A stretch of 64,000 nucleotides of DNA from Bacteroidia bacterium (GTDB taxonomy: Bacteria; Bacteroidota; Bacteroidia; J057). The notes beneath the pieces were generated by a model. That model worked only from the letters and a program-made list of their open reading frames with translations. It had not been told where the DNA came from and made no database searches. A program made the translations under genes and the position numbers. Position 1 is the stretch's first letter; every line of letters begins with the position of its first letter. The stretch is from the NCBI GenBank assembly GCA_030430205.1, contig JAUIGE010000012.1, positions 62,001 through 126,000 of the forward strand. Reading direction: 5' to 3'. Of the stretch, positions 1-64,000 are shown piece by piece.

Positions 1-744
1 TATGAGTCCCAAGGCACTGCCCCCAATCGCAGATTTGTGGTAAATATAGCTGCTTCCCACTGGTTTTCGAACCTCGTAAATCCTCCCAATGGTGATCCTG
101 TGAATGTGCAGCTTGTCTTGTTTGAAACAGGGGAAATAGAAATCCATACTAGCCAGATAGCTGCGAGTTGGTTTAGCAATATGGCGCAGGGGATAGAAGG
201 GCCCACGGGGAGCAATGGGGTCGCTATCGCAGGGAGAAATAATGCCATGGGCTGGACAAGTTCAAATGAAGGTCTTCGCTTTGAACCCCAACCCGCAAAT
301 GTCGTTTACACCTGGACTCCCAATACACATATCAATGATCCTACCCTTGAAGATCCGACCGTCTCTCCGACAGTAGATACCTGGTATTATGTGACACGTG
401 ATGATGGCAATTGTATTCTCACAGATTCTGTTTATATCAGTATAACTCCGCTGGATATTGATGCAAACGAATTGCCGGGAGAGGAAAAAAACACGCTTTC
501 TTTAGACATTCTTCCTAACCCTTCAGAAGGCTTGATTCGAATTAGGGGTTGGCAAGAGGCATCTCTTGGGGCGCAATGGGAGTTATTTAACCTGAAAGGC
601 CAACAACTTAAATCTCTTCAAACCGAACTGGAAGCAGGAGTGGTAAATTGGCAGATAGATTTAAAAGATTTGCCAAAGGGATTGTATTTTTATTACCTGC
701 AAGTAGGAGAAGAGTTTAGGAGAGGAAAATTATTGTTGAAATGA
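1..744 (+). CDS. T9SS-sorted secreted protein, C-terminal part (5' end outside window)
   Basis: The reading frame is open from the first base of the window (YESQGTAPNRRFVVNI precedes the first possible internal GTG at 37), so the start lies upstream. The last 80 or so residues form a type A T9SS sorting domain: the entry motif LDILPNPSEGLIRIRG, then a beta-rich stretch ending in LPKGLYFYYLQVGEEFRRGKLLLK-like strands. Family knowledge: such tails direct cargo through the outer membrane by the Por/T9SS machinery. A segment around residues 85-135 resembles the Ig-like repeats of Bacteroidota adhesins. The function of the main part cannot be judged from this fragment. It is followed on the same strand, after an 87-bp spacer, by another large T9SS protein. 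Confidence 0.85.
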   Translation, partial: YESQGTAPNRRFVVNIAASHWFSNLVNPPNGDPVNVQLVLFETGEIEIHTSQIAASWFSNMAQGIEGPTGSNGVAIAGRNNAMGWTSSNEGLRFEPQPANVVYTWTPNTHINDPTLEDPTVSPTVDTWYYVTRDDGNCILTDSVYISITPLDIDANELPGEEKNTLSLDILPNPSEGLIRIRGWQEASLGAQWELFNLKGQQLKSLQTELEAGVVNWQIDLKDLPKGLYFYYLQVGEEFRRGKLLLK

Positions 745-831
745 TAAGGATAATGGATAAAAAATTGGCTTTTATGCGTTTCCTTTAGCTTTTTTGTAGT
801 TTACGCCTGCTAATAGCTGAGATAATACCAG

Positions 832-3800
832 ATGGATAAAACAGTTGATTCGCCCTTTATTTTTCCTAAGCGTCTGAGCCTGCTGCTGGCATGCTTACTG
901 ATGACGTGGGAGTTGTCAGCTCAGTTTCAAATCAATGGCAATGCCGCTGCTTTGGGCAATGACTGTTTTTTGCTTACGCCTGATATGGCTACTCAATCCG
1001 GCAGGGTATGGAATACTCAAACCATTGACCTGACTCAACCCTTTGATATTTATGCTGAAATATTTTTAGGTAACAATGATGGAGGAGCTGATGGGATGGC
1101 TTTTGGGTTACAGCAGGTAGGGACTTCTGCCGGTACAGGTGGAGGAGGACTGGGTTACCAGGGTATTACGCCCTCTTTTGTTGTGGAATTTGATACCTAC
1201 ACCAATGCCAACTGGGGTGACCCCACCGCCGACCATATGTCCATCATGCGAAATGGTAATAACAACCATACATCGCTGGATAATCTGGCCGGCCCGGTAA
1301 GTATGCTGCCTTCCGGTGGCAATACCGAAGATGGGCAATATCACTCCGTTCGATTTACCTGGAATCCTTCTATGAATACTTTCAAAGCGTATTTTGACTG
1401 TAACTTACGCTTAACCTATACCGGAAATATTGTACAGGATATTTTTGGTACTAATCCGAATGTATATTGGGGATTTACGGCTGCAACTGGTGCATTTTCC
1501 AATCGCCATGAGGTTTGTCTTCGTTTTAGCTCTTTTACCCAATCTCTCTCAGATAGCACGATATGTCTGGGTGATAGTGTGCCCCTTTTCGCCATGAACG
1601 GAGTCAGTTACCAATGGACGCCTTCTGCTGGCCTTTCATCTGACACCATCGCCAATCCTATTGCATTTCCGGGAGTCACTACGACATACTTCGTGGCAAT
1701 TACTGATAGTTGCGGAGATATCCGGGCGGATTCAACTACCATCCAAGTGGACACTTGCCCACCTGTAGTAACGGTCACCCGACTGAGCTGCTATGAAGTA
1801 CGCTACCAGGTTACGCCTTTTTCTGGCCAGGCTCCCTATACCTTCAGTTGGTCGGGGAGTGCAGGTCTGAGTGGAAATGCAGATACTGTCCGTAAAAATT
1901 ATGGCGGGCCGGGTGTATATGCCTACAGTGTGACGGTTACTTCCGGCAATTTGTCCTTTACTATTTCTGACAGCCTTCGACTACAGAGCATTGCTTTTGC
2001 CAATGCAGGGCCGGATCATTCCATCTGTTCAAGGCAGGTTGCCTTGCTGGGTGTCCCGGCACAGCCGGGAATGAGTTATAGCTGGCGCGGCCTGCCGCTT
2101 AATTTTGGCCTGCCTCCTGCCGGCCCCGGCAGGCAGATGTCCCAGGTGCAAATAATTTACTCCAATACTTCTGCCAGTCCACAGACCTTCTGCTATGAAC
2201 TGACAGTTCAGGATACGGGCCTTTGTGTCGCTCTTGACACAGCTTGTGTGACTATAGCTCCCGAGCCGCCCAATAGCTTCAACATTGACGATTCCGTTTG
2301 TCTGGGAGATTATGCCAGCATGGTCTATGTCGGACCGGCAACTCCGGGTTTGTTATACAACTGGAATTTTGGTTCCGGCCGCGATGCGGCAGGGGCATCT
2401 TCCTCCAACCAAAGCGGTCCGCTTCAGGTGCGATGGCAGGCGCCATTTTATGGCTTGCAAACCATTTCCCTAACCACCACTTTAAATGGCTGTACCTCCC
2501 TGGCAAATGCCAAAAATGTATATGTCCAGAGACTGCCATCGCCAGATTTTAATGTGGTAAGTCCTATATGCCAGGGGCAGCAAACCGCTATCAATTATTT
2601 TGGTTCTGGTGGATCCCAGGCAATTGCTCATTGGAGCTTTGATGGGGGAATGGTTACCTCAGGTTCGGGTATTGGACCTTATACCGTCGTTTGGTCCACC
2701 CCCGGGCAAAAAGTCATCTCTTTATTTTTGGAAGAAAATGGCTGTGTGGGTCCACTTGGGAGAGATACGGTGACCGTATTTGCCATCCCTGTAGCAGCCA
2801 TCAGCAATCCGGGTGCCGTCTGCGAAGGGGATTCAATTCAGCTTGTAAGTACCGGTACGGCTTCTCCAACGGCTTTTTATTCCTGGAATTTTGGTGGTGG
2901 CGGGGCTTCTTCAGCCAATCCAGGCCCTGGGCCTGTTCGCGTTGCCTGGCCCAATGGCGGGTTAAAGCCTGTCTCGCTTACCATACAGGACAATGGCTGC
3001 TTTTCGAATATCGCTACCATCCATGTGCAGGTTTATGATAATCCAGTGGCTCAGATAGCCCCTGTTAGCAACCAGTGTTATAGCGGAAACAGCTTCAATT
3101 TTACGGGGCCTGCGGGTAATTATAACTACATCTGGAACTTCGGTGCAGCCAATCCGCCGACCAGTACCCAGGCAAACCCCATGGGGATTCACTATTCAAC
3201 AACAGGCCTGAAAAGCGCTACCCTTAGAATAACCGAAAATGGCTGCATCAGTGACCCCACCACTGTTTTTTTTGAGGTGGTGCAGGAGCCGACTGCTGCC
3301 TTTATTTTTAATAGTCCCGGTGGGACAGTTTGTTCCAATGATACTGTGACATTTAGCCTGGCGGGTACACCCGTAGGGCCATCGCAGACATACTTATGGA
3401 ATTTTGGCACCAATGCAGCGCCTGCAACTTCCAGCCTTCCCAATCCCGGTCCGGTATTTTATACTTCCGGTGGATTCAAAATCATTCGACTTACGACCAA
3501 CTACAGAGGGTGTATAGATGATACGATCTTTTCTTTTAGGGCGGAGGAAAGCCCTGTTCTGAGTGCCGGTCCTGACAAATCCTACTGTGAAGGAGATGGA
3601 GGCGTGCAACTGGATGCTACCACCACAGCTGGCTTGATGCCCTATACCTACACCTGGTGGTGTAATAGCGGAGGTTGTGGAATCAGCAGCACGACGGCTG
3701 AAGATCCTTTTGTAAATCCCCTTGCAAATGCTCCTGACACGGTCAGGTACAATGTCCAGGTAACTGATGCCCGGGGCTGCAAAAGCAACCTGGATTGGGC

Positions 3801-5886
3801 AAATGTAGTGGTACATGCCAAACCGAAAGTTAATGCCGGACCTGATGACACGCTCTGCGCTCAGGGCCCCGGTGTCATATTGCAAGGCGGCCTTGCCGCC
3901 AATAACCGGGCCGTAGGCCCTTTTAGCTGGCAGTGGACTGATAGTTCAGGCAATGTGCCTCCTCCCGGCATTTTACCCCCCAACGATAAACAACCGATTG
4001 CTTACACCCGGCCTCCCAAAACAACCATTTATGTTTTGCTTGCAACTGATGTGAGTACGGGCTGTAGCAGCCAGCCCACAACCGTTAACCCCATCAGTAC
4101 GGCTGTGATTTTGGTGCGGGACTCCCTGTTCTCACAGGCTGGATCAGATACGCTGATTTGTTATGGTGACACCATAAGGCTGAATGGATTTGGCTATGGA
4201 GGCGCAGGCCCCTATCAATATTCGTGGACGCCGACGGGTACAGGTTTTTTTGATGATCCCAGTCGCCCTGATCCTCGGGTAAGTCCCCTTCAAACGACTA
4301 CCTATACGCTGGTTGTATCAACCAAAGAATGTGCAAGTCCCGGTGATCAGATCACAGTAAGTGTGGAGAATATCCCTACTGTAGCTGCAGGAAATAACCT
4401 TTCCATCTGTCAGGGTGATACTGTTCGCCTGATTGGTCAGGCAAGTGGATCGCCGCTTCCGGCGGGGGCGGCTTATACCTATCGCTGGTCGCCTACCCGC
4501 GGCCTGAGCGACCCCTTTATCCGCAATCCATTTGCATCTCCTGATACCAGCACGCGCTATCAGCTTACTGCCATTTCGAACCAGGGATGTGGCTCTGCCA
4601 CAGATGATATGTTGCTCACAGTGAAGAGTACCCCTATCGCCAGGATAGTGACACCTGATACGCTGATTTGTATTGGGGATGAAATCGTCCTGCGGGCAAC
4701 GCACAACTTTAAGAAAACAGCCCAGGCGTCGCCTGTGGTTTATCGCTGGAGTCCTGCCAGCGCCATCATTGGCAATACCTTTGGAACCACTGCCCGGGTG
4801 AAACCCCTGGTTTCTACCACCTTTACCGTCGAGACGATATATGCAGGCTGCTCGACCACAGATCAGGTCAATGTCAATGTAAGTCCACAACCTGAGGCAA
4901 AGATATCTGCTTCTACCACGGTGATTTGTAGCGGTGAAATGATCAACCTGATGGCGCAGGGAGGTTTTGGCAACAGCCAATACAATTGGTCTCCGGCTAA
5001 AGGCCTGAGTGATCCGACTATCATTGACCCCATTGCCACGCCTGACACCCAAACCACTTACACCCTGACGATTCGGGAGGGTGCTTGTAGCTCCCAGGAT
5101 AGCATCACCATCGTTGTGTATCCTCAGCCCGAGGCTGAGTTCCTGTATTCCCAGCCGGAAGGCTGCGTGGGACTTTCGGTGAGTTTTCTCGCTACTTCTG
5201 AAGATGCCATTGCATATACCTGGGACTTTGGGGATGGATCTCCTATCAACAATGAACCCAATCCGATACATGAATACAACCAGGTAGGCGAATATCCGGT
5301 TACGCTTACCGTGGTCGGTGCCGGCGGATGCGAGAGCACAGCTTCCCTTGTTACAGTGAAGGTAGGGGAAAGTATATTCGCTGATTTTGACTCAGAGCCG
5401 GTACCCGGCAGTCAATTGACGCTGCCTGATGCCCTGGTCATGTTCCTGGATAAATCGCGCCATGCGCTGAATTGGCTGTGGGAATTTGGAGATGGCGAAA
5501 GCTCCACGGATGTGAACCCTGTTCACAGCTATTATGAGCCGGGAGAGTTTGATGTGACGCTTACCGTCACAGATTCCAATGGCTGCGTGAGCTCCATTAC
5601 CTACGGCCCCTATGTGGTATTTGAACCCGATTTGTTTATCCCTAACGTATTCTCTCCCAATGGTGACAATATCAATGACCGCTTTGAGATTGTGTACACA
5701 GGGGTAGAAAATTTCCGGCTGGAGATATTTGATCGCTGGGGCAAAGGATTTTTCGCTTCAGATAGTCCCCTCGACCTCTGGAATGGAACCACTCCCAATG
5801 GTGATCAGGCACCTGAAGGGGTGTATTATTATGCACTTTCCATCGGCGCAAAGGTCATACGGGGGAATGTCACCATGCTTCGCTAA
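832..5886 (+). CDS. Giant lectin/PKD adhesin with gliding-type (CHU_C) T9SS sorting domain
   Basis: This 1684-residue protein begins with an N-terminal signal (hydrophobic LLLACLLMTW, cleavage near SAQ). Residues about 33-235 look like an L-type (legume-like) lectin domain, with the features DGMAFGLQ and FVVEFDTY. A long series of Ig-like/PKD-like modules follows, many containing a YxWNFG or YxWSP core and a C-x-G-D strand. Two classical PKD modules lie near the end (AYTWDFGDGSP and WLWEFGDGES). The last 84 residues are the gliding-motility-associated C-terminal domain: IPNVFSPNGDNINDRF, then FDRWGK and GVYYYAL. In known members this domain marks T9SS type B cargo such as SprB-like adhesins. 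Inferred role: surface adhesin binding carbohydrates. The gene ends 1 nt short of a convergent gene. Confidence 0.9.
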   Translation: MDKTVDSPFIFPKRLSLLLACLLMTWELSAQFQINGNAAALGNDCFLLTPDMATQSGRVWNTQTIDLTQPFDIYAEIFLGNNDGGADGMAFGLQQVGTSAGTGGGGLGYQGITPSFVVEFDTYTNANWGDPTADHMSIMRNGNNNHTSLDNLAGPVSMLPSGGNTEDGQYHSVRFTWNPSMNTFKAYFDCNLRLTYTGNIVQDIFGTNPNVYWGFTAATGAFSNRHEVCLRFSSFTQSLSDSTICLGDSVPLFAMNGVSYQWTPSAGLSSDTIANPIAFPGVTTTYFVAITDSCGDIRADSTTIQVDTCPPVVTVTRLSCYEVRYQVTPFSGQAPYTFSWSGSAGLSGNADTVRKNYGGPGVYAYSVTVTSGNLSFTISDSLRLQSIAFANAGPDHSICSRQVALLGVPAQPGMSYSWRGLPLNFGLPPAGPGRQMSQVQIIYSNTSASPQTFCYELTVQDTGLCVALDTACVTIAPEPPNSFNIDDSVCLGDYASMVYVGPATPGLLYNWNFGSGRDAAGASSSNQSGPLQVRWQAPFYGLQTISLTTTLNGCTSLANAKNVYVQRLPSPDFNVVSPICQGQQTAINYFGSGGSQAIAHWSFDGGMVTSGSGIGPYTVVWSTPGQKVISLFLEENGCVGPLGRDTVTVFAIPVAAISNPGAVCEGDSIQLVSTGTASPTAFYSWNFGGGGASSANPGPGPVRVAWPNGGLKPVSLTIQDNGCFSNIATIHVQVYDNPVAQIAPVSNQCYSGNSFNFTGPAGNYNYIWNFGAANPPTSTQANPMGIHYSTTGLKSATLRITENGCISDPTTVFFEVVQEPTAAFIFNSPGGTVCSNDTVTFSLAGTPVGPSQTYLWNFGTNAAPATSSLPNPGPVFYTSGGFKIIRLTTNYRGCIDDTIFSFRAEESPVLSAGPDKSYCEGDGGVQLDATTTAGLMPYTYTWWCNSGGCGISSTTAEDPFVNPLANAPDTVRYNVQVTDARGCKSNLDWANVVVHAKPKVNAGPDDTLCAQGPGVILQGGLAANNRAVGPFSWQWTDSSGNVPPPGILPPNDKQPIAYTRPPKTTIYVLLATDVSTGCSSQPTTVNPISTAVILVRDSLFSQAGSDTLICYGDTIRLNGFGYGGAGPYQYSWTPTGTGFFDDPSRPDPRVSPLQTTTYTLVVSTKECASPGDQITVSVENIPTVAAGNNLSICQGDTVRLIGQASGSPLPAGAAYTYRWSPTRGLSDPFIRNPFASPDTSTRYQLTAISNQGCGSATDDMLLTVKSTPIARIVTPDTLICIGDEIVLRATHNFKKTAQASPVVYRWSPASAIIGNTFGTTARVKPLVSTTFTVETIYAGCSTTDQVNVNVSPQPEAKISASTTVICSGEMINLMAQGGFGNSQYNWSPAKGLSDPTIIDPIATPDTQTTYTLTIREGACSSQDSITIVVYPQPEAEFLYSQPEGCVGLSVSFLATSEDAIAYTWDFGDGSPINNEPNPIHEYNQVGEYPVTLTVVGAGGCESTASLVTVKVGESIFADFDSEPVPGSQLTLPDALVMFLDKSRHALNWLWEFGDGESSTDVNPVHSYYEPGEFDVTLTVTDSNGCVSSITYGPYVVFEPDLFIPNVFSPNGDNINDRFEIVYTGVENFRLEIFDRWGKGFFASDSPLDLWNGTTPNGDQAPEGVYYYALSIGAKVIRGNVTMLR

Positions 5887-5887
5887 G

Positions 5888-6736
5888 CTACTTTAAGCGG
5901 GCCACCATGATGCCACTTTGGCTTTTATTTCCCATCAGATAATCTGACAGAGGTTTGCTGCTGACTTCTACCTTTTTGGAAGAAGAGGAGGCATGTAGCA
6001 AATGGATTCTTCCATTTTCGAGGATGGCCATACCCGTATGTGAAACATCCAGACCGCCGATGCTGGTGGTGATAGCAATAAGATCGCCAGATTGGATATT
6101 TTTCTCCAGGTCAGCTACTTTGTTTTTGGGAATAAAATACCTCTTTTGCTGGTTTAACTTTTCCTCAACCTGCTGTATTTTTTGGTAAAAGCTATCGTTT
6201 GACAGGGCCGGATAGGCAGAGCGATGCGTGGACATAAAATCAATTTTTTTATCATACAGCTGCCCGCCGATATCTTCCGTAATATCCTCCAAAATCCCTT
6301 TTTGCTCATTGTCCCACAGCCATTCGCTGAAATAATGCAGGCGGGAGGCATAGCCATTCATTTCGCCATTCCTGTACCTGATGTGCTCCAGTTCAGCCAG
6401 GAAGTCCTCAAACTCGCATTGATCTATGCGCGCGAGGCGTGACATGACCACCACATTTTCCAAAAATGTCGTGCAATCCAGGCCATTGAGGTGAATCACC
6501 AGTTTTTCGTCTCCCTCTTTTTCCAAAGTGCCTGCCTCGTAAGGGGTCGCTAAAAAGCGCGTTCCCACTTCAAGTGCAATGTCTGTGATTTTCAGATCAC
6601 CCAGTTGGTGATCAGCCAGGCTGTTCAGATGAGCCATGCAAAGTGCTTTGTTTGTTGGGGTACAATGTATTTGCTGTGCGCGAGCAAAAGGAATACAGCA
6701 GGCATAGCAGAAGAGGAAGAGATAAAAATATTTCAT
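5888..6736 (-). CDS. DUF1460 family, N-acetylmuramoyl-L-alanine amidase-like protein
   Basis: The 282-residue protein has an N-terminal signal peptide (about 20 residues, ending ARAQ). Its features match the DUF1460 family, a papain-fold (NlpC/P60-like) group proposed to act on peptidoglycan: GTRFLATPYEAGTLE near residue 60, the probable nucleophile Cys88 in GLDCTTFLENV, a conserved stretch IRYRNGEMNGYASRLHY at about 119-135, and His233 in DVSHTGMAI followed by LLHAS. It is monocistronic and convergent with the upstream adhesin. Substrate specificity cannot be judged from the sequence. Confidence 0.85.
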   Translation of the reverse strand: MKYFYLFLFCYACCIPFARAQQIHCTPTNKALCMAHLNSLADHQLGDLKITDIALEVGTRFLATPYEAGTLEKEGDEKLVIHLNGLDCTTFLENVVVMSRLARIDQCEFEDFLAELEHIRYRNGEMNGYASRLHYFSEWLWDNEQKGILEDITEDIGGQLYDKKIDFMSTHRSAYPALSNDSFYQKIQQVEEKLNQQKRYFIPKNKVADLEKNIQSGDLIAITTSIGGLDVSHTGMAILENGRIHLLHASSSSKKVEVSSKPLSDYLMGNKSQSGIMVARLK

Positions 6737-6813
6737 GAGTTGTGAACGATAAAAAGATTATTCAATTTTAACAAAAAACCATCAATTCTGTGGTTTGAAA
6801 AGATTCTGATATC

Positions 6814-7077
6814 ATGTTCAAGTTTTTTAAGCAAAATTCAAACGGTAAAAATGGCCACAACTCCCAGAATCAAATACGCATGTCTGATTTGGACGGCCAG
6901 CCGATAGGTGTGGGAGATAAGGTAGAATGTCTCCGTTACGATATGGGGATTTGTGAAATAGTGGAAGGGGAGGTAGGTTTCGATTATGTCTCGCTGGAGA
7001 CAGGCAAGCGAGTCAATTTTACCCGCATGGTGGACGCTGCCACTTCTTTCCAAAAGGTCAGAAAAATTGAGGGATAA
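6814..7077 (+). CDS. Small hypothetical protein
   Basis: An 87-residue soluble protein with an N-terminal basic/Asn-rich stretch and a compact region, residues 28-80, predicted to be mainly beta (DGQPIGVGDKVECLRYDMG, then CEIVEGEVGFDYVSLETG). The GDKVE plus YVSLETG arrangement resembles small KOW/SH3-like barrels that sense or carry metal or act in translation, but no family is recognised. The ATG at 6814 gives the full frame. It stands alone between the divergent DUF1460 gene and the sulfite-dehydrogenase operon. The intergenic stretch after it (7081-7142) is very AT-rich and may hold the operon promoter. Confidence 0.6.
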   Translation: MFKFFKQNSNGKNGHNSQNQIRMSDLDGQPIGVGDKVECLRYDMGICEIVEGEVGFDYVSLETGKRVNFTRMVDAATSFQKVRKIEG

Positions 7078-7142
7078 TGACAAAAGTAATTTGAATTAAT
7101 ATAATAATATTATAATATTGTTCCGATATTTTTTAAAATATA

Positions 7143-8345
7143 ATGAAGGGCAAAAAAATGGCGGGCTCCAGAAGAGGTTTTTTAAAAAGTGGAATAGCAC
7201 TGCTACTGGGGAGTGCATGGGGAGGCAAATTCGTTTTTGCTAAAAAAGTCCAAATCCCGATCCCAGGCAAACACCCAGAGCTCGTCATCCTGAATGACCG
7301 CCCACTCAATGCGGAGACACCGGCACATTTGCTGGATGAAAAAATAACCCCGGCCGATGTGCTGTTTGTGAGGAATAATGGCTTTCCTCCCGAAAAAGTG
7401 GACATCGCCAGCTGGACCCTGACAATAGGAGGCGAGTCTGCCAGGCAGGAAAAAACCTACACGCTGGCAGAATTAAAGGAAAAATTCTCCCATCACAGCT
7501 ACCAGCTGACGCTGGAATGTGGCGGCAATGGCCGCGCCGAATTCAACCCGGCTGCCAAAGGCAACCAATGGACCACCGGGGCCGTCGGGGCCCCTCTCTG
7601 GACAGGCGTACGCCTGAAGGATGTGCTGGAAGATGTCGGCATCAAAGCTGATGCGGTCTATATCGGCTATTATGGCAGCGACAGCCACCTGAGTGGTGAT
7701 CCCGACAAAGTCGTGATTTCGCGGGGAGTACCCATCGCCAAGGCGATGGAGGAGGAGTCTCTGATTGCCTGGGCAATGAATGGGGAAGCACTTCCCCGGC
7801 TAAATGGTTACCCGCTCAGGCTGGTTTTTGGGGGATGGCCCGCATCCACCTCAGGCAAGTGGCTCACAAAAATTGTGGTGCGCAACAAAGTGCATGATGG
7901 CCCTAAAATGGAAGGCGATGCCTACCGTGTGCCCTGCAATCCCGTAGCCCCCGGCAGCAAGGTCGCTGATGAGGATATGTGCATCATCGAATCCATGCCG
8001 GTAAAATCCCTGATTACCTACCCCAAAACAGGGGGAATCCTCAAAGCAGGGCAGGAAGTGGAAATACGGGGTAAAGCCTGGGCTGGAGATCTTTCGGTGA
8101 AAGCGGTGCATATTTCTGTAGATTTTGGTGCCAACTGGCAGGCTGCACAGCTCAGTCCTGCCTCCAATCGCCTTGCATGGCAAGGCTGGAAAAGCAGGAT
8201 CAGGCTGCCCCAACAGGGGTACTACGAAGTCTGGGCGCGGGCTACAGACAGCGAAGGAAATATGCAGCCCATGGTCGTTCCGGGCTGGAATCCCAAAGGA
8301 TACCTCAACAATGCCTGCCACCGCATTGCACTTAAAGTCAGCTAA
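7143..8345 (+). CDS. Tat-exported molybdopterin oxidoreductase, sulfite dehydrogenase (SorA/SoxC)-like
   Basis: A twin-arginine signal (SRRGFLKSG, then a hydrophobic run) starts the 400-residue protein, so it is predicted to be exported folded. Cys126 in QLTLECGGNGR sits where the sulfite oxidase family has its molybdenum-ligating cysteine, in the typical ECGGNGR context. The central Moco domain (about residues 45-280) contains GVRLKDVLEDVG and GYPLRLVFGGWPA. The C-terminal 110 residues form the Ig-like dimerisation domain, with RGKAWAGD and VWARATDSEGN. The next gene, 3 nt downstream, is a membrane-anchored cytochrome c, the usual electron acceptor for SorA-type enzymes. Function inferred: periplasmic oxidation of sulfite or a related S-oxyanion. 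An alternative start at codon 6 is possible. Confidence 0.85.
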   Translation: MKGKKMAGSRRGFLKSGIALLLGSAWGGKFVFAKKVQIPIPGKHPELVILNDRPLNAETPAHLLDEKITPADVLFVRNNGFPPEKVDIASWTLTIGGESARQEKTYTLAELKEKFSHHSYQLTLECGGNGRAEFNPAAKGNQWTTGAVGAPLWTGVRLKDVLEDVGIKADAVYIGYYGSDSHLSGDPDKVVISRGVPIAKAMEEESLIAWAMNGEALPRLNGYPLRLVFGGWPASTSGKWLTKIVVRNKVHDGPKMEGDAYRVPCNPVAPGSKVADEDMCIIESMPVKSLITYPKTGGILKAGQEVEIRGKAWAGDLSVKAVHISVDFGANWQAAQLSPASNRLAWQGWKSRIRLPQQGYYEVWARATDSEGNMQPMVVPGWNPKGYLNNACHRIALKVS

Positions 8346-8348
8346 GGG

Positions 8349-8801
8349 ATGAATCAGGAAAATCAATTGGTTCGCATTGCCTTGCTCAGCAATCTCATCG
8401 CTGTGGTGGCTCTTATGCTGGGCCTGTTGGTTGTCCTGATGCTACAGTATCCCGGGATTTTCCCTTTGGAGGAAGTGCCTGCGACAGAAACTGCTATTGC
8501 AGTGGTTGAAGACAAAATCGAAAATGGGCTGGATGTGGCTTCGGGCTTGGTGGCAGAGGGTGAGTATCTGATCGTCAGGCAAAACTGCACAGCCTGCCAC
8601 TCAGGCAAGCTGGTTACCCAAAACAGAGCCAGCAGGGAAGGCTGGCTGGATATGATCCGCTGGATGCAGAAAACACAGAAACTGTGGGACCTGGGGCCAC
8701 AGGAGGATAAAATCCTGGATTACCTCGCGACTTATTATGGACCCGAAAAGAAGGGGAGACGGGCGCCTTTGGTGGTTGAGGAATGGTATGTGATCGAATA
8801 A
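8349..8801 (+). CDS. Membrane-anchored c-type cytochrome, partner of the sulfite dehydrogenase
   Basis: The 150-residue protein has one N-terminal membrane helix (about residues 9-33) and a haem c site C80-T-A-C83-H84 followed by SGKLV. A WMQKT segment at about residue 109 could supply the axial Met. It follows the molybdopterin subunit after 3 nt, so the two are very likely co-transcribed and form a SorAB-like electron transfer pair delivering electrons to the respiratory chain. The size agrees with small single-haem subunits of this kind. Confidence 0.85.
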   Translation: MNQENQLVRIALLSNLIAVVALMLGLLVVLMLQYPGIFPLEEVPATETAIAVVEDKIENGLDVASGLVAEGEYLIVRQNCTACHSGKLVTQNRASREGWLDMIRWMQKTQKLWDLGPQEDKILDYLATYYGPEKKGRRAPLVVEEWYVIE

Positions 8802-8814
8802 TCAGTAAAGTAAA

Positions 8815-9699
8815 ATGAATAAATATCTAGACGCATTTGCAAATGCATTCACTGGCACCCTGGACTGGACCTGGAGGTCCATACTCTTTGATGTGCCCTG
8901 GTACACCAACTATTTCTGGGGATTGATAGCCATATCGGTGGCTGTCTGGCTTTTGGAAATAGCTTTTCCCTGGAGAAAAAATCAGAAAATAATCAGACGG
9001 GATTTCTGGCTGGATGCTTTCTACATGTTTTTTAACTTCTTCATTTTCGCTATTGTAATCAGTGGCGTCTATCAGGTCATTGGTCTTTTGTTTGGAGAAA
9101 TCAACATCACAGCCAAAAGCCTGGCAATTATGGATATTTCTGCCTGGCCGATGTGGGTACAATTGTTGGTATTCTTTGTTATCCTGGACTTTGTACAATG
9201 GTTTACCCATGTATTGCTTCATAAGTACCCCTTCCTGTGGAGGTTTCACAAAGTGCATCACAGTGTGAAGGAAATGGGCTTTGCCGCTCACCTGAGGTAC
9301 CATTGGATGGAGAACATCCTGTATAAGCCACTGAAGACATTTGGGGTAATGATCATTGGGGGATTTGAACCCGAGCAGGCCTATATGGTCCATTTTGCTG
9401 CAATAGCAATCGGCCACCTAAACCATGCAAATATTAAAATCAGTTGGGGGCCTCTAAAGTATATTTTCAATAACCCTGTTATGCATTTATACCACCATGC
9501 CTACCATTTGCCGGAAGGTAAATTTGGCGTAAACTATGGGATAAGCCTCAGCCTATGGGATTATATCTTCAGGACCAATTATATCCCCGAGGACAGCGGG
9601 ACAATTGAAATTGGATTCCCCGGAGACGAGAACTTTCCCCAAGGATTTATTGGCCAAAGTCTATCCGGCTTTGGTAAAGAGAAAGAGAAAGAGAAATAA
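8815..9699 (+). CDS. Sterol desaturase / fatty acid hydroxylase family membrane protein
   Basis: A 294-residue multi-pass membrane protein with helices at about 31-50, 66-90, 112-130 and around 180-200. It carries the di-iron histidine clusters of the fatty acid hydroxylase superfamily: H132-x3-H136, then H145-x2-H148-H149 in FHKVHHS, and MHLYHHAYH near residue 222. Family members hydroxylate or desaturate lipids at a di-iron centre facing the cytoplasm. It lies 13 nt after the cytochrome gene, which suggests a single operon, and it could then draw or feed electrons through it, but the substrate is unknown. Confidence 0.85.
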   Translation: MNKYLDAFANAFTGTLDWTWRSILFDVPWYTNYFWGLIAISVAVWLLEIAFPWRKNQKIIRRDFWLDAFYMFFNFFIFAIVISGVYQVIGLLFGEINITAKSLAIMDISAWPMWVQLLVFFVILDFVQWFTHVLLHKYPFLWRFHKVHHSVKEMGFAAHLRYHWMENILYKPLKTFGVMIIGGFEPEQAYMVHFAAIAIGHLNHANIKISWGPLKYIFNNPVMHLYHHAYHLPEGKFGVNYGISLSLWDYIFRTNYIPEDSGTIEIGFPGDENFPQGFIGQSLSGFGKEKEKEK

Positions 9700-9711
9700 T
9701 GATCAGGGTGT

Positions 9712-11982
9712 TTATTCCACCACCAGTCGATAGACCAACGACTTTTCAGAAGCATACACACGAAGCAAATAAACGCCCGATGGGAGTTTGGGCAGCGCAA
9801 GCTGAAAGCTGAATTCCGGTCGGGCGAATGCCTGCTGCAGGATGCGATGGCCCATCATGTCCCACAATTCGACCTTGTCGAAGGCTCTGTTTTCAGAAGT
9901 AATCCAAACGGATTCCCGGGCAGGATTGGGGAATATTTTCCAGCCTGCAGGCAGTTCATGCCCTATCCCGGCCCCTGGTGGATTCAGGGTGACACGGCCA
10001 GGGTTTAAGGCCAGCTTTAAGCCTTTTCCAATCGTTCGGAGCAAGGTATCGCTCATGATGGGAGGAAAAGTATCCAAACAACTGCCTGCGCTATTGTTGA
10101 TTTCGGTGCCGGAAGGCAGGCCTTTTTGGGGACTTATCCGGTAAAAGAAATGCAATTCTGCGTTTCGGGGAAGTTGAAATCCGTAATGATCCAGGATCAT
10201 ATTCCCCTTTCCGTACACATCCAGCCGGGCCGGATGACTGACCGGCCCAGGCCGAAAAGTCAGCGGATCTGTATTCGCTGAGAGGCTGTCAATATTGATC
10301 CAGCCTGTGGCTGCATTGGGGAGTCCGTTGAGAAAACGGACGCCCGTGCTAAGCTCGGTGCTGTCACCGATAAAATGCGGGGCATCCAGCCCGTAGGGCG
10401 TGGCGAAAGTGGCGCTGCTATCGCGCGTTTTTGTCAATTCAAGGCACAGCCTGTCGAAAGTCAGGAAGTCCGGGTCAGAAGCCTGAAAACCCGCCAAAAG
10501 GCTTTTGCGCGCAGGATTTCCACAAGCTTCCTGGTAGATTTTAAACCAGGAATGGGTAGGATGATCCTGCTCCTGCCGGACGATCAACTGCATGTGTTGG
10601 CCCTGGGCCTTTACTTTCAGCCGGAGGCTGTCAGCCTGCATCAGCTGCAGTTGGTCTGAATAAATCAGGCTGTCATCGGCGATGAGGTAATAGCTGCTTG
10701 CAGCTTTCATATCGCCCAGACCGGTATTGTGAATGACAAAAAAGACCTCCTTCTGACCCGGATCACAATAGGAGACGGCCGATAATTCGGCTCCGGACCA
10801 GGCTGTGTCTTTTTGTGTGCAAAAATTATCAGGGCTCATCCGAGCCTCCAGGCAGATGGCTTTTTCCGCCAAAAGCTGATCGCAGCTACTGGAATCCCAA
10901 AGTTGTATCAAGCCACTTTTCAAAGGTGGCAGGGTAGGCAATTGAAAGCGATAAAGCCCCGGCTCCGGGCTCGAAAAGGGCATACTGCCTTGCAGCAGTT
11001 TTATCTGGACTGGCATTTTTAGCTCTATCTGAGGGGAAGGGATAGGCAAAATACCTCTATTGGCGTATTGCAGGTAAAAGCTGCTGCTGTCACACAAACG
11101 ATGTTCTTTGGCAAAAATCCGCACCTCCGCCAGGGGGCAGGCGTCCAGTTGAACAGCAAAATTCAATCCGCCACGGTCCAGGGTGTTTTTTGCAAAAGCT
11201 TGCTGATGTGAAGCCGGGAAAACGCTATAGCCTGACTGGCCTTTCGGCGGATGAAGGCTGATTTGAAAATTTCCTGTATCCAAAAGCAGTTTGTACATAC
11301 CCAAACTGTCGGTCATTCCATAATAGGGTCCTGGCGTCGCTTTTACTATCCAGTGCGCAAGCGGGATATCCTGCTGATTAAAAACGGAATCCTTATTTTG
11401 ATCAAAAAATGCCCGCCCAAGGGCCCGCTTTAGATAGGTGGGATAGGTAGACAAAAATTTGTAGGGCCGTTCATCATTGACATCAAACAGGTAAAATTGC
11501 TGGGCTTTCATCAGATTTTGTTCGAAGGAAATGCCCGCTTCTGCCGTGGTATCCACCATGGTAAATTCCAGGTGGTACAGTGATGTCCATTTAGGCGGAA
11601 CTTCCGTATGTGCGCCGGGAAGGGGAGGGATGCCTGAAAAATTGCTTTCCCAGGTGATGCTGATCCGGTTGGAGGTATTGTCAACATAGTTGAGTGTGAC
11701 ATATTTGGGACCAATGAATGAGATTTCATTCAGCAAAAACAAATGTTTGGGCCGCTTAATCCGCCTTTTTGCTACGATAGAATCCCCAAATGCCTGCGAT
11801 GAATAATTCAGGTAAAGTTGGCCCCGGTTGTGAAACGTATAATTGCTGTCGCCCCGGGCATAGATATCAAATGCATATATATTTCCAGTTCGCACCTCAT
11901 TGCGGATCTGGAATGAAATCGTCGGTTGGGCAAACAAAGAAGAAAACGCCAGCAAGAGAAACAGAAAGGGGTAGCTTTTCAT
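9712..11982 (-). CDS. T9SS-sorted secreted protein with type A C-terminal domain
   Basis: The 756-residue protein begins with a signal peptide (MKSYPFLFLLLAFSSLFAQ) and ends in a T9SS type A sorting domain of about 80 residues (WKIFPNPARESVWI, VELWDMMGHRIL, LPSGVYLLRVYAS). The middle is a set of beta-rich modules including a SdrD-B/CNA-like segment (ARGRAFFDQNKDSVFNQQ then DSLGMYKLLLDTG), common in cell-surface proteins. No enzymatic motif was seen. It ends 13 nt from the convergent upstream gene's stop. Role inferred as a surface or extracellular structural protein. Confidence 0.85.
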   Translation of the reverse strand: MKSYPFLFLLLAFSSLFAQPTISFQIRNEVRTGNIYAFDIYARGDSNYTFHNRGQLYLNYSSQAFGDSIVAKRRIKRPKHLFLLNEISFIGPKYVTLNYVDNTSNRISITWESNFSGIPPLPGAHTEVPPKWTSLYHLEFTMVDTTAEAGISFEQNLMKAQQFYLFDVNDERPYKFLSTYPTYLKRALGRAFFDQNKDSVFNQQDIPLAHWIVKATPGPYYGMTDSLGMYKLLLDTGNFQISLHPPKGQSGYSVFPASHQQAFAKNTLDRGGLNFAVQLDACPLAEVRIFAKEHRLCDSSSFYLQYANRGILPIPSPQIELKMPVQIKLLQGSMPFSSPEPGLYRFQLPTLPPLKSGLIQLWDSSSCDQLLAEKAICLEARMSPDNFCTQKDTAWSGAELSAVSYCDPGQKEVFFVIHNTGLGDMKAASSYYLIADDSLIYSDQLQLMQADSLRLKVKAQGQHMQLIVRQEQDHPTHSWFKIYQEACGNPARKSLLAGFQASDPDFLTFDRLCLELTKTRDSSATFATPYGLDAPHFIGDSTELSTGVRFLNGLPNAATGWINIDSLSANTDPLTFRPGPVSHPARLDVYGKGNMILDHYGFQLPRNAELHFFYRISPQKGLPSGTEINNSAGSCLDTFPPIMSDTLLRTIGKGLKLALNPGRVTLNPPGAGIGHELPAGWKIFPNPARESVWITSENRAFDKVELWDMMGHRILQQAFARPEFSFQLALPKLPSGVYLLRVYASEKSLVYRLVVE

Positions 11983-12103
11983 TTGATTAGCAAATTAGCA
12001 GATTAGTAGATTCGCAGATGGAAAAACCTTTAAAAATAAGCAAAAATCTTTTGCATAATCATACCATCTGCTAATCCTCAAATCTGCTAATCTGCTAATC
12101 AAT
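11981..12103. repeat. Long imperfect inverted repeat built of ATTAGCAGA units
   Basis: Two arms of about 40 nt (11,981-12,021 and 12,064-12,103) are inverted copies of each other, each a run of short ATTAGCAGATT-like units. The 42-nt spacer is A/T-rich. The dyad separates the start of the T9SS gene (11,982) from the stop of the gamma-glutamyltransferase gene, so it would form a hairpin in the GGT transcript 3' end or in the leader of the T9SS gene. It may act as a terminator or be a dispersed intergenic repeat. Confidence 0.75.
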
Positions 12104-13793
12104 ACCCTGCCGCCTGCCCATCCTTCCGCGATTCGGAAGCGCCATAGAAGACCTTTTGAACTGGATCATACATGATCGCCTGGTAGCCGCCATACCCGCC
12201 GACAGAAAATTGAATGCGATGCCCTTTCTGGCGGAGTTCGCGTAGGGTTTCAGCGGAAAAGCCGCTTTCCAGGTACAGGATTCCTCCGTCTTCCATCACC
12301 TCATCGGTGGGCTGTGAGGAGCCTTCATGGCGCATGCGCGCCGCATCTCCTGCTTCCTGCAGGTTCATGCCGAAGTCAATCATATTGACGATGATCTGCA
12401 CATGGCCCTGCGGCTGCATGGCGCCGCCCATCACGCCAAAGCCCATAAAGGGCTGTCCGTCTTTGGTGACAAAAGCGGGGATGATGGTGTGGAAAGGCCT
12501 TTTTCCCGGCTCATATTGATTGAAATGCCCTTTTTCCATGCTAAACAATTCGCCTCTGTCCTGCAGGATAAAGCCCAAATCTTTGGGGATCACACCCGAG
12601 CCCATGCCCCGGTAATTGCTTTGGATCAGGGAAATCATATTTCCCTCCCCATCAGCTACCGTCAGGTAGATGGTATCACCCTCTTCCAACTCCCCGGCGG
12701 GATAACTTCTGCCAGCGCGCCTCGCGCTGATAAGCTTGCGTCTTTCATCCGCATAGGCTTTGGAGATCAGCCAGTCTACCGGCAGGGCATTGAATGCCGG
12801 GTCGGCATAGTACTTCGCCCGATCTTCAAAGGCCAGTTTCTTGGCCTCGGTTAGTGTGTGCAGATATGCTGCACTGCCAAATCCCATGCTCCGGAGGTCA
12901 TAGCCCTCCAGGATGTTGAGCATTTGCAGGGCAGCGATGCCCTGCCCGTTGGGAGGCAACTCCCAGACGTCATAGCCTCTGTAATTGGTGGAGACAGGCT
13001 CCACCCACTCGGAGCGATGCCGCGAAAGGTCTTTTACGTCCAGGAAACCGCCCTGTTCCTGTACTGTTTTTGCGATGGTATAGGCGATATCGCCTTCGTA
13101 GAAGACATTTCGCCCTTCCTTCGCGATGCGCGAGAGGGTATTGGCGAGGCGGGGATTTTTGAAAATCTCTCCTTTTACGGGCGCATGCCCATTGGGCATA
13201 TAGGTTTCTGTGAAACCGGGGTATTGATGGAGGAAGGTCGCGGAGCGACCCCAGTAGTAGGCGATCAATTCTGTGAGGGGAAATCCCTCATTTGCATAGC
13301 CAATGGCTGGCGCCAGGATCTCTTCCATGCTCAATTTTCCAAATTTGCCATGGAGTGTAAACCAGCCATCAACACAGCCTGGCACAGATATGGGCAGCGG
13401 TCCCAAAGAGGGGATTTTATCCCTTCCCTGATCCTTCAGCATCTTTTGCAATTGTTCAAAACTAAGACTTTGCGGCGAGCGGCCACTGCCATTCAGACCA
13501 TAGAGTTTTTGCTCTTCTGCACTCCATACAATAGCGAAAATATCGCCTCCGATACCGTTGCCGGTGGGTTCTACCAACCCCAGCACCGCATTGGCGGCGA
13601 TGGCGGCGTCTATGGCGGAACCGCCTTTCTTCAGGATGTCCAGGGCGACTTGTGTCGCCAGAGGCTGACTCGTAGCCGCCATGCCGTGCTGGGCGATGAC
13701 CTCTGATCGCGTAGCGAAAGCTTTGCCGGTCAGGCGGTCTTGTGCCGAAAGCAGGCAGGGGAGGAGTGCCAGGAGGAAAAATATATTTTTCAT
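12099..13793 (-). CDS. ggt: Gamma-glutamyltransferase (gamma-glutamyltranspeptidase), periplasmic
   Basis: The start chosen gives a clean signal peptide (MKNIFFLLALLPCLLSAQ); an in-frame ATG 57 nt upstream would place a polar stretch before it. The protein shows the Ntn-hydrolase features of the family: GGSAIDAAIAANAVLGLVEP near the N-terminus, GGDIFAIVW, and the autoprocessing site DTIYLTVAD, whose Thr (about residue 374) would become the N-terminal nucleophile of the small subunit. SNYRGMGSGV and GFGVMGGAMQPQGH follow. Known reaction: transfer or hydrolysis of the gamma-glutamyl group of glutathione and related compounds. Length (564 aa) is normal. It ends close to a long inverted repeat. 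Confidence 0.93.
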   Translation of the reverse strand: MKNIFFLLALLPCLLSAQDRLTGKAFATRSEVIAQHGMAATSQPLATQVALDILKKGGSAIDAAIAANAVLGLVEPTGNGIGGDIFAIVWSAEEQKLYGLNGSGRSPQSLSFEQLQKMLKDQGRDKIPSLGPLPISVPGCVDGWFTLHGKFGKLSMEEILAPAIGYANEGFPLTELIAYYWGRSATFLHQYPGFTETYMPNGHAPVKGEIFKNPRLANTLSRIAKEGRNVFYEGDIAYTIAKTVQEQGGFLDVKDLSRHRSEWVEPVSTNYRGYDVWELPPNGQGIAALQMLNILEGYDLRSMGFGSAAYLHTLTEAKKLAFEDRAKYYADPAFNALPVDWLISKAYADERRKLISARRAGRSYPAGELEEGDTIYLTVADGEGNMISLIQSNYRGMGSGVIPKDLGFILQDRGELFSMEKGHFNQYEPGKRPFHTIIPAFVTKDGQPFMGFGVMGGAMQPQGHVQIIVNMIDFGMNLQEAGDAARMRHEGSSQPTDEVMEDGGILYLESGFSAETLRELRQKGHRIQFSVGGYGGYQAIMYDPVQKVFYGASESRKDGQAAGY

Positions 13794-13850
13794 ATTGAGT
13801 GGATTTGCTTCATGGCAATTTAGGAAATTCCAGAAGCTATTCCACTCCAT

Positions 13851-14768
13851 CTATTTCCCTATAATCAAAGTATCCACATGTAGCGCCATACCTGTAAAGA
13901 TCCCCGTTCCGCCAATGATATTGTCCAATATCCGCGTGGGCTGGGCAAAGGGGTTGAAATTGGCCTGAATGGCGCCGTCTGAACTCTCCAGGTAGTCGTA
14001 ATATTCCTTGGGAATATGGTAGAGATAGGAAATAAGGGTGTCACCTTCTTCAAACTCAAAGCCTGTTCCGAGGATAAACTGCTCGCCATCTGATGCTTCA
14101 TCATCAAAAATAAAGGCCTGATCCACATCGCTGAGCCAGATGGAATCCTGGCTTCCTGTGATTCGGAAAGGCTTTCTGACTTTCAAAACCCTTCTGTAAT
14201 AATTGCGCTGGCCCGCCGGGTCGGTGAAGTAGGACAGGACAAAGGCTTTGCCTTTGGCGTCAAAATCGTAGGTCATGCTGTCGTGGCGAATGGTCTCTAC
14301 CAGACGGGTGGTAGCAGATGCCTGCCTGCCGCCTTTTTCATCAATGATGGTCAGCTCAAACTGCTGGGACAGGTTATCCGGACTAAACCTTAGACCAAGG
14401 TATACTTCATTTACACCCGGCAGGAATAGCCTGATCGTATCGGTTGTGATGCCTGGAATCACAAATCCCTCTGCGAGGTTCACCGGTATCAGGGTATCTA
14501 TTTCATTGCCGTATTTGATGATGACGGTGGCATCGTTGATGACTGGGAGGTCAAATTCCTCAAAGTATCCGACCGTTTCCGTAAGGGAAAGAAAGTAAAG
14601 CGGTAAACCGGGAAGCAGATAGCCTTCCACATTGAGTTCGCGCTCATAGTCAGGGAGCTTCAGGTCTATTTCTTTGCTGAGATTTGAGCAGGCAGCAAAA
14701 AGGGAAATCACAGCGATGAATAGGATCGGGCGAAATAGGGGGGAGGAAAAAGAGAATGTATTTTTCAT
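13851..14768 (-). CDS. DUF4249 outer-membrane lipoprotein
   Basis: A lipoprotein signal (hydrophobic PILFIAVISLFAAC, with Cys27 as lipobox cysteine) precedes a 280-residue beta-rich domain typical of DUF4249 (KLPDYERELNVEGYLLPG near residue 37, followed by DATVIIKYG). Proteins of this family are nearly always encoded next to a TonB-dependent receptor, as here, where the receptor gene lies 38 nt upstream on the same strand. By analogy with SusD-like partners it may help capture the ligand, but the substrate is not known. Confidence 0.85.
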   Translation of the reverse strand: MKNTFSFSSPLFRPILFIAVISLFAACSNLSKEIDLKLPDYERELNVEGYLLPGLPLYFLSLTETVGYFEEFDLPVINDATVIIKYGNEIDTLIPVNLAEGFVIPGITTDTIRLFLPGVNEVYLGLRFSPDNLSQQFELTIIDEKGGRQASATTRLVETIRHDSMTYDFDAKGKAFVLSYFTDPAGQRNYYRRVLKVRKPFRITGSQDSIWLSDVDQAFIFDDEASDGEQFILGTGFEFEEGDTLISYLYHIPKEYYDYLESSDGAIQANFNPFAQPTRILDNIIGGTGIFTGMALHVDTLIIGK

Positions 14769-14806
14769 GGTTCAAATAGCAATTTGAAATGATGTCAGGA
14801 GATGGA

Positions 14807-17182
14807 TTAAAACTTGAAGTTAAAAGTGATAGAAGGGAGAATCGGGAAGAGGGTCACCTGATTGGCCGCTATGCGGTTGTCTTCCTGCTCGAAGAAGATG
14901 AAAAAGGCATTCCTGCGGTTATAAGCGTTGTACACACTTAATGTCAAATCTGCTTCTCCCCATTTGGGAAACATGGTATAGACCAATCCCAGATCCATGC
15001 GGTTGTAGGCGGGCATGCGAAACCCATTTCGCTCGGTGTAAAAAGGCACCACCCGGGGATCTACCCCAAAAACATCAAAATTGATGGCTCCCGGTGTGGG
15101 ATTGAGCGTCGTGACATAATCCGAAATAAAGCCCCTTCCCACGGGCAGGGAGGTCGCATTGCCGGTACCATAAATCCAGGTACCCGTCAAAGACCATTTT
15201 TTTGCCAATTCATATATCATTACTACCGAGATGTCATGCCTGCGGTCATAGCGGGGGTGAAAAGGTTGGCCATCGTTGATCATATCCAATATGCCCGGCT
15301 CGGGGCCCATGAGGCTGCCGTCAAATTTGCGCCATGCCCAGGAAAGGGTATAGCCTATCCAGCCTGTCAGTTTGCCTTGTTTTTTCTGTAAATAAAGCTC
15401 TGTGCCATAGGTCCAGCCCTTTCCAAAAAGAAATTCTCCTGTCAGGTTTTCATTTACAAAAAGGTTTGCATTGTCCCGGAAATCTACCTGATTGCCCAGC
15501 CATTTATAATAATACTCATTGCTAAGCAGGTATTTATCTCCTAATAAAATACTGATTCCTGTGGCCACCTGGGTGGCATTTTGGGGCTTGACCACATTGT
15601 TGGAGGGAAACCAGAGGTCCGTCGGCAAGGATGCGCCAGAATTGGATACCAGGTGAATGTATTGGTTCATACGGGCGAAACTGCCCTTGATGGATACTTT
15701 TTCGCTGATGCTGTACTTGGCCGAAGCGCGAGGCTCAATGCCCTTATAAAAGGCGCCATCGGCATTGAGGAAGCCTGTCAGGCGCAGGCCTGCATTCACG
15801 GTCAGCCGCTTGCTGGCGATGTAGTCGTCGGAGATGTAGATCCCGCCCTCCTGGGCAAAAAGGTCGGTGCCCGACTTGAAATTGAAGCTGCTGTCGGAAG
15901 AATTGACTTCCGCCCGGCCAATGGTAAATCTGTGGTAGGTCCAGGCCGCGCCAAAACGGATGGTATGCTTGTTATTGGGCGTAAAATAAAAATCCGTTTT
16001 GAGGTTGACATCGCGAATCTGCGATCCTAATTTGAACTCAAAGAGGTCCGCAAAGCTGTTGTTGATTTCATATTTGTAATCTGAAAAAGTAGCAGTGGTA
16101 TTCAAAAACAATTTGGGATTGAAGAGGTGATTCCAACGGGCTGTCGTGGTGATATTTCCCCAATCAAAATTGAAATTGAAATTGTCGCTATTGAAGCCAA
16201 AAAGGTCTCTGCCAAAATAGCCACTGAGGTAAACGCGGTCGTTTTCCCCCAATTGATAATTGGCCTTCGCATTCAAATCATAAAAATAATAATCCGGAAT
16301 CGGGTTAAAATCGGGCTTATCCGCCTGTATGCGGTTGATCTGACGTGTGATCACGTCAAAATAGGTTCTGCGACCCGCCACGATAAAAGAGCCTTTTCCC
16401 TTATTAATGGGAGCCTCCAGCGTCAGGCGCGAAGAAATAGTTCCTATTCCCCCCGATCCTGCAAAGCGCTGCTTGTTTCCTTCCTTCAGGCGAATATCCA
16501 CCACGGAAGAGAGCCTTCCTCCAAACTGAGCCGGAAAACCGCCTTTATAGAGCGTGACGTCCTTCACCGCATCGGAATTAAAGGTAGAGAACAAACCGAA
16601 TAAATGGCTGGCATTGTAGACGGTAGCCTCGTCGAGCACGATCAGGTTCTGATCAGGCCCTCCACCGCGCACATAGAGGCCCGTGGTGCCTTCGCCACCC
16701 GACTGCACCCCCGGCTTCAACTGAAGCGTCTTGATGATGTCCACCTCTCCAAAGAGAGCTGGAATCACCTTTGCCTCCTTAATGTCAACCGTGTTGACAC
16801 TCATCTGGGTGGAGTTCATTTCCTCCTTGAAGGTTTTATTCGCAGTGATCACCACGTCCTCCAGGGTGGTATTGGCGTCCGACATGGAAACATCCAGTTT
16901 CACATCTTCCTTCAAGGATACCTTGAATACCCGTGGGCTAAAGCCAGAATAGGCAAAGGTGATCTCCACGGAATCCGTGCTGCGGATCCCCAAAGAATAA
17001 TAGCCGTATTCATTGGTCAGCGTACCTACTTTGTACTCAACAGAGTAGACAGAAGCCCCGATCAGGGTCTCGCCATTGTCGGCGTCGCGCACATATCCTG
17101 AGATGCTGGTGGGCTTTTGGGCGAAGGATAGGAGGGTGGAAGAAAGGAAGAGAAATAAAAGGAAGGTAAAGCGTGAATTCAT
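14807..17182 (-). CDS. TonB-dependent outer-membrane receptor with carboxypeptidase-regulatory-like N-terminus
   Basis: The 791-residue protein starts with a signal peptide (cleavage after LSFAQ) and a CarboxypepD_reg-like domain (residues 25-105: ISGYVRDADNGETLIGASVY). The plug domain follows, with DIIKTLQLKPGVQSGGEG and GGGPDQNLIVLDEATVYN, and then a beta-barrel ending in an aromatic residue (ITFNFKF). Such receptors import bulky nutrients using TonB energy. It heads an operon with the DUF4249 lipoprotein. The ligand cannot be read from the sequence. Confidence 0.93.
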   Translation of the reverse strand: MNSRFTFLLFLFLSSTLLSFAQKPTSISGYVRDADNGETLIGASVYSVEYKVGTLTNEYGYYSLGIRSTDSVEITFAYSGFSPRVFKVSLKEDVKLDVSMSDANTTLEDVVITANKTFKEEMNSTQMSVNTVDIKEAKVIPALFGEVDIIKTLQLKPGVQSGGEGTTGLYVRGGGPDQNLIVLDEATVYNASHLFGLFSTFNSDAVKDVTLYKGGFPAQFGGRLSSVVDIRLKEGNKQRFAGSGGIGTISSRLTLEAPINKGKGSFIVAGRRTYFDVITRQINRIQADKPDFNPIPDYYFYDLNAKANYQLGENDRVYLSGYFGRDLFGFNSDNFNFNFDWGNITTTARWNHLFNPKLFLNTTATFSDYKYEINNSFADLFEFKLGSQIRDVNLKTDFYFTPNNKHTIRFGAAWTYHRFTIGRAEVNSSDSSFNFKSGTDLFAQEGGIYISDDYIASKRLTVNAGLRLTGFLNADGAFYKGIEPRASAKYSISEKVSIKGSFARMNQYIHLVSNSGASLPTDLWFPSNNVVKPQNATQVATGISILLGDKYLLSNEYYYKWLGNQVDFRDNANLFVNENLTGEFLFGKGWTYGTELYLQKKQGKLTGWIGYTLSWAWRKFDGSLMGPEPGILDMINDGQPFHPRYDRRHDISVVMIYELAKKWSLTGTWIYGTGNATSLPVGRGFISDYVTTLNPTPGAINFDVFGVDPRVVPFYTERNGFRMPAYNRMDLGLVYTMFPKWGEADLTLSVYNAYNRRNAFFIFFEQEDNRIAANQVTLFPILPSITFNFKF

Positions 17183-17461
17183 GGTTTTGAATTAAAGATA
17201 TGATGTTAAAGTCGGTTGATAGATTGACAATAGTATGAAAGTCTTAAACGAACTGACAAAGAAAGCGTTGGTTCACAAATTTGCGCGAATTAACGGAAAT
17301 TTTCTGGTAAGTATCTAAGAGAATAAATCTAACAGTGTTATTCCCTGGAATTAAGGCTTCTTCGAATTTAAAAATGATTTTTTGCGGGGAATCCAAGTTA
17401 AGTGCACCGTAGAGAGTAGGGGAGAGGAGGCAGATTTTTCCTCGCAAAAAATTCCCATTTA
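17183..17461. other. Intergenic region between receptor operon and tRNA genes
   Basis: This stretch presumably carries the leftward promoter and leader of the TonB receptor operon. No clean TAnnTTTG element was found on the minus strand. A short open frame (67 codons, minus strand) lacks any recognisable feature and is not called. Confidence 0.4.
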
Positions 17462-17495
17462 TTTGGTTAATAACAGGATAAAACGCTTATATTTG
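17462..17495 (+). promoter_or_regulatory. Bacteroidota-type promoter for the tRNA genes
   Basis: A TTTG at 17,462-17,465 and an exact TAnnTTTG (TATATTTG) at 17,488-17,495 are separated by 22 nt, matching the -33/-7 promoter of the primary sigma factor in this phylum. The expected start is a few bases before the first tRNA at 17,506. It would transcribe both the interrupted host tRNA and the tRNA inside the prophage. Confidence 0.75.
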
Positions 17496-17505
17496 CGGTC
17501 CTATT

Positions 17506-17579
17506 GGGCCTATAGCTCAGTTGGTTAGAGCAACTGACTCATAATCAGTAGGTCCCTGGTTCGAGCCCGGGTGGCTCGA
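17506..17579 (+). tRNA. tRNA, CAT anticodon (probable tRNA-Ile2), acceptor stem damaged by prophage insertion
   Basis: D arm, anticodon arm (loop CTCATAA) and T arm (CCTGG/CCGGG with loop TTCGAGC) are all well formed. The acceptor stem is not: 5' GGGCCTA faces 3' TGGCTCG, giving mismatches at 1-72 (G-G) and 4-69 (C-C) plus wobbles. If the sequence following the same CCGGGTGG core at the right prophage end is used instead (TGGGCCC), the stem pairs completely. CAT could mean Met or Ile2; C4-G69 and C5-G68 in the restored form are the pairs known to be needed by the lysidine synthetase TilS in E. coli, which favours Ile2. In its present form the tRNA may be poorly functional. Confidence 0.8.
17567..17574. 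other. attL core (CCGGGTGG)
   Basis: The 8-bp sequence CCGGGTGG lies at the T-stem/acceptor junction of the first tRNA and recurs at 60,396-60,403. Left of it is the host tRNA body; right of it the sequence no longer fits the tRNA acceptor stem. Confidence 0.7.
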
Positions 17580-17596
17580 AGTACACAGAGTAAAAA

Positions 17597-17670
17597 GGCC
17601 CCGTAACTCAGTTGGTTAGAGTGCCTGACTCATAATCAGAGAGTCGCAGGTTCGAGTCCTGCCGGGGCCA
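17597..17670 (+). tRNA. tRNA, CAT anticodon (probable tRNA-Ile2), inside the prophage
   Basis: A complete cloverleaf: acceptor GGCCCCG/CGGGGCC pairs perfectly, D stem ACTC/GAGT, anticodon loop CTCATAA, T arm GCAGG-TTCGAGT-CCTGC, discriminator A. The acceptor GGCCCC and pairs C4-G69 and C5-G68 resemble E. coli tRNA-Ile2, which suggests lysidine modification and AUA decoding. It starts only 17 nt after the damaged tRNA and 22 nt inside attL, and shares its promoter. No CCA is encoded. It is best read as a phage-carried replacement for the tRNA the phage interrupts; an originally tandem host tRNA is less likely because the right-end joint matches the first tRNA better. Confidence 0.9.
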
Positions 17671-17685
17671 CAAGAAGCTGAAAGA

Positions 17686-17724
17686 CAGGAAGTTGCAAAA
17701 GATTTAACCAATCACAACTTCCTG
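17686..17724 (+). terminator. Hairpin after the tRNA pair
   Basis: CAGGAAGTTG (17,686-17,695) and CAACTTCCTG (17,715-17,724) form a perfect 10-bp stem with a 19-nt loop, followed by a weak T-run (ACTTTTGGG). It may end the tRNA transcript or serve as an integrase arm site in attL. Confidence 0.45.
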
Positions 17725-17809
17725 ACTTTTGGGCTTGATAAGCGAAACCGTCTGTTTTTCTTCCTGGGATTGATCTTCTTGGTTTACTACACAAAAGCTA
17801 CACACAAGA

Positions 17810-19066
17810 ATGGCTATCCCCTATTTGTACCTCAGACAAAGTGCCAATCAGAATGGCACACATGCTATTATGATTGGGCTAAGTTTCCCTTCAAAGCACG
17901 TCCGCCTGAGCCTCAAGAAATATATCAAGCCCGAAAAATGGGACGAAAGGAGGCAGTGTGTAAAGGGATCAGGCCAGGATGTCAATCGGCTCAACCTACT
18001 TCTTGCGAAAAAGTTGGCGCTTGCCAACCAAATCCTGACATATTATGAATTGTTGGATGGAATAGATTTAAGCCCTGAATTATTTATCAAAGAATTCAAG
18101 CAGCCTGCCAGCAAGACAGATTTTTTGGTGTACTATCAGGAGGCATGTGAAGACGACTACAACCGGCGGCTGATCGCACCTGCAACCTACGACATGGAGC
18201 AAAGGACCCTCAGAAAGCTGAAGAGCTATCAGCCTATTATCTTGTTTTCTTTTATCAATCGAAAGTGGATTGAGAAGTTTGATGTGTGGCACACAAAGCA
18301 ACTTGTCAAAAAGGGTTATGTGGGAAATGGGGAAAGATCACATGCCCTCAAGCACATCCGGAAATACCTGAACCGCGCCAAGCAGGATGGTAAAATATTT
18401 GTCTACCCATTTACTAATTTCAAGTGGCCACAGGTGATGGAAGAAATCAACTTCCTCACAGAAGAAATGCTAAGAGACCTGATAGACCTCAGGCAAAATG
18501 ATGACCGGATCATGGAAGGCTTATTGGCCAGGGCTAAAAAGATAAGCATGTTTGACTGGAATATTGAACAATATGCTAATGAAATAGGAATAAGGAGGGT
18601 CAAGCGGATAGCCACCAATTTCCTGATACAATGCTTCACAGGCATGAGGTATTCGGACCTGCAGGCTGTCACCTGGTTTGATAATGTGATTGATGATCGA
18701 CTGCAATTTGTGCCCATCAAGACAAAAAACACAACCCAGAAAACGGTGAAGGTAAGGATGAAGCTCAATCCTATCCACTACGATGTCTTCAGGCCGATAA
18801 AAGATAACCAAATAGCCTATCCCCTACCCAACAGCAAGTACAATAAGCACCTGAAAGAATTGGGCGACATCTTGGGTTTGCCATTCCAGCTACATAGCCA
18901 CATAGGTAGGCATACATTTGCTACGCTCTATCTCACACGGGGTGGTAAGATAGAAGAGCTGAAGGACTTGATGGGAGTCACAAAGTTGGAAACTGTGATG
19001 GTATATGTACACATCACACGGGACACCCTGGATACGGGCATGGATCGGGCCTGGGGTTCTTTTTAG
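17810..19066 (+). CDS. int: Tyrosine recombinase (phage integrase)
   Basis: The 418-residue protein has the N-terminal arm-binding domain typical of Bacteroidota integrases (LYLRQSANQNG then KYIKPEKWD), a SAM-like core-binding domain (about 105-200) and a catalytic domain. Catalytic Arg280 lies in CFTGMRYSDL, the HxxR pair is His364/Arg367 in HSHIGRHTF, and Tyr399 is in VMVYVHIT. The residue that is usually His or Trp in the LGH motif is Val390 (LMGVT), an unusual replacement. It sits next to attL, reads away from the tRNAs and is the only rightward gene at this end. Its role is integration and excision at the tRNA core. Confidence 0.93.
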   Translation: MAIPYLYLRQSANQNGTHAIMIGLSFPSKHVRLSLKKYIKPEKWDERRQCVKGSGQDVNRLNLLLAKKLALANQILTYYELLDGIDLSPELFIKEFKQPASKTDFLVYYQEACEDDYNRRLIAPATYDMEQRTLRKLKSYQPIILFSFINRKWIEKFDVWHTKQLVKKGYVGNGERSHALKHIRKYLNRAKQDGKIFVYPFTNFKWPQVMEEINFLTEEMLRDLIDLRQNDDRIMEGLLARAKKISMFDWNIEQYANEIGIRRVKRIATNFLIQCFTGMRYSDLQAVTWFDNVIDDRLQFVPIKTKNTTQKTVKVRMKLNPIHYDVFRPIKDNQIAYPLPNSKYNKHLKELGDILGLPFQLHSHIGRHTFATLYLTRGGKIEELKDLMGVTKLETVMVYVHITRDTLDTGMDRAWGSF

Positions 19067-19389
19067 GACTGGTGATGCTTACTGAGTTCGGCCTCGAGTA
19101 CACTGATTCGATGGCTAAATTTATTTAAGTCGGATCGTAACTTGTCTATTTCGTCATTTGCCTCCATGACCTCCTTCTTCAGAGAAACGATAGTTGCGAG
19201 GGATGTCTTCCAATCAGCTGCTATCTCCTCATAGGCGGCCCGCCAGGCATGGTACTGTTTGATGTCTGTATCTGCCTCCTGAGCGAGTGTTGTGGTCTTG
19301 CGGGACCGCCAATCAATAAGGGCTTTTATCCCATATCCTAATGCCAGAGCAAGTGGCGTTACGATAGCTACAATTGCTTCATTGTTCAT
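19063..19389 (-). CDS. Small membrane-anchored coiled-coil protein (spanin- or lysis-like candidate)
   Basis: The 108-residue protein has one N-terminal membrane segment (about 5-25, IVAIVTPLALALGYGIKAL), a basic stop-transfer (DWRSRK) and a long coiled coil (about 45-102). This layout is shared by inner-membrane spanins and by phage lysis accessory proteins, but there is no specific motif. It is the last minus-strand gene of the prophage, overlaps the integrase stop by 4 nt and is preceded by a terminator at 19,428-19,472, so it may need its own promoter. Confidence 0.6.
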   Translation of the reverse strand: MNNEAIVAIVTPLALALGYGIKALIDWRSRKTTTLAQEADTDIKQYHAWRAAYEEIAADWKTSLATIVSLKKEVMEANDEIDKLRSDLNKFSHRISVLEAELSKHHQS

Positions 19390-19427
19390 GTTCCAAAAAT
19401 TGTGCTTTTGTATAATTTATTTTAGGA

Positions 19428-19472
19428 CAATGAAAAATGGCAGGTTATGTGGGATACCTGCCATTTTCATTG
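19428..19472 (-). terminator. Strong inverted repeat ending the tail-fibre unit
   Basis: CAATGAAAAATGGCAGGT and ACCTGCCATTTTCATTG form an almost perfect stem of 17 bp with a 10-nt loop. It lies 32 nt after the stop of the T9SS-tailed gene and 39 nt before the start of the small membrane protein. Confidence 0.75.
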
Positions 19473-19503
19473 TCATCATTGCAAATACACCACCCTACAG
19501 GGG

Positions 19504-20331
19504 TTATTCTATCTTCACAAATCTGACTACAATGCCTGAATTCGTACGGAGATAATAAGATCCAGGAGCCAGGTCAGATACATCAAAAGAGCTTTCTGAA
19601 AGCTGCTCCATCTGGACCTCCTTCCCTTCCACCGAGAAACATCTCGCCAAATCTGCGGGGACATTCACACTCAGCGTGTGAGTGGCTGGATTAGGATAGG
19701 CTATCGGATAGGATACCTGACCTGCCAACCGTGCCGGGATAGGATTCACAGCAAAATGCTTGTATTCAAATACTGTCGCATCGCTTCCTGGGCCACCCGC
19801 ACTCATAATGCCTACATGGTAGCATCCGCCGGGCATATAGACGCCATTATCCAATACTTCCCAGGACCCACTATTGGAGTACTTGACAGCGATAGTGTTT
19901 AGCTGGCCAGTCTTGATTATTTTCAACCAAAAGCCTGCGGCCTTCCTGCTGATCTTCACAAGGCGGGTGACGGAAAGCCCGCCGGTTGTTTGCCTTTCTT
20001 CGATTTGTAGGTAGCGGTTGCCTGACACGAATACAGCCAGGTAGGGAGAACCAGCCAAGAGGCTTTCCCTGATCATTAGCCCAGCCTCACTGCCATTGTT
20101 ACCCAGAGCAGGGTTGGTAATCTTCACCAGTGCCTCGTTGGTACCACAAGCGAACTCATTCAGATAGCTGAATGAGTCAAACGCTGCTCCATCAGCATAG
20201 CTGACAGTATCCGACACCAGGTTTCCGATTTGTGCGGGATTGGCTACAGCCGCGCCCAGCACATCAAAATTGAGGGCGCTGAGGCTTACACACACAAGCA
20301 TAAGCGACAAAAAAAGGGTTTTAAACTTCAT
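19504..20331 (-). CDS. Prophage-encoded secreted protein with T9SS type A sorting tail
   Basis: The 275-residue protein begins with a signal peptide (cleavage near VLGAA). Residues about 40-195 resemble a concanavalin-like (DUF1349/LamG-type) sandwich: EAGLMIRESLLAGSPYLAVF, then GFWLKIIKTGQLNTIAV and YHVGIMSAGGPG. The end is a type A T9SS sorting domain (YPIAYPNPATHTLSVNV, then LAPGSYYLRTNSG). It lies inside the prophage, 20 nt after the collagen-like fibre gene, and a terminator follows it. The likely role is lysogenic conversion: a cargo displayed or secreted by the host machinery. A structural virion role would not explain the signal and sorting tail. Confidence 0.8.
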   Translation of the reverse strand: MKFKTLFLSLMLVCVSLSALNFDVLGAAVANPAQIGNLVSDTVSYADGAAFDSFSYLNEFACGTNEALVKITNPALGNNGSEAGLMIRESLLAGSPYLAVFVSGNRYLQIEERQTTGGLSVTRLVKISRKAAGFWLKIIKTGQLNTIAVKYSNSGSWEVLDNGVYMPGGCYHVGIMSAGGPGSDATVFEYKHFAVNPIPARLAGQVSYPIAYPNPATHTLSVNVPADLARCFSVEGKEVQMEQLSESSFDVSDLAPGSYYLRTNSGIVVRFVKIE

Positions 20332-20351
20332 ATATAAAATTGATTAAAGGG

Positions 20352-21977
20352 TTACGTCTCAAATTGGAAGCTGATCCTGATTGTATTTCCTGCTGAAAAG
20401 CTTCCTCCTACCAGGGTAAGATTGCCCGTGGAATATATATAGCAGATGATGGGCGTTTGCGTTGTCTCATTTAGGATTACACGGGAGATTGTGGATGCTG
20501 GCCGATGGCCCGCAACAAGGGTAGAGAGCGTCGCTGCTGTACCTGCTGTCATGTCTCCAGTCACATAGACAGTGCCTGTCGATGCCTTCCTTGACTTTGT
20601 GGTGCCTGACCAGCCAGAGCCGTTTGGGGTTGCATTCGAAAAACTACCCGGGTCGTATCCGCTCAGCAACGGATCAATTGCTTCAAAAGCCTCCTGGGCA
20701 TTCGCTGCGGTATAACTCAGGCTTGAGTCATCAACAGACACATTTCCAGCAGCCACCCCTGGCAACAAAGACAGCAAGCTTTTTTGCTCAATGTCCACGA
20801 AGCTACCTGAACCGAAAATGTAGCCTGTGCCAGCCTGCTGCCCTTGTTCGGTCCACACTTCGATGTATGACCCAGCAGCAATATAGCCCGTCCAGCTTAT
20901 TATCATCGTACTCCGGTCTACTGTAGGGGTCCCAGACGAGCGGGAATAGCTATTAAAACTTTCTCCATCTTTTGCGACTCCGTCTATTTTCACAAATGCA
21001 CGGGGCGTTAGCCGCTGTGCGCTGGAAGATGCATAATTGATATATGCAGTTAGGCTATATCTACCAGAAAATCCGGCAGCAATATATATTTTCGTGTTGT
21101 TTGTGACAGTGTCATGGGTGATGCCGCTATCCTTAAACTCACTGCCCGTAAAGACATTCCATTTTATAGGGTTTCCACCACTTGCATTCACATCTGTAGC
21201 AGAGTCATTCGTCCGGATTCTACACCCATTCGGGTTGGGTGCCAGTTGAAATGGACCCGTATTGGTCCAGCTGCCAGGAGTATCACTCCCCTTGTTGTAA
21301 TACACCTCATGGGTGGTGGTATTGATATAGCTATCCCCATCTACACCCTCTGTGGTGGGTGCTACGGTGCCATAAATTAGGGTATTGCCATCTGCTCCAT
21401 CATCCCCATCGGCTCCATCGGCCCCATCTGAGCCCGCTGCACCCGCTGCCCCTGTGGCGCCCGCCGGTCCGACAATGGAGGTGCCACTACCCCAAGAGCC
21501 GCCTGACTTGGGACCAAATATATTGTTGGAGGTCGTATTGATAAAGAAATCGCCATCTACCCCCTGTGTGGTGGGATCGCTGCTACCATTTAGCAGGCTA
21601 AATCCGTCAGCACCATCATCTCCATCATCTCCATCAGCGCCGGGTGGGCCCACAAGGCTGACGGGCGTGATGCCTGCCCATGAGCCGGGTGTAGGTGTGC
21701 CTTTTGGGTAATAGATCAGATAGCCGACGGTATCTATAAAGGTGTCCCCATCTGCCCCTACCCCATCACTGGGCGCACCAGTGCCATATAGAATTTGTGT
21801 ACCAGCTGGACCTTGTGGGCCCACAGGCCCCTGTGGGCCTGGGGCCGTCACCGATCCATCCACATTTGGAAATTGAGGAGTGACTGGACTCTGAATGGTA
21901 GGGCTATCCGCCTGGATGACCGTGGTGATAGGGTCACCATTCACTATTGTGGTATTTACGATAGTTTGGCTGGGCAT
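20352..21977 (-). CDS. Collagen-like phage tail fibre protein
   Basis: The 541-residue protein contains three Gly-X-Y collagen-like stretches in the N-terminal half (GPQGPVGPQGPAG, GPPGADGDDGDDGADG, and a third of about 40 residues). They separate three copies of a module of about 40 residues with the pattern LxGxxxPxxxGxDGDxxInTxxxxxYxxxG. The C-terminal half (about 245-541) is beta-rich with a terminal domain (YIYSTGNLTLVGGSFSAGN) suited to receptor binding. Collagen-like segments and such modules are common in tail fibres and tips. Its stop is 20 nt from the next secreted gene, and its start overlaps the BppU-like gene stop by 1 nt. Confidence 0.85.
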   Translation of the reverse strand: MPSQTIVNTTIVNGDPITTVIQADSPTIQSPVTPQFPNVDGSVTAPGPQGPVGPQGPAGTQILYGTGAPSDGVGADGDTFIDTVGYLIYYPKGTPTPGSWAGITPVSLVGPPGADGDDGDDGADGFSLLNGSSDPTTQGVDGDFFINTTSNNIFGPKSGGSWGSGTSIVGPAGATGAAGAAGSDGADGADGDDGADGNTLIYGTVAPTTEGVDGDSYINTTTHEVYYNKGSDTPGSWTNTGPFQLAPNPNGCRIRTNDSATDVNASGGNPIKWNVFTGSEFKDSGITHDTVTNNTKIYIAAGFSGRYSLTAYINYASSSAQRLTPRAFVKIDGVAKDGESFNSYSRSSGTPTVDRSTMIISWTGYIAAGSYIEVWTEQGQQAGTGYIFGSGSFVDIEQKSLLSLLPGVAAGNVSVDDSSLSYTAANAQEAFEAIDPLLSGYDPGSFSNATPNGSGWSGTTKSRKASTGTVYVTGDMTAGTAATLSTLVAGHRPASTISRVILNETTQTPIICYIYSTGNLTLVGGSFSAGNTIRISFQFET

Positions 21978-22357
21978 CAGATTGACTCGGTTGTGTCCTG
22001 GATGACGGTAATCTTGCCTTCATAGAGGGTGCGGTCACGGCTATCGGGCATTGTAAACTGGATATCATAGAAGTATATACCAGCGGCCAAAGTCTTCGTC
22101 TGTGCCTTATCTACCTCAAATGTGAAGGTGATGGTGTCATTGGTGGTGGTGGTGGTGGTGATGACAAGGCCTGTATTCAAATCCACGGTGATAAGTGGGT
22201 TCCCTGTCTGTATTTTTTTGATTTCACAAGACAAGACTGTCCCCGTCCAATCAAATCCATTCCAGTTGAGGCTAAATCCAACAGGTCCCAGGGTGTCACC
22301 CTTGCGAATCTTCATGTTGACCTCTGCGATGCTATATAAAACTAACTCTTCAGCCAT
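21977..22357 (-). CDS. BppU-like baseplate/tail-tip protein
   Basis: The 126-residue protein is beta-rich and has the pattern seen in the N-terminal domain of baseplate upper proteins and related fibre anchors: a strand series with NDTITFTFEVDKAQT, AAGIYFYDIQFTMPDS and YEGKITVIQDTTESI. In phages such proteins attach receptor-binding fibres to the tail tip, and here the gene is directly upstream of (and 1 nt overlapping) the collagen-like fibre gene, in keeping with that role. Confidence 0.65.
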   Translation of the reverse strand: MAEELVLYSIAEVNMKIRKGDTLGPVGFSLNWNGFDWTGTVLSCEIKKIQTGNPLITVDLNTGLVITTTTTTNDTITFTFEVDKAQTKTLAAGIYFYDIQFTMPDSRDRTLYEGKITVIQDTTESI

Positions 22358-22380
22358 ATTTACTTTTTAAGCAAATAAAA

Positions 22381-22408
22381 AATGCCCTACCCTTTCGGAT
22401 AGGACATT
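22381..22408 (-). terminator. Intrinsic terminator before the tail-fibre genes
   Basis: On the minus strand a stem (AATGTCCTATCC / GGGTAGGGCATT with loop GAAA-like) is followed by a T-run. It lies 35 nt after the stop of the membrane/HTH gene and 24 nt before the start of the BppU-like gene. Confidence 0.7.
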
Positions 22409-22442
22409 AAGCCTGAACTCTAAATTTTATGCGGATGCGGGC

Positions 22443-23774
22443 CTACTCCATCAGTCCGAGATCCGCCACGATATACCGGACAGTCCGGTATGACAGCCCT
22501 GTCTGCTCTGCTATCAAACGCATGTTGGGCTTGACCTTGTAGAGCTCGAACTGGGACCAGGCTGCCCGGACGAGATTCTCATTTGCGATGCGATCGGCCC
22601 GCTTTTGATAGCTCATGCCAGTGGTGTCGGGCGGTGGAGTGGGGCCACCACCTGCCATGGAAGTGGCAACTTCCTGCCGTATCTTGCCACTAAATGCGGC
22701 AACATTCGGGCTTAAGTTGCCACTTGGCCCGCCGGTGGGGTATCCCATGGTGGCGGGTTGTGGCGGCGGCTGATAGCCAGCACCACCAAATGCTACCTGT
22801 GGCATCTTGATGCGAGGGAGGCGAAATGGGGTTCCCTCCTTGCGCTGGAATGTGGGCTCGTCGCTGATAATCCTGTAGAAGGACAGCAGCAGATTGACGA
22901 GGATGAACACGACCAGGCAACCCACGCCAAATACGCCCAACATCAGGGTATTTCGCTGAAACTTTTCTCCATAGCTCTCCTGGCGGGTCTTATTCTGCTC
23001 AGAGATTTCTGTAAATACCAGCGTTTGACCTGTTTTCTCTGCTGTAAGTGCAGCATCCTTCTCGGCCATGAGGTTGTCTACTTTGTGCTTGGCGGCATTG
23101 AGTAGGTGATCCCCATCTGCCTTTGCCTTCGCGATAGACTTACTCAGCTGCTTCTCTGCCCAGCCATTGCCCTGCTGGTACAACCCGCGCATGGTGGCTC
23201 CTTTGCTATTCTTTGCATCTTCGAGCAGTTGGCGGGACTGGGCAAGGGCCGCCTTCACACGGTCACGCTCGGTGCGGCGGGCGTCCTCTATCCGGGCATC
23301 GAAGTCGGTGCGGATAGCGGCGAGGTTGGATTCCTGATCTGTCCGAACCTTGTCCAGGTCAGTGGGGGTAGGGGGTGGGGTGGCCGCTTCCACCATATCT
23401 ACCCTACCAAGCCAGCTGGTGCCACCGGTGCCCATGGCAAGCAGGCCACACAGCCCCAGGAGCACGACCCAGAATACGCCACGATACACTTTCTTGTACT
23501 GCTGATTTTCTCTCCTGAATCGGAAGGAAAATATCTCATCAAATACAAAAGGGAGGAAGGTCCGAAGACCTCCCTCCAGGATAAACAGCCCCAAACCTAC
23601 CATGAAGACCGCAAAGAATACCGCGCCCAGATAGGGCAGGAATTCCAGCGCTTTGTTGTAAGCAATGATCCAGATGATGCAGACACTTGTGAGGGCGCTG
23701 CCTAGCTGGCTGCCATCTCGCACCTTTTTAAGTGCGCTGATGACGTTTGATGCGTCGTTTTTTAACTCAGACAT
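22443..23774 (-). CDS. Membrane/coiled-coil phage protein with C-terminal helix-turn-helix
   Basis: The 443-residue protein has three hydrophobic segments in the N-terminal third (about 28-50, 52-70 and 100-118), a long charged coiled coil (about 135-275), a further membrane helix (about 280-302, LGVFGVGCLVVFILVNLLL), then a Pro/Gly-rich linker (about 325-385). The last 55 residues form a helical domain with a helix-turn-helix (MRLIAEQTGLSYRTVRYIVADLG). A membrane protein with a C-terminal, presumably cytoplasmic, DNA-binding-like domain is unusual in a phage. Function is unknown; possible roles are a membrane anchor for DNA or a sensor. It lies between two terminators, in the lysis/fibre end of the prophage. 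Confidence 0.7.
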   Translation of the reverse strand: MSELKNDASNVISALKKVRDGSQLGSALTSVCIIWIIAYNKALEFLPYLGAVFFAVFMVGLGLFILEGGLRTFLPFVFDEIFSFRFRRENQQYKKVYRGVFWVVLLGLCGLLAMGTGGTSWLGRVDMVEAATPPPTPTDLDKVRTDQESNLAAIRTDFDARIEDARRTERDRVKAALAQSRQLLEDAKNSKGATMRGLYQQGNGWAEKQLSKSIAKAKADGDHLLNAAKHKVDNLMAEKDAALTAEKTGQTLVFTEISEQNKTRQESYGEKFQRNTLMLGVFGVGCLVVFILVNLLLSFYRIISDEPTFQRKEGTPFRLPRIKMPQVAFGGAGYQPPPQPATMGYPTGGPSGNLSPNVAAFSGKIRQEVATSMAGGGPTPPPDTTGMSYQKRADRIANENLVRAAWSQFELYKVKPNMRLIAEQTGLSYRTVRYIVADLGLME

Positions 23775-23800
23775 ACTTGTAATAGTTTAAGGGTGAAAGA

Positions 23801-24247
23801 TTAAGACATCCAGTCCGGAATTTTTGCCTCGGGAAGGTCCCATGGTGCATTCATCCAATTTTTGAATGTCTCCATGGTGTTACCGTTGACGAAGCAACTG
23901 TAGCGGGCTCGCTGGTCAGAGGGTAGCAGCAAGTCTACAGCGGCATCCATGATCTTCTGCTTGATCTGGAGGAAGGCGATGATCTCGGAGAGATCAGATA
24001 TATCCAACTGCTGCTCGGTAATCAGCCCCAGCTTACCTTCAAGATCCTCTTCTAGGTCGGTGGTAGATGCCATCTCCTGTGTGAGCTGCTTGTGCAGCAG
24101 CTCATTTTGAAGCCGGAAGGCCTCATTGGCGGCCAGGAGCTTGTCATTGATCGCCATCATACTGGCTTGCTGCTCAGTAGCGGTAGGGGAGAGGGGAGAC
24201 TTTTGGCCATCTTTTGGGGCCTCTTTGTCTTGTGAATGTGTTTGCAT
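23801..24247 (-). CDS. Coiled-coil hypothetical protein under leader control
   Basis: The 148-residue protein is mainly helical, with a Gln/Ser-rich N-terminus, a coiled coil (about 30-100) and a conserved-looking Trp-rich end (WMNAPWDLPEAKIPDWMS). No family is recognised. Its upstream region is notable: a promoter at 24,421-24,453 and an attenuator-like hairpin lie before the start codon, and the first 16 nt after the ATG are also part of a perfect inverted repeat. It precedes the membrane/HTH gene by 27 nt and is probably co-transcribed with it. Confidence 0.65.
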   Translation of the reverse strand: MQTHSQDKEAPKDGQKSPLSPTATEQQASMMAINDKLLAANEAFRLQNELLHKQLTQEMASTTDLEEDLEGKLGLITEQQLDISDLSEIIAFLQIKQKIMDAAVDLLLPSDQRARYSCFVNGNTMETFKNWMNAPWDLPEAKIPDWMS

Positions 24248-24279
24248 AACATTTCAATTAAGGGTTAAAAAAAAGAAAA

Positions 24280-24368
24280 AATACAGGCGTGGGGCCTGCT
24301 GCAAACACATTCACAAATCACTTTGGGAAAAGTAAGGCTCTAAACCTCTCAGGCCCCAAGCCTGTATT
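24280..24368 (-). promoter_or_regulatory. Attenuator-like leader hairpin with U-tract upstream of 24,247
   Basis: Arms 24,350-24,368 and 24,280-24,298 pair over 18 of 19 positions and are followed on the minus strand by TTTTCTTTTTTTT, so the structure looks like an intrinsic terminator lying after the promoter and before the start codon. The loop contains 24,301-24,316, which is perfectly complementary (16 nt) to 24,230-24,245, the first codons of the gene. Two mutually exclusive pairings are therefore possible. A 35-codon open frame (24,311-24,418) spans the leader. Confidence 0.6.
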
Positions 24369-24418
24369 GCTGCGGTGCAGCCAGGATTGAGACGAATGGT
24401 TTGTAAATATGTTTGCAT
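24311..24418 (-). CDS. Possible 35-residue leader peptide
   Basis: An ATG-started frame of 35 codons begins MQTYLQTIRLN, similar to the first residues of the downstream gene (MQTHSQ), and its nucleotide start is an imperfect direct repeat of the downstream start region. It ends inside the loop of the leader hairpin with TGA. The predicted transcription start lies at or just before this ATG, so it may not be translated. It is listed as a candidate only. Confidence 0.25.
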   Translation of the reverse strand: MQTYLQTIRLNPGCTAAIQAWGLRGLEPYFSQSDL

Positions 24419-24420
24419 GT

Positions 24421-24453
24421 CAAAGGTATGGCTTTTTTTGTATCCATAGCAAA
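24421..24453 (-). promoter_or_regulatory. Bacteroidota-type promoter for the 24,247 unit
   Basis: On the minus strand TTTG (24,450-24,453), 21 nt, then TACCTTTG (24,421-24,428) match the phylum consensus exactly. The predicted start is near 24,415, about 170 nt upstream of the gene start. Confidence 0.7.
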
Positions 24454-24519
24454 AAACATTAGCAATGTATAAAAGTTAATCCTAATCGGCAATATATTTT
24501 AACCCATTGCACAAAAAAA

Positions 24520-24627
24520 CCCACCAATATTCCTATTGGTGGGGCCCTTAAAAGCAGCCAAGTATGTGGAGCTACTTCCAATGTCTTCCTAAAACAGCAA
24601 AAAGAGGAAGTTTTGGGGCTTCCTCTT
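24520..24627 (-). terminator. Two tandem intrinsic terminators after the antirepressor gene
   Basis: On the minus strand the first is AAGAGGAAG/CTTCCTCTT (24,602-24,627) followed by a T-run, and the second is CCCACCAATA/TATTGGTGGG (24,520-24,543) followed by seven Ts. They isolate the antirepressor gene from the next promoter. Confidence 0.85.
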
Positions 24628-24734
24628 CAAATGTGCAAGATTTTTAACTTCATTTCCCATGCCTGGATAGGATGTGTAAATGTAATCTTTTTTTGACAGG
24701 GATGGAAGGGTGTGGGCTTCAATTTTGGTGTTTT

Positions 24735-25307
24735 TTAGTCTGTGGGTGCTGCCTCTTCATTAAAAAGAGACAATTGTTCACCAGCAATGTCAATATCCAG
24801 TTGCTTGAGTACCTTGTTAATCCCCTTAATGTCAGTTTCTATCTGTATAATTTCCTTATAGGTAGGGGATTCCTTAAGCTCGCTTTCCAGTTTCAATCGA
24901 AGAGTATGGATTTTGTCGGTTTTGGCGACTCGTTCCTGAAGCTTATTTTTTCTTTTGATCAACTTGCCGTGAAAATAGGAATACATCACATCGTAACATT
25001 CCAATCTATATTCTCTAAGATTCTCCTTTGTTTCTTCTGACATGGTGTTAGTCTTCTTGATCCCAAACAACCAGCCATAGATATATCTTTCGGGAAGACA
25101 TACCATTTTTTGAAGGTGGCCACGAGAGTCTGGTATACTGTGTACACCGGACACCAAGCTTAAATCTTCGTCATTTTTAATTGACTCTGTGTGCCACTTT
25201 GGGTCTAGCCCCAGCGCTTGGCAAATCGGACGAATAGGGATAAATATTTGATCTTCTACCTTGACATAAGGGAGATCATAAGATTGGAATCTGATGAGAT
25301 TAGTCAT
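24735..25307 (-). CDS. Phage antirepressor (P22 Ant N-terminal-like domain)
   Basis: The 190-residue protein starts with the pattern of the P22_AR_N/antirepressor domain (LPYVKVEDQIFIPIRPICQALGLD, with W38-like AWH context KWHTESIKND, then RGHLQKMVCLPERYIYGWLFG and YRLECYDVMYSYF). The remaining 75 residues are a charged coiled coil. In other phages such proteins bind the repressor to trigger induction. It is a single-gene unit with its own promoter and leader terminator, and two terminators behind it, as expected for a separately controlled antirepressor. Confidence 0.85.
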   Translation of the reverse strand: MTNLIRFQSYDLPYVKVEDQIFIPIRPICQALGLDPKWHTESIKNDEDLSLVSGVHSIPDSRGHLQKMVCLPERYIYGWLFGIKKTNTMSEETKENLREYRLECYDVMYSYFHGKLIKRKNKLQERVAKTDKIHTLRLKLESELKESPTYKEIIQIETDIKGINKVLKQLDIDIAGEQLSLFNEEAAPTD

Positions 25308-25332
25308 TTTTATATGTTAAATGATTTTTTCG

Positions 25333-25368
25333 AAAGTAAAAAAAAATCTTGCCTTTGGAGCAAGATTT
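25333..25368 (-). promoter_or_regulatory. Leader terminator (attenuator candidate) upstream of the antirepressor
   Basis: On the minus strand AAATCTTGC (7-nt loop) GCAAGATTT is followed by a run of nine or more Ts, between the promoter at 25,408-25,415 and the start codon at 25,307. It would end most transcripts before the gene unless readthrough is regulated. Confidence 0.6.
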
Positions 25369-25407
25369 AAAATCATATTAACATATATATAACGGATGTC
25401 ACATACA

Positions 25408-25415
25408 CAAAGGTA
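25408..25415 (-). promoter_or_regulatory. Probable -7 element of the antirepressor promoter
   Basis: TACCTTTG on the minus strand fits TAnnTTTG. The upstream -33 element is weak (T-rich), so the assignment is less sure than for the other promoters. Confidence 0.5.
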
Positions 25416-25436
25416 GCAAAAGTTAATATTTAAAAA

Positions 25437-25461
25437 AGGCTTCAACTGTCTGTTGAAGCCT
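25437..25461 (-). terminator. Intrinsic terminator after the holin-like genes
   Basis: AGGCTTCAAC and GTTGAAGCCT form a perfect 10-bp stem with a 5-nt loop, followed on the minus strand by TTTTTTA. It lies 41 nt past the stop of the four-helix membrane gene. Confidence 0.85.
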
Positions 25462-25501
25462 CAAAGAACTGTGTTACTCACAGTTTCACAAACTTATATT
25501 G

Positions 25502-25921
25502 TCAATCGAGGTCCTTTTGGGAGATCATGCCCATGCTATTCAATATAGAGAAGAGTATGGCAAGTGCAAAAATGGTGATCAGGATTCTTTCTGTCCATAC
25601 ATTTCCGGTGGCTGTTGACCAGTATTGGTAGTTGTTTCCAAGTTCAAACTTTGTGCCAATCTCGGCAATATGCACCATAAAAATTCCAAATATTCCGATA
25701 TTGGGAAGGTAATAATATCTATAAGAAAGATACTTTCTCAGGCGGGCCACGGCTGTAACCAGCCCAAAAAAGAGGGCCACAGAGGCAGCCAGAAAGCCCA
25801 CTATCTCATGCCAGGCTACCGTGTAGTGGAAGTTTGATACGATGATGTGGCCTGAGATCCCCAAGCCGATGAAGAACAAGTCAAAGAGGAACATCCAGTT
25901 GATTTTGATGTTAGTTTTCAT
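25502..25921 (-). CDS. Four-helix membrane protein (holin candidate)
   Basis: The 139-residue protein has hydrophobic helices at about 9-28, 38-58, 72-88 and 112-132, short loops and a charged end (SQKDLD). Size and layout would fit a phage holin or a small membrane moron. No endolysin gene accompanies it, so the holin role is uncertain. Its ATG overlaps the stop of the preceding membrane gene by 4 nt, a sign of translational coupling. Confidence 0.6.
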   Translation of the reverse strand: MKTNIKINWMFLFDLFFIGLGISGHIIVSNFHYTVAWHEIVGFLAASVALFFGLVTAVARLRKYLSYRYYYLPNIGIFGIFMVHIAEIGTKFELGNNYQYWSTATGNVWTERILITIFALAILFSILNSMGMISQKDLD

Positions 25922-26319
25922 AGGGAAAAGATGTTTTCATGTGAAACGAAATAGAAAAAAATCCCAAGAAGAAGCTGTATGGATCTATTGGTGAAGCTGT
26001 ATTGTAGCTGGCTGGTGGTAGTGCTGCTCTGGCTCCAAAATCGGTATGCCGGGAAGTCTAAGCGCCTGCGAGTCTCATAGTAGACGCCATTGTGCCAAAA
26101 ACTAAACATCAGAAGGAGGGATATCATCAATATGATCGCTGAGAGGCCGCCTATACCGGGATTCAGACAGATGCATAGCGCAAGCACGATAGCCCGCGTA
26201 GGTGCAAAAAACCAATGCACATCATAAGGATGTCGGTTGTTGCCATGTGCAAATACAGCCCCATGGGCGAGGCCGTTGCTTGCGGCAAATGCTGTCCAGA
26301 GTATAAGGTCCCAAGGCAT
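25918..26319 (-). CDS. Small multi-helix membrane protein
   Basis: The 133-residue protein has hydrophobic segments at about 3-22, 42-56, 57-75 and near the C-terminus (about 113-128). A His-rich loop (HGNNRHPYDVHWFF) follows the first helix. No family is recognised. It is coupled to the following four-helix protein by an ATGA overlap, so both probably act together, possibly in lysis or superinfection exclusion. Confidence 0.55.
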   Translation of the reverse strand: MPWDLILWTAFAASNGLAHGAVFAHGNNRHPYDVHWFFAPTRAIVLALCICLNPGIGGLSAIILMISLLLMFSFWHNGVYYETRRRLDFPAYRFWSQSSTTTSQLQYSFTNRSIQLLLGIFFYFVSHENIFSL

Positions 26320-26322
26320 AGC

Positions 26323-26583
26323 TTAGTTTTTTCCGGTTTGGCTTGTCTTGGAGAATGGGGTAGGGGGGGCCTTAGGGGCCTCCTTGACTGGCTCTTTGGG
26401 GATGGGTGCCAGCTCTACGTGCTGTCCGCCGCCTTGCTTCAGAAACTTCGCAGCCTGCTCATCCGTGAGGGTCTCGAGGTTGTAGGTGGTTTGGAAGGCC
26501 GTGGATACGGTGGGCTTCTGCTTGGCTTTGAGTTTGCGGGCCAGCTCAGCCCGGCCAAATGGTGTCAATTGATACTTTTTCAT
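26323..26583 (-). CDS. Small basic protein of the structural cluster
   Basis: The 86-residue protein starts MKKYQLTPFGRAELARKLKAK and has a helical central part (LTDEQAAKFLKQGG) and a Pro/Lys-rich tail. The central motif LTDEQAAKFLKxGGGxxVEL is of the kind seen in small head-associated proteins of Bacteroidota phages, but no function can be given. It is 3 nt upstream of the membrane-protein pair. Confidence 0.5.
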   Translation of the reverse strand: MKKYQLTPFGRAELARKLKAKQKPTVSTAFQTTYNLETLTDEQAAKFLKQGGGQHVELAPIPKEPVKEAPKAPPTPFSKTSQTGKN

Positions 26584-26660
26584 GAATGCTATTTTAAGGT
26601 GGAAAAGGAAAATGGTGGGGATACTATCCCCACCTATATGAGCTACAGCAGTGGAAAGAA

Positions 26661-27203
26661 CTAGTAGGTTCCTTCATAGAATGGCGCCGGGCGTCCGCTC
26701 GCACATTCAAACTCAAGGGTGATCGCATTTGCATCCCCTATTTTTTCTCCCAGGTCCTGCTTTGCCTTCATGAGACAGGGTACCAGGTTATTACCCATGA
26801 CCCGATCCTGGCCGAGCTTGTCGGACCACTGGACTACCATCGGGACGTTGCGGTTGCGGTCCCGGAAGTCTACCCACTTCGGATCATTGCCAGGGACTTC
26901 GATCTTCAGCCTGCTGATCGTGCCAGCCTGGCCATAGTCTCCCTCGTCAGCATCGTCAAACTTGTGCTTGCCAGGAGGCACAGTCAAGGTATTCCATACA
27001 GCGGAAGGGTAGCCGGTCGTATCCAGGGCGATGTTGCCATCCAGGGTGTATGGCTTATTGGCCACCTGGTCAGCGGCGTAGTCCTGCAATGCCGGGAAGC
27101 CATCGAGGTACTCTGCACGAACCCAGCGGAATGTGCTGCCCGTGCCCGGTGCCCCTGCAAAGCAGGGGTCTACTTTCATATCTATGTCCAGAATTTCACA
27201 CAT
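26661..27203 (-). CDS. Phage structural protein (possible tail-tube or head decoration)
   Basis: The 180-residue protein is beta-rich and lacks a signal peptide, with several Gly/Asp turns (ADEGDYGQAGTISRLKIEVPG and LEFECASGRPAPFYEGTY). It lies in a tight cluster with the probable capsid and a 115-residue protein, so a virion role is likely; size and fold type would suit a tail-tube subunit or decoration protein. No specific motif was found. Confidence 0.5.
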   Translation of the reverse strand: MCEILDIDMKVDPCFAGAPGTGSTFRWVRAEYLDGFPALQDYAADQVANKPYTLDGNIALDTTGYPSAVWNTLTVPPGKHKFDDADEGDYGQAGTISRLKIEVPGNDPKWVDFRDRNRNVPMVVQWSDKLGQDRVMGNNLVPCLMKAKQDLGEKIGDANAITLEFECASGRPAPFYEGTY

Positions 27204-27258
27204 GGTGTTTTTTGGTTGAATTGATTTGATTGAAAAAGAGAATCTGTCAGGGGTGATG

Positions 27259-27606
27259 CTATGCGACAGGTGCCTTCAGCGGCCCATAGTATTCCACATA
27301 GTTGTAGTCCGGAAGGGACTTTGTGGCTGCCCAATTCAGCTTGAATTTGGAGCCCGCACGGTTGACGATGTCGCCATCGCCATCCAGAAGGTAGCCGCCA
27401 GAGTCATCTGTCTCATTGAGCTTGCGACGGACCTGGCGCTTGGCGGTTGGCTGAGAATCCAGGAACTGTGTCAGCAGATCTGCATTGTCTACATGTACCA
27501 ACTCATCAGCTGTCAGCTTGACGAATTCGCCGCTGTCTTCATCATAGATAGTGATCCTTTTGAAGTCAAGGGTCACGGTTTCGGCATTATGGGTTGTCGT
27601 GGCCAT
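27259..27606 (-). CDS. Small phage protein downstream of the capsid gene
   Basis: The 115-residue acidic protein (VTLDFKRITIYDEDSGEFVKLT, then DADLLTQFL-like helix and RQVRRKLNETDDSGGY) lies between the probable capsid and the structural protein genes. It is not recognised; a head-completion or decoration role is possible from position only. Confidence 0.5.
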   Translation of the reverse strand: MATTTHNAETVTLDFKRITIYDEDSGEFVKLTADELVHVDNADLLTQFLDSQPTAKRQVRRKLNETDDSGGYLLDGDGDIVNRAGSKFKLNWAATKSLPDYNYVEYYGPLKAPVA

Positions 27607-27668
27607 ATCAGGTATTTTTTTTTGATTTTTTGGTGAAAAATAATCAGTTCATCAAGGGTCAGTTGGCC

Positions 27669-28649
27669 TTAGTACTGATCGTTTACAAATACTTCACTTG
27701 CCAGGGCATACTGGACGCTGATCTCCCCATCACAGAGTACCTTCAGATAGCGATCCTGGTACTCCATAACCAGAGACATCGGGCCACCGGCGGGCTGTCC
27801 ATTGCGGCTTTCCAACTCCCCATCAAACCCGCGGTGCAGGTTGCCGATACGGCTGGTGATAAGGCGCTGGGATGTGCGCATGCCTGGGCGAGCTTTGAAG
27901 GTCACATTGGGGAAATCTTCCAGTGTGAAGAAATTGAACTCAGTAGCATGGGTATTGCCACCATGCTCTTCACGGTATGCCTGGCGCAACCAGCGCAGGA
28001 GCACAGAGCTCATATTGGTGACAAGTGGCACCCCTTCCCACTTGGGATCCTCATGGATCATCTCCAAATAGCGGGTGATTTTATCCAGTATATTGACCTT
28101 GGTCAGTACACCTGTATTGAAGGGGTCTATGTCCCCCTTGATGATGTCCTGAGAGACGAGTTCATTGAATCCGTCACTGACATCCTGAGCGGCATTGGGG
28201 TAGCCAATAATCGCCCCGCCCTGGTTGACACCTTTCCAGAGGATCGAGCGGTTTTGGTCATGGATAGCCCGGCGGTAGATGTTTTTTACTACCCACTCAT
28301 TCAGGAGGGGCATGTCATAGGGGTTTGAGCCCGGCTTGGCGAATTGGGCAAGGAAATGCCTGCCTGAATATTCGCGAGGGGTAAGGAGCAGGTCCGCTTT
28401 CCAGCCACTGTGGCGCTGGACACGGGGCTTCAATCCTACTTCGCCTTTGGGGTGATGACCCGGCTGGTAAGACTGTACGATCTCCGTGACAGAGCTGGTG
28501 TGGTGGACGTACTCGTCCTTGAAGTCGATAGGGGTGAGAAACTCCCTGTCTTCTTCTTCCTGCAAAAGCTCCATCATGATGCGCTGACCATGAACACGGG
28601 AATAATCCTGTATCGCATCCAAATCAACGGTATTGGTACTGTCGGCCAT
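27669..28649 (-). CDS. Probable major capsid protein
   Basis: The 326-residue protein follows the protease-scaffold gene by 60 nt, the usual place of the major capsid. It begins with a helical region, contains an extended mixed region (EYSGRHFLAQFAKPGSNPYDMPL) and ends with beta-strands typical of HK97-fold shells (GPMSLVMEYQDRYLKVLCDGE then ISVQYALASEVFVNDQY-like segment). No family motif can be quoted; the call rests on position, length and absence of any other candidate. Confidence 0.65.
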   Translation of the reverse strand: MADSTNTVDLDAIQDYSRVHGQRIMMELLQEEEDREFLTPIDFKDEYVHHTSSVTEIVQSYQPGHHPKGEVGLKPRVQRHSGWKADLLLTPREYSGRHFLAQFAKPGSNPYDMPLLNEWVVKNIYRRAIHDQNRSILWKGVNQGGAIIGYPNAAQDVSDGFNELVSQDIIKGDIDPFNTGVLTKVNILDKITRYLEMIHEDPKWEGVPLVTNMSSVLLRWLRQAYREEHGGNTHATEFNFFTLEDFPNVTFKARPGMRTSQRLITSRIGNLHRGFDGELESRNGQPAGGPMSLVMEYQDRYLKVLCDGEISVQYALASEVFVNDQY

Positions 28650-28709
28650 TATTAGTTGTTTTTGTTGATTGAAAAAATTGATTTAAAACATTGAACTGAC
28701 AGGCAGATT

Positions 28710-29957
28710 CTACTTCCTGCCCTGTCTGATTTCCATGAGCTTGCGGTCCCAGTGGGTCACATGCTTTTGGTCTATACCAGAGAAGGGATCCTTGACCTTG
28801 TCTGCCATATCTACCTCAGTGGCTGCTGAGGCTGTCTGGTCTCCCAGCTCCTCATTTTCCTTCTCCAGTTCTCCGATCCTGGTAGCCTGAGATTCTATCA
28901 GCTTGGCCTTTGTAGCCAACTGGGCTTTCAGTCCGGCAATGACCAGGTCCTTGTCTTCCAATGCCGTGGCATGAGATGCCTGGATAGCGGCGAATTCGTC
29001 TTCAGAATAAGTTTTCATAGTTGAGTTTTCTTGAGTTGCTTTTTTCGAGGCGTGATTTTCCTGGCCATGTGCCAGGTCAAGTGCATAGCTGACTGCATCT
29101 TCAAGACTGCCTACAGAGTCTGCCAGGCCCAGGGCAATAGCCTCCTGAGCGAAGTACATGTTTCCGGTTAATGCATCTTCCGAAACATCATGGCGGCCCG
29201 CTTTTACAGTTTCCTGAAAATGCTTTGCGATAGGGTCCAACATTTCTGTCTGGATCAGTGCCAGATCATCCTCTGTGGGCTGATCCAGATTGTACTTGTT
29301 TTTGTCGGGGCTCAGGGATGATCGAAGCAAGCGCCTCTCATACCCCTTCTCCTTGAGTGCGCGGCTCATATCCAAGTAGGATATCATGACACCGATGCTG
29401 CCCACCTGTGTGGTCTGACCCGATAGCATGATGTGATCCGACTGAGAATTGAGCCATACACCTGCACTTCCAGACTGATCTTCAACAAAAGAGACGATAG
29501 GCTTATTGGCATTTGCAATGATCCGCGCAAAGTTTTCGGTACCAGCCACCGTGCCACCGGGTGTGTCCGTGACCAACACGACTGCATCTACCTCAGGATC
29601 CTCATCTGCTGCCATTACCCATTTCCCCAGTGTGGCCATGCCATAGGAGCAGAGGCCGTCATCTTTCATCAGGAGGCCCTTAATAGGAATAAGGGCTACT
29701 ACGCCCGTTTTCTTATTGCTTGTAGGCCTACCGCCCGACTTGGTAGCAGCATCTGCCACGATGATGGTGGCAGTGATCTTTTGGGGTTGTGGATACTCCT
29801 CCTTTGGGATAATGCCAAATAGTTTTGGATCAAAGGGGACATCCCGATCCAAAACCATCTGAACTGTATCCCAGAGGGAAAGTGCAGCAGCAGGCGTCAA
29901 TGCCCACCTTTCATTACTCGCTATGAATTGATAAAATTGCCTCATATCAGGTCCCAA
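28710..29957 (-). CDS. S49-family prohead protease with C-terminal scaffold-like region
   Basis: Residues about 80-290 form a ClpP/S49-type protease domain: VVALIPIKGLLMK, then VDAVVLVTDTPGGTVAG, the nucleophile Ser164 in QSGSAGVW, and VGSIGVMISYLDMS. A lysine near residue 220 in the SPDKNKYN segment could complete the Ser-Lys dyad. The last 110 residues are a charged helical region (AAIQASHATALEDKDLVIAG onwards) like the scaffold domains fused to lambda C-type proteases. It is followed by the probable capsid gene. The role is capsid maturation and scaffolding. The start may be at codon 5. Confidence 0.85.
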   Translation of the reverse strand: MGPDMRQFYQFIASNERWALTPAAALSLWDTVQMVLDRDVPFDPKLFGIIPKEEYPQPQKITATIIVADAATKSGGRPTSNKKTGVVALIPIKGLLMKDDGLCSYGMATLGKWVMAADEDPEVDAVVLVTDTPGGTVAGTENFARIIANANKPIVSFVEDQSGSAGVWLNSQSDHIMLSGQTTQVGSIGVMISYLDMSRALKEKGYERRLLRSSLSPDKNKYNLDQPTEDDLALIQTEMLDPIAKHFQETVKAGRHDVSEDALTGNMYFAQEAIALGLADSVGSLEDAVSYALDLAHGQENHASKKATQENSTMKTYSEDEFAAIQASHATALEDKDLVIAGLKAQLATKAKLIESQATRIGELEKENEELGDQTASAATEVDMADKVKDPFSGIDQKHVTHWDRKLMEIRQGRK

Positions 29958-29991
29958 ATTGGGCTGATATGAGGCTTATTTTTAGGACATA

Positions 29992-32103
29992 TCAATAATA
30001 GACCGTCCAGCCATAATCTGGGATTAGCCCCTCACCGGCATAGGCACCGGTACCATTAATTTGGGCCAGTGCTGTGGCATCCGGACTGGATGCATTGTTG
30101 GTGAGGTTTATCCCCTTTATGCCTGAGGTTCTGTATAGGTGCAGTTCATTGACAATTGCGCTGATATTTGTGAGCTGCGAATTGTGCAGCTGTAAAACAT
30201 CCAGATTTATAGGACTATCCAAGGTAAACGTGGTCAATCCGGTGTCATTGGCGGACAAATCTTCCAGCGCAAACCAGCCCGTGCAGTCCAAATGACCGGT
30301 CAGATTAAAGTTATTCCAGACAAGAAACTCAGTCATAGAAGCCTGAACACCCGTAATCAGGGTGTCAAAATCACATAGATGAGCATACACATGCTCAAGA
30401 TTCAAGGCACCGGATATGTCAAGGGTACCTGTCAGGCTGGCGTTGCCTTCTATTTCCAGAATTGTGAGGGATGGCTGGGACCCTACAATGAGGCTATCAA
30501 ATCCACACGAAAAAGCATACACTTCTTCCAGGGTAGGCACACAGCTAAGGTCCAGTGTGCCCGAAAGTCCCGGATTTAATGCGATGTCCAGCACGGTGAG
30601 ATTTGTATATCCACATAGGTTGATTGTGCCTGTAAGGCCCGTATTTCTTGCCCGAAGTTCTGTCACGGGCATAAATCCTGTCACAGAGAGAGAGGGTATA
30701 GCTGTATTCTCTATATTCAGCTGGGTAAGACTGACCCACTTCACGGCCACAAGTGGAGAAGCCAGGGCCGTATTGTCATTGAGCAACAGGGATTCCAGTT
30801 GGGGATGAGCAGCCAGGTTGATTGAAGCAAGGTTATTGTCACTCAAATCCAAAGAACGTAGATTGGTCAAGGCCGCTGCATCAATATCTCCTGTCAGCCC
30901 CTGGGAGGCTATTTCCAGGCTGGTAACCTGATCTGGTAACACATAGACGGCAAAGTTGTATGTGCCTGATCCAGAGTAGCTATGCGAGAGGTTTTGTGCG
31001 CCCGATATATTGCTATATCTCGCTTTGTTACCATCTCCCCACTCTACGCGCAAGTTGGCGGCCTTCAACTCATGATTTATGCTAATAGATGACCCTGATA
31101 ATTGCCCTTTATAAGCAGGTGGGGGCGTCCGGGCAATGAGAGATCGGCTAACTGACATGCTGTCAATGCCGCCTTCCTGTATATAAAGAGATACATTGAT
31201 GCTGGATGGCTCAAGTTCATCAAGATATACCTGTGGGTAAAATGAAAAGGTGTAGCCAGTACCACCCGTTATTTCATCTACTATTTGCTCCTCAAAATCC
31301 CCAAAGCTCTCTGTGCCGCCTACCCAGTTCCAGTTGGATATATTTGCTGGATTCGCATTGGGTGCGATCCATGCCTTAAAATAGGGGTTTTTGCTGGGGC
31401 CAAAGCTATAATATAGGCGTACACTACCAGCAGTGGTGGCACTGAGTGCTGAGCCATCCAGCAGAGATGAGCCTTGTGCAGAAACAACGATTGGACTGTA
31501 GGGATCACCCTGACTTAATCCCAAGGCAGCCGATAGCAAATCCGAGGTAAATGGCTGGCTTAGATTTTCATCAAGATAGGGTGCCGGGCAAAGTCCTGAC
31601 CCGATGAATTCCCACTCAGTTATTGACCAGTTTTTGAGGTTGTGGCCAGAGCTTGAGCCTCCCTTGAATAACATGGGGCGTTCCTTTGTGCCCAATTTCC
31701 TTACATACCCTTCATATAAAAAGGCAATGACTATGTATTTACCATTGCGGAGCTTGCAAAGCTCGGTAACGGTTTCAAATGACAAGTCATTTTTTGCTGA
31801 TATCTGATAGTCATAATAATTGCCCCCAGGGGAATCATTTTGGCTTTCTTTCAACAAAACAGTATTGGGTGGGAAGCTGTAGGATGTGAATCCAGCCCCA
31901 CCGGCCAGGAGGAAGGGTAGTGATATCTTTTCGTCACAGCAGGCAGATGGGTCTACCAGTACTTTCTGAGTTGGGATGACCATCAACTCTTTTACAGACC
32001 CCACTACGACCTTGCATGCAGCGGGCTGTGGGTGCAGATCAGGAAATATTACTGACATGAGCAACAGGATTAGAAGATTTTTCATTTGAACGTTTTTATT
32101 CAA
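29992..32103 (-). CDS. Prophage-encoded secreted leucine-rich-repeat protein
   Basis: The 703-residue protein has an N-terminal signal (MKNLLILLLMSVIFPD preceded by six residues). Residues about 385-680 are LRRs with repeats of about 22 residues (LRSLDLSDNNLASINLAAHP and LTILEIEGNASLTGTLDISG), some in 46-residue pairs. The first half is beta-rich with no clear motif, and there is no T9SS tail. It sits between a hypothetical gene and the protease gene of the head cluster. A signal peptide is odd for a virion component; alternatives are an exported moron or a surface factor. No homolog family is assigned. Confidence 0.7.
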   Translation of the reverse strand: MNKNVQMKNLLILLLMSVIFPDLHPQPAACKVVVGSVKELMVIPTQKVLVDPSACCDEKISLPFLLAGGAGFTSYSFPPNTVLLKESQNDSPGGNYYDYQISAKNDLSFETVTELCKLRNGKYIVIAFLYEGYVRKLGTKERPMLFKGGSSSGHNLKNWSITEWEFIGSGLCPAPYLDENLSQPFTSDLLSAALGLSQGDPYSPIVVSAQGSSLLDGSALSATTAGSVRLYYSFGPSKNPYFKAWIAPNANPANISNWNWVGGTESFGDFEEQIVDEITGGTGYTFSFYPQVYLDELEPSSINVSLYIQEGGIDSMSVSRSLIARTPPPAYKGQLSGSSISINHELKAANLRVEWGDGNKARYSNISGAQNLSHSYSGSGTYNFAVYVLPDQVTSLEIASQGLTGDIDAAALTNLRSLDLSDNNLASINLAAHPQLESLLLNDNTALASPLVAVKWVSLTQLNIENTAIPSLSVTGFMPVTELRARNTGLTGTINLCGYTNLTVLDIALNPGLSGTLDLSCVPTLEEVYAFSCGFDSLIVGSQPSLTILEIEGNASLTGTLDISGALNLEHVYAHLCDFDTLITGVQASMTEFLVWNNFNLTGHLDCTGWFALEDLSANDTGLTTFTLDSPINLDVLQLHNSQLTNISAIVNELHLYRTSGIKGINLTNNASSPDATALAQINGTGAYAGEGLIPDYGWTVYY

Positions 32104-32137
32104 AGATGAGGGGATAGCGGGTCGAAGGGTAGGATAC

Positions 32138-32875
32138 TCAAGGGAAGCAATATCCCTTGAGTAAATAATCGTTGATGGTGCTTATCCATTTATCTGCGTA
32201 GTCTTCGAGAGTTCCGCTTTGTATGACATTCCTCGGAATCCTTATGTCTTTTGCGAATAGGGAGCCTCTTGAAAGAGAGAATGCGGAAAATCTGATCCGG
32301 TATCCGTCCCCCTGACGGATCAATTTTGCAAATTTATATGCATGTGCCTGTTGGGTACAAAAGTTACATTTACGGTACACTTTAGACCTTATTTGCTCTA
32401 TTTCTGGAGAAAATCGTATCTGACGCCTCAATTGTCGGCTGGCACTGTCAAAGGAATACTCGTCCTCATTTATATCATAGTGCTGTAGGAAGTTGGCCAA
32501 TGCGATTTCTCTATTCCATTGTTTTTTATCCAGGCATAGACTACTTGCTAGAATCTCCTGGTAGTTTATCCACTTCAACATTGCATCGACAAACTGTTGA
32601 TGAAAGAACAAACCAGCCTTTGCAATCAACAGGATACGTTTGTATTGTGTGGCTAGCTGCTCACTTTCTCCCAGGTTGAGTTGCAGGTAGACAAGAGTAG
32701 TGGGGGAGTCTGTGGTCTTCTGCATAGGGGTAGCAGAGAGGGCCATGAACTGAAATGCCATCCGAAGTGCATTGTGCCGGTTGAATGCCAAATCAAATGG
32801 GGGCTGACCATAGGTATGTACCAGATACTTATATACGTATGGCGTAACAGGTATTTCGACCAATTCATTAAGCAT
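32138..32875 (-). CDS. Hypothetical phage protein with CxxC motif
   Basis: The 245-residue protein is helical, with a CNFC pair near residue 168 and a basic segment (RIRFSAFSLSRGSLFAKDIRIP). It is read just after the TGCACCAC repeat region, on the same strand. No family was recognised. A single CxxC could be half of a zinc site. Confidence 0.45.
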   Translation of the reverse strand: MLNELVEIPVTPYVYKYLVHTYGQPPFDLAFNRHNALRMAFQFMALSATPMQKTTDSPTTLVYLQLNLGESEQLATQYKRILLIAKAGLFFHQQFVDAMLKWINYQEILASSLCLDKKQWNREIALANFLQHYDINEDEYSFDSASRQLRRQIRFSPEIEQIRSKVYRKCNFCTQQAHAYKFAKLIRQGDGYRIRFSAFSLSRGSLFAKDIRIPRNVIQSGTLEDYADKWISTINDYLLKGYCFP

Positions 32876-32989
32876 AAATCAAAATACTCAATAGTTGCAC
32901 CAATGAACGATTCTATTACCCACTTTTTCGCACCATATTTCAGGGTTTTATTTAGGGTAAAAGTACTGAGGGGTTTTTCCGGAAAAGCT

Positions 32990-33389
32990 TGCACCACTTG
33001 CACCACTTTTAGATAAGTAACTAATAAACAGATATTTAAGCCCTTTTTTTTGTGGTGCAACCGTGGTGCAAAGGTGTCTTTTTGTGGTGCAAGTGGTGCA
33101 GCCGAAATTACACAGACGGTTACTTATGGCGTAGCTCGTGCTTTTTTACAAACTTCGAATTTTCGTAACAGCGCCAAAAAACACGTCTCTGTTACACACT
33201 TATTGCAAATGTGTGCTTGATCAGGCCTATCTGCCCATCTGCGGCTTGCACCAAAAACGGGTGCCTTTGCACCACTTGCACCACGGTTGCACCACTTGTA
33301 CGAAAGCACGTACTACTATATAATATATTAATAATCAATAATTTATATATATAATATCACTAAGTGGTGCAAGTGGTGCAAGTGGTGCA
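32990..33389. repeat. TGCACCAC / GTGGTGCA iteron-like array flanking an AT-rich segment
   Basis: Twelve exact copies of the octamer occur in four groups: two inverted (32,990; 32,999), four direct (33,052; 33,063; 33,084; 33,093), three inverted (33,268; 33,277; 33,288) and three direct (33,364; 33,373; 33,382), with further variants at 33,247 and 32,896. Ten of the twelve extend to the 9-mer TTGCACCAC, and most copies in a group are exactly 9 bp apart. The segment 33,311-33,360 between the last two groups is almost entirely A/T. There is no convincing gene in the 634-bp gap (32,876-33,509). This layout fits a replication origin, a partition site or a packaging/regulatory site. Confidence 0.85.
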
Positions 33390-33509
33390 GGGTTTTCTGA
33401 GACTTTTTGCCGCTCGGGCGGGCAACTTACTTTTCGAAACAAAAAAAACCCACACCAGGGGTATGGGCTATCATGAGCATTTAGAAAAAGATAGGGGCTG
33501 GGTGTGTTG

Positions 33510-34535
33510 TTAGAAGGCTATGACTGGGTTATTCCCTTCTCCATCTTCATAGGGTAGTATCATTCCTACATGGACAGCGGCATCATCTTTACTAGAAGAA
33601 TCATTATAGGTTGTGAACTTACCAGAGGTATCCAAATATGTTTTTAACTCAAGCAGAAATAGCTGGCCAGCTTCCTGTAGGTTTACCCACATGGACCGTA
33701 CAACCTCTTCACTTGTGGTTCTGTTGCCCAGGTCTGAGTCAAATGGGATTTCTACCAGTCCATTCTCATTAATTACCAATCTCAAAAAGGGTATTGCACA
33801 AAGGAGGGCCCATTTGGTCAATGCCCTCCTAATGTAGTCCAATAACTCCTTTTGGTCATCAGTCAGATCGTCTGGGAGATTGTCCCGGATACTTGTTTTT
33901 AATTCATCCCAAAGAGCTATTCCAATGACAGGCTTTATATACCGCTTCTCAGCCTCTGATATAAATGGCCTCAGCTGCAAATACACAAGCCTACCATTCC
34001 ATAGCGGAAGGAATGCCCCCAGCTCTTCACTATTGTTAAAGAATAATTCTTTTGATTTCAGATATGCCTTAGAGCCTTCCCATGTAGGGAATTTTGTGGA
34101 ATTTGCTTCTAGCCAGGTCAGCGCCATTTCCAAAAACTTATGCCCTTCTCGGAAGTTTGTTTGTAAAGTCTTTTTGTGGACCCATTGCCTGACTGGCACG
34201 GCTGTGCCATCGGCTGAAGCCGCTTCCTTTTGTCCCGAATCTGCCAGCAAAATCAACAAATCATATCCCGCCTGAAATGCTGTAAAGTAGGCGATAGAGC
34301 GTTGCAGCTTTTTGACCAATATAGCCTGGTCAGCGGTAAGCGTATTTCCAGTATATGCGGTTGATAGCTCTTCATATAGATCCGTACCGATGGCTTTTTC
34401 AATAAATGTCAACTCGACATTTTCTATAATTGGCAAAACAGAAGCCCATTGCATGCCTCCATGAAAAGTAGAAACATAGCGCTTTAGACTATCATCAGGG
34501 AATGCCTCATCAGATATGTATTTGAAAAATGCCAT
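33510..34535 (-). CDS. Phage head-tail connector-like structural protein (hypothetical)
   Basis: The 341-residue protein follows the portal gene by 2 nt. It consists of two similar halves, each with an LWDEL/LYEEL-containing helical segment (IEKAIGTDLYEELST at about 47 and IKPVIGIALWDELKTS near 201) preceded by a structured region. A duplicated gp6-like head-completion domain could produce such an arrangement. No motif is diagnostic. Placement suggests a head-tail connection role. Confidence 0.55.
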   Translation of the reverse strand: MAFFKYISDEAFPDDSLKRYVSTFHGGMQWASVLPIIENVELTFIEKAIGTDLYEELSTAYTGNTLTADQAILVKKLQRSIAYFTAFQAGYDLLILLADSGQKEAASADGTAVPVRQWVHKKTLQTNFREGHKFLEMALTWLEANSTKFPTWEGSKAYLKSKELFFNNSEELGAFLPLWNGRLVYLQLRPFISEAEKRYIKPVIGIALWDELKTSIRDNLPDDLTDDQKELLDYIRRALTKWALLCAIPFLRLVINENGLVEIPFDSDLGNRTTSEEVVRSMWVNLQEAGQLFLLELKTYLDTSGKFTTYNDSSSKDDAAVHVGMILPYEDGEGNNPVIAF

Positions 34536-34537
34536 GG

Positions 34538-35905
34538 TTATAATTGGTTATCGTTGTTAGCTTGGTCTTCGCCTGTTTTCATCCCTGAAGGTTCGTTATC
34601 GGTTGTATCAAGGGTGGCATCTTTGAATCCCCACTTAATAGTCTTATCCCAGCCATTGTATTGATGTATGAATCTCAATGGCTTTAATACCAGGTTCCTG
34701 ATATTTGCGGCCTTCATCACTTCAATATTCCAGGCATTCCTCTTCTCCGATCCGGATGATAGTTTCCCATCCATGATCATTCCGGCAAGCGATGCGTCAA
34801 CCCCCATTGAGCTGGTCACGGCCCCATTCATAAGGGGATTTAGTTTGACGTAAGCCTCATCCTTTTGGTCAATATTGACGGGGTTAATGACAAACTCGGG
34901 AACGGGCTTTCCCTGGTGGTCCTTGGTGTATCCATTTACCAGCGCCTTGCCAGCATTAGCTGGATTGGTAAGGTAGTCAGTCAGCTCTTTTGCAACCCGC
35001 TGTTTGATTTCTTTTTCAGTATATGGCTTGGCTGTCGCTGGATTGGTGCCTTGTTTCATCCTCTCAAGATTTGCCCGGCTGATCAATATCTGTACCCTTA
35101 CCCCAAACAGATTGGCTAAATTGGCGAGGTGCCAATAGGGGACCTCATTGTTTAGCTCCAGCCACTTCCTCGCTCCATACCAGTTGGGCACCGAATAGAA
35201 AGGGTGGTTGGGCATTCTAAATTTCCCGTGGAATAGTACTTTTTTGGGCGCATTATTTTTAATCAATTTCCGGTTAGAATTATAGAAAATAGATTTGTCC
35301 CAGGCTGTAAGATCAACTCCATTGTTTGTCTCTTGAAGTGCTGACCAGGCCCCAGAAACCCTATATTTGTGGACCCTTCCCATGCCATCCGACGGGATAT
35401 ACGCCCTCACAAACTCAGGTAGCAAGTTTTCAATTTGGGTTACTTTCTGCTTGTTCTTGCTAAAAATCATTTCTGAAAAGAAATTACCAACGCATTCCCT
35501 GAAATAGAAACATTCATGCGTCCATTGAGGTAGCTCATTGTATTCATAAAAGTCCTCAATCTCAGGGACCTCACTAAATAAAACAGGCTCTCTAATGATC
35601 TTGTTTCCCTCTTTATATTCCCGGAAAAGGCCCAATCCCTGTCCCCCTAAAATGCTACATTTTGTTGAAATTAGGCCAGGAGCCAAGCTGTTGTTTGTCA
35701 GCAAAGCCATCAAGTATTCTACTTCATTGTTTTTGTGATCGAACCACGGTGCTAATTCTAATTCTTGTGGAATATAGTTGGGCTTTAACTTAGTGAGGCT
35801 ACTTTGTAAACCCCTATTTATTACTAAATCCCTGTTGGCGTCTGATGCCATGGGGCGCTCATTTCCTGCCAGAACAATTGTAACAAAGTCTTGATTTTCA
35901 CTCAT
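34538..35905 (-). CDS. Phage portal protein
   Basis: The 455-residue protein directly follows the terminase region and precedes the connector-like gene. It contains stretches typical of portal proteins: an N-terminal helical arm, a beta wing (FYFRECVGNFFSEMIFSKN and IENLLPEFVRAYIPSDG), a long helical stem region (TEKEIKQRVAKELTDYL) and a basic region near the clip (GARKWLELNNEVPYW). A Pro/Asp-rich tail ends the protein. The call rests on position, length and these shape features, with no single definitive motif. Confidence 0.7.
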   Translation of the reverse strand: MSENQDFVTIVLAGNERPMASDANRDLVINRGLQSSLTKLKPNYIPQELELAPWFDHKNNEVEYLMALLTNNSLAPGLISTKCSILGGQGLGLFREYKEGNKIIREPVLFSEVPEIEDFYEYNELPQWTHECFYFRECVGNFFSEMIFSKNKQKVTQIENLLPEFVRAYIPSDGMGRVHKYRVSGAWSALQETNNGVDLTAWDKSIFYNSNRKLIKNNAPKKVLFHGKFRMPNHPFYSVPNWYGARKWLELNNEVPYWHLANLANLFGVRVQILISRANLERMKQGTNPATAKPYTEKEIKQRVAKELTDYLTNPANAGKALVNGYTKDHQGKPVPEFVINPVNIDQKDEAYVKLNPLMNGAVTSSMGVDASLAGMIMDGKLSSGSEKRNAWNIEVMKAANIRNLVLKPLRFIHQYNGWDKTIKWGFKDATLDTTDNEPSGMKTGEDQANNDNQL

Positions 35906-36207
35906 GCTTCCTGCCTTTTGATAACTTTCATCCCATTGTATTTGAGTACGGTTGCCAGATCGGCCCTGAATGGCTTGCCCGTTTCCGTTTCAATCAAGTC
36001 CATGATGGAAGGAAATTCATTGTGTAATACCCCATCGTCTGGGAAGTTTGGATTGATGTTTCTTTGGACCCACACCGTTTTCTCTATTCCCCTCAATTGC
36101 GGGTTGGTTTTCTTGCTCCTACGAACAAAGACTAACTGGAAAGTTTGGTTGTCTTCATCCTGAAGAATTTCGACGAGCATCTCATTTACGGTGATGACCT
36201 TTTTCAT
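35902..36207 (-). CDS. Small phage protein between terminase and portal
   Basis: The start MKKVITVNEMLVEIL (36,207) is preferred to an upstream ATG (36,231), which would add a basic/aromatic stretch. The 101-residue product ends in YNGMKVIKRQEA and overlaps the portal start by 4 nt. Beta-rich features are seen (NQTFQLVFVRRSK, then GIEKTVWVQRNI). No family is recognised. Coupling to the portal suggests a structural or assembly role. Confidence 0.55.
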   Translation of the reverse strand: MKKVITVNEMLVEILQDEDNQTFQLVFVRRSKKTNPQLRGIEKTVWVQRNINPNFPDDGVLHNEFPSIMDLIETETGKPFRADLATVLKYNGMKVIKRQEA

Positions 36208-36403
36208 AAAACAAAGGAAAAACCGCCGCAATCGGCGAATTAGGACAGAAATGCTGTACCATCATTGTTTAAATATTTATCTATCAGTCAGGTAATTAAG
36301 GCCCCAATTCCACCCTTTTTGACAACCCTCTCTCAGTAGGGTAGAGGGGCGCCCTTTGACGCTTATGGAGTATGACACTTAAAATAGTGAAATATGATGG
36401 CCG

Positions 36404-36454
36404 AATTGTCAGCCATTAATCGTCGCATTTTTATAATTGTCAGATAATTGTCAG
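36404..36454. repeat. Three AATTGTCAG direct repeats near the terminase stop
   Basis: AATTGTCAG occurs at 36,404, 36,435 and 36,446 (last two 11 bp apart). The third overlaps the terminase stop codon. The 219-bp gap to the next gene (36,232-36,450) otherwise holds nothing clear, and the repeats could bind a regulator of portal/capsid expression. Confidence 0.4.
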
Positions 36455-37941
36455 CCTATGTAATACTCACCTTCACTTGATCCATAAATTCCTAGATGCT
36501 TAAACTTATGGTAGTATAGGTAATCAAAGGCATCTGATAGGTGTGTGGCCTGCTCCGCAGGTATTGACTTCTTATTTTCAGAAGATTTATCCTTCCGAAA
36601 ATCCATGGTTATGCCACTTGCATGTATTGACATGATTAGGGATTTGCACTTGTGCTTGTGTATTCTCAGGCGGGGTAGGGGAGAGCCAATACTTTCTTTC
36701 AATCCATTATTTATTACTTCGTGCTTCTCTTTGTGATTGGGATTCAATCCTGTATCAGGTCTATAGTATTGCCATCCGAGTTTATTCAAAATCTTCTCCA
36801 TGACCTCATAGGCAGTTTCTTTGCTCGTCACAGATCGGTTCTTGCCAGATTGATCGCCATATATGTTGACCAACTTGTGGTCATGTCTCTTATATTTTGT
36901 CGCGAACTTCGCTATGAGGTCTTCAACCAACAGATTTCCTTTCACATATAGCACATCAAATATATAGTAGGTTCCATTAATCATTTGCCCAACAACCATG
37001 CAGATAAACCCGGCTTGGAAGTCTAGTCCGATGTCTAGTGGTTCATTGCTTCTTTTCATTTCTTCAATAAAGGTATGGGTACCTTCATCAAAATAGGGGT
37101 AAAAACTATTTTCAACAGAATCGATCCGTTCATTCATTACCTCGACCCGAAATACGAGGTCCGTGAGCGTCTCACGTAGTTCGGGAATATAGTCTGGTCC
37201 AAGCGCCTCTATATTGTCATAGGCGGTACTCTCCATGTATTTCCATTTCTCGCTCTCTTTCAGGTCAAATAGCCAGTAGGCAGACCTGAGCCACGGCATC
37301 GTTGTATATAACCTGACACTGTTGTACCTGGGATTGTCTTTGAAAGGAGCCAGCCAATACCATTGCCCCCCTTGGTTCACACATTTACCCCATGGGACTT
37401 TGACCCGGGTTGGGACCTTGATCCGGGCAACCTTGTGATATGATCCCCTTCGTGCCGGCATGATCGACTTGCTGAATATGTCCTGATCAATCAGCGCAGC
37501 TTCATCTATACTTACCCATTGATAATTCCCCCCGCGGCCAGCATTTTTATTGTACAAGGAAATAAGCTCTGTACAGGAGCCATTTGACCAGCTAATAACA
37601 TTGTCGAATAGTTCAGGTGGATTGTAAGGGGTAGGCCAATGTGTTGGTGGTTTCTTTCCAATCACATAGTGCCCAGGCATACGAGTAGTGTGCTTTCTGA
37701 GCCCCAACTTTTCCCAAGCCTCTTGCATCGATGGCAATGCCTTATTGTAAATGATATCAAGCGTTGCGGCTCCCAACATTCCTTTCCCTCGTGGCATGGT
37801 GGTGACACATTGATATTCCTCATTGCCATTTACACGGGACTTGCCACTTCCTCGTCCCCCAATAAAAAGCTTGAACTTCTTATCTGATCGAAGGAATTCA
37901 AGTTGTTTTGTGTTGAGATATATTGGTTTCTTATCAATCAT
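36451..37941 (-). CDS. terL: Terminase large subunit
   Basis: The 496-residue protein shows the packaging ATPase and nuclease features: Walker A FIGGRGSGKS at about residues 27-36, Walker B WVSIDEAALI near 145-155, and the nuclease-domain acids in LDIGLDFQAGFICMVVG (about 305) and VNIYGDQSGKN (about 370). It overlaps the small-subunit gene by 8 nt. The protein cuts and pumps phage DNA into the head at the portal. Confidence 0.93.
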   Translation of the reverse strand: MIDKKPIYLNTKQLEFLRSDKKFKLFIGGRGSGKSRVNGNEEYQCVTTMPRGKGMLGAATLDIIYNKALPSMQEAWEKLGLRKHTTRMPGHYVIGKKPPTHWPTPYNPPELFDNVISWSNGSCTELISLYNKNAGRGGNYQWVSIDEAALIDQDIFSKSIMPARRGSYHKVARIKVPTRVKVPWGKCVNQGGQWYWLAPFKDNPRYNSVRLYTTMPWLRSAYWLFDLKESEKWKYMESTAYDNIEALGPDYIPELRETLTDLVFRVEVMNERIDSVENSFYPYFDEGTHTFIEEMKRSNEPLDIGLDFQAGFICMVVGQMINGTYYIFDVLYVKGNLLVEDLIAKFATKYKRHDHKLVNIYGDQSGKNRSVTSKETAYEVMEKILNKLGWQYYRPDTGLNPNHKEKHEVINNGLKESIGSPLPRLRIHKHKCKSLIMSIHASGITMDFRKDKSSENKKSIPAEQATHLSDAFDYLYYHKFKHLGIYGSSEGEYYIG

Positions 37942-38455
37942 CCTCTTCGAATTCTACAAGATCGGCTTCTTCTATCATCAGCACCATGGGATCATCAGTG
38001 AACTCCCAGAAAACAGGCATTTCAGCTGGTTTCTCTGCCGTGTCTGAGTGCCTATTTGTGCCTGTTATCTCTGAATGTGTTTTTATTGCTCGGTTCTTAT
38101 CGACGGGCTTGGTATTAGGATCATTTATTAGCGCTTCCAGCCACGCCATTTGTTTTAGCCTTTCGGCTTCAACCCTGACTACTTGGATCTCCCCAAAAAA
38201 TTCTTCTGCCTGGTCAATCAGGCGGTAGGCTTGCGCTCTGGCCACGCAAAATTCTTTCATAACCAAGTCTCGAACTACAGACCGTGGCTGCTCCAAGATC
38301 CAAGTCCAAATTGTGATGTTACGATCATATTTTCGCTGCTGCTCTTCAGTCAGATCACCGCCCTTCAGGAAGGCGTTTGTCAGATCATCATTTGACGTGA
38401 ACCGCGGGATTCGCTTTGCGGGTCTTGTGACCTTGTTATTGCCCGCTGCCATCAC
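37934..38455 (-). CDS. terS: Probable terminase small subunit
   Basis: The 173-residue protein has an N-terminal basic region (VTRPAKRIPRFTSNDDL), a helix-turn-helix-like segment (VMKEFCVARAQAYRLIDQAEEFFG near residues 64-87) and an acidic C-terminus, as in DNA-recognition subunits of terminases. It precedes and overlaps the large-subunit gene. The last 20 bases of the preceding gene overlap its start. Confidence 0.75.
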   Translation of the reverse strand: MMAAGNNKVTRPAKRIPRFTSNDDLTNAFLKGGDLTEEQQRKYDRNITIWTWILEQPRSVVRDLVMKEFCVARAQAYRLIDQAEEFFGEIQVVRVEAERLKQMAWLEALINDPNTKPVDKNRAIKTHSEITGTNRHSDTAEKPAEMPVFWEFTDDPMVLMIEEADLVEFEEDD

Positions 38456-39182
38456 GTTCCCTTTTCAATTCATCAATTATTTTCAGCTCTTCAGTCTTGA
38501 TCGCAGCTTTTTCCGCATTTGTCCTTCTCGTAGACTCCTTTGTCTTTTTGTTCAGTGCCCGCTTGCTGGCCTGAAATTTCGTTTGATAAACCCGCTCTCT
38601 CAGGTCCTTAAAGGCCAGATCACTCAATTCAAGCAGCCCATTTCGGGTATATCTCTCTCCATTGTGTTCGACCAAATAAACATTCTCATCCAGTCCATTT
38701 ACTGCCAAATCTCTCATTTTCTGTTTTGCCTCCTTCATCTGAGCCAGGCCCTGATCCATATCTTCCAAAATATGCTGGTTCTGTTGGACCTTCTTCTCGT
38801 CACCCTTCGTTTCAGTCAATTTATCGCCCAAAGCCATCCGCTTTGTATAGGCCTCTTTGAATTTACCTTTCTGCTGAGCCATGGCCTGATCTATAGGAGA
38901 TACCTGCTTCTCTAATTCCAATCTTTTTCGTTTTGTTGGAGTATGAGACATGTCCAAATCCATATAAAATTCGGGTTTGGTCATCTTGCGAAGCGCCGCG
39001 GGGTCATTCAGTATCTTAATAAATTCATATTGAAGTTTTTGCTTTCTATAGGCATTTTCAGGCAGCGTAAACATCCTTTTCAGGTTCACATTCCTGCTTA
39101 TCTTGTTGAAGGCCTTGGCAAGCTTCTCGTATGCATTATCATCTACTTCAAATGCATTTTTGATAAATTCTTTTGGTTTCAT
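38436..39182 (-). CDS. Coiled-coil phage hypothetical protein
   Basis: The 248-residue protein is highly charged and helical, with coiled-coil segments at about 85-165 and 195-245. It lies between the tape measure and terminase genes, overlapping the latter's start by 20 nt. No known family was recognised. Confidence 0.55.
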   Translation of the reverse strand: MKPKEFIKNAFEVDDNAYEKLAKAFNKISRNVNLKRMFTLPENAYRKQKLQYEFIKILNDPAALRKMTKPEFYMDLDMSHTPTKRKRLELEKQVSPIDQAMAQQKGKFKEAYTKRMALGDKLTETKGDEKKVQQNQHILEDMDQGLAQMKEAKQKMRDLAVNGLDENVYLVEHNGERYTRNGLLELSDLAFKDLRERVYQTKFQASKRALNKKTKESTRRTNAEKAAIKTEELKIIDELKRERDGSGQ

Positions 39183-39222
39183 GTATGCAAGTTGATTTTG
39201 TCAGGAAAAATGGATTAGGACA

Positions 39223-42200
39223 TCAAGACAGCCTTTGGCTTGACCGTCTTTTTGTCAGATTCTCCTGTAGGTCACGTATTTTGTCTGCCTCATACTCACC
39301 AATATGTAGCTGCACCTGAGTCACCGCCACAATAAGTTTTTCAAGTAAAGCGTCAGTCTTTGCGGAATTAGGTGGCTGTTGGACAAGATCAATGACTTGT
39401 GGGGAAGGTGTATTGCCAGAATAATCAGCAAACCCACCGATCGCAAAGCCAGGTAAAGCAGCAGGCAATCCCGCCATGGAAGCGGTCCCGACACCATGTG
39501 AGAAACGTTTTGTCCTGATTTGCTCTAATCTGTGGATGATCGGCCCTATCAAGGGATCCTGCACCATATCCGCATTGGCTACCCACTCACCTTCATGGAC
39601 TACCCCCACTGGTTTGTGTCCTGAGGCATCGGCCTTGATGCCATTTGGCGCTTTCCCTGTTAGACCTCCATCAAAGAAACCATTACTCGCAATAGTTGCT
39701 ACTTGAATGCCGCCTAAAATTCCCGCCTGTGCAATTGCTGGCAAATTTTTAGGAAAAGGCGCTGAGGCAATGGCCTTCAATATGCCAAGAGATAAGTCAA
39801 TAAAAGCCCTCTTCAGGGCTATTTGTTGTTCCCTTCTGGCCGACTCTGTCCGGATATTCTCTTCAATCTTGGCGTATTTTTTTTCAATTGCCTCTTTTTT
39901 CTTGCTATTATCGCCTGCCGCCTTAATTTCCGCATTTTTTTGGGTTTGGGTCAGGGATAATTGCTCGTCAAGGCTCTTTTTTATGTTGTTAGATTGGATG
40001 GTCAACAGCTGGTTCAGAGCTTGGCTTGCTGTTTGGGAGAGATTTACGATTTTGTCAATTTGCTCACCGGCCTGAATAGCCCCCAATGCCGCATTTATCT
40101 CTTCGACAGACAAACCCGTTTTAGCAGCTATTTGCTCGATGGTAAATCCTAAATCCAACAGGCTTTTGATGGTGTTTTGGATTTGATTGTTATCCTCACC
40201 AATTCCAGTTTGAATTTGTCGCTGTAGGTCAGCAATTTCCTGGGAAGTCTTGATGCTACTCAGCCCAAATGATTCTTCTAGCGCCTTTTTTTGCTGAAGA
40301 AACTCTAATTGAATCTGAAGTAATTTCTTCCTCAGAGTTACTTCTACTACAGCCAGCTCTTCACCCCGTAAACCTGCCTGTATTGCCTCTTGGGTTGCGG
40401 ATATAGCCTTTTTTTGGATATAGGCTTCCAACTGGGTAATCCTCTGCTGAAACAATCTCTCAGACTCAGTAAGCGAAGCTTCCTGAGTTTGCTTTTCAAT
40501 AGTTGCCTGAAGGGTGACAGATTCCCGCTTGATCCTGATCAGGTCATTTGCCAAGTCGGTTTCCACCTGTGTCCGCTTTGAAGCGGTTTCTGTGGCTACT
40601 GAAATCACAGCCAACTGCTCTTCTATTGCCAGGGTGTTTATTATTTGAATCTGGCTGTCCTTCTCTACCTGATTTATATCACTTTCCTGAATAGCCTTTA
40701 TTCGCTCTTGCTTCAGCCGTTCAATCTCTACCAATGCATTTGCAGTTTCACTTTCCTGGCTGATCAGGATTAGCCGCTTTTGTGTGGCCTCCTGATTGAT
40801 TGATTTGATTTGTTCTTCAACAGCCCTTGTATTTGATGTTTTGACATCTATTTCGGCCAGTTTATTCTGCCGATCCACCTCGATGGCCACAAGCTCCTGT
40901 GTCAGCTTATCTTCTGTAACCTGGTCTACAGATGTTGCTATTTCCCGCCTTACAGATGCGATACTTTTTGCTACTTCTATTTGTTCGCTTTGGCCCCGGA
41001 CAATGATGGTATTTATATCCTCCTGTAGTTTTTTTTCGAGAGCAATCTTTTGGGCTGCTATCTTTTTCGCCTCTGCTGTATCTGTGGCCTTTTGGATCAA
41101 ATTGGCCTTTTTAGCCTCAGAGATGGTTTGCGCTTGGATGATTGATATTTCTTCCTGTAGGTCAACTTCTATTTGCCTTATTTCGGTTGCAGCCTTTTCA
41201 CTTACCGCCTCTATTGCCTCGGCGCCTTCTTCCAGGGCCTTTACTTTTTCTAGACTATTCTTGCGAAGCTCATCAATTTGTGTTTGGGTATAGTTTGTCT
41301 GTAGGCGCTGGATATCGCGCTGCTTTTGCTGCTCGATTAATAATGATTGCTCCCTTATCTGCGCCTCAGTACCAATTAGCTTCGCCTTCTTTTCTTCGGC
41401 ATGCAGCTCAACCAGGGCGATCTCTTTACTTATTCCATCCTCTTGCACCTCGAGTCGCAGGCGCTTGATGGCTATTTGTGCGTCCGATTCTGCCTTGAAC
41501 TCCTTTTTGATTGCCTTTTCTCTGGATTTTTCTCTTCTTTTTCTATCCGCCGCAGAAATGACCTCATTGTCTGATGTTTTCGTATTGGTTTCTTTTGTTT
41601 CTTCTTCCTCCTGAACCTGTAGCCCAAATCGAGTAACCAATTCATTCTTTTCTTCCTGCAGGGAATTTAATTGCTCAAGATAGATGTTGTTTTGGCGCTC
41701 GAGGCCGGTGGCAGATTGCACCAGGCGCTCCAGGTTATTTCGCGCTTCATTATACCCTTTCCTATCAAACAGATTACTAAAGTTTAGATAGCTTAGCTTA
41801 TCCAACTCAGAAATAGCCTTCTGTGTCTGCTCCAAAAGTGGCCTTGTGTTATCAACTTCTAAATTATATTTCTCTGTTATCTTCAGTAGAGATTCCCCTA
41901 TGACTTTCTCATTTTTTATTTGTGCGCTCCTGGTTTCCCCAGCCTTTTGAAGGGTAGACTGTATCTCCTCTTGCTTTTGTTGTAGCACGATTTGATTGAC
42001 CATCTCCTCATTTACCTCTTTTAGTTGCTTTGCGATTGCAGCATTTGTTATTTTTGATTGGTCTAGATTTTTCAAGAATTCAGGATACCTGGCATTGAGT
42101 TCATCTATCAACTTTTTGTGTGCATCAGTCCCTTCATTGGTCCTCAAAATCTGCCCTACAAGCAGATTCATCTCGATTCTCTCTTCTTCTAATACATCCG

Positions 42201-43167
42201 AATAGCTCTGATTTGTACCAATCAAATCTCCAAGAAAGCCCAGCGCTTTCCCAAATGCGGGTATAAGTCGCTGAGCCAGGCTCTGCCAAACATCCTGAAA
42301 GGTGGCCCTGAGGGTAGACATTTGTCTGGCCAAGCTGCCCGCATTATTGCTATATGCTTCCTGAGCATCAGATGACTTCTCATAAATAAGCTCAAGCGTG
42401 GCTAGTGCTTTGGCTTGTTGTAAGGCACTTCCCTTCAGCTCATCTTGCCCCTTCGCCGCCAATCTTGTCTTGACATCTGCCTCTTGGATAGATATACCAA
42501 GGCTTTTCAATTGTTCCCTTTCTCCAAGGAGTGCCTTGGTCAGGATTTCGGACGTGGCTTTGGCCCCCCCTTGTACATTGTTCCATTCAGCTAATGCCCC
42601 AGACAGCCCTACCAGATCATTTGAAAGTTTTGCTGCTTCTTCTCTCTGGAATCCCATCGGGATTAGGAGGTCCCCCGCTTGGGTGGCCGTAGCAATATAT
42701 TCATTTCGAGTCAGCCCCATGGCCGTCGCGTTTTTTGCGGCAAATCGTTCGACATCTACCAACGCCTCTCCAAATACAGTCTTGGATTTTTTCTGAAATG
42801 TCTCCAGCTCGACGGCACTCAAAAACAATTCATTCACGAAGTGCCCCAGCGACATACCCGCCATCAATGCCCCCAAAGGCGAAAACACCTTCTTGGCTAC
42901 ATCACCAAATCTACTTGTAATTCGAGTCAGCAGGCTTTGCTCCTGTCCGATCCCTCGTGCTATCTGGCGGGCCTCCCGCATGCGGGCATTGATTTCATTT
43001 AGCTTTTTGTTTGCCTCTATCCATTCTTTTGTCCCAATCTCCATCTCCTGGATCTTATTGGCCAAAATGGAGGCTTCCTTTCGGAGGGATTTGTACTCAT
43101 TCTTTACCTTGTTGCCATTGACCTCTATGTCAACCTGGATTTTATCGACTCTTACGGTGCGTGCCAT
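39223..43167 (-). CDS. Tape measure protein
   Basis: Starting at the second ATG (MARTVRVDKIQVDIEVNG), the protein is about 1314 residues long; an ATG 18 nt upstream only adds basic residues. It is mostly helical coiled coil, with a characteristic N-terminal region containing FGDVAKKVFSPLGALMAGM and LSNDLVGLSGALAEWNNV near residues 85-200, and Gln/Glu/Lys-rich repeats (about 550-1100). A hydrophobic stretch near residue 1170 (LPAIAQAGILGGIQVATIASNG) could insert in the membrane. It sets tail length, and its length would correspond to a tail of roughly 200 nm if 0.15 nm per residue holds. Confidence 0.9.
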   Translation of the reverse strand: MARTVRVDKIQVDIEVNGNKVKNEYKSLRKEASILANKIQEMEIGTKEWIEANKKLNEINARMREARQIARGIGQEQSLLTRITSRFGDVAKKVFSPLGALMAGMSLGHFVNELFLSAVELETFQKKSKTVFGEALVDVERFAAKNATAMGLTRNEYIATATQAGDLLIPMGFQREEAAKLSNDLVGLSGALAEWNNVQGGAKATSEILTKALLGEREQLKSLGISIQEADVKTRLAAKGQDELKGSALQQAKALATLELIYEKSSDAQEAYSNNAGSLARQMSTLRATFQDVWQSLAQRLIPAFGKALGFLGDLIGTNQSYSDVLEEERIEMNLLVGQILRTNEGTDAHKKLIDELNARYPEFLKNLDQSKITNAAIAKQLKEVNEEMVNQIVLQQKQEEIQSTLQKAGETRSAQIKNEKVIGESLLKITEKYNLEVDNTRPLLEQTQKAISELDKLSYLNFSNLFDRKGYNEARNNLERLVQSATGLERQNNIYLEQLNSLQEEKNELVTRFGLQVQEEEETKETNTKTSDNEVISAADRKRREKSREKAIKKEFKAESDAQIAIKRLRLEVQEDGISKEIALVELHAEEKKAKLIGTEAQIREQSLLIEQQKQRDIQRLQTNYTQTQIDELRKNSLEKVKALEEGAEAIEAVSEKAATEIRQIEVDLQEEISIIQAQTISEAKKANLIQKATDTAEAKKIAAQKIALEKKLQEDINTIIVRGQSEQIEVAKSIASVRREIATSVDQVTEDKLTQELVAIEVDRQNKLAEIDVKTSNTRAVEEQIKSINQEATQKRLILISQESETANALVEIERLKQERIKAIQESDINQVEKDSQIQIINTLAIEEQLAVISVATETASKRTQVETDLANDLIRIKRESVTLQATIEKQTQEASLTESERLFQQRITQLEAYIQKKAISATQEAIQAGLRGEELAVVEVTLRKKLLQIQLEFLQQKKALEESFGLSSIKTSQEIADLQRQIQTGIGEDNNQIQNTIKSLLDLGFTIEQIAAKTGLSVEEINAALGAIQAGEQIDKIVNLSQTASQALNQLLTIQSNNIKKSLDEQLSLTQTQKNAEIKAAGDNSKKKEAIEKKYAKIEENIRTESARREQQIALKRAFIDLSLGILKAIASAPFPKNLPAIAQAGILGGIQVATIASNGFFDGGLTGKAPNGIKADASGHKPVGVVHEGEWVANADMVQDPLIGPIIHRLEQIRTKRFSHGVGTASMAGLPAALPGFAIGGFADYSGNTPSPQVIDLVQQPPNSAKTDALLEKLIVAVTQVQLHIGEYEADKIRDLQENLTKRRSSQRLS

Positions 43168-43217
43168 ATAAGCTTTTTTGTGCAAAAAGCGCTAATTGGC
43201 ATCCCTGATGTAGGACA

Positions 43218-43778
43218 TCAAGCGTTGAAAACGTCCTCTATTTGCTGTGCTATATTATCCTCCCACCACTGATGTTGTTTTTTCACCAACAGGATCACCA
43301 TGTCATTGACTTGCCCATAAAAGGTTTTAGAAAACCATTTCCCCCTTCGTTTTCGTGTGCGGGATTGCCTTTTTGCCTGCACAATGGCATTTGCGATCCG
43401 CATCAATTTCTGATCTTCTGTCAGCCTGGGCGCATTGTTCGTATAGCCTGGCACCCCCTTTTTGAATCGCCGAGAATTCTTTTTTACCCATTCATAGATA
43501 AAGTGGTCACCCTCTTGTATCGGTGCCTTGCCCCATTCAATATTTTTCATGTCTACATGGCGTGCAGAGTCATTAAAAGCCAGCAAGACTTTCCCCACAT
43601 ATCCCGCACTTTGCTGTAGTACCTGGAAGCGGATCTTCTCTTGTGTGCCTGTCGGGATTCGTTTTCCTTTTTTTTTGATGGCCATGGCCAGTGCCTCATC
43701 CGCGATTTCGACCCACTCTGTCAACACTTCATTGATATATTGAGCCTTCTGCTCTTCGCTAAATTTACTTATTGCCAT
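43218..43778 (-). CDS. Tail-associated basic protein
   Basis: The 186-residue protein is very basic (AKRQSRTRKRRGKWFSKTF, GKRIPTGTQ) and helical. HK97-gp10/virion-morphogenesis-like head-tail proteins have a similar size and composition, but the position just upstream of the tape measure points to tail assembly. It overlaps the previous tail gene by 10 nt. Confidence 0.5.
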   Translation of the reverse strand: MAISKFSEEQKAQYINEVLTEWVEIADEALAMAIKKKGKRIPTGTQEKIRFQVLQQSAGYVGKVLLAFNDSARHVDMKNIEWGKAPIQEGDHFIYEWVKKNSRRFKKGVPGYTNNAPRLTEDQKLMRIANAIVQAKRQSRTRKRRGKWFSKTFYGQVNDMVILLVKKQHQWWEDNIAQQIEDVFNA

Positions 43779-45499
43779 ACTTGCTGCACCTCCAGTACGC
43801 TTGGGCTGATGCCCTTCATAGTGAAAACGGTTTCTATTTGTCTTATAAAGCCAATCAGGTCACCCTCCAGAGTTCTGAATCTATGCCTTAATTCAAACTT
43901 AAGAGTTCTTAAATCCACCAGGTCCAATGCACTATTGAAAGTAGCGGGCTGGTTGCTCAGCACTGCTTCCATCCAGCGCTTATGCCAGGTATTGTAGACA
44001 CCTTTTTCGCCATGCCAATACAGGCTGTATTTAAAGTCACCATCCCTGTCATCTATTCCACCTTGTGGATAGGGACCATAGCCCACCACGTCTGTCACCA
44101 TCCCCCTGTAGAACATCAGCCGGGGGGTGTAATCATTCCTGAATGGTGGCCATGCATCAGCCGCGCCCGCTTGCTCTGCCCAGGGGATTCTTCCACTTAC
44201 TTTGCCGTATGTTTTTGCCCCATCCCAGATTTTGTGCTGAAGCGTACTGAATTCGCTTTGATAGGGGCTTTTACCATCTCCATATTTCACAGGATAGAGG
44301 TAAAAGCCATATTCCACCCAGACAGAGTCCTGATCCTGATATATCTTATTTTCTCTTTGTACCAGGAAAAAGTCTCCAGAACCGGAAGCTGTTGGCAATG
44401 AAGCAAAATCCCAGACTTCCCCTGTAATGGTTTCGGGTGCTTCGTTTTTCAGATAGTCCCCACCATTCAACTCGTCAGCCCCATCCTGATCCGAGAAGAA
44501 AGCCCAGCCCACCGGTGCCTCAAAGTTTCGTGTATATGGTTGTAGTACCTTTTGTGTCCAATCCACCTGCTCAAGATTATCCAAAACATCATTTTTACTC
44601 AAAAGTCGGACACGCTTATTCTTGTTGATGAAAGGCTCTAACCCGAAAAATTTGAATAATCCCTTCAAGAATGCCGCGCTATTGATGTCAGGGACATGTT
44701 TGGAAGGGTCTATTGCGTATACATAATCTACCAGCGAGCCACTCAATTCAAGGGAATAGGTATTGTAAAGCACGCAGGTTTTTATTTCAGGGTCAGTCAG
44801 CCATGTGGTGTCCTCCAATGGAAACCCCAACTCCTCAAAAATACTTCTGAGGACAAAGTTCAGATAAAGAAAAGGTACCAGTTGGCAATTGGAGTCCGCT
44901 AACGAGGCATTTATGTATACATAATAGTTGACAAATGCATTGTCATAGTAATAGTTGACAATATCTAGCGGGTCCAGGAAGATGCTCTTCAGCCCTTGAG
45001 GGTAAAACAGGCTATTCTGTACGGGAAAGAACACATAATCAAATCCACTGGACAAAGTGGTCGATTTGGCGTGTGTCAACATGGTGGTATTGGCTACCTG
45101 GCCTTTGTTTAGTGGATTGGATATGTTTCGAATCCCCCCGTAGTTAAATTCCCGTAGGTTTTTCTCCTTTGCTGCGATTGCCAGCGGGCCCTCGTTTATT
45201 GCCAAAGAGCCCACAAATGGCGAGTAAGGCCCAGCATCTTTTATATTGAGTACACAAACAAACATCCGCACTCCATCAAAATACATTTCAGCATCAAACT
45301 CATACCGGGTACCTCTCTTTAATAGCACATCCGGCCTTTCCAATATTCTGCTATTTCGTGGTGAATGTGGGATTTGAAATTGATACGAATGGCTGGGGTA
45401 ATCTATGTCATCCGTGAAAAGAGGATTTACTTGGACTAGCCTTATGGACGTGTTATCAAATAAATCCAGGCTTTCGTTTCCTATCTTAATATCTATCAT
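43769..45499 (-). CDS. Large tail protein (baseplate hub-like candidate)
   Basis: The 576-residue protein starts MIDIKIGNESLDLFDNTSI and contains a region near residues 20-60 (DDIDYPSHSYQFQIPHS) plus a mid-protein segment KKNVRLLSKNDVLDNLEQVDWTQ-like residues that resembles hub proteins of long-tailed phages with their LFxFFG-type turn (KGLFKFFGLEPFINKNKR). No enzymatic motif was found. It overlaps its neighbours by 4 nt or more on either side (upstream by 4 nt). A structural tail role is likely from context. Confidence 0.55.
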   Translation of the reverse strand: MIDIKIGNESLDLFDNTSIRLVQVNPLFTDDIDYPSHSYQFQIPHSPRNSRILERPDVLLKRGTRYEFDAEMYFDGVRMFVCVLNIKDAGPYSPFVGSLAINEGPLAIAAKEKNLREFNYGGIRNISNPLNKGQVANTTMLTHAKSTTLSSGFDYVFFPVQNSLFYPQGLKSIFLDPLDIVNYYYDNAFVNYYVYINASLADSNCQLVPFLYLNFVLRSIFEELGFPLEDTTWLTDPEIKTCVLYNTYSLELSGSLVDYVYAIDPSKHVPDINSAAFLKGLFKFFGLEPFINKNKRVRLLSKNDVLDNLEQVDWTQKVLQPYTRNFEAPVGWAFFSDQDGADELNGGDYLKNEAPETITGEVWDFASLPTASGSGDFFLVQRENKIYQDQDSVWVEYGFYLYPVKYGDGKSPYQSEFSTLQHKIWDGAKTYGKVSGRIPWAEQAGAADAWPPFRNDYTPRLMFYRGMVTDVVGYGPYPQGGIDDRDGDFKYSLYWHGEKGVYNTWHKRWMEAVLSNQPATFNSALDLVDLRTLKFELRHRFRTLEGDLIGFIRQIETVFTMKGISPSVLEVQQVWQ

Positions 45500-46692
45500 A
45501 ATCCCTGATGTTGGAGTGCTTCTGCATAGGCAAACTGGAGGGGTTGCATAAACTGCCTGTCTTTATAATGCTCAAAAGTCCCTTTCTCGATGTCAATCGG
45601 CACCCAATCCATATCAACTGTCGGGTTGGGATATAGGTCACCCAATCGGTATACATCTTCACTTCTTAGAAGATCAAGTATCCAGTCGTATTCTACCCTG
45701 TTTTTGTAGCTAATATGCTGCTTGAAGGTGTGCCGATGTTGGATATCAAAGCTGATAAGTTCTCTATCATAGGCCTCTGCATAGGGTCCCAGCACCCGCT
45801 GGGCAGATTGTTTTTCGATGGCACCGCCTACCGTAAGCTCTCCTATAGTATGTAGGCTATCATACCCCCCCAATGAGTTTTCAAAAACATAGTAGCGATC
45901 TTGTTGGCTCATGTCACAGCATGCCAGCTCATATTCCATTATTTCGGATAGCCTGGTACCGTCACTGTCCTGCTCTATCCATACCCGCCATTTTTTTATC
46001 TCCGCAGCAAGCGGATCCAGCTCTAGCCCGAGCTGACGAAAGCCCGTTGAATACATGACCACATCCTGCCCTTCCACATTCAGTATGGTATAAGTATTCG
46101 GCAGGTTGCCTACTGACCCATCCTTGTATTCTACCTGGCCATTTAGCTTGATGTGCTGACTCCCAGCATTCATACACCAGTACAACCACTCTGGCTGGTA
46201 GTCTGTAACTACCTTGCGGCGTGGCTGGTGGGTAAGAAAAAGCCCTTTTTGTTGCCAGTCTGAAAGGCGTTGCCCCTTGGCATAAGCTCTTTTATCTATC
46301 CCCGCTTTTATGAAATGTATGTTGGGCCATTTGTTTGTATATCCAATTATCCCGTTTATTTTTTCGGAAACGACGACCATCGCACGCTGATTCATCAGTT
46401 GACATTTTTTGATACCTGATGCCGCATTCAAATAAGGCGGATCATGTTTCACAAAACCAGCCAATAATCGGTGAAAATCGAAGATGATTTCATTGCCCGC
46501 ATTGGCATTGGGGTTTTGGATCATCGTATCAACTTCCTCCCAAAGAGTTGTTCTGTACCCAAGTTCTCTGTAAACACTACAGCTCACTTCATATTCTACG
46601 GCCTGCCATCCCCCTGATGCGCGGACCTTAAAGGCCATATTGTTTTTTACAGCATGGATGGTTTCCAGCCCTTTTAATATAGTAAGTGCCAT
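45496..46692 (-). CDS. Tail structural protein (hypothetical)
   Basis: The 398-residue protein lies in a run of four overlapping genes between the tail chaperone-like/terminator gene and the tape-measure side. It is beta-rich, with Trp-rich patches and a distinctive segment HRLLAGFVKHDPPYL near residue 70. Its sequence is not recognised; the gene is coupled to the following tail gene by 4-nt overlap, which supports a shared complex. Confidence 0.5.
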   Translation of the reverse strand: MALTILKGLETIHAVKNNMAFKVRASGGWQAVEYEVSCSVYRELGYRTTLWEEVDTMIQNPNANAGNEIIFDFHRLLAGFVKHDPPYLNAASGIKKCQLMNQRAMVVVSEKINGIIGYTNKWPNIHFIKAGIDKRAYAKGQRLSDWQQKGLFLTHQPRRKVVTDYQPEWLYWCMNAGSQHIKLNGQVEYKDGSVGNLPNTYTILNVEGQDVVMYSTGFRQLGLELDPLAAEIKKWRVWIEQDSDGTRLSEIMEYELACCDMSQQDRYYVFENSLGGYDSLHTIGELTVGGAIEKQSAQRVLGPYAEAYDRELISFDIQHRHTFKQHISYKNRVEYDWILDLLRSEDVYRLGDLYPNPTVDMDWVPIDIEKGTFEHYKDRQFMQPLQFAYAEALQHQGL

Positions 46693-46693
46693 T

Positions 46694-47446
46694 TTATGCG
46701 AATGTTATGGGTTCGGTCCATGGGGCTTGTTCATTTGCCACCGGATTAAAATCTATTACGATGATGTCACTTGAAAGTATAATCAAATGATCATGGCTAC
46801 TTTGTGCCGAAAAGCTCAGCTGCGCTTCATTTATAAATGTTTTGAGCCTGTGGAGTACCAGCCTGACGTCCTCCCCTGTTTTCCACAGAGTGGAAAACAC
46901 ATTCCCGTCTATGTCAATTGCCAGGTCAAATTCATAAGCCGAAAACTTTGCTTGTAGGATACGGCTCCGCGAGATCTCAGTTCCTGATCCAGCGCAAGCC
47001 GTCATGGATCCCAGTCTAAACCCAACTGACCACCCCCAATTGTCGTCAGCTTCAAATATTGTCCGCTCGTCTATTGCCACAGGATTGTGACTGAATAGCA
47101 AGACACTAGCCAACTGCTGCCGCCTAAGAAATGACAGGAAATCGTCTATGATCTCTTCGGTAAGTTGTAACTGCTGCTCCTGTCTCTCCTCATGATCCAG
47201 TGGAGCATTGCCCTTCACAGACAGCACGATATCCCACATTTTATGTACTCCATGGCCCGACTCATCGGCCACATAGTCAGGAGTAAGGGACTCTATCCAG
47301 CAATATGGATAGCTAATATTACTTCTTTGCTCATCTATGACCCGGCTGGATGGCCCTATCAATACACTTTTTACACGTGGATCAGCATAAAAATATGCCT
47401 TTATGAAGGCTACTACACCATTATAACTTTCTAATGCGTTTCTCAT
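46694..47446 (-). CDS. Possible tail terminator-like protein
   Basis: The first about 150 residues of this 250-residue protein (YNGVVAFIKAYFYADPRVKSV, then YPYCWIESLTPDYV and EEIIDDFLSFLRRQQLA) have the alternating alpha/beta arrangement seen in tail terminator/completion proteins. The last 100 residues add a beta-rich domain (AYEFDLAIDIDGNVF). It lies downstream of a 285-residue gene (4-nt overlap) and 1 nt from the next tail gene. Confidence 0.45.
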   Translation of the reverse strand: MRNALESYNGVVAFIKAYFYADPRVKSVLIGPSSRVIDEQRSNISYPYCWIESLTPDYVADESGHGVHKMWDIVLSVKGNAPLDHEERQEQQLQLTEEIIDDFLSFLRRQQLASVLLFSHNPVAIDERTIFEADDNWGWSVGFRLGSMTACAGSGTEISRSRILQAKFSAYEFDLAIDIDGNVFSTLWKTGEDVRLVLHRLKTFINEAQLSFSAQSSHDHLIILSSDIIVIDFNPVANEQAPWTEPITFA

Positions 47447-48300
47447 CGGCTTCTTAATTTTTCAAGTTGCTCTTCTTGCTTGTCTGCTTGTATCTTTTCA
47501 CGGACGGCATGCAGCATGATGTGGTGGATCAGCGTCTTGCCCACCTCTCGCTCTGTACCAAAGACCGACGACTTTGCCACGGACAGTATCAGCCCTGTCC
47601 ATCCGAAAGGATCTTCTCCACCACCCTCAAATGCCTTCCCATAGCGCTCATTGAGCCATCCCATGCCCATGCGGGTGTAGACGATGCATGCATCCTTGAT
47701 CGCGTCCGGAACATCCGCCAACTCTACCGCCCTTCGCTCCATGACATCCGCATTGAAAGCGATCCGAGGAAAACCATTAAAGTCATCTGCTTCCCGCTCC
47801 TGATGTGTACGGTAGGGCCGACATAAACATGCCACCAGCTTATTTGTCCACTCCAATTGCTCCTCAGTGACCTGGCAAGAGGTAGCCTTTCTCAGATAGT
47901 GATCAGCCCATCGCCACTCATCTATGCACATATCCGACATATCTTTTGCGGGCAGATGCCAGGTCTTGCCCCTGTACTCAAAATGCGGGATTCGGGCTAT
48001 AAGTGGCTTTAGCTTGCCATCCTGGTCCTTCAAAGTAACATCATCAAAGATGAATTCCGTACACGCTTTTGCCGCGCTCAGGATCGCAATCGGGTCTGCC
48101 CGTTTCAAGAGCTTAAGGATTGCTTTTTTTGAGATTTTCTTTTGCTGAGGTTGTATTAGGCTACAAAACAATTGAAATCGGACTTGATCTCTCGGGCCCA
48201 ACAGGCTAAGTCGCCAGGCCTTCTGATAGCCTTCTGGTGGAATTTCAGCCCAAGAGGCTGGGTGGCTGCAAGGAAATAGTCCGAGTTTTATACTATGCAT
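47443..48300 (-). CDS. Hypothetical phage protein at the head of the tail cluster
   Basis: The 285-residue protein is helical, with Trp-rich stretches (PAKDMSDMCIDEWRWADHYL, then GGGEDPFGWTGLILSVAKSSV). It starts a tight run of tail genes and lies after a region of 12-bp tandem repeats, so it may be the first gene of the tail unit. No family was recognised; a tail-assembly chaperone role is conceivable from position only. Confidence 0.5.
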   Translation of the reverse strand: MHSIKLGLFPCSHPASWAEIPPEGYQKAWRLSLLGPRDQVRFQLFCSLIQPQQKKISKKAILKLLKRADPIAILSAAKACTEFIFDDVTLKDQDGKLKPLIARIPHFEYRGKTWHLPAKDMSDMCIDEWRWADHYLRKATSCQVTEEQLEWTNKLVACLCRPYRTHQEREADDFNGFPRIAFNADVMERRAVELADVPDAIKDACIVYTRMGMGWLNERYGKAFEGGGEDPFGWTGLILSVAKSSVFGTEREVGKTLIHHIMLHAVREKIQADKQEEQLEKLRSR

Positions 48301-48335
48301 GCCCGCAAGATGGCGGGATACTCAGCTTTTGGATA

Positions 48336-48430
48336 GGACAGGAAACTGGTGGCGATTGGTAAGGAAACTGGTAGTCCGATTGGTAAGGAAACTGGTAAGG
48401 AAACTGGTAAGGAAAATGGTAAAGGAACCT
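48336..48430. repeat. Tandem 12-bp repeats GGTAAGGAAACT
   Basis: Exact copies of GGTAAGGAAACT start at 48,358, 48,382 and 48,394, with variants at 48,336 and 48,406. They fill most of the 143-bp gap between the zinc-ribbon-like gene and the first tail gene. Because the unit is 12 bp, an overlapping open frame encodes FPYQ repeats. A regulator-binding array or a slippage-prone spacer is possible. Confidence 0.75.
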
Positions 48431-48443
48431 GTATTGCGAGTTC

Positions 48444-48908
48444 TTAAACCTCAAAGAATACAATATGGTCGTTGGGGCTAGATAGATTGTTGAAGGATGT
48501 GTTTTCATCTATAATCGGCTGGCGACACATAGGGCAGCGGTAAGATCGAGGCATCTCGCATTTCTCCATCTCTCTAATTGTTCCCTGCCATCCACAAGTT
48601 TGAATTTTGCACGAAAAAATGGTTCTATGCTTATATTTCCGCAAAAATGGGAGGGTTATCAGTTCGGAAAGTTGGCCTGCCAGTCCTTGCCCATCTATCC
48701 CCTCCAGGAAGGCCGCCGTTTTGCTGTTAACACGGCCTTTTGTCAGTGGTATGTTTAAATACGGCCACCTGAGAGATACTTCAAATTTAAGTCTTGAATC
48801 TAAAATATCGTGTAGCCTAACAAATGTAAATGGCCGGTATGATTGAATACAAAAAGTCAACTCCCCGATTTTGATTTGTGGGGCATCAGTTTTTAATAAT
48901 TTATCCAT
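48444..48908 (-). CDS. Zinc-ribbon-like phage protein
   Basis: The 154-residue protein has two cysteine pairs (CKIQTCGWQG and CEMPRSYRCPMCRQP) in the last 60 residues, consistent with a zinc ribbon, after a beta-rich N-terminal part. It is 1 nt from the previous gene's stop and precedes the repeat-containing spacer. Function is unknown; regulation of the tail unit is a possibility. Confidence 0.5.
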   Translation of the reverse strand: MDKLLKTDAPQIKIGELTFCIQSYRPFTFVRLHDILDSRLKFEVSLRWPYLNIPLTKGRVNSKTAAFLEGIDGQGLAGQLSELITLPFLRKYKHRTIFSCKIQTCGWQGTIREMEKCEMPRSYRCPMCRQPIIDENTSFNNLSSPNDHIVFFEV

Positions 48909-48909
48909 T

Positions 48910-49488
48910 TTAAATTTCCTTTCTTTCTAAACAGTATTGTTCAATATAGGCTTTCAGCTCTTCTTCCCGTTCGTACTCTATTTTAAAGGTATTCCTTTCA
49001 AAGGAATACAGGTTGGTGAATCCATGCTTCGTTTGAATGATTGACTTTTCAAATAGGTCCTTTGAGCGGTGAATGCCAGCTTCATATTCTCTTATTTTAT
49101 TGTCAACCCGTTCTTCAACATTATGCTTCTTCCTGATTATCTTCATGAAGTCCTTGATCGGACCATTATAGTTTTCGCCCCCTGCGTAGTCATAGTAAAT
49201 TATAGCCCTGACTTCATTTGTAATTAAAAATTCCCTATCCAGGCGTTCGGGCCTTTTGTATTCAGGCCGCTTCTTGTAGAAGGTGAAAACAGGCATATTG
49301 AATTCAACTCTCTTCTTCAGAATCATTCTGCTTCCCATGTCCTGAGGCCATTGAGAAACAGAAATGACTTCAATCAGAATATCAGTTCCAAAGCCCAGCA
49401 CCTGAAGAACAGTCTCTTTAACAATTGGGAAATCAATAGGTTCAAACTGTTGGTGGGAAATACCTATTCCCAGGTAATTGCATTTCAT
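48910..49488 (-). CDS. Hypothetical phage protein
   Basis: The 192-residue protein starts MKCNYLGIGISHQQFEPID and is alpha/beta with a charged C-terminal helix (KIEYEREEELKAYIEQYCLERK). It lies between the tri-HTH regulator and the zinc-ribbon-like gene on the same strand. Not recognised. Confidence 0.45.
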   Translation of the reverse strand: MKCNYLGIGISHQQFEPIDFPIVKETVLQVLGFGTDILIEVISVSQWPQDMGSRMILKKRVEFNMPVFTFYKKRPEYKRPERLDREFLITNEVRAIIYYDYAGGENYNGPIKDFMKIIRKKHNVEERVDNKIREYEAGIHRSKDLFEKSIIQTKHGFTNLYSFERNTFKIEYEREEELKAYIEQYCLERKEI

Positions 49489-49512
49489 ATTTGTTTTGTC
49501 TTTTGAGCAACG

Positions 49513-50163
49513 CTACTTGCCCATGTGTGCTGCAATCTTACGCAATCTTTTTAGCTCAGGGTATTTTTCATTAGGCCATGTCTTACCCTTTGATATAGCT
49601 CCGACACTAGAGCTAGACATTTTAAACTGCGTGGATATTTCTGCATGCGTGTATCCGTCCGCAATCATCATAAGGATTTTCTTCACCTCTTCAATATTGA
49701 GTAGTCTCCTCGGTTTTTGCTTCTTCCGAGGTGGGCGAGTGGATAGGTATTCTTGCCTAAGTTTTTTTATTTCCTTCATGGAAGGATCATTCCAGGTATT
49801 CCCCGAGATAATCGATCCCAAAGACCCTTTATTTTTTAGGCCGTACTTACTTGCAATGTCTTCATGAGGGGTATCACTTAACAGAAGTAGAAAGATATCA
49901 CAAATATCTTTCTCACTCAGTTTTGAGGCATGGTGGGATTCGCCCCACATGTTGACGGGGGAAGGATTCCTTTCCCTCGCCAAGAGGGTTCTCTCCCTTT
50001 GTGAGCAAATGTCCTGATATTTGGTTGCATTGCTCCATGTTCTCCCAGATAGTATATGGGTAACTGTGGATATGCCTACTCTGTGGCTTTTTGCCACTTC
50101 TTTTATTTTAACTCCGCACTCCAAATCCTTTAAAATTTGGAGTACGGATTGTTTCTTTAGCAT
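49513..50163 (-). CDS. Three-fold repeated helix-turn-helix DNA-binding protein
   Basis: The start at 50,163 (MLKKQSVLQILK) avoids overlap with the upstream gene; an ATG 60 nt upstream is also in frame. The 216-residue protein contains three copies of a module of about 40 residues, each a helix-turn-helix followed by the same motif: ILSGRTWSN, IISGNTWND and ISKGKTWPN. The modules lie at about 6-45, 84-125 and 148-188. Similar short HTH modules occur as DNA-binding parts of intron or homing endonucleases, but no nuclease motif is present. A multivalent regulator or origin binder is inferred. Confidence 0.65.
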   Translation of the reverse strand: MLKKQSVLQILKDLECGVKIKEVAKSHRVGISTVTHILSGRTWSNATKYQDICSQRERTLLARERNPSPVNMWGESHHASKLSEKDICDIFLLLLSDTPHEDIASKYGLKNKGSLGSIISGNTWNDPSMKEIKKLRQEYLSTRPPRKKQKPRRLLNIEEVKKILMMIADGYTHAEISTQFKMSSSSVGAISKGKTWPNEKYPELKRLRKIAAHMGK

Positions 50164-50182
50164 TTTGATATTTTTCTTTGTA

Positions 50183-50791
50183 TCAGCGCCTGCTCCTTTT
50201 CCGAGCAGGGTTTGTTGGTTCAAATTCCTGATATTTTAGATCAGATTTAATAGATCTCTCAATCGTGCTGGGCTCGGATGGCTGCCGAGCCTGATACCCG
50301 TCATTGTTCAGGCGAATCACCTGAATTTGGCGGGATCGAAACATATCCCTAATCCCGAAGGGGACCAGTTCCTTTGTTTCGTGGTTTTCTAGAAAAAAAT
50401 GTTCTCCCTGGGATTCTATATCCCTTATTGTTACCTCCGGCTCTTCGCCAGAGGGGCAATAAATCAAAAAACTCCTGTTTAAAAATTCCCCCGACTTTTG
50501 GGGTTGATCGAATCCGACAACCCGCAGGCCTGGGAGTTGATGAATTGCAACTGATTGATCTGCTAGGTAGTTGCAATATACAAACCACATATTATCCTGT
50601 ATTGATGCAGGATAAGTGGTATACGTGTGAAAGCAATTGGGCAATCTCCTATAAAACATTTTGATTTCTGTTTGCCTTTTTGGGGAGCCTGTTCTTTTCA
50701 AGAAGCAAGTACCCCAGTATCCCTCTACTATGTAGAACCCGTTTTTTGCCTTAACAAGGCAATTTGGCAGTCTTTCTTGATAGATTTTCAT
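50183..50791 (-). CDS. Hypothetical phage protein
   Basis: The 202-residue protein is alpha/beta with a basic end (PTNPARKRSRR) and a central region with FLIYCPSGEEPEVTIRDIESQG. Not recognised. It precedes the tri-HTH gene. Confidence 0.45.
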   Translation of the reverse strand: MKIYQERLPNCLVKAKNGFYIVEGYWGTCFLKRTGSPKRQTEIKMFYRRLPNCFHTYTTYPASIQDNMWFVYCNYLADQSVAIHQLPGLRVVGFDQPQKSGEFLNRSFLIYCPSGEEPEVTIRDIESQGEHFFLENHETKELVPFGIRDMFRSRQIQVIRLNNDGYQARQPSEPSTIERSIKSDLKYQEFEPTNPARKRSRR

Positions 50792-50808
50792 GATTTTTTT
50801 TTTAAATG

Positions 50809-51099
50809 TTAAAATTTTGATTTTGCCCGTCTTGATCCGCCGTGGGATTTTCCCTTTGGACCGAAAATTTTGTAAAACAGTTTTTGGTATTCGGACTTAT
50901 ACTCAAACCCGTACAGATGACAAATGTCTCGAACGGTTAGGTCCAGGTCATGATACAGGCGATGGATTGCCTGCATCGTTTTCTTTTTTAAAACCCACTC
51001 CGTTATAGAATCGGGCTCATATACAGGGCGCGAATCCTGATCCACGTCCTCTATTATTTGGTGGAATTTAAGACCTTTTGTATTCGACATTTTAGTCAA
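50809..51099 (-). CDS. Small basic phage protein, HTH-like
   Basis: The 96-residue protein has an HTH-like helical segment (AIHRLYHDLDLTVRDICHLYGFEYKSEY) and a basic Lys/Arg-rich C-terminus, which suggests nucleic acid binding. Alternative start at the fourth codon. It lies in the regulatory part of the early unit. Confidence 0.5.
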   Translation of the reverse strand: MTKMSNTKGLKFHQIIEDVDQDSRPVYEPDSITEWVLKKKTMQAIHRLYHDLDLTVRDICHLYGFEYKSEYQKLFYKIFGPKGKSHGGSRRAKSKF

Positions 51100-51156
51100 T
51101 ATTTTATTAACCCTTTCGTGTGAAAGGGTGTTACTCTAATCTTTGTATTAAATATT

Positions 51157-51552
51157 CTACTCCTTTTTTAAATGGATATTCATGCTGTGCTTCGGGCTCT
51201 CGGGCCCTATAAGAAGAAAGTATTTTTCTTCTGCAAACTCCACATTATTCGGGTATAAGTGGGTGATAACCGCAAGGGCAAGGCTCAACATAGATCGGCT
51301 CCCTTTCATCATCTTGCTTATAGCTTGTCTGCTCACCTTGTGGTGACCGTTCATTTTCAACAGGTCCACGACCTGTTGCTGGGTGACATTCGACCCTTTT
51401 ATCAACTCCTTCGCTAACTCAAATACTTCGCTTTCACTCAGGTATTCGTCATTTTCTGCTGTCAATTTTGGGGCTTCATATTCCCCGAAAGACAGCTTTA
51501 TCTTTGAGTCCTTAAACTGCTCTTGTAGTTCTTTTTTTTCTTGTTCGGTCAT
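51157..51552 (-). CDS. HTH-type regulator
   Basis: The 131-residue protein contains a helix-turn-helix near residues 53-85 (NVTQQQVVDLLKMNGHHKVS then RQAISKMMKGSRSM). Its N-terminal part is acidic. It overlaps the downstream start (51,549) by 4 nt. Likely a phage regulator. Confidence 0.6.
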   Translation of the reverse strand: MTEQEKKELQEQFKDSKIKLSFGEYEAPKLTAENDEYLSESEVFELAKELIKGSNVTQQQVVDLLKMNGHHKVSRQAISKMMKGSRSMLSLALAVITHLYPNNVEFAEEKYFLLIGPESPKHSMNIHLKKE

Positions 51553-51779
51553 GATCTTGACATTTGAATGAATGATCTGCGGGAGTATCTTTTTATTATG
51601 CCGTTTAAATAGGCAAAATAAATATTGCCATTTGTGTCTATCCCGTACTCGTAGACATCGCTGTCGGTGGCCATTTTGGCGTAGAGTTTATTTGCGGATG
51701 CAACTCTAAACGGGGTTTTTTCTTTGATTTTTGCTTGCATGATTTCTTGTTGTTGTGTGATTCGATTAGGCGATAGCAT
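51549..51779 (-). CDS. Small hypothetical phage protein
   Basis: A 76-residue basic protein (FRVASANKLYAKMATDSDVY, then GNIYFAYLNGIIKRYSRRS) overlapping both neighbouring genes. Not recognised. Confidence 0.5.
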   Translation of the reverse strand: MLSPNRITQQQEIMQAKIKEKTPFRVASANKLYAKMATDSDVYEYGIDTNGNIYFAYLNGIIKRYSRRSFIQMSRS

Positions 51780-52029
51780 AAGGGTCTATCTCTATAGCTG
51801 CCGCGTAGTTGTGGTTAGATACACCATATCCTATTTGAATTCTAACCATTCCATTAGCCATCTCCTTAACCTGGCCAACTCCACCGCTCCCCATTGGGAG
51901 GGTTTCTACCTGATACCCAAGCTCGTTTTCAATTCTTTCCGCCCTGTTTTTCACAAGCCTTTCGCTCTTAATGATTTCAGAAATTGTTCTGTAGAAATTG
52001 GTTTGCTTTACTTTGTCTGATGTTTTCAT
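51766..52029 (-). CDS. Small hypothetical phage protein
   Basis: The start is taken at MKTSDKVKQ (52,029) because the upstream part of the frame (52,030-52,077) falls in a promoter-like region with direct repeats. The 87-residue product overlaps the next gene by 14 nt. It has a Gly-rich turn (LPMGSGGVGQVKEM). Not recognised. Confidence 0.5.
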   Translation of the reverse strand: MKTSDKVKQTNFYRTISEIIKSERLVKNRAERIENELGYQVETLPMGSGGVGQVKEMANGMVRIQIGYGVSNHNYAAAIEIDPYAIA

Positions 52030-52071
52030 AATCTTGTTTTTAATCCGTTGCTCCGTTGCAACAATACAAAT

Positions 52072-52106
52072 ATGCAACCTTTTTAGCTAACATGCAACCT
52101 TTTTAG
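52072..52106. promoter_or_regulatory. Paired direct repeats ATGCAACCTTTTTAG (operator/promoter candidate)
   Basis: Two exact copies of the 15-mer start at 52,072 and 52,092, 20 bp apart, just upstream (minus strand) of the 52,029 start. On the minus strand a near-match to TAnnTTTG (CATATTTG) overlaps. This may be a regulated promoter that begins the middle/late transcription. Confidence 0.5.
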
Positions 52107-52142
52107 TTTATTTTTTGTAAAAAAGTTGAAAATAAAATGCAA

Positions 52143-52171
52143 AACGCCCTGCATGGTGAGTGCAGGGCGTT
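52143..52171. terminator. Bidirectional intrinsic terminator
   Basis: AACGCCCTGCA and TGCAGGGCGTT form a perfect 11-bp stem with a 7-nt loop and T-runs on both sides. It separates the early replication unit from the next unit. Confidence 0.85.
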
Positions 52172-52181
52172 TTTGTTTTTG

Positions 52182-52306
52182 AGCAAGCTGTTAAAAGACT
52201 AGGCAGAGCGGCTAACGCTTTCACGTTTTTGCAACTTGGGGTAACAGCCCAGCGCCGATGCCTAGTTTAATCGTTTTGTTTTATTAGGTGTTCAAGCTGT
52301 TAAAAG
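52182..52306 (-). ncRNA. Structured intergenic RNA candidate
   Basis: The segment holds an 8-bp stem ACTAGGCA/TGCCTAGT (52,198-52,205 and 52,259-52,266) enclosing GC-rich hairpins (GCGGCTAACGC, GGGGTAACAGCCC). It is flanked by exact 14-bp direct repeats CAAGCTGTTAAAAG (52,184 and 52,293) and leads into the terminator at 52,143-52,171. It could be a 3' UTR-derived small RNA of about 150 nt, a folded 3' end, or a small repeat element. Confidence 0.35.
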
Positions 52307-52540
52307 TTATTCTTTCGCGTAATCATCGGCCCAGAAGACAAGGTGCGGACCCTCTATTATTCCAGGCATTTTCCTAAGAGTTCGCGCAATGACGGCACTA
52401 CCTCGATTAAAGGTTCTGCCATCCGTATCTGATAAAATCAAGTTTGGGAAGACTTGATCGGCAATGTCTCGGATTTTAAAATCCTGATGAATTGGTATTG
52501 TCTCTTTGATTCTTATTCTTATTTCGGCTGATGCTTTCAT
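52307..52540 (-). CDS. Small basic phage protein
   Basis: The 77-residue protein (IRIRIKETIPIHQDFKIRDI, then GSAVIARTLRKMPGIIEGPH) resembles a small winged-helix fold: helix DIADQVFPN, followed by ARTLRKM recognition-like helix and a beta wing (PHLVFWADD). It is 19 nt after the methyltransferase gene. DNA-binding is inferred. Confidence 0.5.
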   Translation of the reverse strand: MKASAEIRIRIKETIPIHQDFKIRDIADQVFPNLILSDTDGRTFNRGSAVIARTLRKMPGIIEGPHLVFWADDYAKE

Positions 52541-52559
52541 GTTGTAGTATTAGGAAGGT

Positions 52560-53303
52560 TTAAGATCCTGGATCTAGTTGCTTGATTGTTTGAAATATCT
52601 GAAATGCGATTTGGGGCACGATGGCATTTCCTAATCCTCTAATTCTGTCCACCCTATTGGGTATCCCATTAGAAGCTCTGAAAATTCTGGGGTTAGTTCC
52701 GTTTCGTACCGACTCCGAAACCAGCGATCCAGGGAGACTGATTTGTTCGTGTTGAAATTCAGTTTCTCTTTGCTTGTACTTTTCCTCTCTATGTGGTCGG
52801 AAGCCGTTGGCGTTGGTATCATATGAGTCGCCTTTAATGGCAATGACCCAAACTCGATCTCTATTGTGCCACGCTCCAACCGCGTAAGCTGGAATAATAA
52901 ACGCTTGGCAGGCGTAGCCTTCACCCTCCAAGTTAGTAATGACTTCATCGAGTGCCATTTTGACGAAACCAACAACATTTTCGACAATTGCGGCAAATGG
53001 CTGAACATCCCGTACAACTCGAAACATTTGCGGCCATAAGTGCCTATCATCTTCTTTTCCTCTTTTCTTCCCCGCTTTGCTGTATGGTTGACAGGGGGGG
53101 CCACCGCAAACAATGTCTGCTGAATGCCTTTCTCCGTTGAAATCTCTAATATCTCCATAGATCGGAATTTTTGTACCAAAATTTTTCTTGAATAAACGCT
53201 GGCAATAATCATCTTTCTCAACGAAAGCAACGGTTTCAAGCCCAGCCCAATGGGCTGCTAAACTGAATCCGCCAATGCCACCAAATAAGTCTATTATTTT
53301 CAT
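52560..53303 (-). CDS. Solitary DNA cytosine-5 methyltransferase
   Basis: The 247-residue protein carries the C5-methyltransferase motifs: motif I DLFGGIGGF at 5-13, motif IV GGPPCQPYS with nucleophile Cys71, motif VI ENV at 108-110, motif VIII RDRVW at about 148-152, and motif X GNAIVP near 228. The target-recognition region between VIII and IX (about 155-215) is short, and the protein is smaller than typical Dcm-type enzymes. No restriction endonuclease gene lies nearby, so it is probably a phage orphan enzyme that protects its DNA from host restriction or modulates packaging/expression. Confidence 0.93.
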   Translation of the reverse strand: MKIIDLFGGIGGFSLAAHWAGLETVAFVEKDDYCQRLFKKNFGTKIPIYGDIRDFNGERHSADIVCGGPPCQPYSKAGKKRGKEDDRHLWPQMFRVVRDVQPFAAIVENVVGFVKMALDEVITNLEGEGYACQAFIIPAYAVGAWHNRDRVWVIAIKGDSYDTNANGFRPHREEKYKQRETEFQHEQISLPGSLVSESVRNGTNPRIFRASNGIPNRVDRIRGLGNAIVPQIAFQIFQTIKQLDPGS

Positions 53304-53325
53304 AGCATTCTGTTATTAGCCAAGC

Positions 53326-53757
53326 TCAAAAAGGTAATTCATCATCGTCATCTACTATATTGACCACGCCTTTGCGCTGTAGCTTGTATTGAATCGTTGA
53401 GGGTAGTCTGAGTAATGAAAACCATTTACGGGCAAACCATTGACCTACACAGTACCACCATTTTTGCTCTAACTCCCATTGCTTTTGTGCGGCTGCGCAA
53501 TGACAGTAATTACCATACTTATACCCCCACTCATGACAACAAGTCGTTTCATCGTAGTCGTCGAAATCATCCTCTTCCCCCCAGGTATCTGTATAATCTT
53601 CCTCGTAATTGTGAAGGAAATCGTATTCACTGTCTAGCATCTGATGGTGTGATTTTTCCATTTGCTGTTTTGATTTATGGGAAGCCCTATGATAAATACT
53701 TCGAATTAAGAAGCGCCAATTTGCCCTGCACATGAGTATTGATCCTGTCAGCATCAA
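53326..53757 (-). CDS. Cys/Trp-rich protein with an SSB-like acidic C-terminal tip
   Basis: The 143-residue protein (or 111 residues if MEKSHHQML at 53,661 is the start) contains a Cys/His cluster (ETTCCHEWGYKYGNYCHCA), a Trp-rich helix (QKWWYCVGQWFARKWFSLL), an acidic stretch (EEDDFDDYDE) and the ending VDDDDELPF. That ending closely copies the acidic tip of the prophage SSB (DDDDLPF), which in bacteria binds many DNA repair and replication proteins. It may compete for, or recruit, the same partners. The family was not recognised. Confidence 0.6.
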   Translation of the reverse strand: MMLTGSILMCRANWRFLIRSIYHRASHKSKQQMEKSHHQMLDSEYDFLHNYEEDYTDTWGEEDDFDDYDETTCCHEWGYKYGNYCHCAAAQKQWELEQKWWYCVGQWFARKWFSLLRLPSTIQYKLQRKGVVNIVDDDDELPF

Positions 53758-53787
53758 AAAGTATTTCAGCCTGAGCCATCATGATTT

Positions 53788-53889
53788 TTACGTCTGCTCT
53801 AGTGCTTCCTCTTGTATCTTGTTTATTTGCACTTCTCTGCCAAAGTGGGCAATTGCTTTTTTTAATATTTCTATCTGATATTTCTCCAT
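53788..53889 (-). CDS. Tiny phage peptide (33 residues)
   Basis: An ATG-started frame gives MEKYQIEILKKAIAHFGREV and a further 13 residues ending EQT. It is helical and amphipathic and lies in the otherwise empty gap between two genes of the early unit. It may be real since it is followed closely by another small frame on the same strand. Confidence 0.35.
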   Translation of the reverse strand: MEKYQIEILKKAIAHFGREVQINKIQEEALEQT

Positions 53890-53911
53890 GATGTTCTTAT
53901 TTAAGGAAGCC

Positions 53912-54082
53912 CTAAGAGGCTTTTTGCTTTTTAATATATGCGTTGAGAGTTGCTATATCTACATGGATATTACAAAGCCTCCTAAGCTTGTTTTGAAGGA
54001 TATAAGGATTCAGATAATCGATTCCGGAGATAGCTGTTTCAATTAGCTGCTTTCTTTCTTTTTGCTGTATTGTTAGTTGCAT
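53912..54082 (-). CDS. Small phage protein (56 residues)
   Basis: The frame starts MQLTIQQKERKQLIETAISG and continues with GIDYLNPYILQNKLRRL to a helical end (YIKKQKAS). It fits between the Tad2-like gene and the 33-residue frame on the same strand. Its composition resembles the small regulatory proteins in this region. Confidence 0.45.
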   Translation of the reverse strand: MQLTIQQKERKQLIETAISGIDYLNPYILQNKLRRLCNIHVDIATLNAYIKKQKAS

Positions 54083-54143
54083 GATTGTATGATTTCAGGA
54101 AGGTCATAGGGCGGAAACCCTACGACCTTTAATGATTAAATGA

Positions 54144-54434
54144 TTAAACGATCACCCAATCCTCAGCAAGCATATCGGTTTGACTTGCAAGCCATCCCGT
54201 CAGAATTTTATCATCCGCCGTCTTCATTCTAATTGATCCTAAGGCCTCAAAATGGTCTTTGCCATTGTTTTCAAGAACCTCCTTCAGCGCGGGGTCGTGG
54301 ATAGCTGTTTTCGGGATAGTTCCGGCGGGCAGCAAAAACAAAAACATGCCTTTGCCATTCCAGCCTTCACGGGCAATCTTTGCCCCATCTTTCAACGCTT
54401 CAAGAGCTGCACCAAATGTTAATTGGATTTTCAT
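54144..54434 (-). CDS. tad2: Tad2-like (DUF2829) anti-Thoeris protein
   Basis: The 96-residue protein shows the DUF2829/Tad2 pattern: an N-terminal FGAALEALKDGAKIAREGWNG-type segment (residues 7-27) followed by KGMFLFLLPAG and, after a variable loop, IRMKTADDKILTGWLASQTDMLAEDW. Known family members such as SPO1 Tad2 bind the signalling molecule 1''-3' gcADPR made by Thoeris TIR proteins and block NAD depletion. The gene is in the early part of the prophage, where anti-defence genes are expected, and is followed by short ORFs. Full length matches the family. Confidence 0.85.
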   Translation of the reverse strand: MKIQLTFGAALEALKDGAKIAREGWNGKGMFLFLLPAGTIPKTAIHDPALKEVLENNGKDHFEALGSIRMKTADDKILTGWLASQTDMLAEDWVIV

Positions 54435-54466
54435 ATATCTAAAAATTAAAAGGTTACTGTATGAGA

Positions 54467-54835
54467 TTATTCAGCAAAGGGTAGCACCTGGTTAGAGTAG
54501 AATTGCGGCAGAATGGGGTTGCCTGGATCATTTTCCAGGGCGAGTTGGGCCAACTTATTAATAGCATAAACAATCAGGGCTTGAAAATCTGGTTGCTCTT
54601 CGCGATTTGTCCAGGGGCCCCCCGACAATAAAATACTATTGTGGCATTTGCCTCTATAATATTCCCATGGACTATCCAGCGAGTCGCCTAACAGACCCTG
54701 ATTAAGTTTTATTACCTGATCTCGGGTCAGTTCTATCTCAGGAAAACAAACCAGATTTTTATTCCCCTCATAGAGATTTGGATGGCGTTGAATGTACTGA
54801 ATCCGATCTGTCATCGGAGATTGTTTATTTTGCAT
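54467..54835 (-). CDS. Hypothetical phage protein
   Basis: The 122-residue protein is mixed alpha/beta with YRGKCHNSILLSGGPWTN near its centre and a helix IVYAINKLAQLAL. It may begin at the second methionine (MTDRIQYIQRHP). Position next to Tad2 in the early unit suggests host takeover or anti-defence, which is guesswork. Confidence 0.5.
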   Translation of the reverse strand: MQNKQSPMTDRIQYIQRHPNLYEGNKNLVCFPEIELTRDQVIKLNQGLLGDSLDSPWEYYRGKCHNSILLSGGPWTNREEQPDFQALIVYAINKLAQLALENDPGNPILPQFYSNQVLPFAE

Positions 54836-54885
54836 GATATTCTAGTTCTGTTATCATTTTAAAGTGCCCTAATTTCACTCGTCAA

Positions 54886-55203
54886 CTAAGCAATTTCCCT
54901 GAATAAGGGATTGATTGTCCGGGGATTTGCTCGTTCCATGACCAGGTCCTTGAATTCTGCATAGTCACTCAGGGTTCCTGAGTCCTGCTTGATCATTTCG
55001 TCCAGTGCGAGGATGTATTGTCGGGTTGTCCCTTTGTCCCTGTTTAGATAAATGCCTATTGACTCAAAGGTCCACGAAAATTCGTGGCGTAGAAAGTACG
55101 CCACGAATTTTCTTTTCATCACAAGGTATTTACTCCTCGATGGGCCCCGCATTTGTGCTTCATTTGTCTTCAAAATGTCGTAAAAAAACGACATCTGAGA
55201 CAT
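54886..55203 (-). CDS. DnaA domain IV-like DNA-binding protein
   Basis: From MSQMSFFYDILKTNEA (an upstream ATG at 55,239 overlaps the SSB end), the 105-residue protein has a region (MKRKFVAYFLRHEFSWTFES, IGIYLNRDKGTTRQYILALD) similar in pattern to the C-terminal DnaA domain IV (IAMYL then SLPEIGxxFGxRDHTTVLHA), a helix-turn-helix that reads DnaA boxes. It follows SSB. A phage origin-binding or DnaA-recruiting role is inferred. Confidence 0.55.
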   Translation of the reverse strand: MSQMSFFYDILKTNEAQMRGPSRSKYLVMKRKFVAYFLRHEFSWTFESIGIYLNRDKGTTRQYILALDEMIKQDSGTLSDYAEFKDLVMERANPRTINPLFREIA

Positions 55204-55216
55204 GGGCCTATTTTCG

Positions 55217-55681
55217 CTAAAATGGCAAATCATCATCATCTTTCATTTTTTGAGTTGTTACGGAGGGCATGCCAGGCAGTACTTGCTGGCCATCGGCTGG
55301 CGGCGTAGATGGGGGGGCTGGGGCATATATCTTTTCGGTTGCCTGGGCCATTGACATAGGCGCGGGCTGCGGGGTTTCTTTCGGCGAACCCAAAAGTTGA
55401 ATGATTGAGGCATTTACGGAAATATCAACCTGATATGAATTGCTTCGCTCATGGAAGAATGACTTCATTGATGCCCGGCCAAGTACCATCACTCTGGTTC
55501 CCTTAGTGAGGTATTGTGCCAGGGCTAAGTTTCGGGAAAAGACATTTATCCACTGTGTGGATTCGATCCCTTTTCTTTTGTCATTTACTGCCACGGAAAA
55601 CCGAATGTAGGGTGAGCCGCCATTCTCTTGTTTTTGTACGGCATCAAATCCGCAGTGTCCTTCAAAGGTTAAATGAATCAT
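55217..55681 (-). CDS. ssb: Single-stranded DNA-binding protein
   Basis: The 154-residue protein has an OB fold (residues 1-110: FRFSVAVNDKRKG-type strands, WINVFSRNLALAQYLTKGT and VMVLGRASMKSFF), a Pro/Ala-rich linker (about 112-145) and the acidic C-terminal tip KDDDDLPF. It would protect ssDNA in replication and recruit partners by the tip. Confidence 0.93.
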   Translation of the reverse strand: MIHLTFEGHCGFDAVQKQENGGSPYIRFSVAVNDKRKGIESTQWINVFSRNLALAQYLTKGTRVMVLGRASMKSFFHERSNSYQVDISVNASIIQLLGSPKETPQPAPMSMAQATEKIYAPAPPSTPPADGQQVLPGMPSVTTQKMKDDDDLPF

Positions 55682-55686
55682 GATAT

Positions 55687-56034
55687 TTAGTTTAATGATA
55701 CTGCTCTGGATGCCCCCTCAGGGTATACCAGAAAATTGTTTTGAAATTTTTGTGGTGGGTATTCGAATGAGCTGAATATAAGCCGTATGCCCATGTTGGT
55801 TAATGCACTGAATAAGCTCCACTGGTGTAGGATCAGATCGGCATTGATGGCGGGTATGAAATATACCATGCCTGTCAAGCCTCTTCGCCCAAACCATTTC
55901 CAGAAACTTGGGCCATCAGACAGCCGATCATTGATAGGGTCACCTGTAAGTAGGTGCTTCAAGTGTAGACCAGTCTTTGTCATCTCGATGATGTCATCGC
56001 CCTGGATCCAAATCATTTTTGTCTGGATGTGCAT
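55687..56034 (-). CDS. Hypothetical early phage protein
   Basis: The 115-residue protein (IDIIEMTKTGLHLKHLL-like start, then PSFWKWFGRRGLTGMVYF) is alpha/beta, with no motif. It lies between SSB and the primase-helicase gene on the same strand. Confidence 0.45.
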   Translation of the reverse strand: MHIQTKMIWIQGDDIIEMTKTGLHLKHLLTGDPINDRLSDGPSFWKWFGRRGLTGMVYFIPAINADLILHQWSLFSALTNMGIRLIFSSFEYPPQKFQNNFLVYPEGASRAVSLN

Positions 56035-56035
56035 A

Positions 56036-58984
56036 TTAGTTAGGGGTTACATAGATATCGTCGTAGGCTCTTGACTTTGGTTTCCCAGAATGTGCCGGCA
56101 AGCCAATTTCCAGTTGGCTTTGGGTTTGGTAGTATTCTGGGGGGTCTGCCAGACACTCACGCTCGAGTGGTGTCATAAAGGTATCTAGTTGTGTGGCCTC
56201 AATAAGCTCCTTCCTATCGAAAACAAGGCATCGTTGCTTGCTTCTGATTTTTGGCATAAAGATTTGAGATTTGGATGCCGTCTCCATCTCTTTATAAAAG
56301 TCAAGCCCTCTAAGATACTCCTTTAGCGTCTCCTTATCCAGCACCCGCTTGTTATTCAGTTTGCCATATCTTGCATACCTATCATATAATTTCCCCAAAT
56401 TCAGGAAGAGTAAATCTCCCTTGATTCGGAAATGATGATCCGCCTGGATTTGATCCTTTGTTTCTGGATGATGAAAAAGCTCATCCAGGATAGACCAGAA
56501 TATCGCCACCTCGTTGGTTGTGTTATGGCGGCTATGCTGATCCATTACCATCTTTGCGGCCATATCTATGAGTTCCTCTCTGGACTCCTTTATCTTAATA
56601 ATATTTGACTCCATCAATATGATTGAGGGGGTTATCAGGCTTGCAATATTTGTTATCATTCGCGTGTCGGCGCCACGGGATAGTGCCTTAATCGCGTCAA
56701 AGATTTTTCTGTAGTGGGTGCCAAATTCGCTCATCTTATCTCTGTGTGATGCTATCATGACACCTAAATTGCTTATCCCCGAAGGCCACACATCATCTTC
56801 CAATCTCCTTATTTTGTCATCATGCTGCCCCTTTGTCAAGGAGATGTGTATACACCTGCTGAATATAGCCGGGTCAGAGGCTCCCATCCCGGGCACATCT
56901 TGCCCGGATAACATAAACGCCGAATGGTACTGTACTCGCTTGGTCTCTTTATTGTTCGTAAACTTTGACAAAGTTTTGCCAGATCGGTTATATGAATCTT
57001 TGATAAAGGCCTGCTTCCAATCCGGGAGGCTGTTTTTCCACTCATCCAGCCATATAGGGACATTACAAAATCTACTAGCTATGCGATTTGCCGCACTACC
57101 CGAGATTGATTGGATCGAAAGCGGGGTTGATTGAATCTCTCCAAACAGGCATAGGATACCCTGACAGAAGGTTGTTTTGCCTGTGAGAGGGGGGCCAGAT
57201 ACAGCCAAAATTGGGACACTGCGCACATGTTTAAAGACAATGTCACTAAACATACACATTACGGCATACAAAAATCCTAATAGTCCATTCGGGCTTGTTT
57301 CTGTGTCAAAAACCTGCCTATGCAATTTGAACCACTCATTGAGGTCCATTTTACTCTTATCTGAATACTTTATCCAGTCATCACCAGAATCATCTTCAAT
57401 GCCCAGTTTCGTCGTATTTCCTGAGTCATAAGGGAGAAAGATAGGAGAGTCCAGGTTTACGATTCCATACTGATCTACTTTGTGAAAACTCTTTGTCTTG
57501 TTACTAAAGGCCCCATTGGCAAGAACCCATGTGTTGTTATCCTTGTTATACCCCAGGAACGGCATTTGCCGCGCCTCCTTCACCTGGCTTTCACGCTCTA
57601 TGAGCATTTTGATGTAAAGCCAGTCTTTTTCCGTGCCCAAGAAATGAAAGCCTGTCCAGTCCTCCATTATGGACCGGAACCTCCCAAGGCTATTGATGTC
57701 TTCTTTTTCCAGTACGACAAATTTGGGACGGTTGCCAACATCTGTCATCGTGGCGATGCGGACCGTCCGGCCCTGGCTAACCTGTATGACATAGTGAAGG
57801 TCTAATGCAAATGTGCTTATAGGCTGTGGACTCTCATCAGAAGACCGCTTGAAGTAACAATTCCCTTCCCGCCATATCGGCAAGGATATTTTGTAATTAG
57901 AATCGTCATAGATGGGTATATCGTTCTCTACTTTATACTGCTTGTATTTGAAAGAAAAGTGGGTAAATCCCTTCAGTTGGCGGGTTTTGTGGTAATCCCA
58001 AAATGACTTTGCGGAATCCAGATGAAATAAGTGTGGCAAAACAAAGTATGATTTTTCATTTTTCTTGTCCCACCGCTTTGCTTTAGTGATATCATAGCAA
58101 GAAAACCACTCACCTTCAGTGACCCCCTTTTCCATGGCTAGTGCAGCCACTTTCTCCAGGTCAGATATGATGGTTTCACAGCGTTCTTTGAACTTGGCCC
58201 TGCTTTCTTTCTGGACCCCTAGTATCTTTGCCCACTCTGGGTTTAGTGCGGACTGTACTTTCAGCAAGTCATCAATCCCAGCCTTTGCAGAGGTGGGGGT
58301 TGGATGAGCTATTAAGACGTTTACATCGGGGAGTTGATCCGGCCTGTGCTGGTTTTTAACCAGAGTAGCAAATTTCTCAGCTGCCTTTAAGAAATGGCGG
58401 GGGCGGGCGTCGTGGTTTTTCCCATCCTTGCCCAACTTGGAAGACAAGTCGAAGAGGTCATTGTCATACAGAAAAACCACCTGCTCTACCATACACTTGT
58501 TGATGATATGCAGGATGCCTTCATTAAATTTTCCTTCAAATCTCAGATTGTGGATGCCGGGCACACTGACCACATCTAACCCCCACCGATCTGCTACAGC
58601 TGCCTTGAATTCACCTTCAGTGACCCACAGCGTTTTGATCCTTTGCTCGGATGTGAGCTTTTTGTAGGTATTATGAGGGATAAATAAGATAGAGCCATAG
58701 CCAGTGCTGGATGGTTTATATTTCGCTTCTTTACCGTTCAGGTCTATATGGGGCACTGTATACCTTATCCGGTATACAATCTCAAACTTCTTTTTGTCCT
58801 TAATTAAATGATGAACGCCACCTTCCCAGGTTGGTGTGAAAATCTGGATGCCCTCTGGATGCTCATCAAAGTATTTAGATTGTTTCGGGATGAAGTCATA
58901 ATGGCTTTCTTTCCATGAAAACCAATTCAGCTCCCCTTCCGCATTCATTCCATATTCTGATAGTCGCTTTTCTAAGTATGTCAT
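56036..58984 (-). CDS. Large replication protein with Toprim-like and P-loop helicase domains
   Basis: The start MTYLEKRLSEYG (58,984) is chosen because the frame upstream overlaps the neighbouring gene; the longer frame starts at 59,089. The product is 982 residues. An N-terminal region with LWVTEGEFKAAVADRWG (about 118-137) and VFLYDNDLFD looks like the Toprim fold of phage and plasmid primases. A central region (about 400-580) is DUF927-like and leads to the P-loop VSGPPLTGKTTFCQG (about 590-605), then Walker B-like CNVPIWLDEW and the motif SGQDVPGM. A helical C-terminal part follows. It probably primes and unwinds phage DNA. Confidence 0.8.
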   Translation of the reverse strand: MTYLEKRLSEYGMNAEGELNWFSWKESHYDFIPKQSKYFDEHPEGIQIFTPTWEGGVHHLIKDKKKFEIVYRIRYTVPHIDLNGKEAKYKPSSTGYGSILFIPHNTYKKLTSEQRIKTLWVTEGEFKAAVADRWGLDVVSVPGIHNLRFEGKFNEGILHIINKCMVEQVVFLYDNDLFDLSSKLGKDGKNHDARPRHFLKAAEKFATLVKNQHRPDQLPDVNVLIAHPTPTSAKAGIDDLLKVQSALNPEWAKILGVQKESRAKFKERCETIISDLEKVAALAMEKGVTEGEWFSCYDITKAKRWDKKNEKSYFVLPHLFHLDSAKSFWDYHKTRQLKGFTHFSFKYKQYKVENDIPIYDDSNYKISLPIWREGNCYFKRSSDESPQPISTFALDLHYVIQVSQGRTVRIATMTDVGNRPKFVVLEKEDINSLGRFRSIMEDWTGFHFLGTEKDWLYIKMLIERESQVKEARQMPFLGYNKDNNTWVLANGAFSNKTKSFHKVDQYGIVNLDSPIFLPYDSGNTTKLGIEDDSGDDWIKYSDKSKMDLNEWFKLHRQVFDTETSPNGLLGFLYAVMCMFSDIVFKHVRSVPILAVSGPPLTGKTTFCQGILCLFGEIQSTPLSIQSISGSAANRIASRFCNVPIWLDEWKNSLPDWKQAFIKDSYNRSGKTLSKFTNNKETKRVQYHSAFMLSGQDVPGMGASDPAIFSRCIHISLTKGQHDDKIRRLEDDVWPSGISNLGVMIASHRDKMSEFGTHYRKIFDAIKALSRGADTRMITNIASLITPSIILMESNIIKIKESREELIDMAAKMVMDQHSRHNTTNEVAIFWSILDELFHHPETKDQIQADHHFRIKGDLLFLNLGKLYDRYARYGKLNNKRVLDKETLKEYLRGLDFYKEMETASKSQIFMPKIRSKQRCLVFDRKELIEATQLDTFMTPLERECLADPPEYYQTQSQLEIGLPAHSGKPKSRAYDDIYVTPN

Positions 58985-59049
58985 GATTTTTTGATAAAAA
59001 AGCCCGGACATGGTGCCCGGTCTTCTTGGGATTGTATAAACGGAAAGAA

Positions 59050-59346
59050 CTATTCGCTTTTCAAGTCGAGTGTGACATAAAGGAGCCAATAAGTTTTCTC
59101 CTCGTGGTACAGATCAATTACAGCCGCGCTGAGATGCCCGTGATAAAGGAGGATTTGCATCTGTAGAAATCTGCTGGCTCGTAACTCTGATCCGGTAAAC
59201 ATAATTGCATCTAAAACCCGGACATGGCATGGGTTGGACGGGCCACCGGTGGGTGCCATCGCTTCAAGAACACTGCCCTGTCCTATACCAGTCACACTTG
59301 CCATCGAAATGACAAAGCTTGTGTTGTGTGTGGGTACAGATAGCAT
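59050..59346 (-). CDS. Small hypothetical early protein
   Basis: The 98-residue protein ends with a strand-rich segment (SAAVIDLYHEEKTYWLLYVT) and is not recognised. It overlaps the longer frame of the next gene and precedes it in the early unit. Confidence 0.5.
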   Translation of the reverse strand: MLSVPTHNTSFVISMASVTGIGQGSVLEAMAPTGGPSNPCHVRVLDAIMFTGSELRASRFLQMQILLYHGHLSAAVIDLYHEEKTYWLLYVTLDLKSE

Positions 59347-59523
59347 ATATAGAAATGTTTATTGGTTAGATAAAATCATCTAAATCTACATGCACAGCAA
59401 GCAATGCTGAGTATGTTCTGCCTAATGGCTAATAAGTTTTGTGAAAATGATCTGACCTGATTTTATCTTGAGCAAGAAATATGAATAATCAGGCCAGATT
59501 GAAGAGTAACTGCTTGTGAAAAA

Positions 59524-59835
59524 TTAGGAAATAACTGGGGGGAAAGCAAAGCTTTCTTCCTTGATAGATGGATGTAATAAACCCAGTACTGTGACCTGAC
59601 TATATTCATCCATGTAGGAGTTCAGTACTTCGCAAATAGCCTCCAGCTCGATCCTCTTTAAATATGAACTGGGACTCCTATCAGAAAGAAGACCGGCTAT
59701 TTTCTGATTGAGTGTATTCTCACTTATCTCGAGTCGTGCAGCCATCTGTGCACGGGCTTCTTTCCTGGTTGTAATGGACGGTATCTGGGCTATTTTGCCT
59801 CTTATTTGATACCGATAGCTTTCTATTCTTGTCAT
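59524..59835 (-). CDS. Cro-like / early regulator
   Basis: The 103-residue protein has an HTH-like region (RKEARAQMAARLEISENTLNQKIAGLL at about 24-50). It is divergent from the CI-like repressor across an 84-bp spacer holding promoter and operator-like sites, the typical place of Cro. It is the first gene of the leftward early unit. Hairpin TCTGACCTGATT/AATCAGGCCAGA (59,450-59,498) lies after it. Confidence 0.7.
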   Translation of the reverse strand: MTRIESYRYQIRGKIAQIPSITTRKEARAQMAARLEISENTLNQKIAGLLSDRSPSSYLKRIELEAICEVLNSYMDEYSQVTVLGLLHPSIKEESFAFPPVIS

Positions 59836-59852
59836 TTTGAGAAAAAATTAAG

Positions 59853-59916
59853 TATTTTGTTAATGATGAAAACAAACCTAGCGCGTTTTTTTAACAATAG
59901 CAAGTATTTTTAACAA
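59853..59916. promoter_or_regulatory. Lysis-lysogeny switch: Cro promoter and TTAACAA half-sites
   Basis: On the minus strand TAGGTTTG (59,873-59,880) with CTTG 20 nt upstream (59,901-59,904) is a good promoter for the Cro-like gene. TTGTTAA (59,857-59,863) and TTAACAA (59,891-59,897; 59,910-59,916) are candidate operators, one over the start site, one in the spacer and one before -33. A near-match TATTTTG at 59,853 could start the repressor transcript. Confidence 0.6.
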
Positions 59917-59919
59917 AGG

Positions 59920-60240
59920 ATGTCAAAAAATCTTAACATTGGCGAAAAGATCGCCCACAAACTTAGGGAGCAAGAACGTTCGCAAGCTTGGCTTGGAGAA
60001 CATTTAGGTAAAACCAGACAGGTAATTGGATCAATGACAAAGCGAGATAGTTGCGATGTTAAAGATCTGCTAATTATCTGCGAGGTGCTTGATACGCCAA
60101 TCACCTATTTTGTTCCGGCTGATTTCTCTCCCAAAAAAGAGGAAGTTGATCCCGGTCTACTAAAAGACCAAATCATTGCCCTTCAGAAGCAAGTCATGGA
60201 TTTGCAACAAAGGCTTATAGATGATGGCAATGATTCGTAG
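59920..60240 (+). CDS. CI-like XRE-family repressor
   Basis: The 106-residue protein has an XRE-type HTH (IAHKLREQERSQAWLGEHLG, then KTRQVIGSM, residues about 10-45) and a coiled-coil C-terminus (LKDQIIALQKQVMDLQQRL). It has no peptidase domain, so induction may use an antirepressor, and an Ant-like gene exists at 24,735-25,307. It is the only rightward gene at this end and is followed by a strong terminator. Confidence 0.8.
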   Translation: MSKNLNIGEKIAHKLREQERSQAWLGEHLGKTRQVIGSMTKRDSCDVKDLLIICEVLDTPITYFVPADFSPKKEEVDPGLLKDQIIALQKQVMDLQQRLIDDGNDS

Positions 60241-60268
60241 TTGTTTTTCCCCGTTTCACAAACTTAAA

Positions 60269-60298
60269 AAAGGGCACCCCGATGGGTGCCCTTTTTCT
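60269..60298 (+). terminator. Terminator of the repressor gene
   Basis: GGGCACCC (4-nt loop) GGGTGCCC is followed by TTTTTCTTTTTTT. It is just left of attR. Confidence 0.9.
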
Positions 60299-60395
60299 TT
60301 TTTTGGGAAAAACTATTGCACAAATACTGCACACAGACTTATATAAAACAGCCTAAAATACTGACAATCAATAAGATAATCCCTATGGGTTAAGT

Positions 60396-60403
60396 CCGGG
60401 TGG
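60396..60403. other. attR core (CCGGGTGG)
   Basis: The core is followed by GCCCAC, which restores the acceptor stem of the interrupted tRNA when joined to 17,506-17,574. To the left the phage sequence (AATCCCTATGGGTTAAGT) remains loosely similar to a T-arm. A small palindrome AGGTTTAAAAACCT (60,411-60,424) may be the original tRNA terminator. Confidence 0.75.
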
Positions 60404-60506
60404 GCCCACGAGGTTTAAAAACCTGAAAATTAAGCATTTATGGAGTAGTCTCTGTAAGTGCTTTTTTTGTTGCTTGAAGCTGTCCTCCTCCAAATAAAAT
60501 TGAACA

Positions 60507-60935
60507 ATGAAACCAAACAACCCTTTTCCAAGTCCCTTTGCCCAGACCTATTTTCATGGGACAAAGGCTGATCTGAAAGTGGGCGACTTAATCGAGGTCG
60601 GTTTTACCTCCAACTTTGGGCAAAGGAAAGATGCAAAATACATTTTCCTGACTGCGACTTTGGATGCTGCGATTTGGGGCGCTGAACTCGCCCAGGGAGA
60701 AGGGCGCGAGAGGATTTATTTGGTGGAGCCAACCGGAGAAATTGAAGATGACCCTGATTTGACTGATAGAAAATTTCCGGGCAATCCGACGAAGTCTTAT
60801 CGTTCCACACAGCCTTTTAGGGTTGTCGGAGAAGTTGCCATCTGGCAGGGGCACCCGGCAGAGCAAGTCATGGCCATGAAAGAGGGCCTGGCAAAGCTGA
60901 AAGAAAAAGGGATTGATTCTCTGAATGAGGGGTGA
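60507..60935 (+). CDS. arr: Arr-family rifampin ADP-ribosyltransferase
   Basis: The 142-residue protein matches the Arr family nearly throughout: FAQTYFHGTKADLKVGDLIE (His17 in the HGTKA motif), KYIFLTATLDAAIWGAELA, GEGRERIYLVEPTG, then DPDLTDRKFPGNPTKSYRST. Known members inactivate rifampin by ADP-ribosylating its C23 hydroxyl using NAD. It lies 104 bp outside attR, so it belongs to the host, next to the tRNA in the ancestral chromosome. It may be a resistance gene or have another cellular role. Confidence 0.93.
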   Translation: MKPNNPFPSPFAQTYFHGTKADLKVGDLIEVGFTSNFGQRKDAKYIFLTATLDAAIWGAELAQGEGRERIYLVEPTGEIEDDPDLTDRKFPGNPTKSYRSTQPFRVVGEVAIWQGHPAEQVMAMKEGLAKLKEKGIDSLNEG

Positions 60936-60968
60936 AAAACCGCATATTTACCAGAGAGTGACTGATTG

Positions 60969-61778
60969 TCAGTCCTTTACTCTTTTCTGAAAAAAACGCA
61001 CCGGACTTAGCAGCAGGCGAATCAAACGCCAGGATTTACTTTGATACACATCCTGCAACTCTTTTTGCAGTCGTTGATGGTGATGGTTTTCCATCCAATA
61101 TTTCTTTTTGAATTCCTGTAGCTGAGATTGCAGCAAGGCGAGTTCCCGGTTCAAATCGGTCTGTGGGCCAGGGAGAGCGTTTTTCCATTGCTGCTCAGGG
61201 TGAATGGCTGGTGGAGTATTCTTTTGATAATTGAGTGAGTTACTGTGCGGAAAAGCTTCCTCTGGAATCTCCCTATCCAAAAATGGGCATAACTTTTCCC
61301 AGCCTTCGCCTTCACAAATATTGATGATGAGTAAATCTTCAGGCCTGTCCTTGAAGTATTCCCGAACTTCCTGTTCGTGCTCGTAATAAGTACGGGTAAA
61401 TTTTTCCTCATCAAAATACCAGCTTCCATAGCAGAGAGCGGTATTAAAAGAGGGGTTTTGGGGCCCTACATTGATGAGGAAGTGGTGTTTGACGCTTTTG
61501 AGCCAGCTATCAAAATCTCTGATGCTAAGGATAAATTTGCTACCGGGATAGACTTTGTCAAGTTCCTGGTAAATGGAGGGAATCGGGTTGTCCAAAAGGG
61601 CATCATAATGCTCCAGCAAGCTGATTTTAAACTGATTTTGAATCAGATGCTTATTGATGATGTCATGGTCTTCCCAGTGGGAAGCTTTATACCCCAGCAT
61701 GCGCAAGGCATGGGTGAGACTCGTGGTGCCCGTCCGGCTCAGGCCAATGCCAAAAATTTTGTTGATAGAAGATGTCAT
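60969..61778 (-). CDS. Sulfotransferase of a glycan cluster
   Basis: The start MTSSINKIFGIGLSRTGT (61,778) is chosen because it gives an ATGA overlap with the upstream glycosyltransferase; an ATG further up would overlap it by 54 nt. The protein has the 5' PSB loop GIGLSRTGTTSLTHALRMLG, a 3' phosphate-binding stretch (KFILSIRDFDSWLKS) and a coiled coil near the end with a membrane-proximal basic tail (SWRLIRLLLSPVRFFQKR). It would transfer sulfate from PAPS to a sugar of a surface polysaccharide. Confidence 0.85.
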   Translation of the reverse strand: MTSSINKIFGIGLSRTGTTSLTHALRMLGYKASHWEDHDIINKHLIQNQFKISLLEHYDALLDNPIPSIYQELDKVYPGSKFILSIRDFDSWLKSVKHHFLINVGPQNPSFNTALCYGSWYFDEEKFTRTYYEHEQEVREYFKDRPEDLLIINICEGEGWEKLCPFLDREIPEEAFPHSNSLNYQKNTPPAIHPEQQWKNALPGPQTDLNRELALLQSQLQEFKKKYWMENHHHQRLQKELQDVYQSKSWRLIRLLLSPVRFFQKRVKD

Positions 61779-63448
61779 TTCTTTGTGAAAAGCTTGCCCA
61801 AAAATCGCAAAGGTAGTGTCAATCGCCAACTTAGCGATTTTTGAATGGCAATATATTGTTTTTTCAACTCCTCGATTTCCTTTTCCAAACGAAAATAGTC
61901 CTCCAAACCAAGTGCCTGCACCGTTTTGGGCTTTCCTTCATTTGCCTCATGGGAAAAAAATAAGGGCAGGCTGTCTATGGCCTTCCATTCAGTCAATGCG
62001 GAATCAGAAGCAGACTCAAGCTGAGGATATTCATAGCTTCCTTTGCCAAGTAGGCGGTCTCTGTATTCCTTTTTTATAGCCTGGATTTTATCCTGCTTTT
62101 CTAAATACTCAATGATCAGGTTGTCCTCATGGCATTGGCTTGCTATCGCAAGTACTTCAGGAATGACGGCAACTGTCCTGGGAATAAATCCCAGATTTTC
62201 AATATACTGAAGAGCGGTCTCTTCTCTCCCTGCAAAATGAACCCCCACCTGGTGGTACAAAATCCGCTCGATCATCTCAGCGTCTTCTGCGTAACGCAAA
62301 TCCCAATACAGGCCCCATCTTGAGAATACTTCCCTTCGAAAAATAATCGTTGCGGGATAAATCCGCTCCCGGTCATGGCCCGGTGGCCAGCCATACGCAT
62401 GGGTTCGGGTTCTGCTTCTGGCAAGCTCCAGGTTGTAGTATTCCAGGTCCATCTGGAGCTCCTCCATTTCACAATAGCTGCGGATGACACGAGCCAGCGT
62501 AAACAAAACGGCCTGCTCATAGAAAGGCAGCAATTGTTTGACCAACCGGTCGCGAAACATGAGATCGTCAGAATCATGAAAGGCAATAAACCTGCCCTGA
62601 GCATGCCTGATGGCATCGTTTCTTGCCAAACCTACTCCGCCATTCACTTGCCTGCGAACCAGCCTGATGCGTGGGTCTTCTTTCATCAATTCTTCCACTA
62701 CCTCTGTAGTCTGATCTGTACTGGCATCATCCACAACGATGATTTCCAGAGCAGAATAGCTTTGCCTCAAGGTGGAAGCGATGGCTTTTCGGATGATCCC
62801 GGCCCGATTGTAAGCGGGCATGATCACACTGACCAGCTCAGCTTGAAAGGGAAAATCATAAGATGAAATATCCCACTGAAGTGCTTTTTGATGATGTTGG
62901 TAGAGGGCAGGATTTTGGAAAAAATCTTCTATAAGGCTGCTTACAAGCAGCTGAGGTTGGAATGAGAAACAAGCTTCCGGTTCTTTATGGATGATTTGCT
63001 GAAAATGGATAGCATCAATCGTGCCCTGGATATTCTCCAGGTTTTTGAGCAATTGGCGAAAGGCTTTTTGATGGATACCAATAGCAAAAGCGCCTAGCTT
63101 TTTTGCAGGCTGCCCATCTCCAGTCATGCCTTCCAATTGATGGGCACCCAAATAGAGCAATTTCCAGTCCTCGGGTATATGCTCGATTTGAGCCTCAAAT
63201 TGCTGGTGAAAATCCTTGTGGAAATACACATCATCCCTGAGAATCAGGATATTGTGGTGATTGGAATACTGAGCATGCAGGAGGATGTGTTGGTATAGTT
63301 TTTTGAGAGAAATCTGTCCCTTGCCTTCTACCCATTTGGCATGGATCTGCAGCCGCTGAAGTTTCTGCAACATCATCAGTTTGCGATACTTCTCTTCATG
63401 GGGACAAAGCACATATATTTGATCGAAAAAGTGTTGAATAGAGGGCAT
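61775..63448 (-). CDS. Bifunctional glycosyltransferase: GT25-like and GT2 domains
   Basis: The 557-residue protein has two transferase modules. Residues 1-190 resemble the GT25 LPS-type family (YVLCPHEEKYRKLM, HHNILILRDDVYFHKDF, then DWKLLYLGAHQ). From about 200 a GT2 domain follows (VSVIMPAYNRAGIIRKAI, IIVVDDASTDQT, then DSDD at the metal-binding site in FIAFHDSDDLM). The C-terminus has a coiled coil and a basic tail (SLSWRLTLPLRFLGKLFTKK) like that of the following sulfotransferase. The tandem would add two sugars in a surface glycan. Confidence 0.85.
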   Translation of the reverse strand: MPSIQHFFDQIYVLCPHEEKYRKLMMLQKLQRLQIHAKWVEGKGQISLKKLYQHILLHAQYSNHHNILILRDDVYFHKDFHQQFEAQIEHIPEDWKLLYLGAHQLEGMTGDGQPAKKLGAFAIGIHQKAFRQLLKNLENIQGTIDAIHFQQIIHKEPEACFSFQPQLLVSSLIEDFFQNPALYQHHQKALQWDISSYDFPFQAELVSVIMPAYNRAGIIRKAIASTLRQSYSALEIIVVDDASTDQTTEVVEELMKEDPRIRLVRRQVNGGVGLARNDAIRHAQGRFIAFHDSDDLMFRDRLVKQLLPFYEQAVLFTLARVIRSYCEMEELQMDLEYYNLELARSRTRTHAYGWPPGHDRERIYPATIIFRREVFSRWGLYWDLRYAEDAEMIERILYHQVGVHFAGREETALQYIENLGFIPRTVAVIPEVLAIASQCHEDNLIIEYLEKQDKIQAIKKEYRDRLLGKGSYEYPQLESASDSALTEWKAIDSLPLFFSHEANEGKPKTVQALGLEDYFRLEKEIEELKKQYIAIQKSLSWRLTLPLRFLGKLFTKK

Positions 63449-63449
63449 A

Positions 63450-64000
63450 TTATATCTCCTGGCTTACCTTTTTATGTAAAGAGAGAATCTCCCTGAGTTT
63501 TTGTTCTATTAGATTTTTATCTAATGGGGTTTTTATCCAAAAATCTCGGTCAATCACCTTATCCTCCCTGCTAAGTGTTTCTAATATTGTCCCTGAAAAT
63601 AATTGTTGGATCTCTTCTGGATTGAGAAGACGATCATAGAAATGGGAAGAATTTTGCTTCTGTAGCCTTATTTTCAAAGGGAATTTTTCAGTGCTAACAC
63701 CCAGAAAATCAAATATATCTTCCATAGCTTGCCAGGACGGTAAATCTTCTGAAAATACAATATGATACTTTTGCCTGGTAAGCTGGAGTTCCCGAATGTA
63801 GCCAGTCAAGGATTTGAACTGATAACGGTAGTTGTTGAGAAATGACAGGGGATCTAAGCTTATTTTTGCATCCATTTTATCAACCCCTTTGGGGAGGACC
63901 CATTGCTCGCTGGCCTCAGCAATCTTCCATGAAGTATAAGTAAACAGGGGATTGCGAACGGGGATAATTTTTTTAATTTTTTTAGTCGAGGAAATATAAG
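63450..64000 (-). CDS. Sulfotransferase family protein, partial (extends past window end)
   Basis: The frame is open upstream of the first ATG (63,875) to the window edge, where YISSTKKIKKIIPVRNPLFT gives the PAPS 3' phosphate-binding strand (IIPVRNPLFTYTSW). So the gene continues beyond 64,000. The C-terminal part has LTGYIRELQLTRQKYHIVFS and EDIFDFLGVSTEKFP, typical of sulfotransferases. It precedes the glycosyltransferase gene by 1 nt and may form one operon with it. Confidence 0.85.
   Translation of the reverse strand, partial: YISSTKKIKKIIPVRNPLFTYTSWKIAEASEQWVLPKGVDKMDAKISLDPLSFLNNYRYQFKSLTGYIRELQLTRQKYHIVFSEDLPSWQAMEDIFDFLGVSTEKFPLKIRLQKQNSSHFYDRLLNPEEIQQLFSGTILETLSREDKVIDRDFWIKTPLDKNLIEQKLREILSLHKKVSQEI

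Follow-up and report, generated by a model that had tools for sequence, protein, structure and literature searches.

What is a dense array of one short word doing in a gap between the head genes of an integrated phage? The window, that is the whole 64-kb stretch analysed here, belongs to a Bacteroidia genome of 7.24 Mb and carries an integrated tailed phage of roughly 43 kb (about 17.6–60 kb, with approximate ends), whose genes lie on the minus strand from 59.8 down to 19.5 kb. The virion genes found in this prophage were those for TerL, an S49 head protease, a tape measure protein and a DUF6712 adaptor; att repeats were looked for and not found. The array occupies part of a 634-bp gap (32876–33509) which the initial annotation had described as lacking genes and as lying between phage head genes. 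The gap overlaps only two mechanical ORFs, and its placement between head genes was accurate: it is bordered by the adaptor gene on one side and, on the other, by gene X, followed by the genes for a leucine-rich-repeat (LRR) protein, the head protease and a major-capsid homolog. The LRR protein, which sits inside the head operon, has a signal-peptide-like start as judged by eye, and a shorter LRR homolog (E 9e-6) comes after X in Roseivirga (G338). We propose that the array at 32990–33389 is probably the replication origin of the prophage and that the initiator binding it is encoded by the phage, the primase-helicase being the likeliest candidate.

Table 1. Positions in the window of the array, its parts and the genes discussed in the text
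Feature	Position	Strand	Remark
tRNA-Met genes	17504-17671		
Integrase	17810-19066		
703-aa leucine-rich-repeat (LRR) protein	29992-32103	-	between X and head protease
Gene X	32138-32875	-	undescribed phage family; adjoins array; binder role considered, disfavoured
Lone degenerate site	32896-32901	+	just upstream of gene X
Iteron group A	32990-33006	+	two TGCACCAC, 9 bp apart (32990, 32999)
AT-rich spacer 1	33007-33051		80% AT; between convergent A and B
Iteron group B	33052-33100	-	four TGCACCAC (33052, 33063, 33084, 33093); spacing 11, 21, 9
Spacer between the two convergent modules	33101-33246		54% AT over 33101-33267
Iteron group C	33247-33295	+	degenerate copy (33247) and three TGCACCAC (33268, 33277, 33288)
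AT-rich spacer 2	33296-33363		82% AT; 33311-33362 90% AT; candidate melting site
Iteron group D	33364-33389	-	three TGCACCAC (33364, 33373, 33382), 9 bp apart
Terminator-like hairpin	33447-33469	-	behind adaptor gene; consensus scan only
DUF6712 head-tail adaptor	33510-34535	-	upstream of gap; 'adaptor' is the Leef_1 annotation
Multi-HTH protein	49513-50223		alternative binder candidate
DnaA domain IV-like protein	54886-55239	-	PF08299 8e-5, below Pfam cut-off; alternative binder
Phage SSB	55217-55681	-	replication module
Primase-helicase, 1017 aa	56036-59089	-	phrog_1139 DNA primase 1.8e-18; candidate initiator

The octamer TGCACCAC was counted 13 times in the 64-kb window, with 12 of the copies inside the array, against an expectation of 1.76 for the whole window and a largest count of 6 in 100 shuffles; the number observed in the gap was reached by none of 200 shuffles of it. 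As had been described, the 12 exact copies form four groups of alternating orientation with a prevalent spacing of 9 bp, which applies to five of the eight within-group steps (11 bp in two, 21 bp in one). The shorter core TGCACC occurs 14 times in the gap when two degenerate copies (33247 and 32896, both on the plus strand) are included, and 22 of its 36 copies in the window are scattered outside the gap, the chance expectation for the whole window being 34.5. The groups constitute two convergent modules, A-AT-B and C-AT-D, with about 150 bp between them. The initial annotation had noted a single A/T segment of about 50 bp. There are two AT-rich spacers, one inside each convergent pair. The stretch 33311–33362 is 90% AT, and no other 52-bp stretch in 17601–60400 reaches this value. 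In the spacer between the modules, several GTTACA- or ATTACA-like words were noticed by eye; such words are the iterons of other relatives, and these are perhaps the remains of an older array. The array is the sole TGCACCAC cluster in the prophage; among the 8-mer clusters listed there is just one more, a small cluster near 48.34 kb (TAAGGAAA four times at 48340–48408, in a gap at 48301–48443).

A GC-skew profile had been suggested as a way of recognising an origin here. Among the same-strand genes at 19504–59835, the skew at third codon positions on the coding strand flips at the array, being negative in 13 of 15 genes to its left and positive in 20 of 26 to its right. The sign of this flip is that expected of a terminus, the flip coincides with a module boundary, and the phage Leef_1 described below has no flip. 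GC skew thus lends the origin no support; the flip may mark the junction of two modules or be a replication signal whose sign is unexpected.

We examined whether the same word is used elsewhere. The dimer GTGGTGCAAGTGGTGCA was present in 98 IMG/VR stretches, with one copy each among the 80 of these 98 that were listed, and in one of 13 family genomes, the window's own. The spaced dimer TGCACCACNTGCACCAC was present in 18 of 395 class genomes, with more than one copy only in the genome of the window (G000). No second array of TGCACCAC was found in the IMG/VR stretches, the 13 family genomes or the 395 class genomes. Absence from related phages, which the initial annotation had counted among the grounds for refutation, does not hold in kind: the exact array is absent from them, but the same type of element is present with other words.

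These elements were recognised through gene X. Relatives of TerL had pointed to distant phages, and 40 loci of the X family were collected. In many Bacteroidota phages X is among the first genes of the head operon, and at the limits applied neither Pfam nor PHROG yielded a family for it; the X of the window is a weak homolog of gp39 of the Polaribacter phage Leef_1 (BLASTP 2e-8). Directly before gp39, at 29.1–29.5 kb of Leef_1, there is a cluster of the word ATTACA, and a cluster also precedes the X homolog of Roseivirga. A significant repeat cluster (matched by at most 1 of 200 shuffles) was detected in the 700 nt before X at 14 of the 40 loci, a count from which borderline cases were left out (G471, 2/200; L216, 3/200; L212, 7/200; L217, 9/200; L207, 42/200). 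The 700 nt behind X served as a control and had a cluster in two of 38 cases, both with GC-rich words (G631 and G646). In relatives, a cluster has as many as 14 short sites, which point either way and surround AT-rich spacers. Their words include TTACA, TGTTACA, TTCCTACA, TTCCAACA, TTGCACGAA and TGTCCGA, and across the X loci TGCACC, GTTACA, GCACGAAT, TGTCAA, TCACAAAA, TGTTGGAA and TGCACGAA are found as well as TTACA and TGTTACA. No X locus of the G069 family had a cluster; in the prophage of G069 itself, the place immediately in front of X that the array occupies in others is taken by a gene resembling, by eye, a serine recombinase (L144:11311-11980). On a tree of X, the presence of a cluster is scattered (10 changes; 91 of 500 label shuffles were equally low).

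Clusters were also found near the primase gene. In G746, TTCTACAA occurs eight times at 8630–8845, directly 3' of the primase gene at 5273–8566. In G471 and G575, eight copies of TGTAGGAA lie directly 3' of the primase gene as well (3708–3964 behind 851–3688, and 1099–1225 behind a primase ORF at 46–1059, respectively). None of these three has a counted cluster before X. The cluster is 2–3 kb behind the primase gene in L208, in the prophage G107 and in a phage recorded as a Microcystis phage, where a gene annotated as hypothetical overlaps it. The L209 cluster precedes X by about 4.6 kb, in a record in which no primase was recognised. These seven pieces have 5–8 copies of one 8-mer within 350 bp, and their shuffles (30 each) never exceeded four. 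The pieces of G391, G069 and G498 that were examined showed no clear array, only 8-mers with 4–5 copies, for which no shuffles were run, and G738 has ATTACA eight times with no 8-mer reaching four copies. Two further clusters from the scan, at 12643–12968 of Leef_1 (within the tape-measure gene) and at 6705–6945 of G745, were not taken for origins. Array positions are hence of two kinds: one is before X, where the early genes give way to the head operon, and the other immediately follows the 3' end of the primase gene. The array of the window is of the former kind and is 22.6 kb away from its primase-helicase gene.

The layout of the sites recurs in both kinds. With start-to-start distances given across the long gaps, and read in the direction of X where X is the reference and otherwise as the piece stood, the order is >>> 78 <<<< 152 >>>> 55 << plus a lone site in the window, >> 40 <<<< 22 >> 70 <<<< in G746, >> 61 <<< 22 >> 61 <<< in G471, << 58 >>>> 34 << 61 >>> in the Microcystis phage and << 78 >> 15 <<< 60 >> in G107. 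The long spacers of these five are 72–89% AT, except for one of 61% in G107, and in phages with a primase of the Leef type the middle of the array is more mixed in orientation. Site counts depend on the words chosen for each array; two overlapping words count one place twice in G745 and G247, and L212 has only four sites. Since runs tests on orientation are singly weak (p = 0.025 for the window, 0.11 for G746 and 0.19 for G471), the claim of a common layout rests on its recurrence across phages.

An indication of what reads the array comes from two sibling phages, G740 (L213) and G742 (L215). Their X proteins are 83%, their portals 88% and the compared parts of their TerL 93% identical; the gene before TerL, TerS by position, is 96% identical, and three of the four genes preceding the primase are 75–84% identical, the fourth 38–43%. 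The array of G740 consists of TCACAAAA and its primase is a 946-aa protein of the Leef type, whereas G742 has TGTTGGAA/GTTCAAC and a 1158-aa DnaG-fused primase. The two also differ in the integrase and in other small early genes. That array word and primase-helicase were both replaced favours a replication origin whose word goes with the replication module; it disfavours a packaging site, as well as an operator belonging to the neighbour gene. Conversely, Leef and G737, with primases 72% and X proteins 30–36% identical, both have a TTACA core; ATTACAGAA is common to G738 and G741, whose primases are 78% and X proteins 62% identical; and TGYCCGA is common to the Microcystis phage and G107, with 79% for the primase and about 72% for X. 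The three pairs with primases more than 70% identical had motif similarities of 0.63, 0.59 and 0.29, compared with a median of 0.11. Together with the split between the siblings, this sharing of words is what is expected if the replication module reads the array. ATTACA is also common to Leef and G338, and the only Leef homolog at E<=1e-4 in the 55–92 kb piece of G338 is the primase. One pair counts against a match with the primase, namely G471 and G575, which use the same word although the compared parts of their primases are 24% identical. In Mantel tests on 16 phages, motif similarity was not significantly correlated with that of the primase (r = 0.11, p = 0.135) or of X (r = 0.20, p = 0.056). 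Pairs of sites at the array ends are spaced by 8 bp in seven of seven phages with Leef-type primases versus one of eight with window-type primases (9–10 bp), but the Fisher test (p = 0.0014) is uncorrected for ancestry, leaves out L208, which is of the Leef type but lacks an 8-bp end pair, and G321, whose class is ambiguous, and includes a primase fragment (G135), and we do not rely on it.

An alternative is that the array is an operator at which X or another regulator controls the promoter of the head operon, from X to the capsid gene, as a late-gene switch. X was long considered the binder since the clusters sit before it, as they do at 14 of the 40 loci; in the window the array is placed between the terminator-like hairpin of the upstream gene and X, and the correlation of motif with X is, if anything, stronger than that with the primase. 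Yet the X proteins of G740 and G742 are closely similar while their words are unrelated, the clusters of G746, G471 and G575 are behind the primase gene and not before X, and the word forms no second cluster elsewhere in the window prophage. X as the binder has been largely abandoned on account of the sibling words and the clusters behind primase genes, and we regard an operator as unlikely. The structure model of X is mediocre (pLDDT 64.5). Foldseek placed COMMD-ring proteins at the top of its matches to this model, with E 1.3e-3 and a TM of about 0.2, and the seventh-ranked match was 9q6a, a COMMD-like protein from Flavobacteriaceae; sequence gives no confirmation of this resemblance.

The array could also be an origin at which another early protein binds and recruits the primase-helicase. 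The DnaA-IV-like and the multi-HTH proteins, both named as possible binders in the initial annotation, are encoded in the prophage, and several small early genes differ between G740 and G742. In a comparison of 14 early window proteins against 20 phage pieces (E<=1e-3), the primase-helicase matched seven of the pieces, the SSB, a C5-methylase and the protein at 54144–54434 matched one each, and the other ten, including the DnaA-IV-like and multi-HTH proteins, matched none. The DnaA box pattern TTRTHCACA is absent from both strands of the 634-bp gap, and IHF-like words are not conserved, occurring in two of eight regions (one in the window and two in Leef). These two proteins are thus not favoured, and a binder other than the primase-helicase appears improbable, to about the same degree as an operator. 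No Rep_3/RepA initiator was matched in Pfam among the window proteins scanned, the small ORFs having been scanned in part. For the C-terminal part of the primase, the structure model was useless (pLDDT 32).

The remaining explanations are far less probable. The array is near the terminase genes, as a packaging (pac/cos) site might be, but the words of G740 and G742 differ in spite of their nearly identical TerS-position and TerL genes. Integrase arm sites would agree with the Leef_1 array, which follows an integrase gene, and with the G338 array, which is near a prophage end; they are contradicted by the distance of 14–15 kb from the window array to the integrase and tRNA genes, and the recombinases of Leef_1 and G338 look unrelated by eye (tyrosine versus serine type) while both arrays use ATTACA. 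Short-repeat arrays are typical of parC/tubC-like partition sites, but a centromere-like role, equally remote, is disfavoured because no partition gene was recognised among the window proteins scanned, the element is integrated, and the word of G740 and G742 changed along with the primase.

An iteron-type replication origin, suggested at the outset on the basis of repeats and AT content, is therefore the reading that gained support from the comparison with relatives. In the mechanism that we envisage, the phage's own initiator, most likely the primase-helicase, would bind the A-AT-B and C-AT-D modules; oligomers of the bound helicase would then open up the AT-rich spacers and load at them when the excised phage replicates. 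More tentatively, many Bacteroidota tailed phages may share one origin layout of opposed iteron groups around AT-rich spacers, often in two modules, with the word exchanged as a cassette together with the primase-helicase. A single group of phages would then have many replication codes, each incompatible with the others, and in the window's phage the origin would stand where the head operon starts, 22.6 kb away from the gene of its initiator. If so, origins could be read directly from these phage genomes, and the code between initiator and iterons could be tested by swapping the modules of two sibling phages. Such an origin in Bacteroidota phages is undescribed in the titles and abstract beginnings of open-licence papers among the matches listed. 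On a separate matter, the phage recorded as 'Microcystis phage Mea-Yong924-1' (MZ447863; L170/L139) has head genes of the same group; given these and the identity of its primase and X to those of the Bacteroidia prophage G107, its true host may, judging by sequence, be a Bacteroidota bacterium rather than Microcystis.

Several known origins resemble the array in part. The iterons of lambda lie within the O gene, alongside an AT-rich region; the window likewise combines iterons with AT-rich DNA, but its iterons are intergenic and alternate in orientation. Satellite P4 pairs ori/crr, a bipartite origin with short repeats, with the primase-helicase initiator alpha, and the likeness to the candidate initiator and short repeats of the window is one of parts. 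Iteron words differ between SaPIs, too.

In the excerpted text of one paper (PMC6092414), SaPI/PICI origins lie 3' of the initiator gene and have an AT-rich region with a set of iterons on each side, and the P4 alpha protein and its cognate ori are mentioned; in that of another (PMC7581432), it is the C-terminal domain of SaPI Rep that recognises the origin. As far as these excerpts go, the window resembles the SaPI/PICI origins in its opposed iteron sets around AT-rich DNA (80% AT between A and B, 82% between C and D), G746, G471 and G575 resemble them in the origin immediately 3' of the rep/pri gene, and the candidate initiator of the window would correspond to their primase and initiator helicase, which are sometimes fused (Pri-Rep). 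Unlike them, the window has two convergent modules at a distance of 22.6 kb from the primase-helicase gene, and its host element is a complete Bacteroidota tailed phage, not a satellite. Since the three relatives match in place and layout and the window in layout only, the array may by analogy work like a SaPI/PICI origin, yet the prophage is not a PICI element, as PICIs lack a full virion gene set and this prophage has TerL, head protease, tape measure and adaptor genes. In the Vibrio satellite PLE, as described in the excerpted text of PMC7145576, noncoding iterons between orf5 and orf7 are likewise apart from the initiator gene (repA, orf11), but that initiator is of the RepA_N family. Leef_1 (Helgolandviridae) shares related head genes and an array of its own before gp39, and differs in its word, ATTACA, in its more mixed site order and in a primase without a match to that of the window at E<=1e-3; according to the excerpted text of PMC8776804, which holds no origin statement, Leef may replicate through concatemers. 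If our reading is correct, full phages also have a layout that has been reported as special to satellites, and this would bear on the exchange of replicons between satellites and phages.
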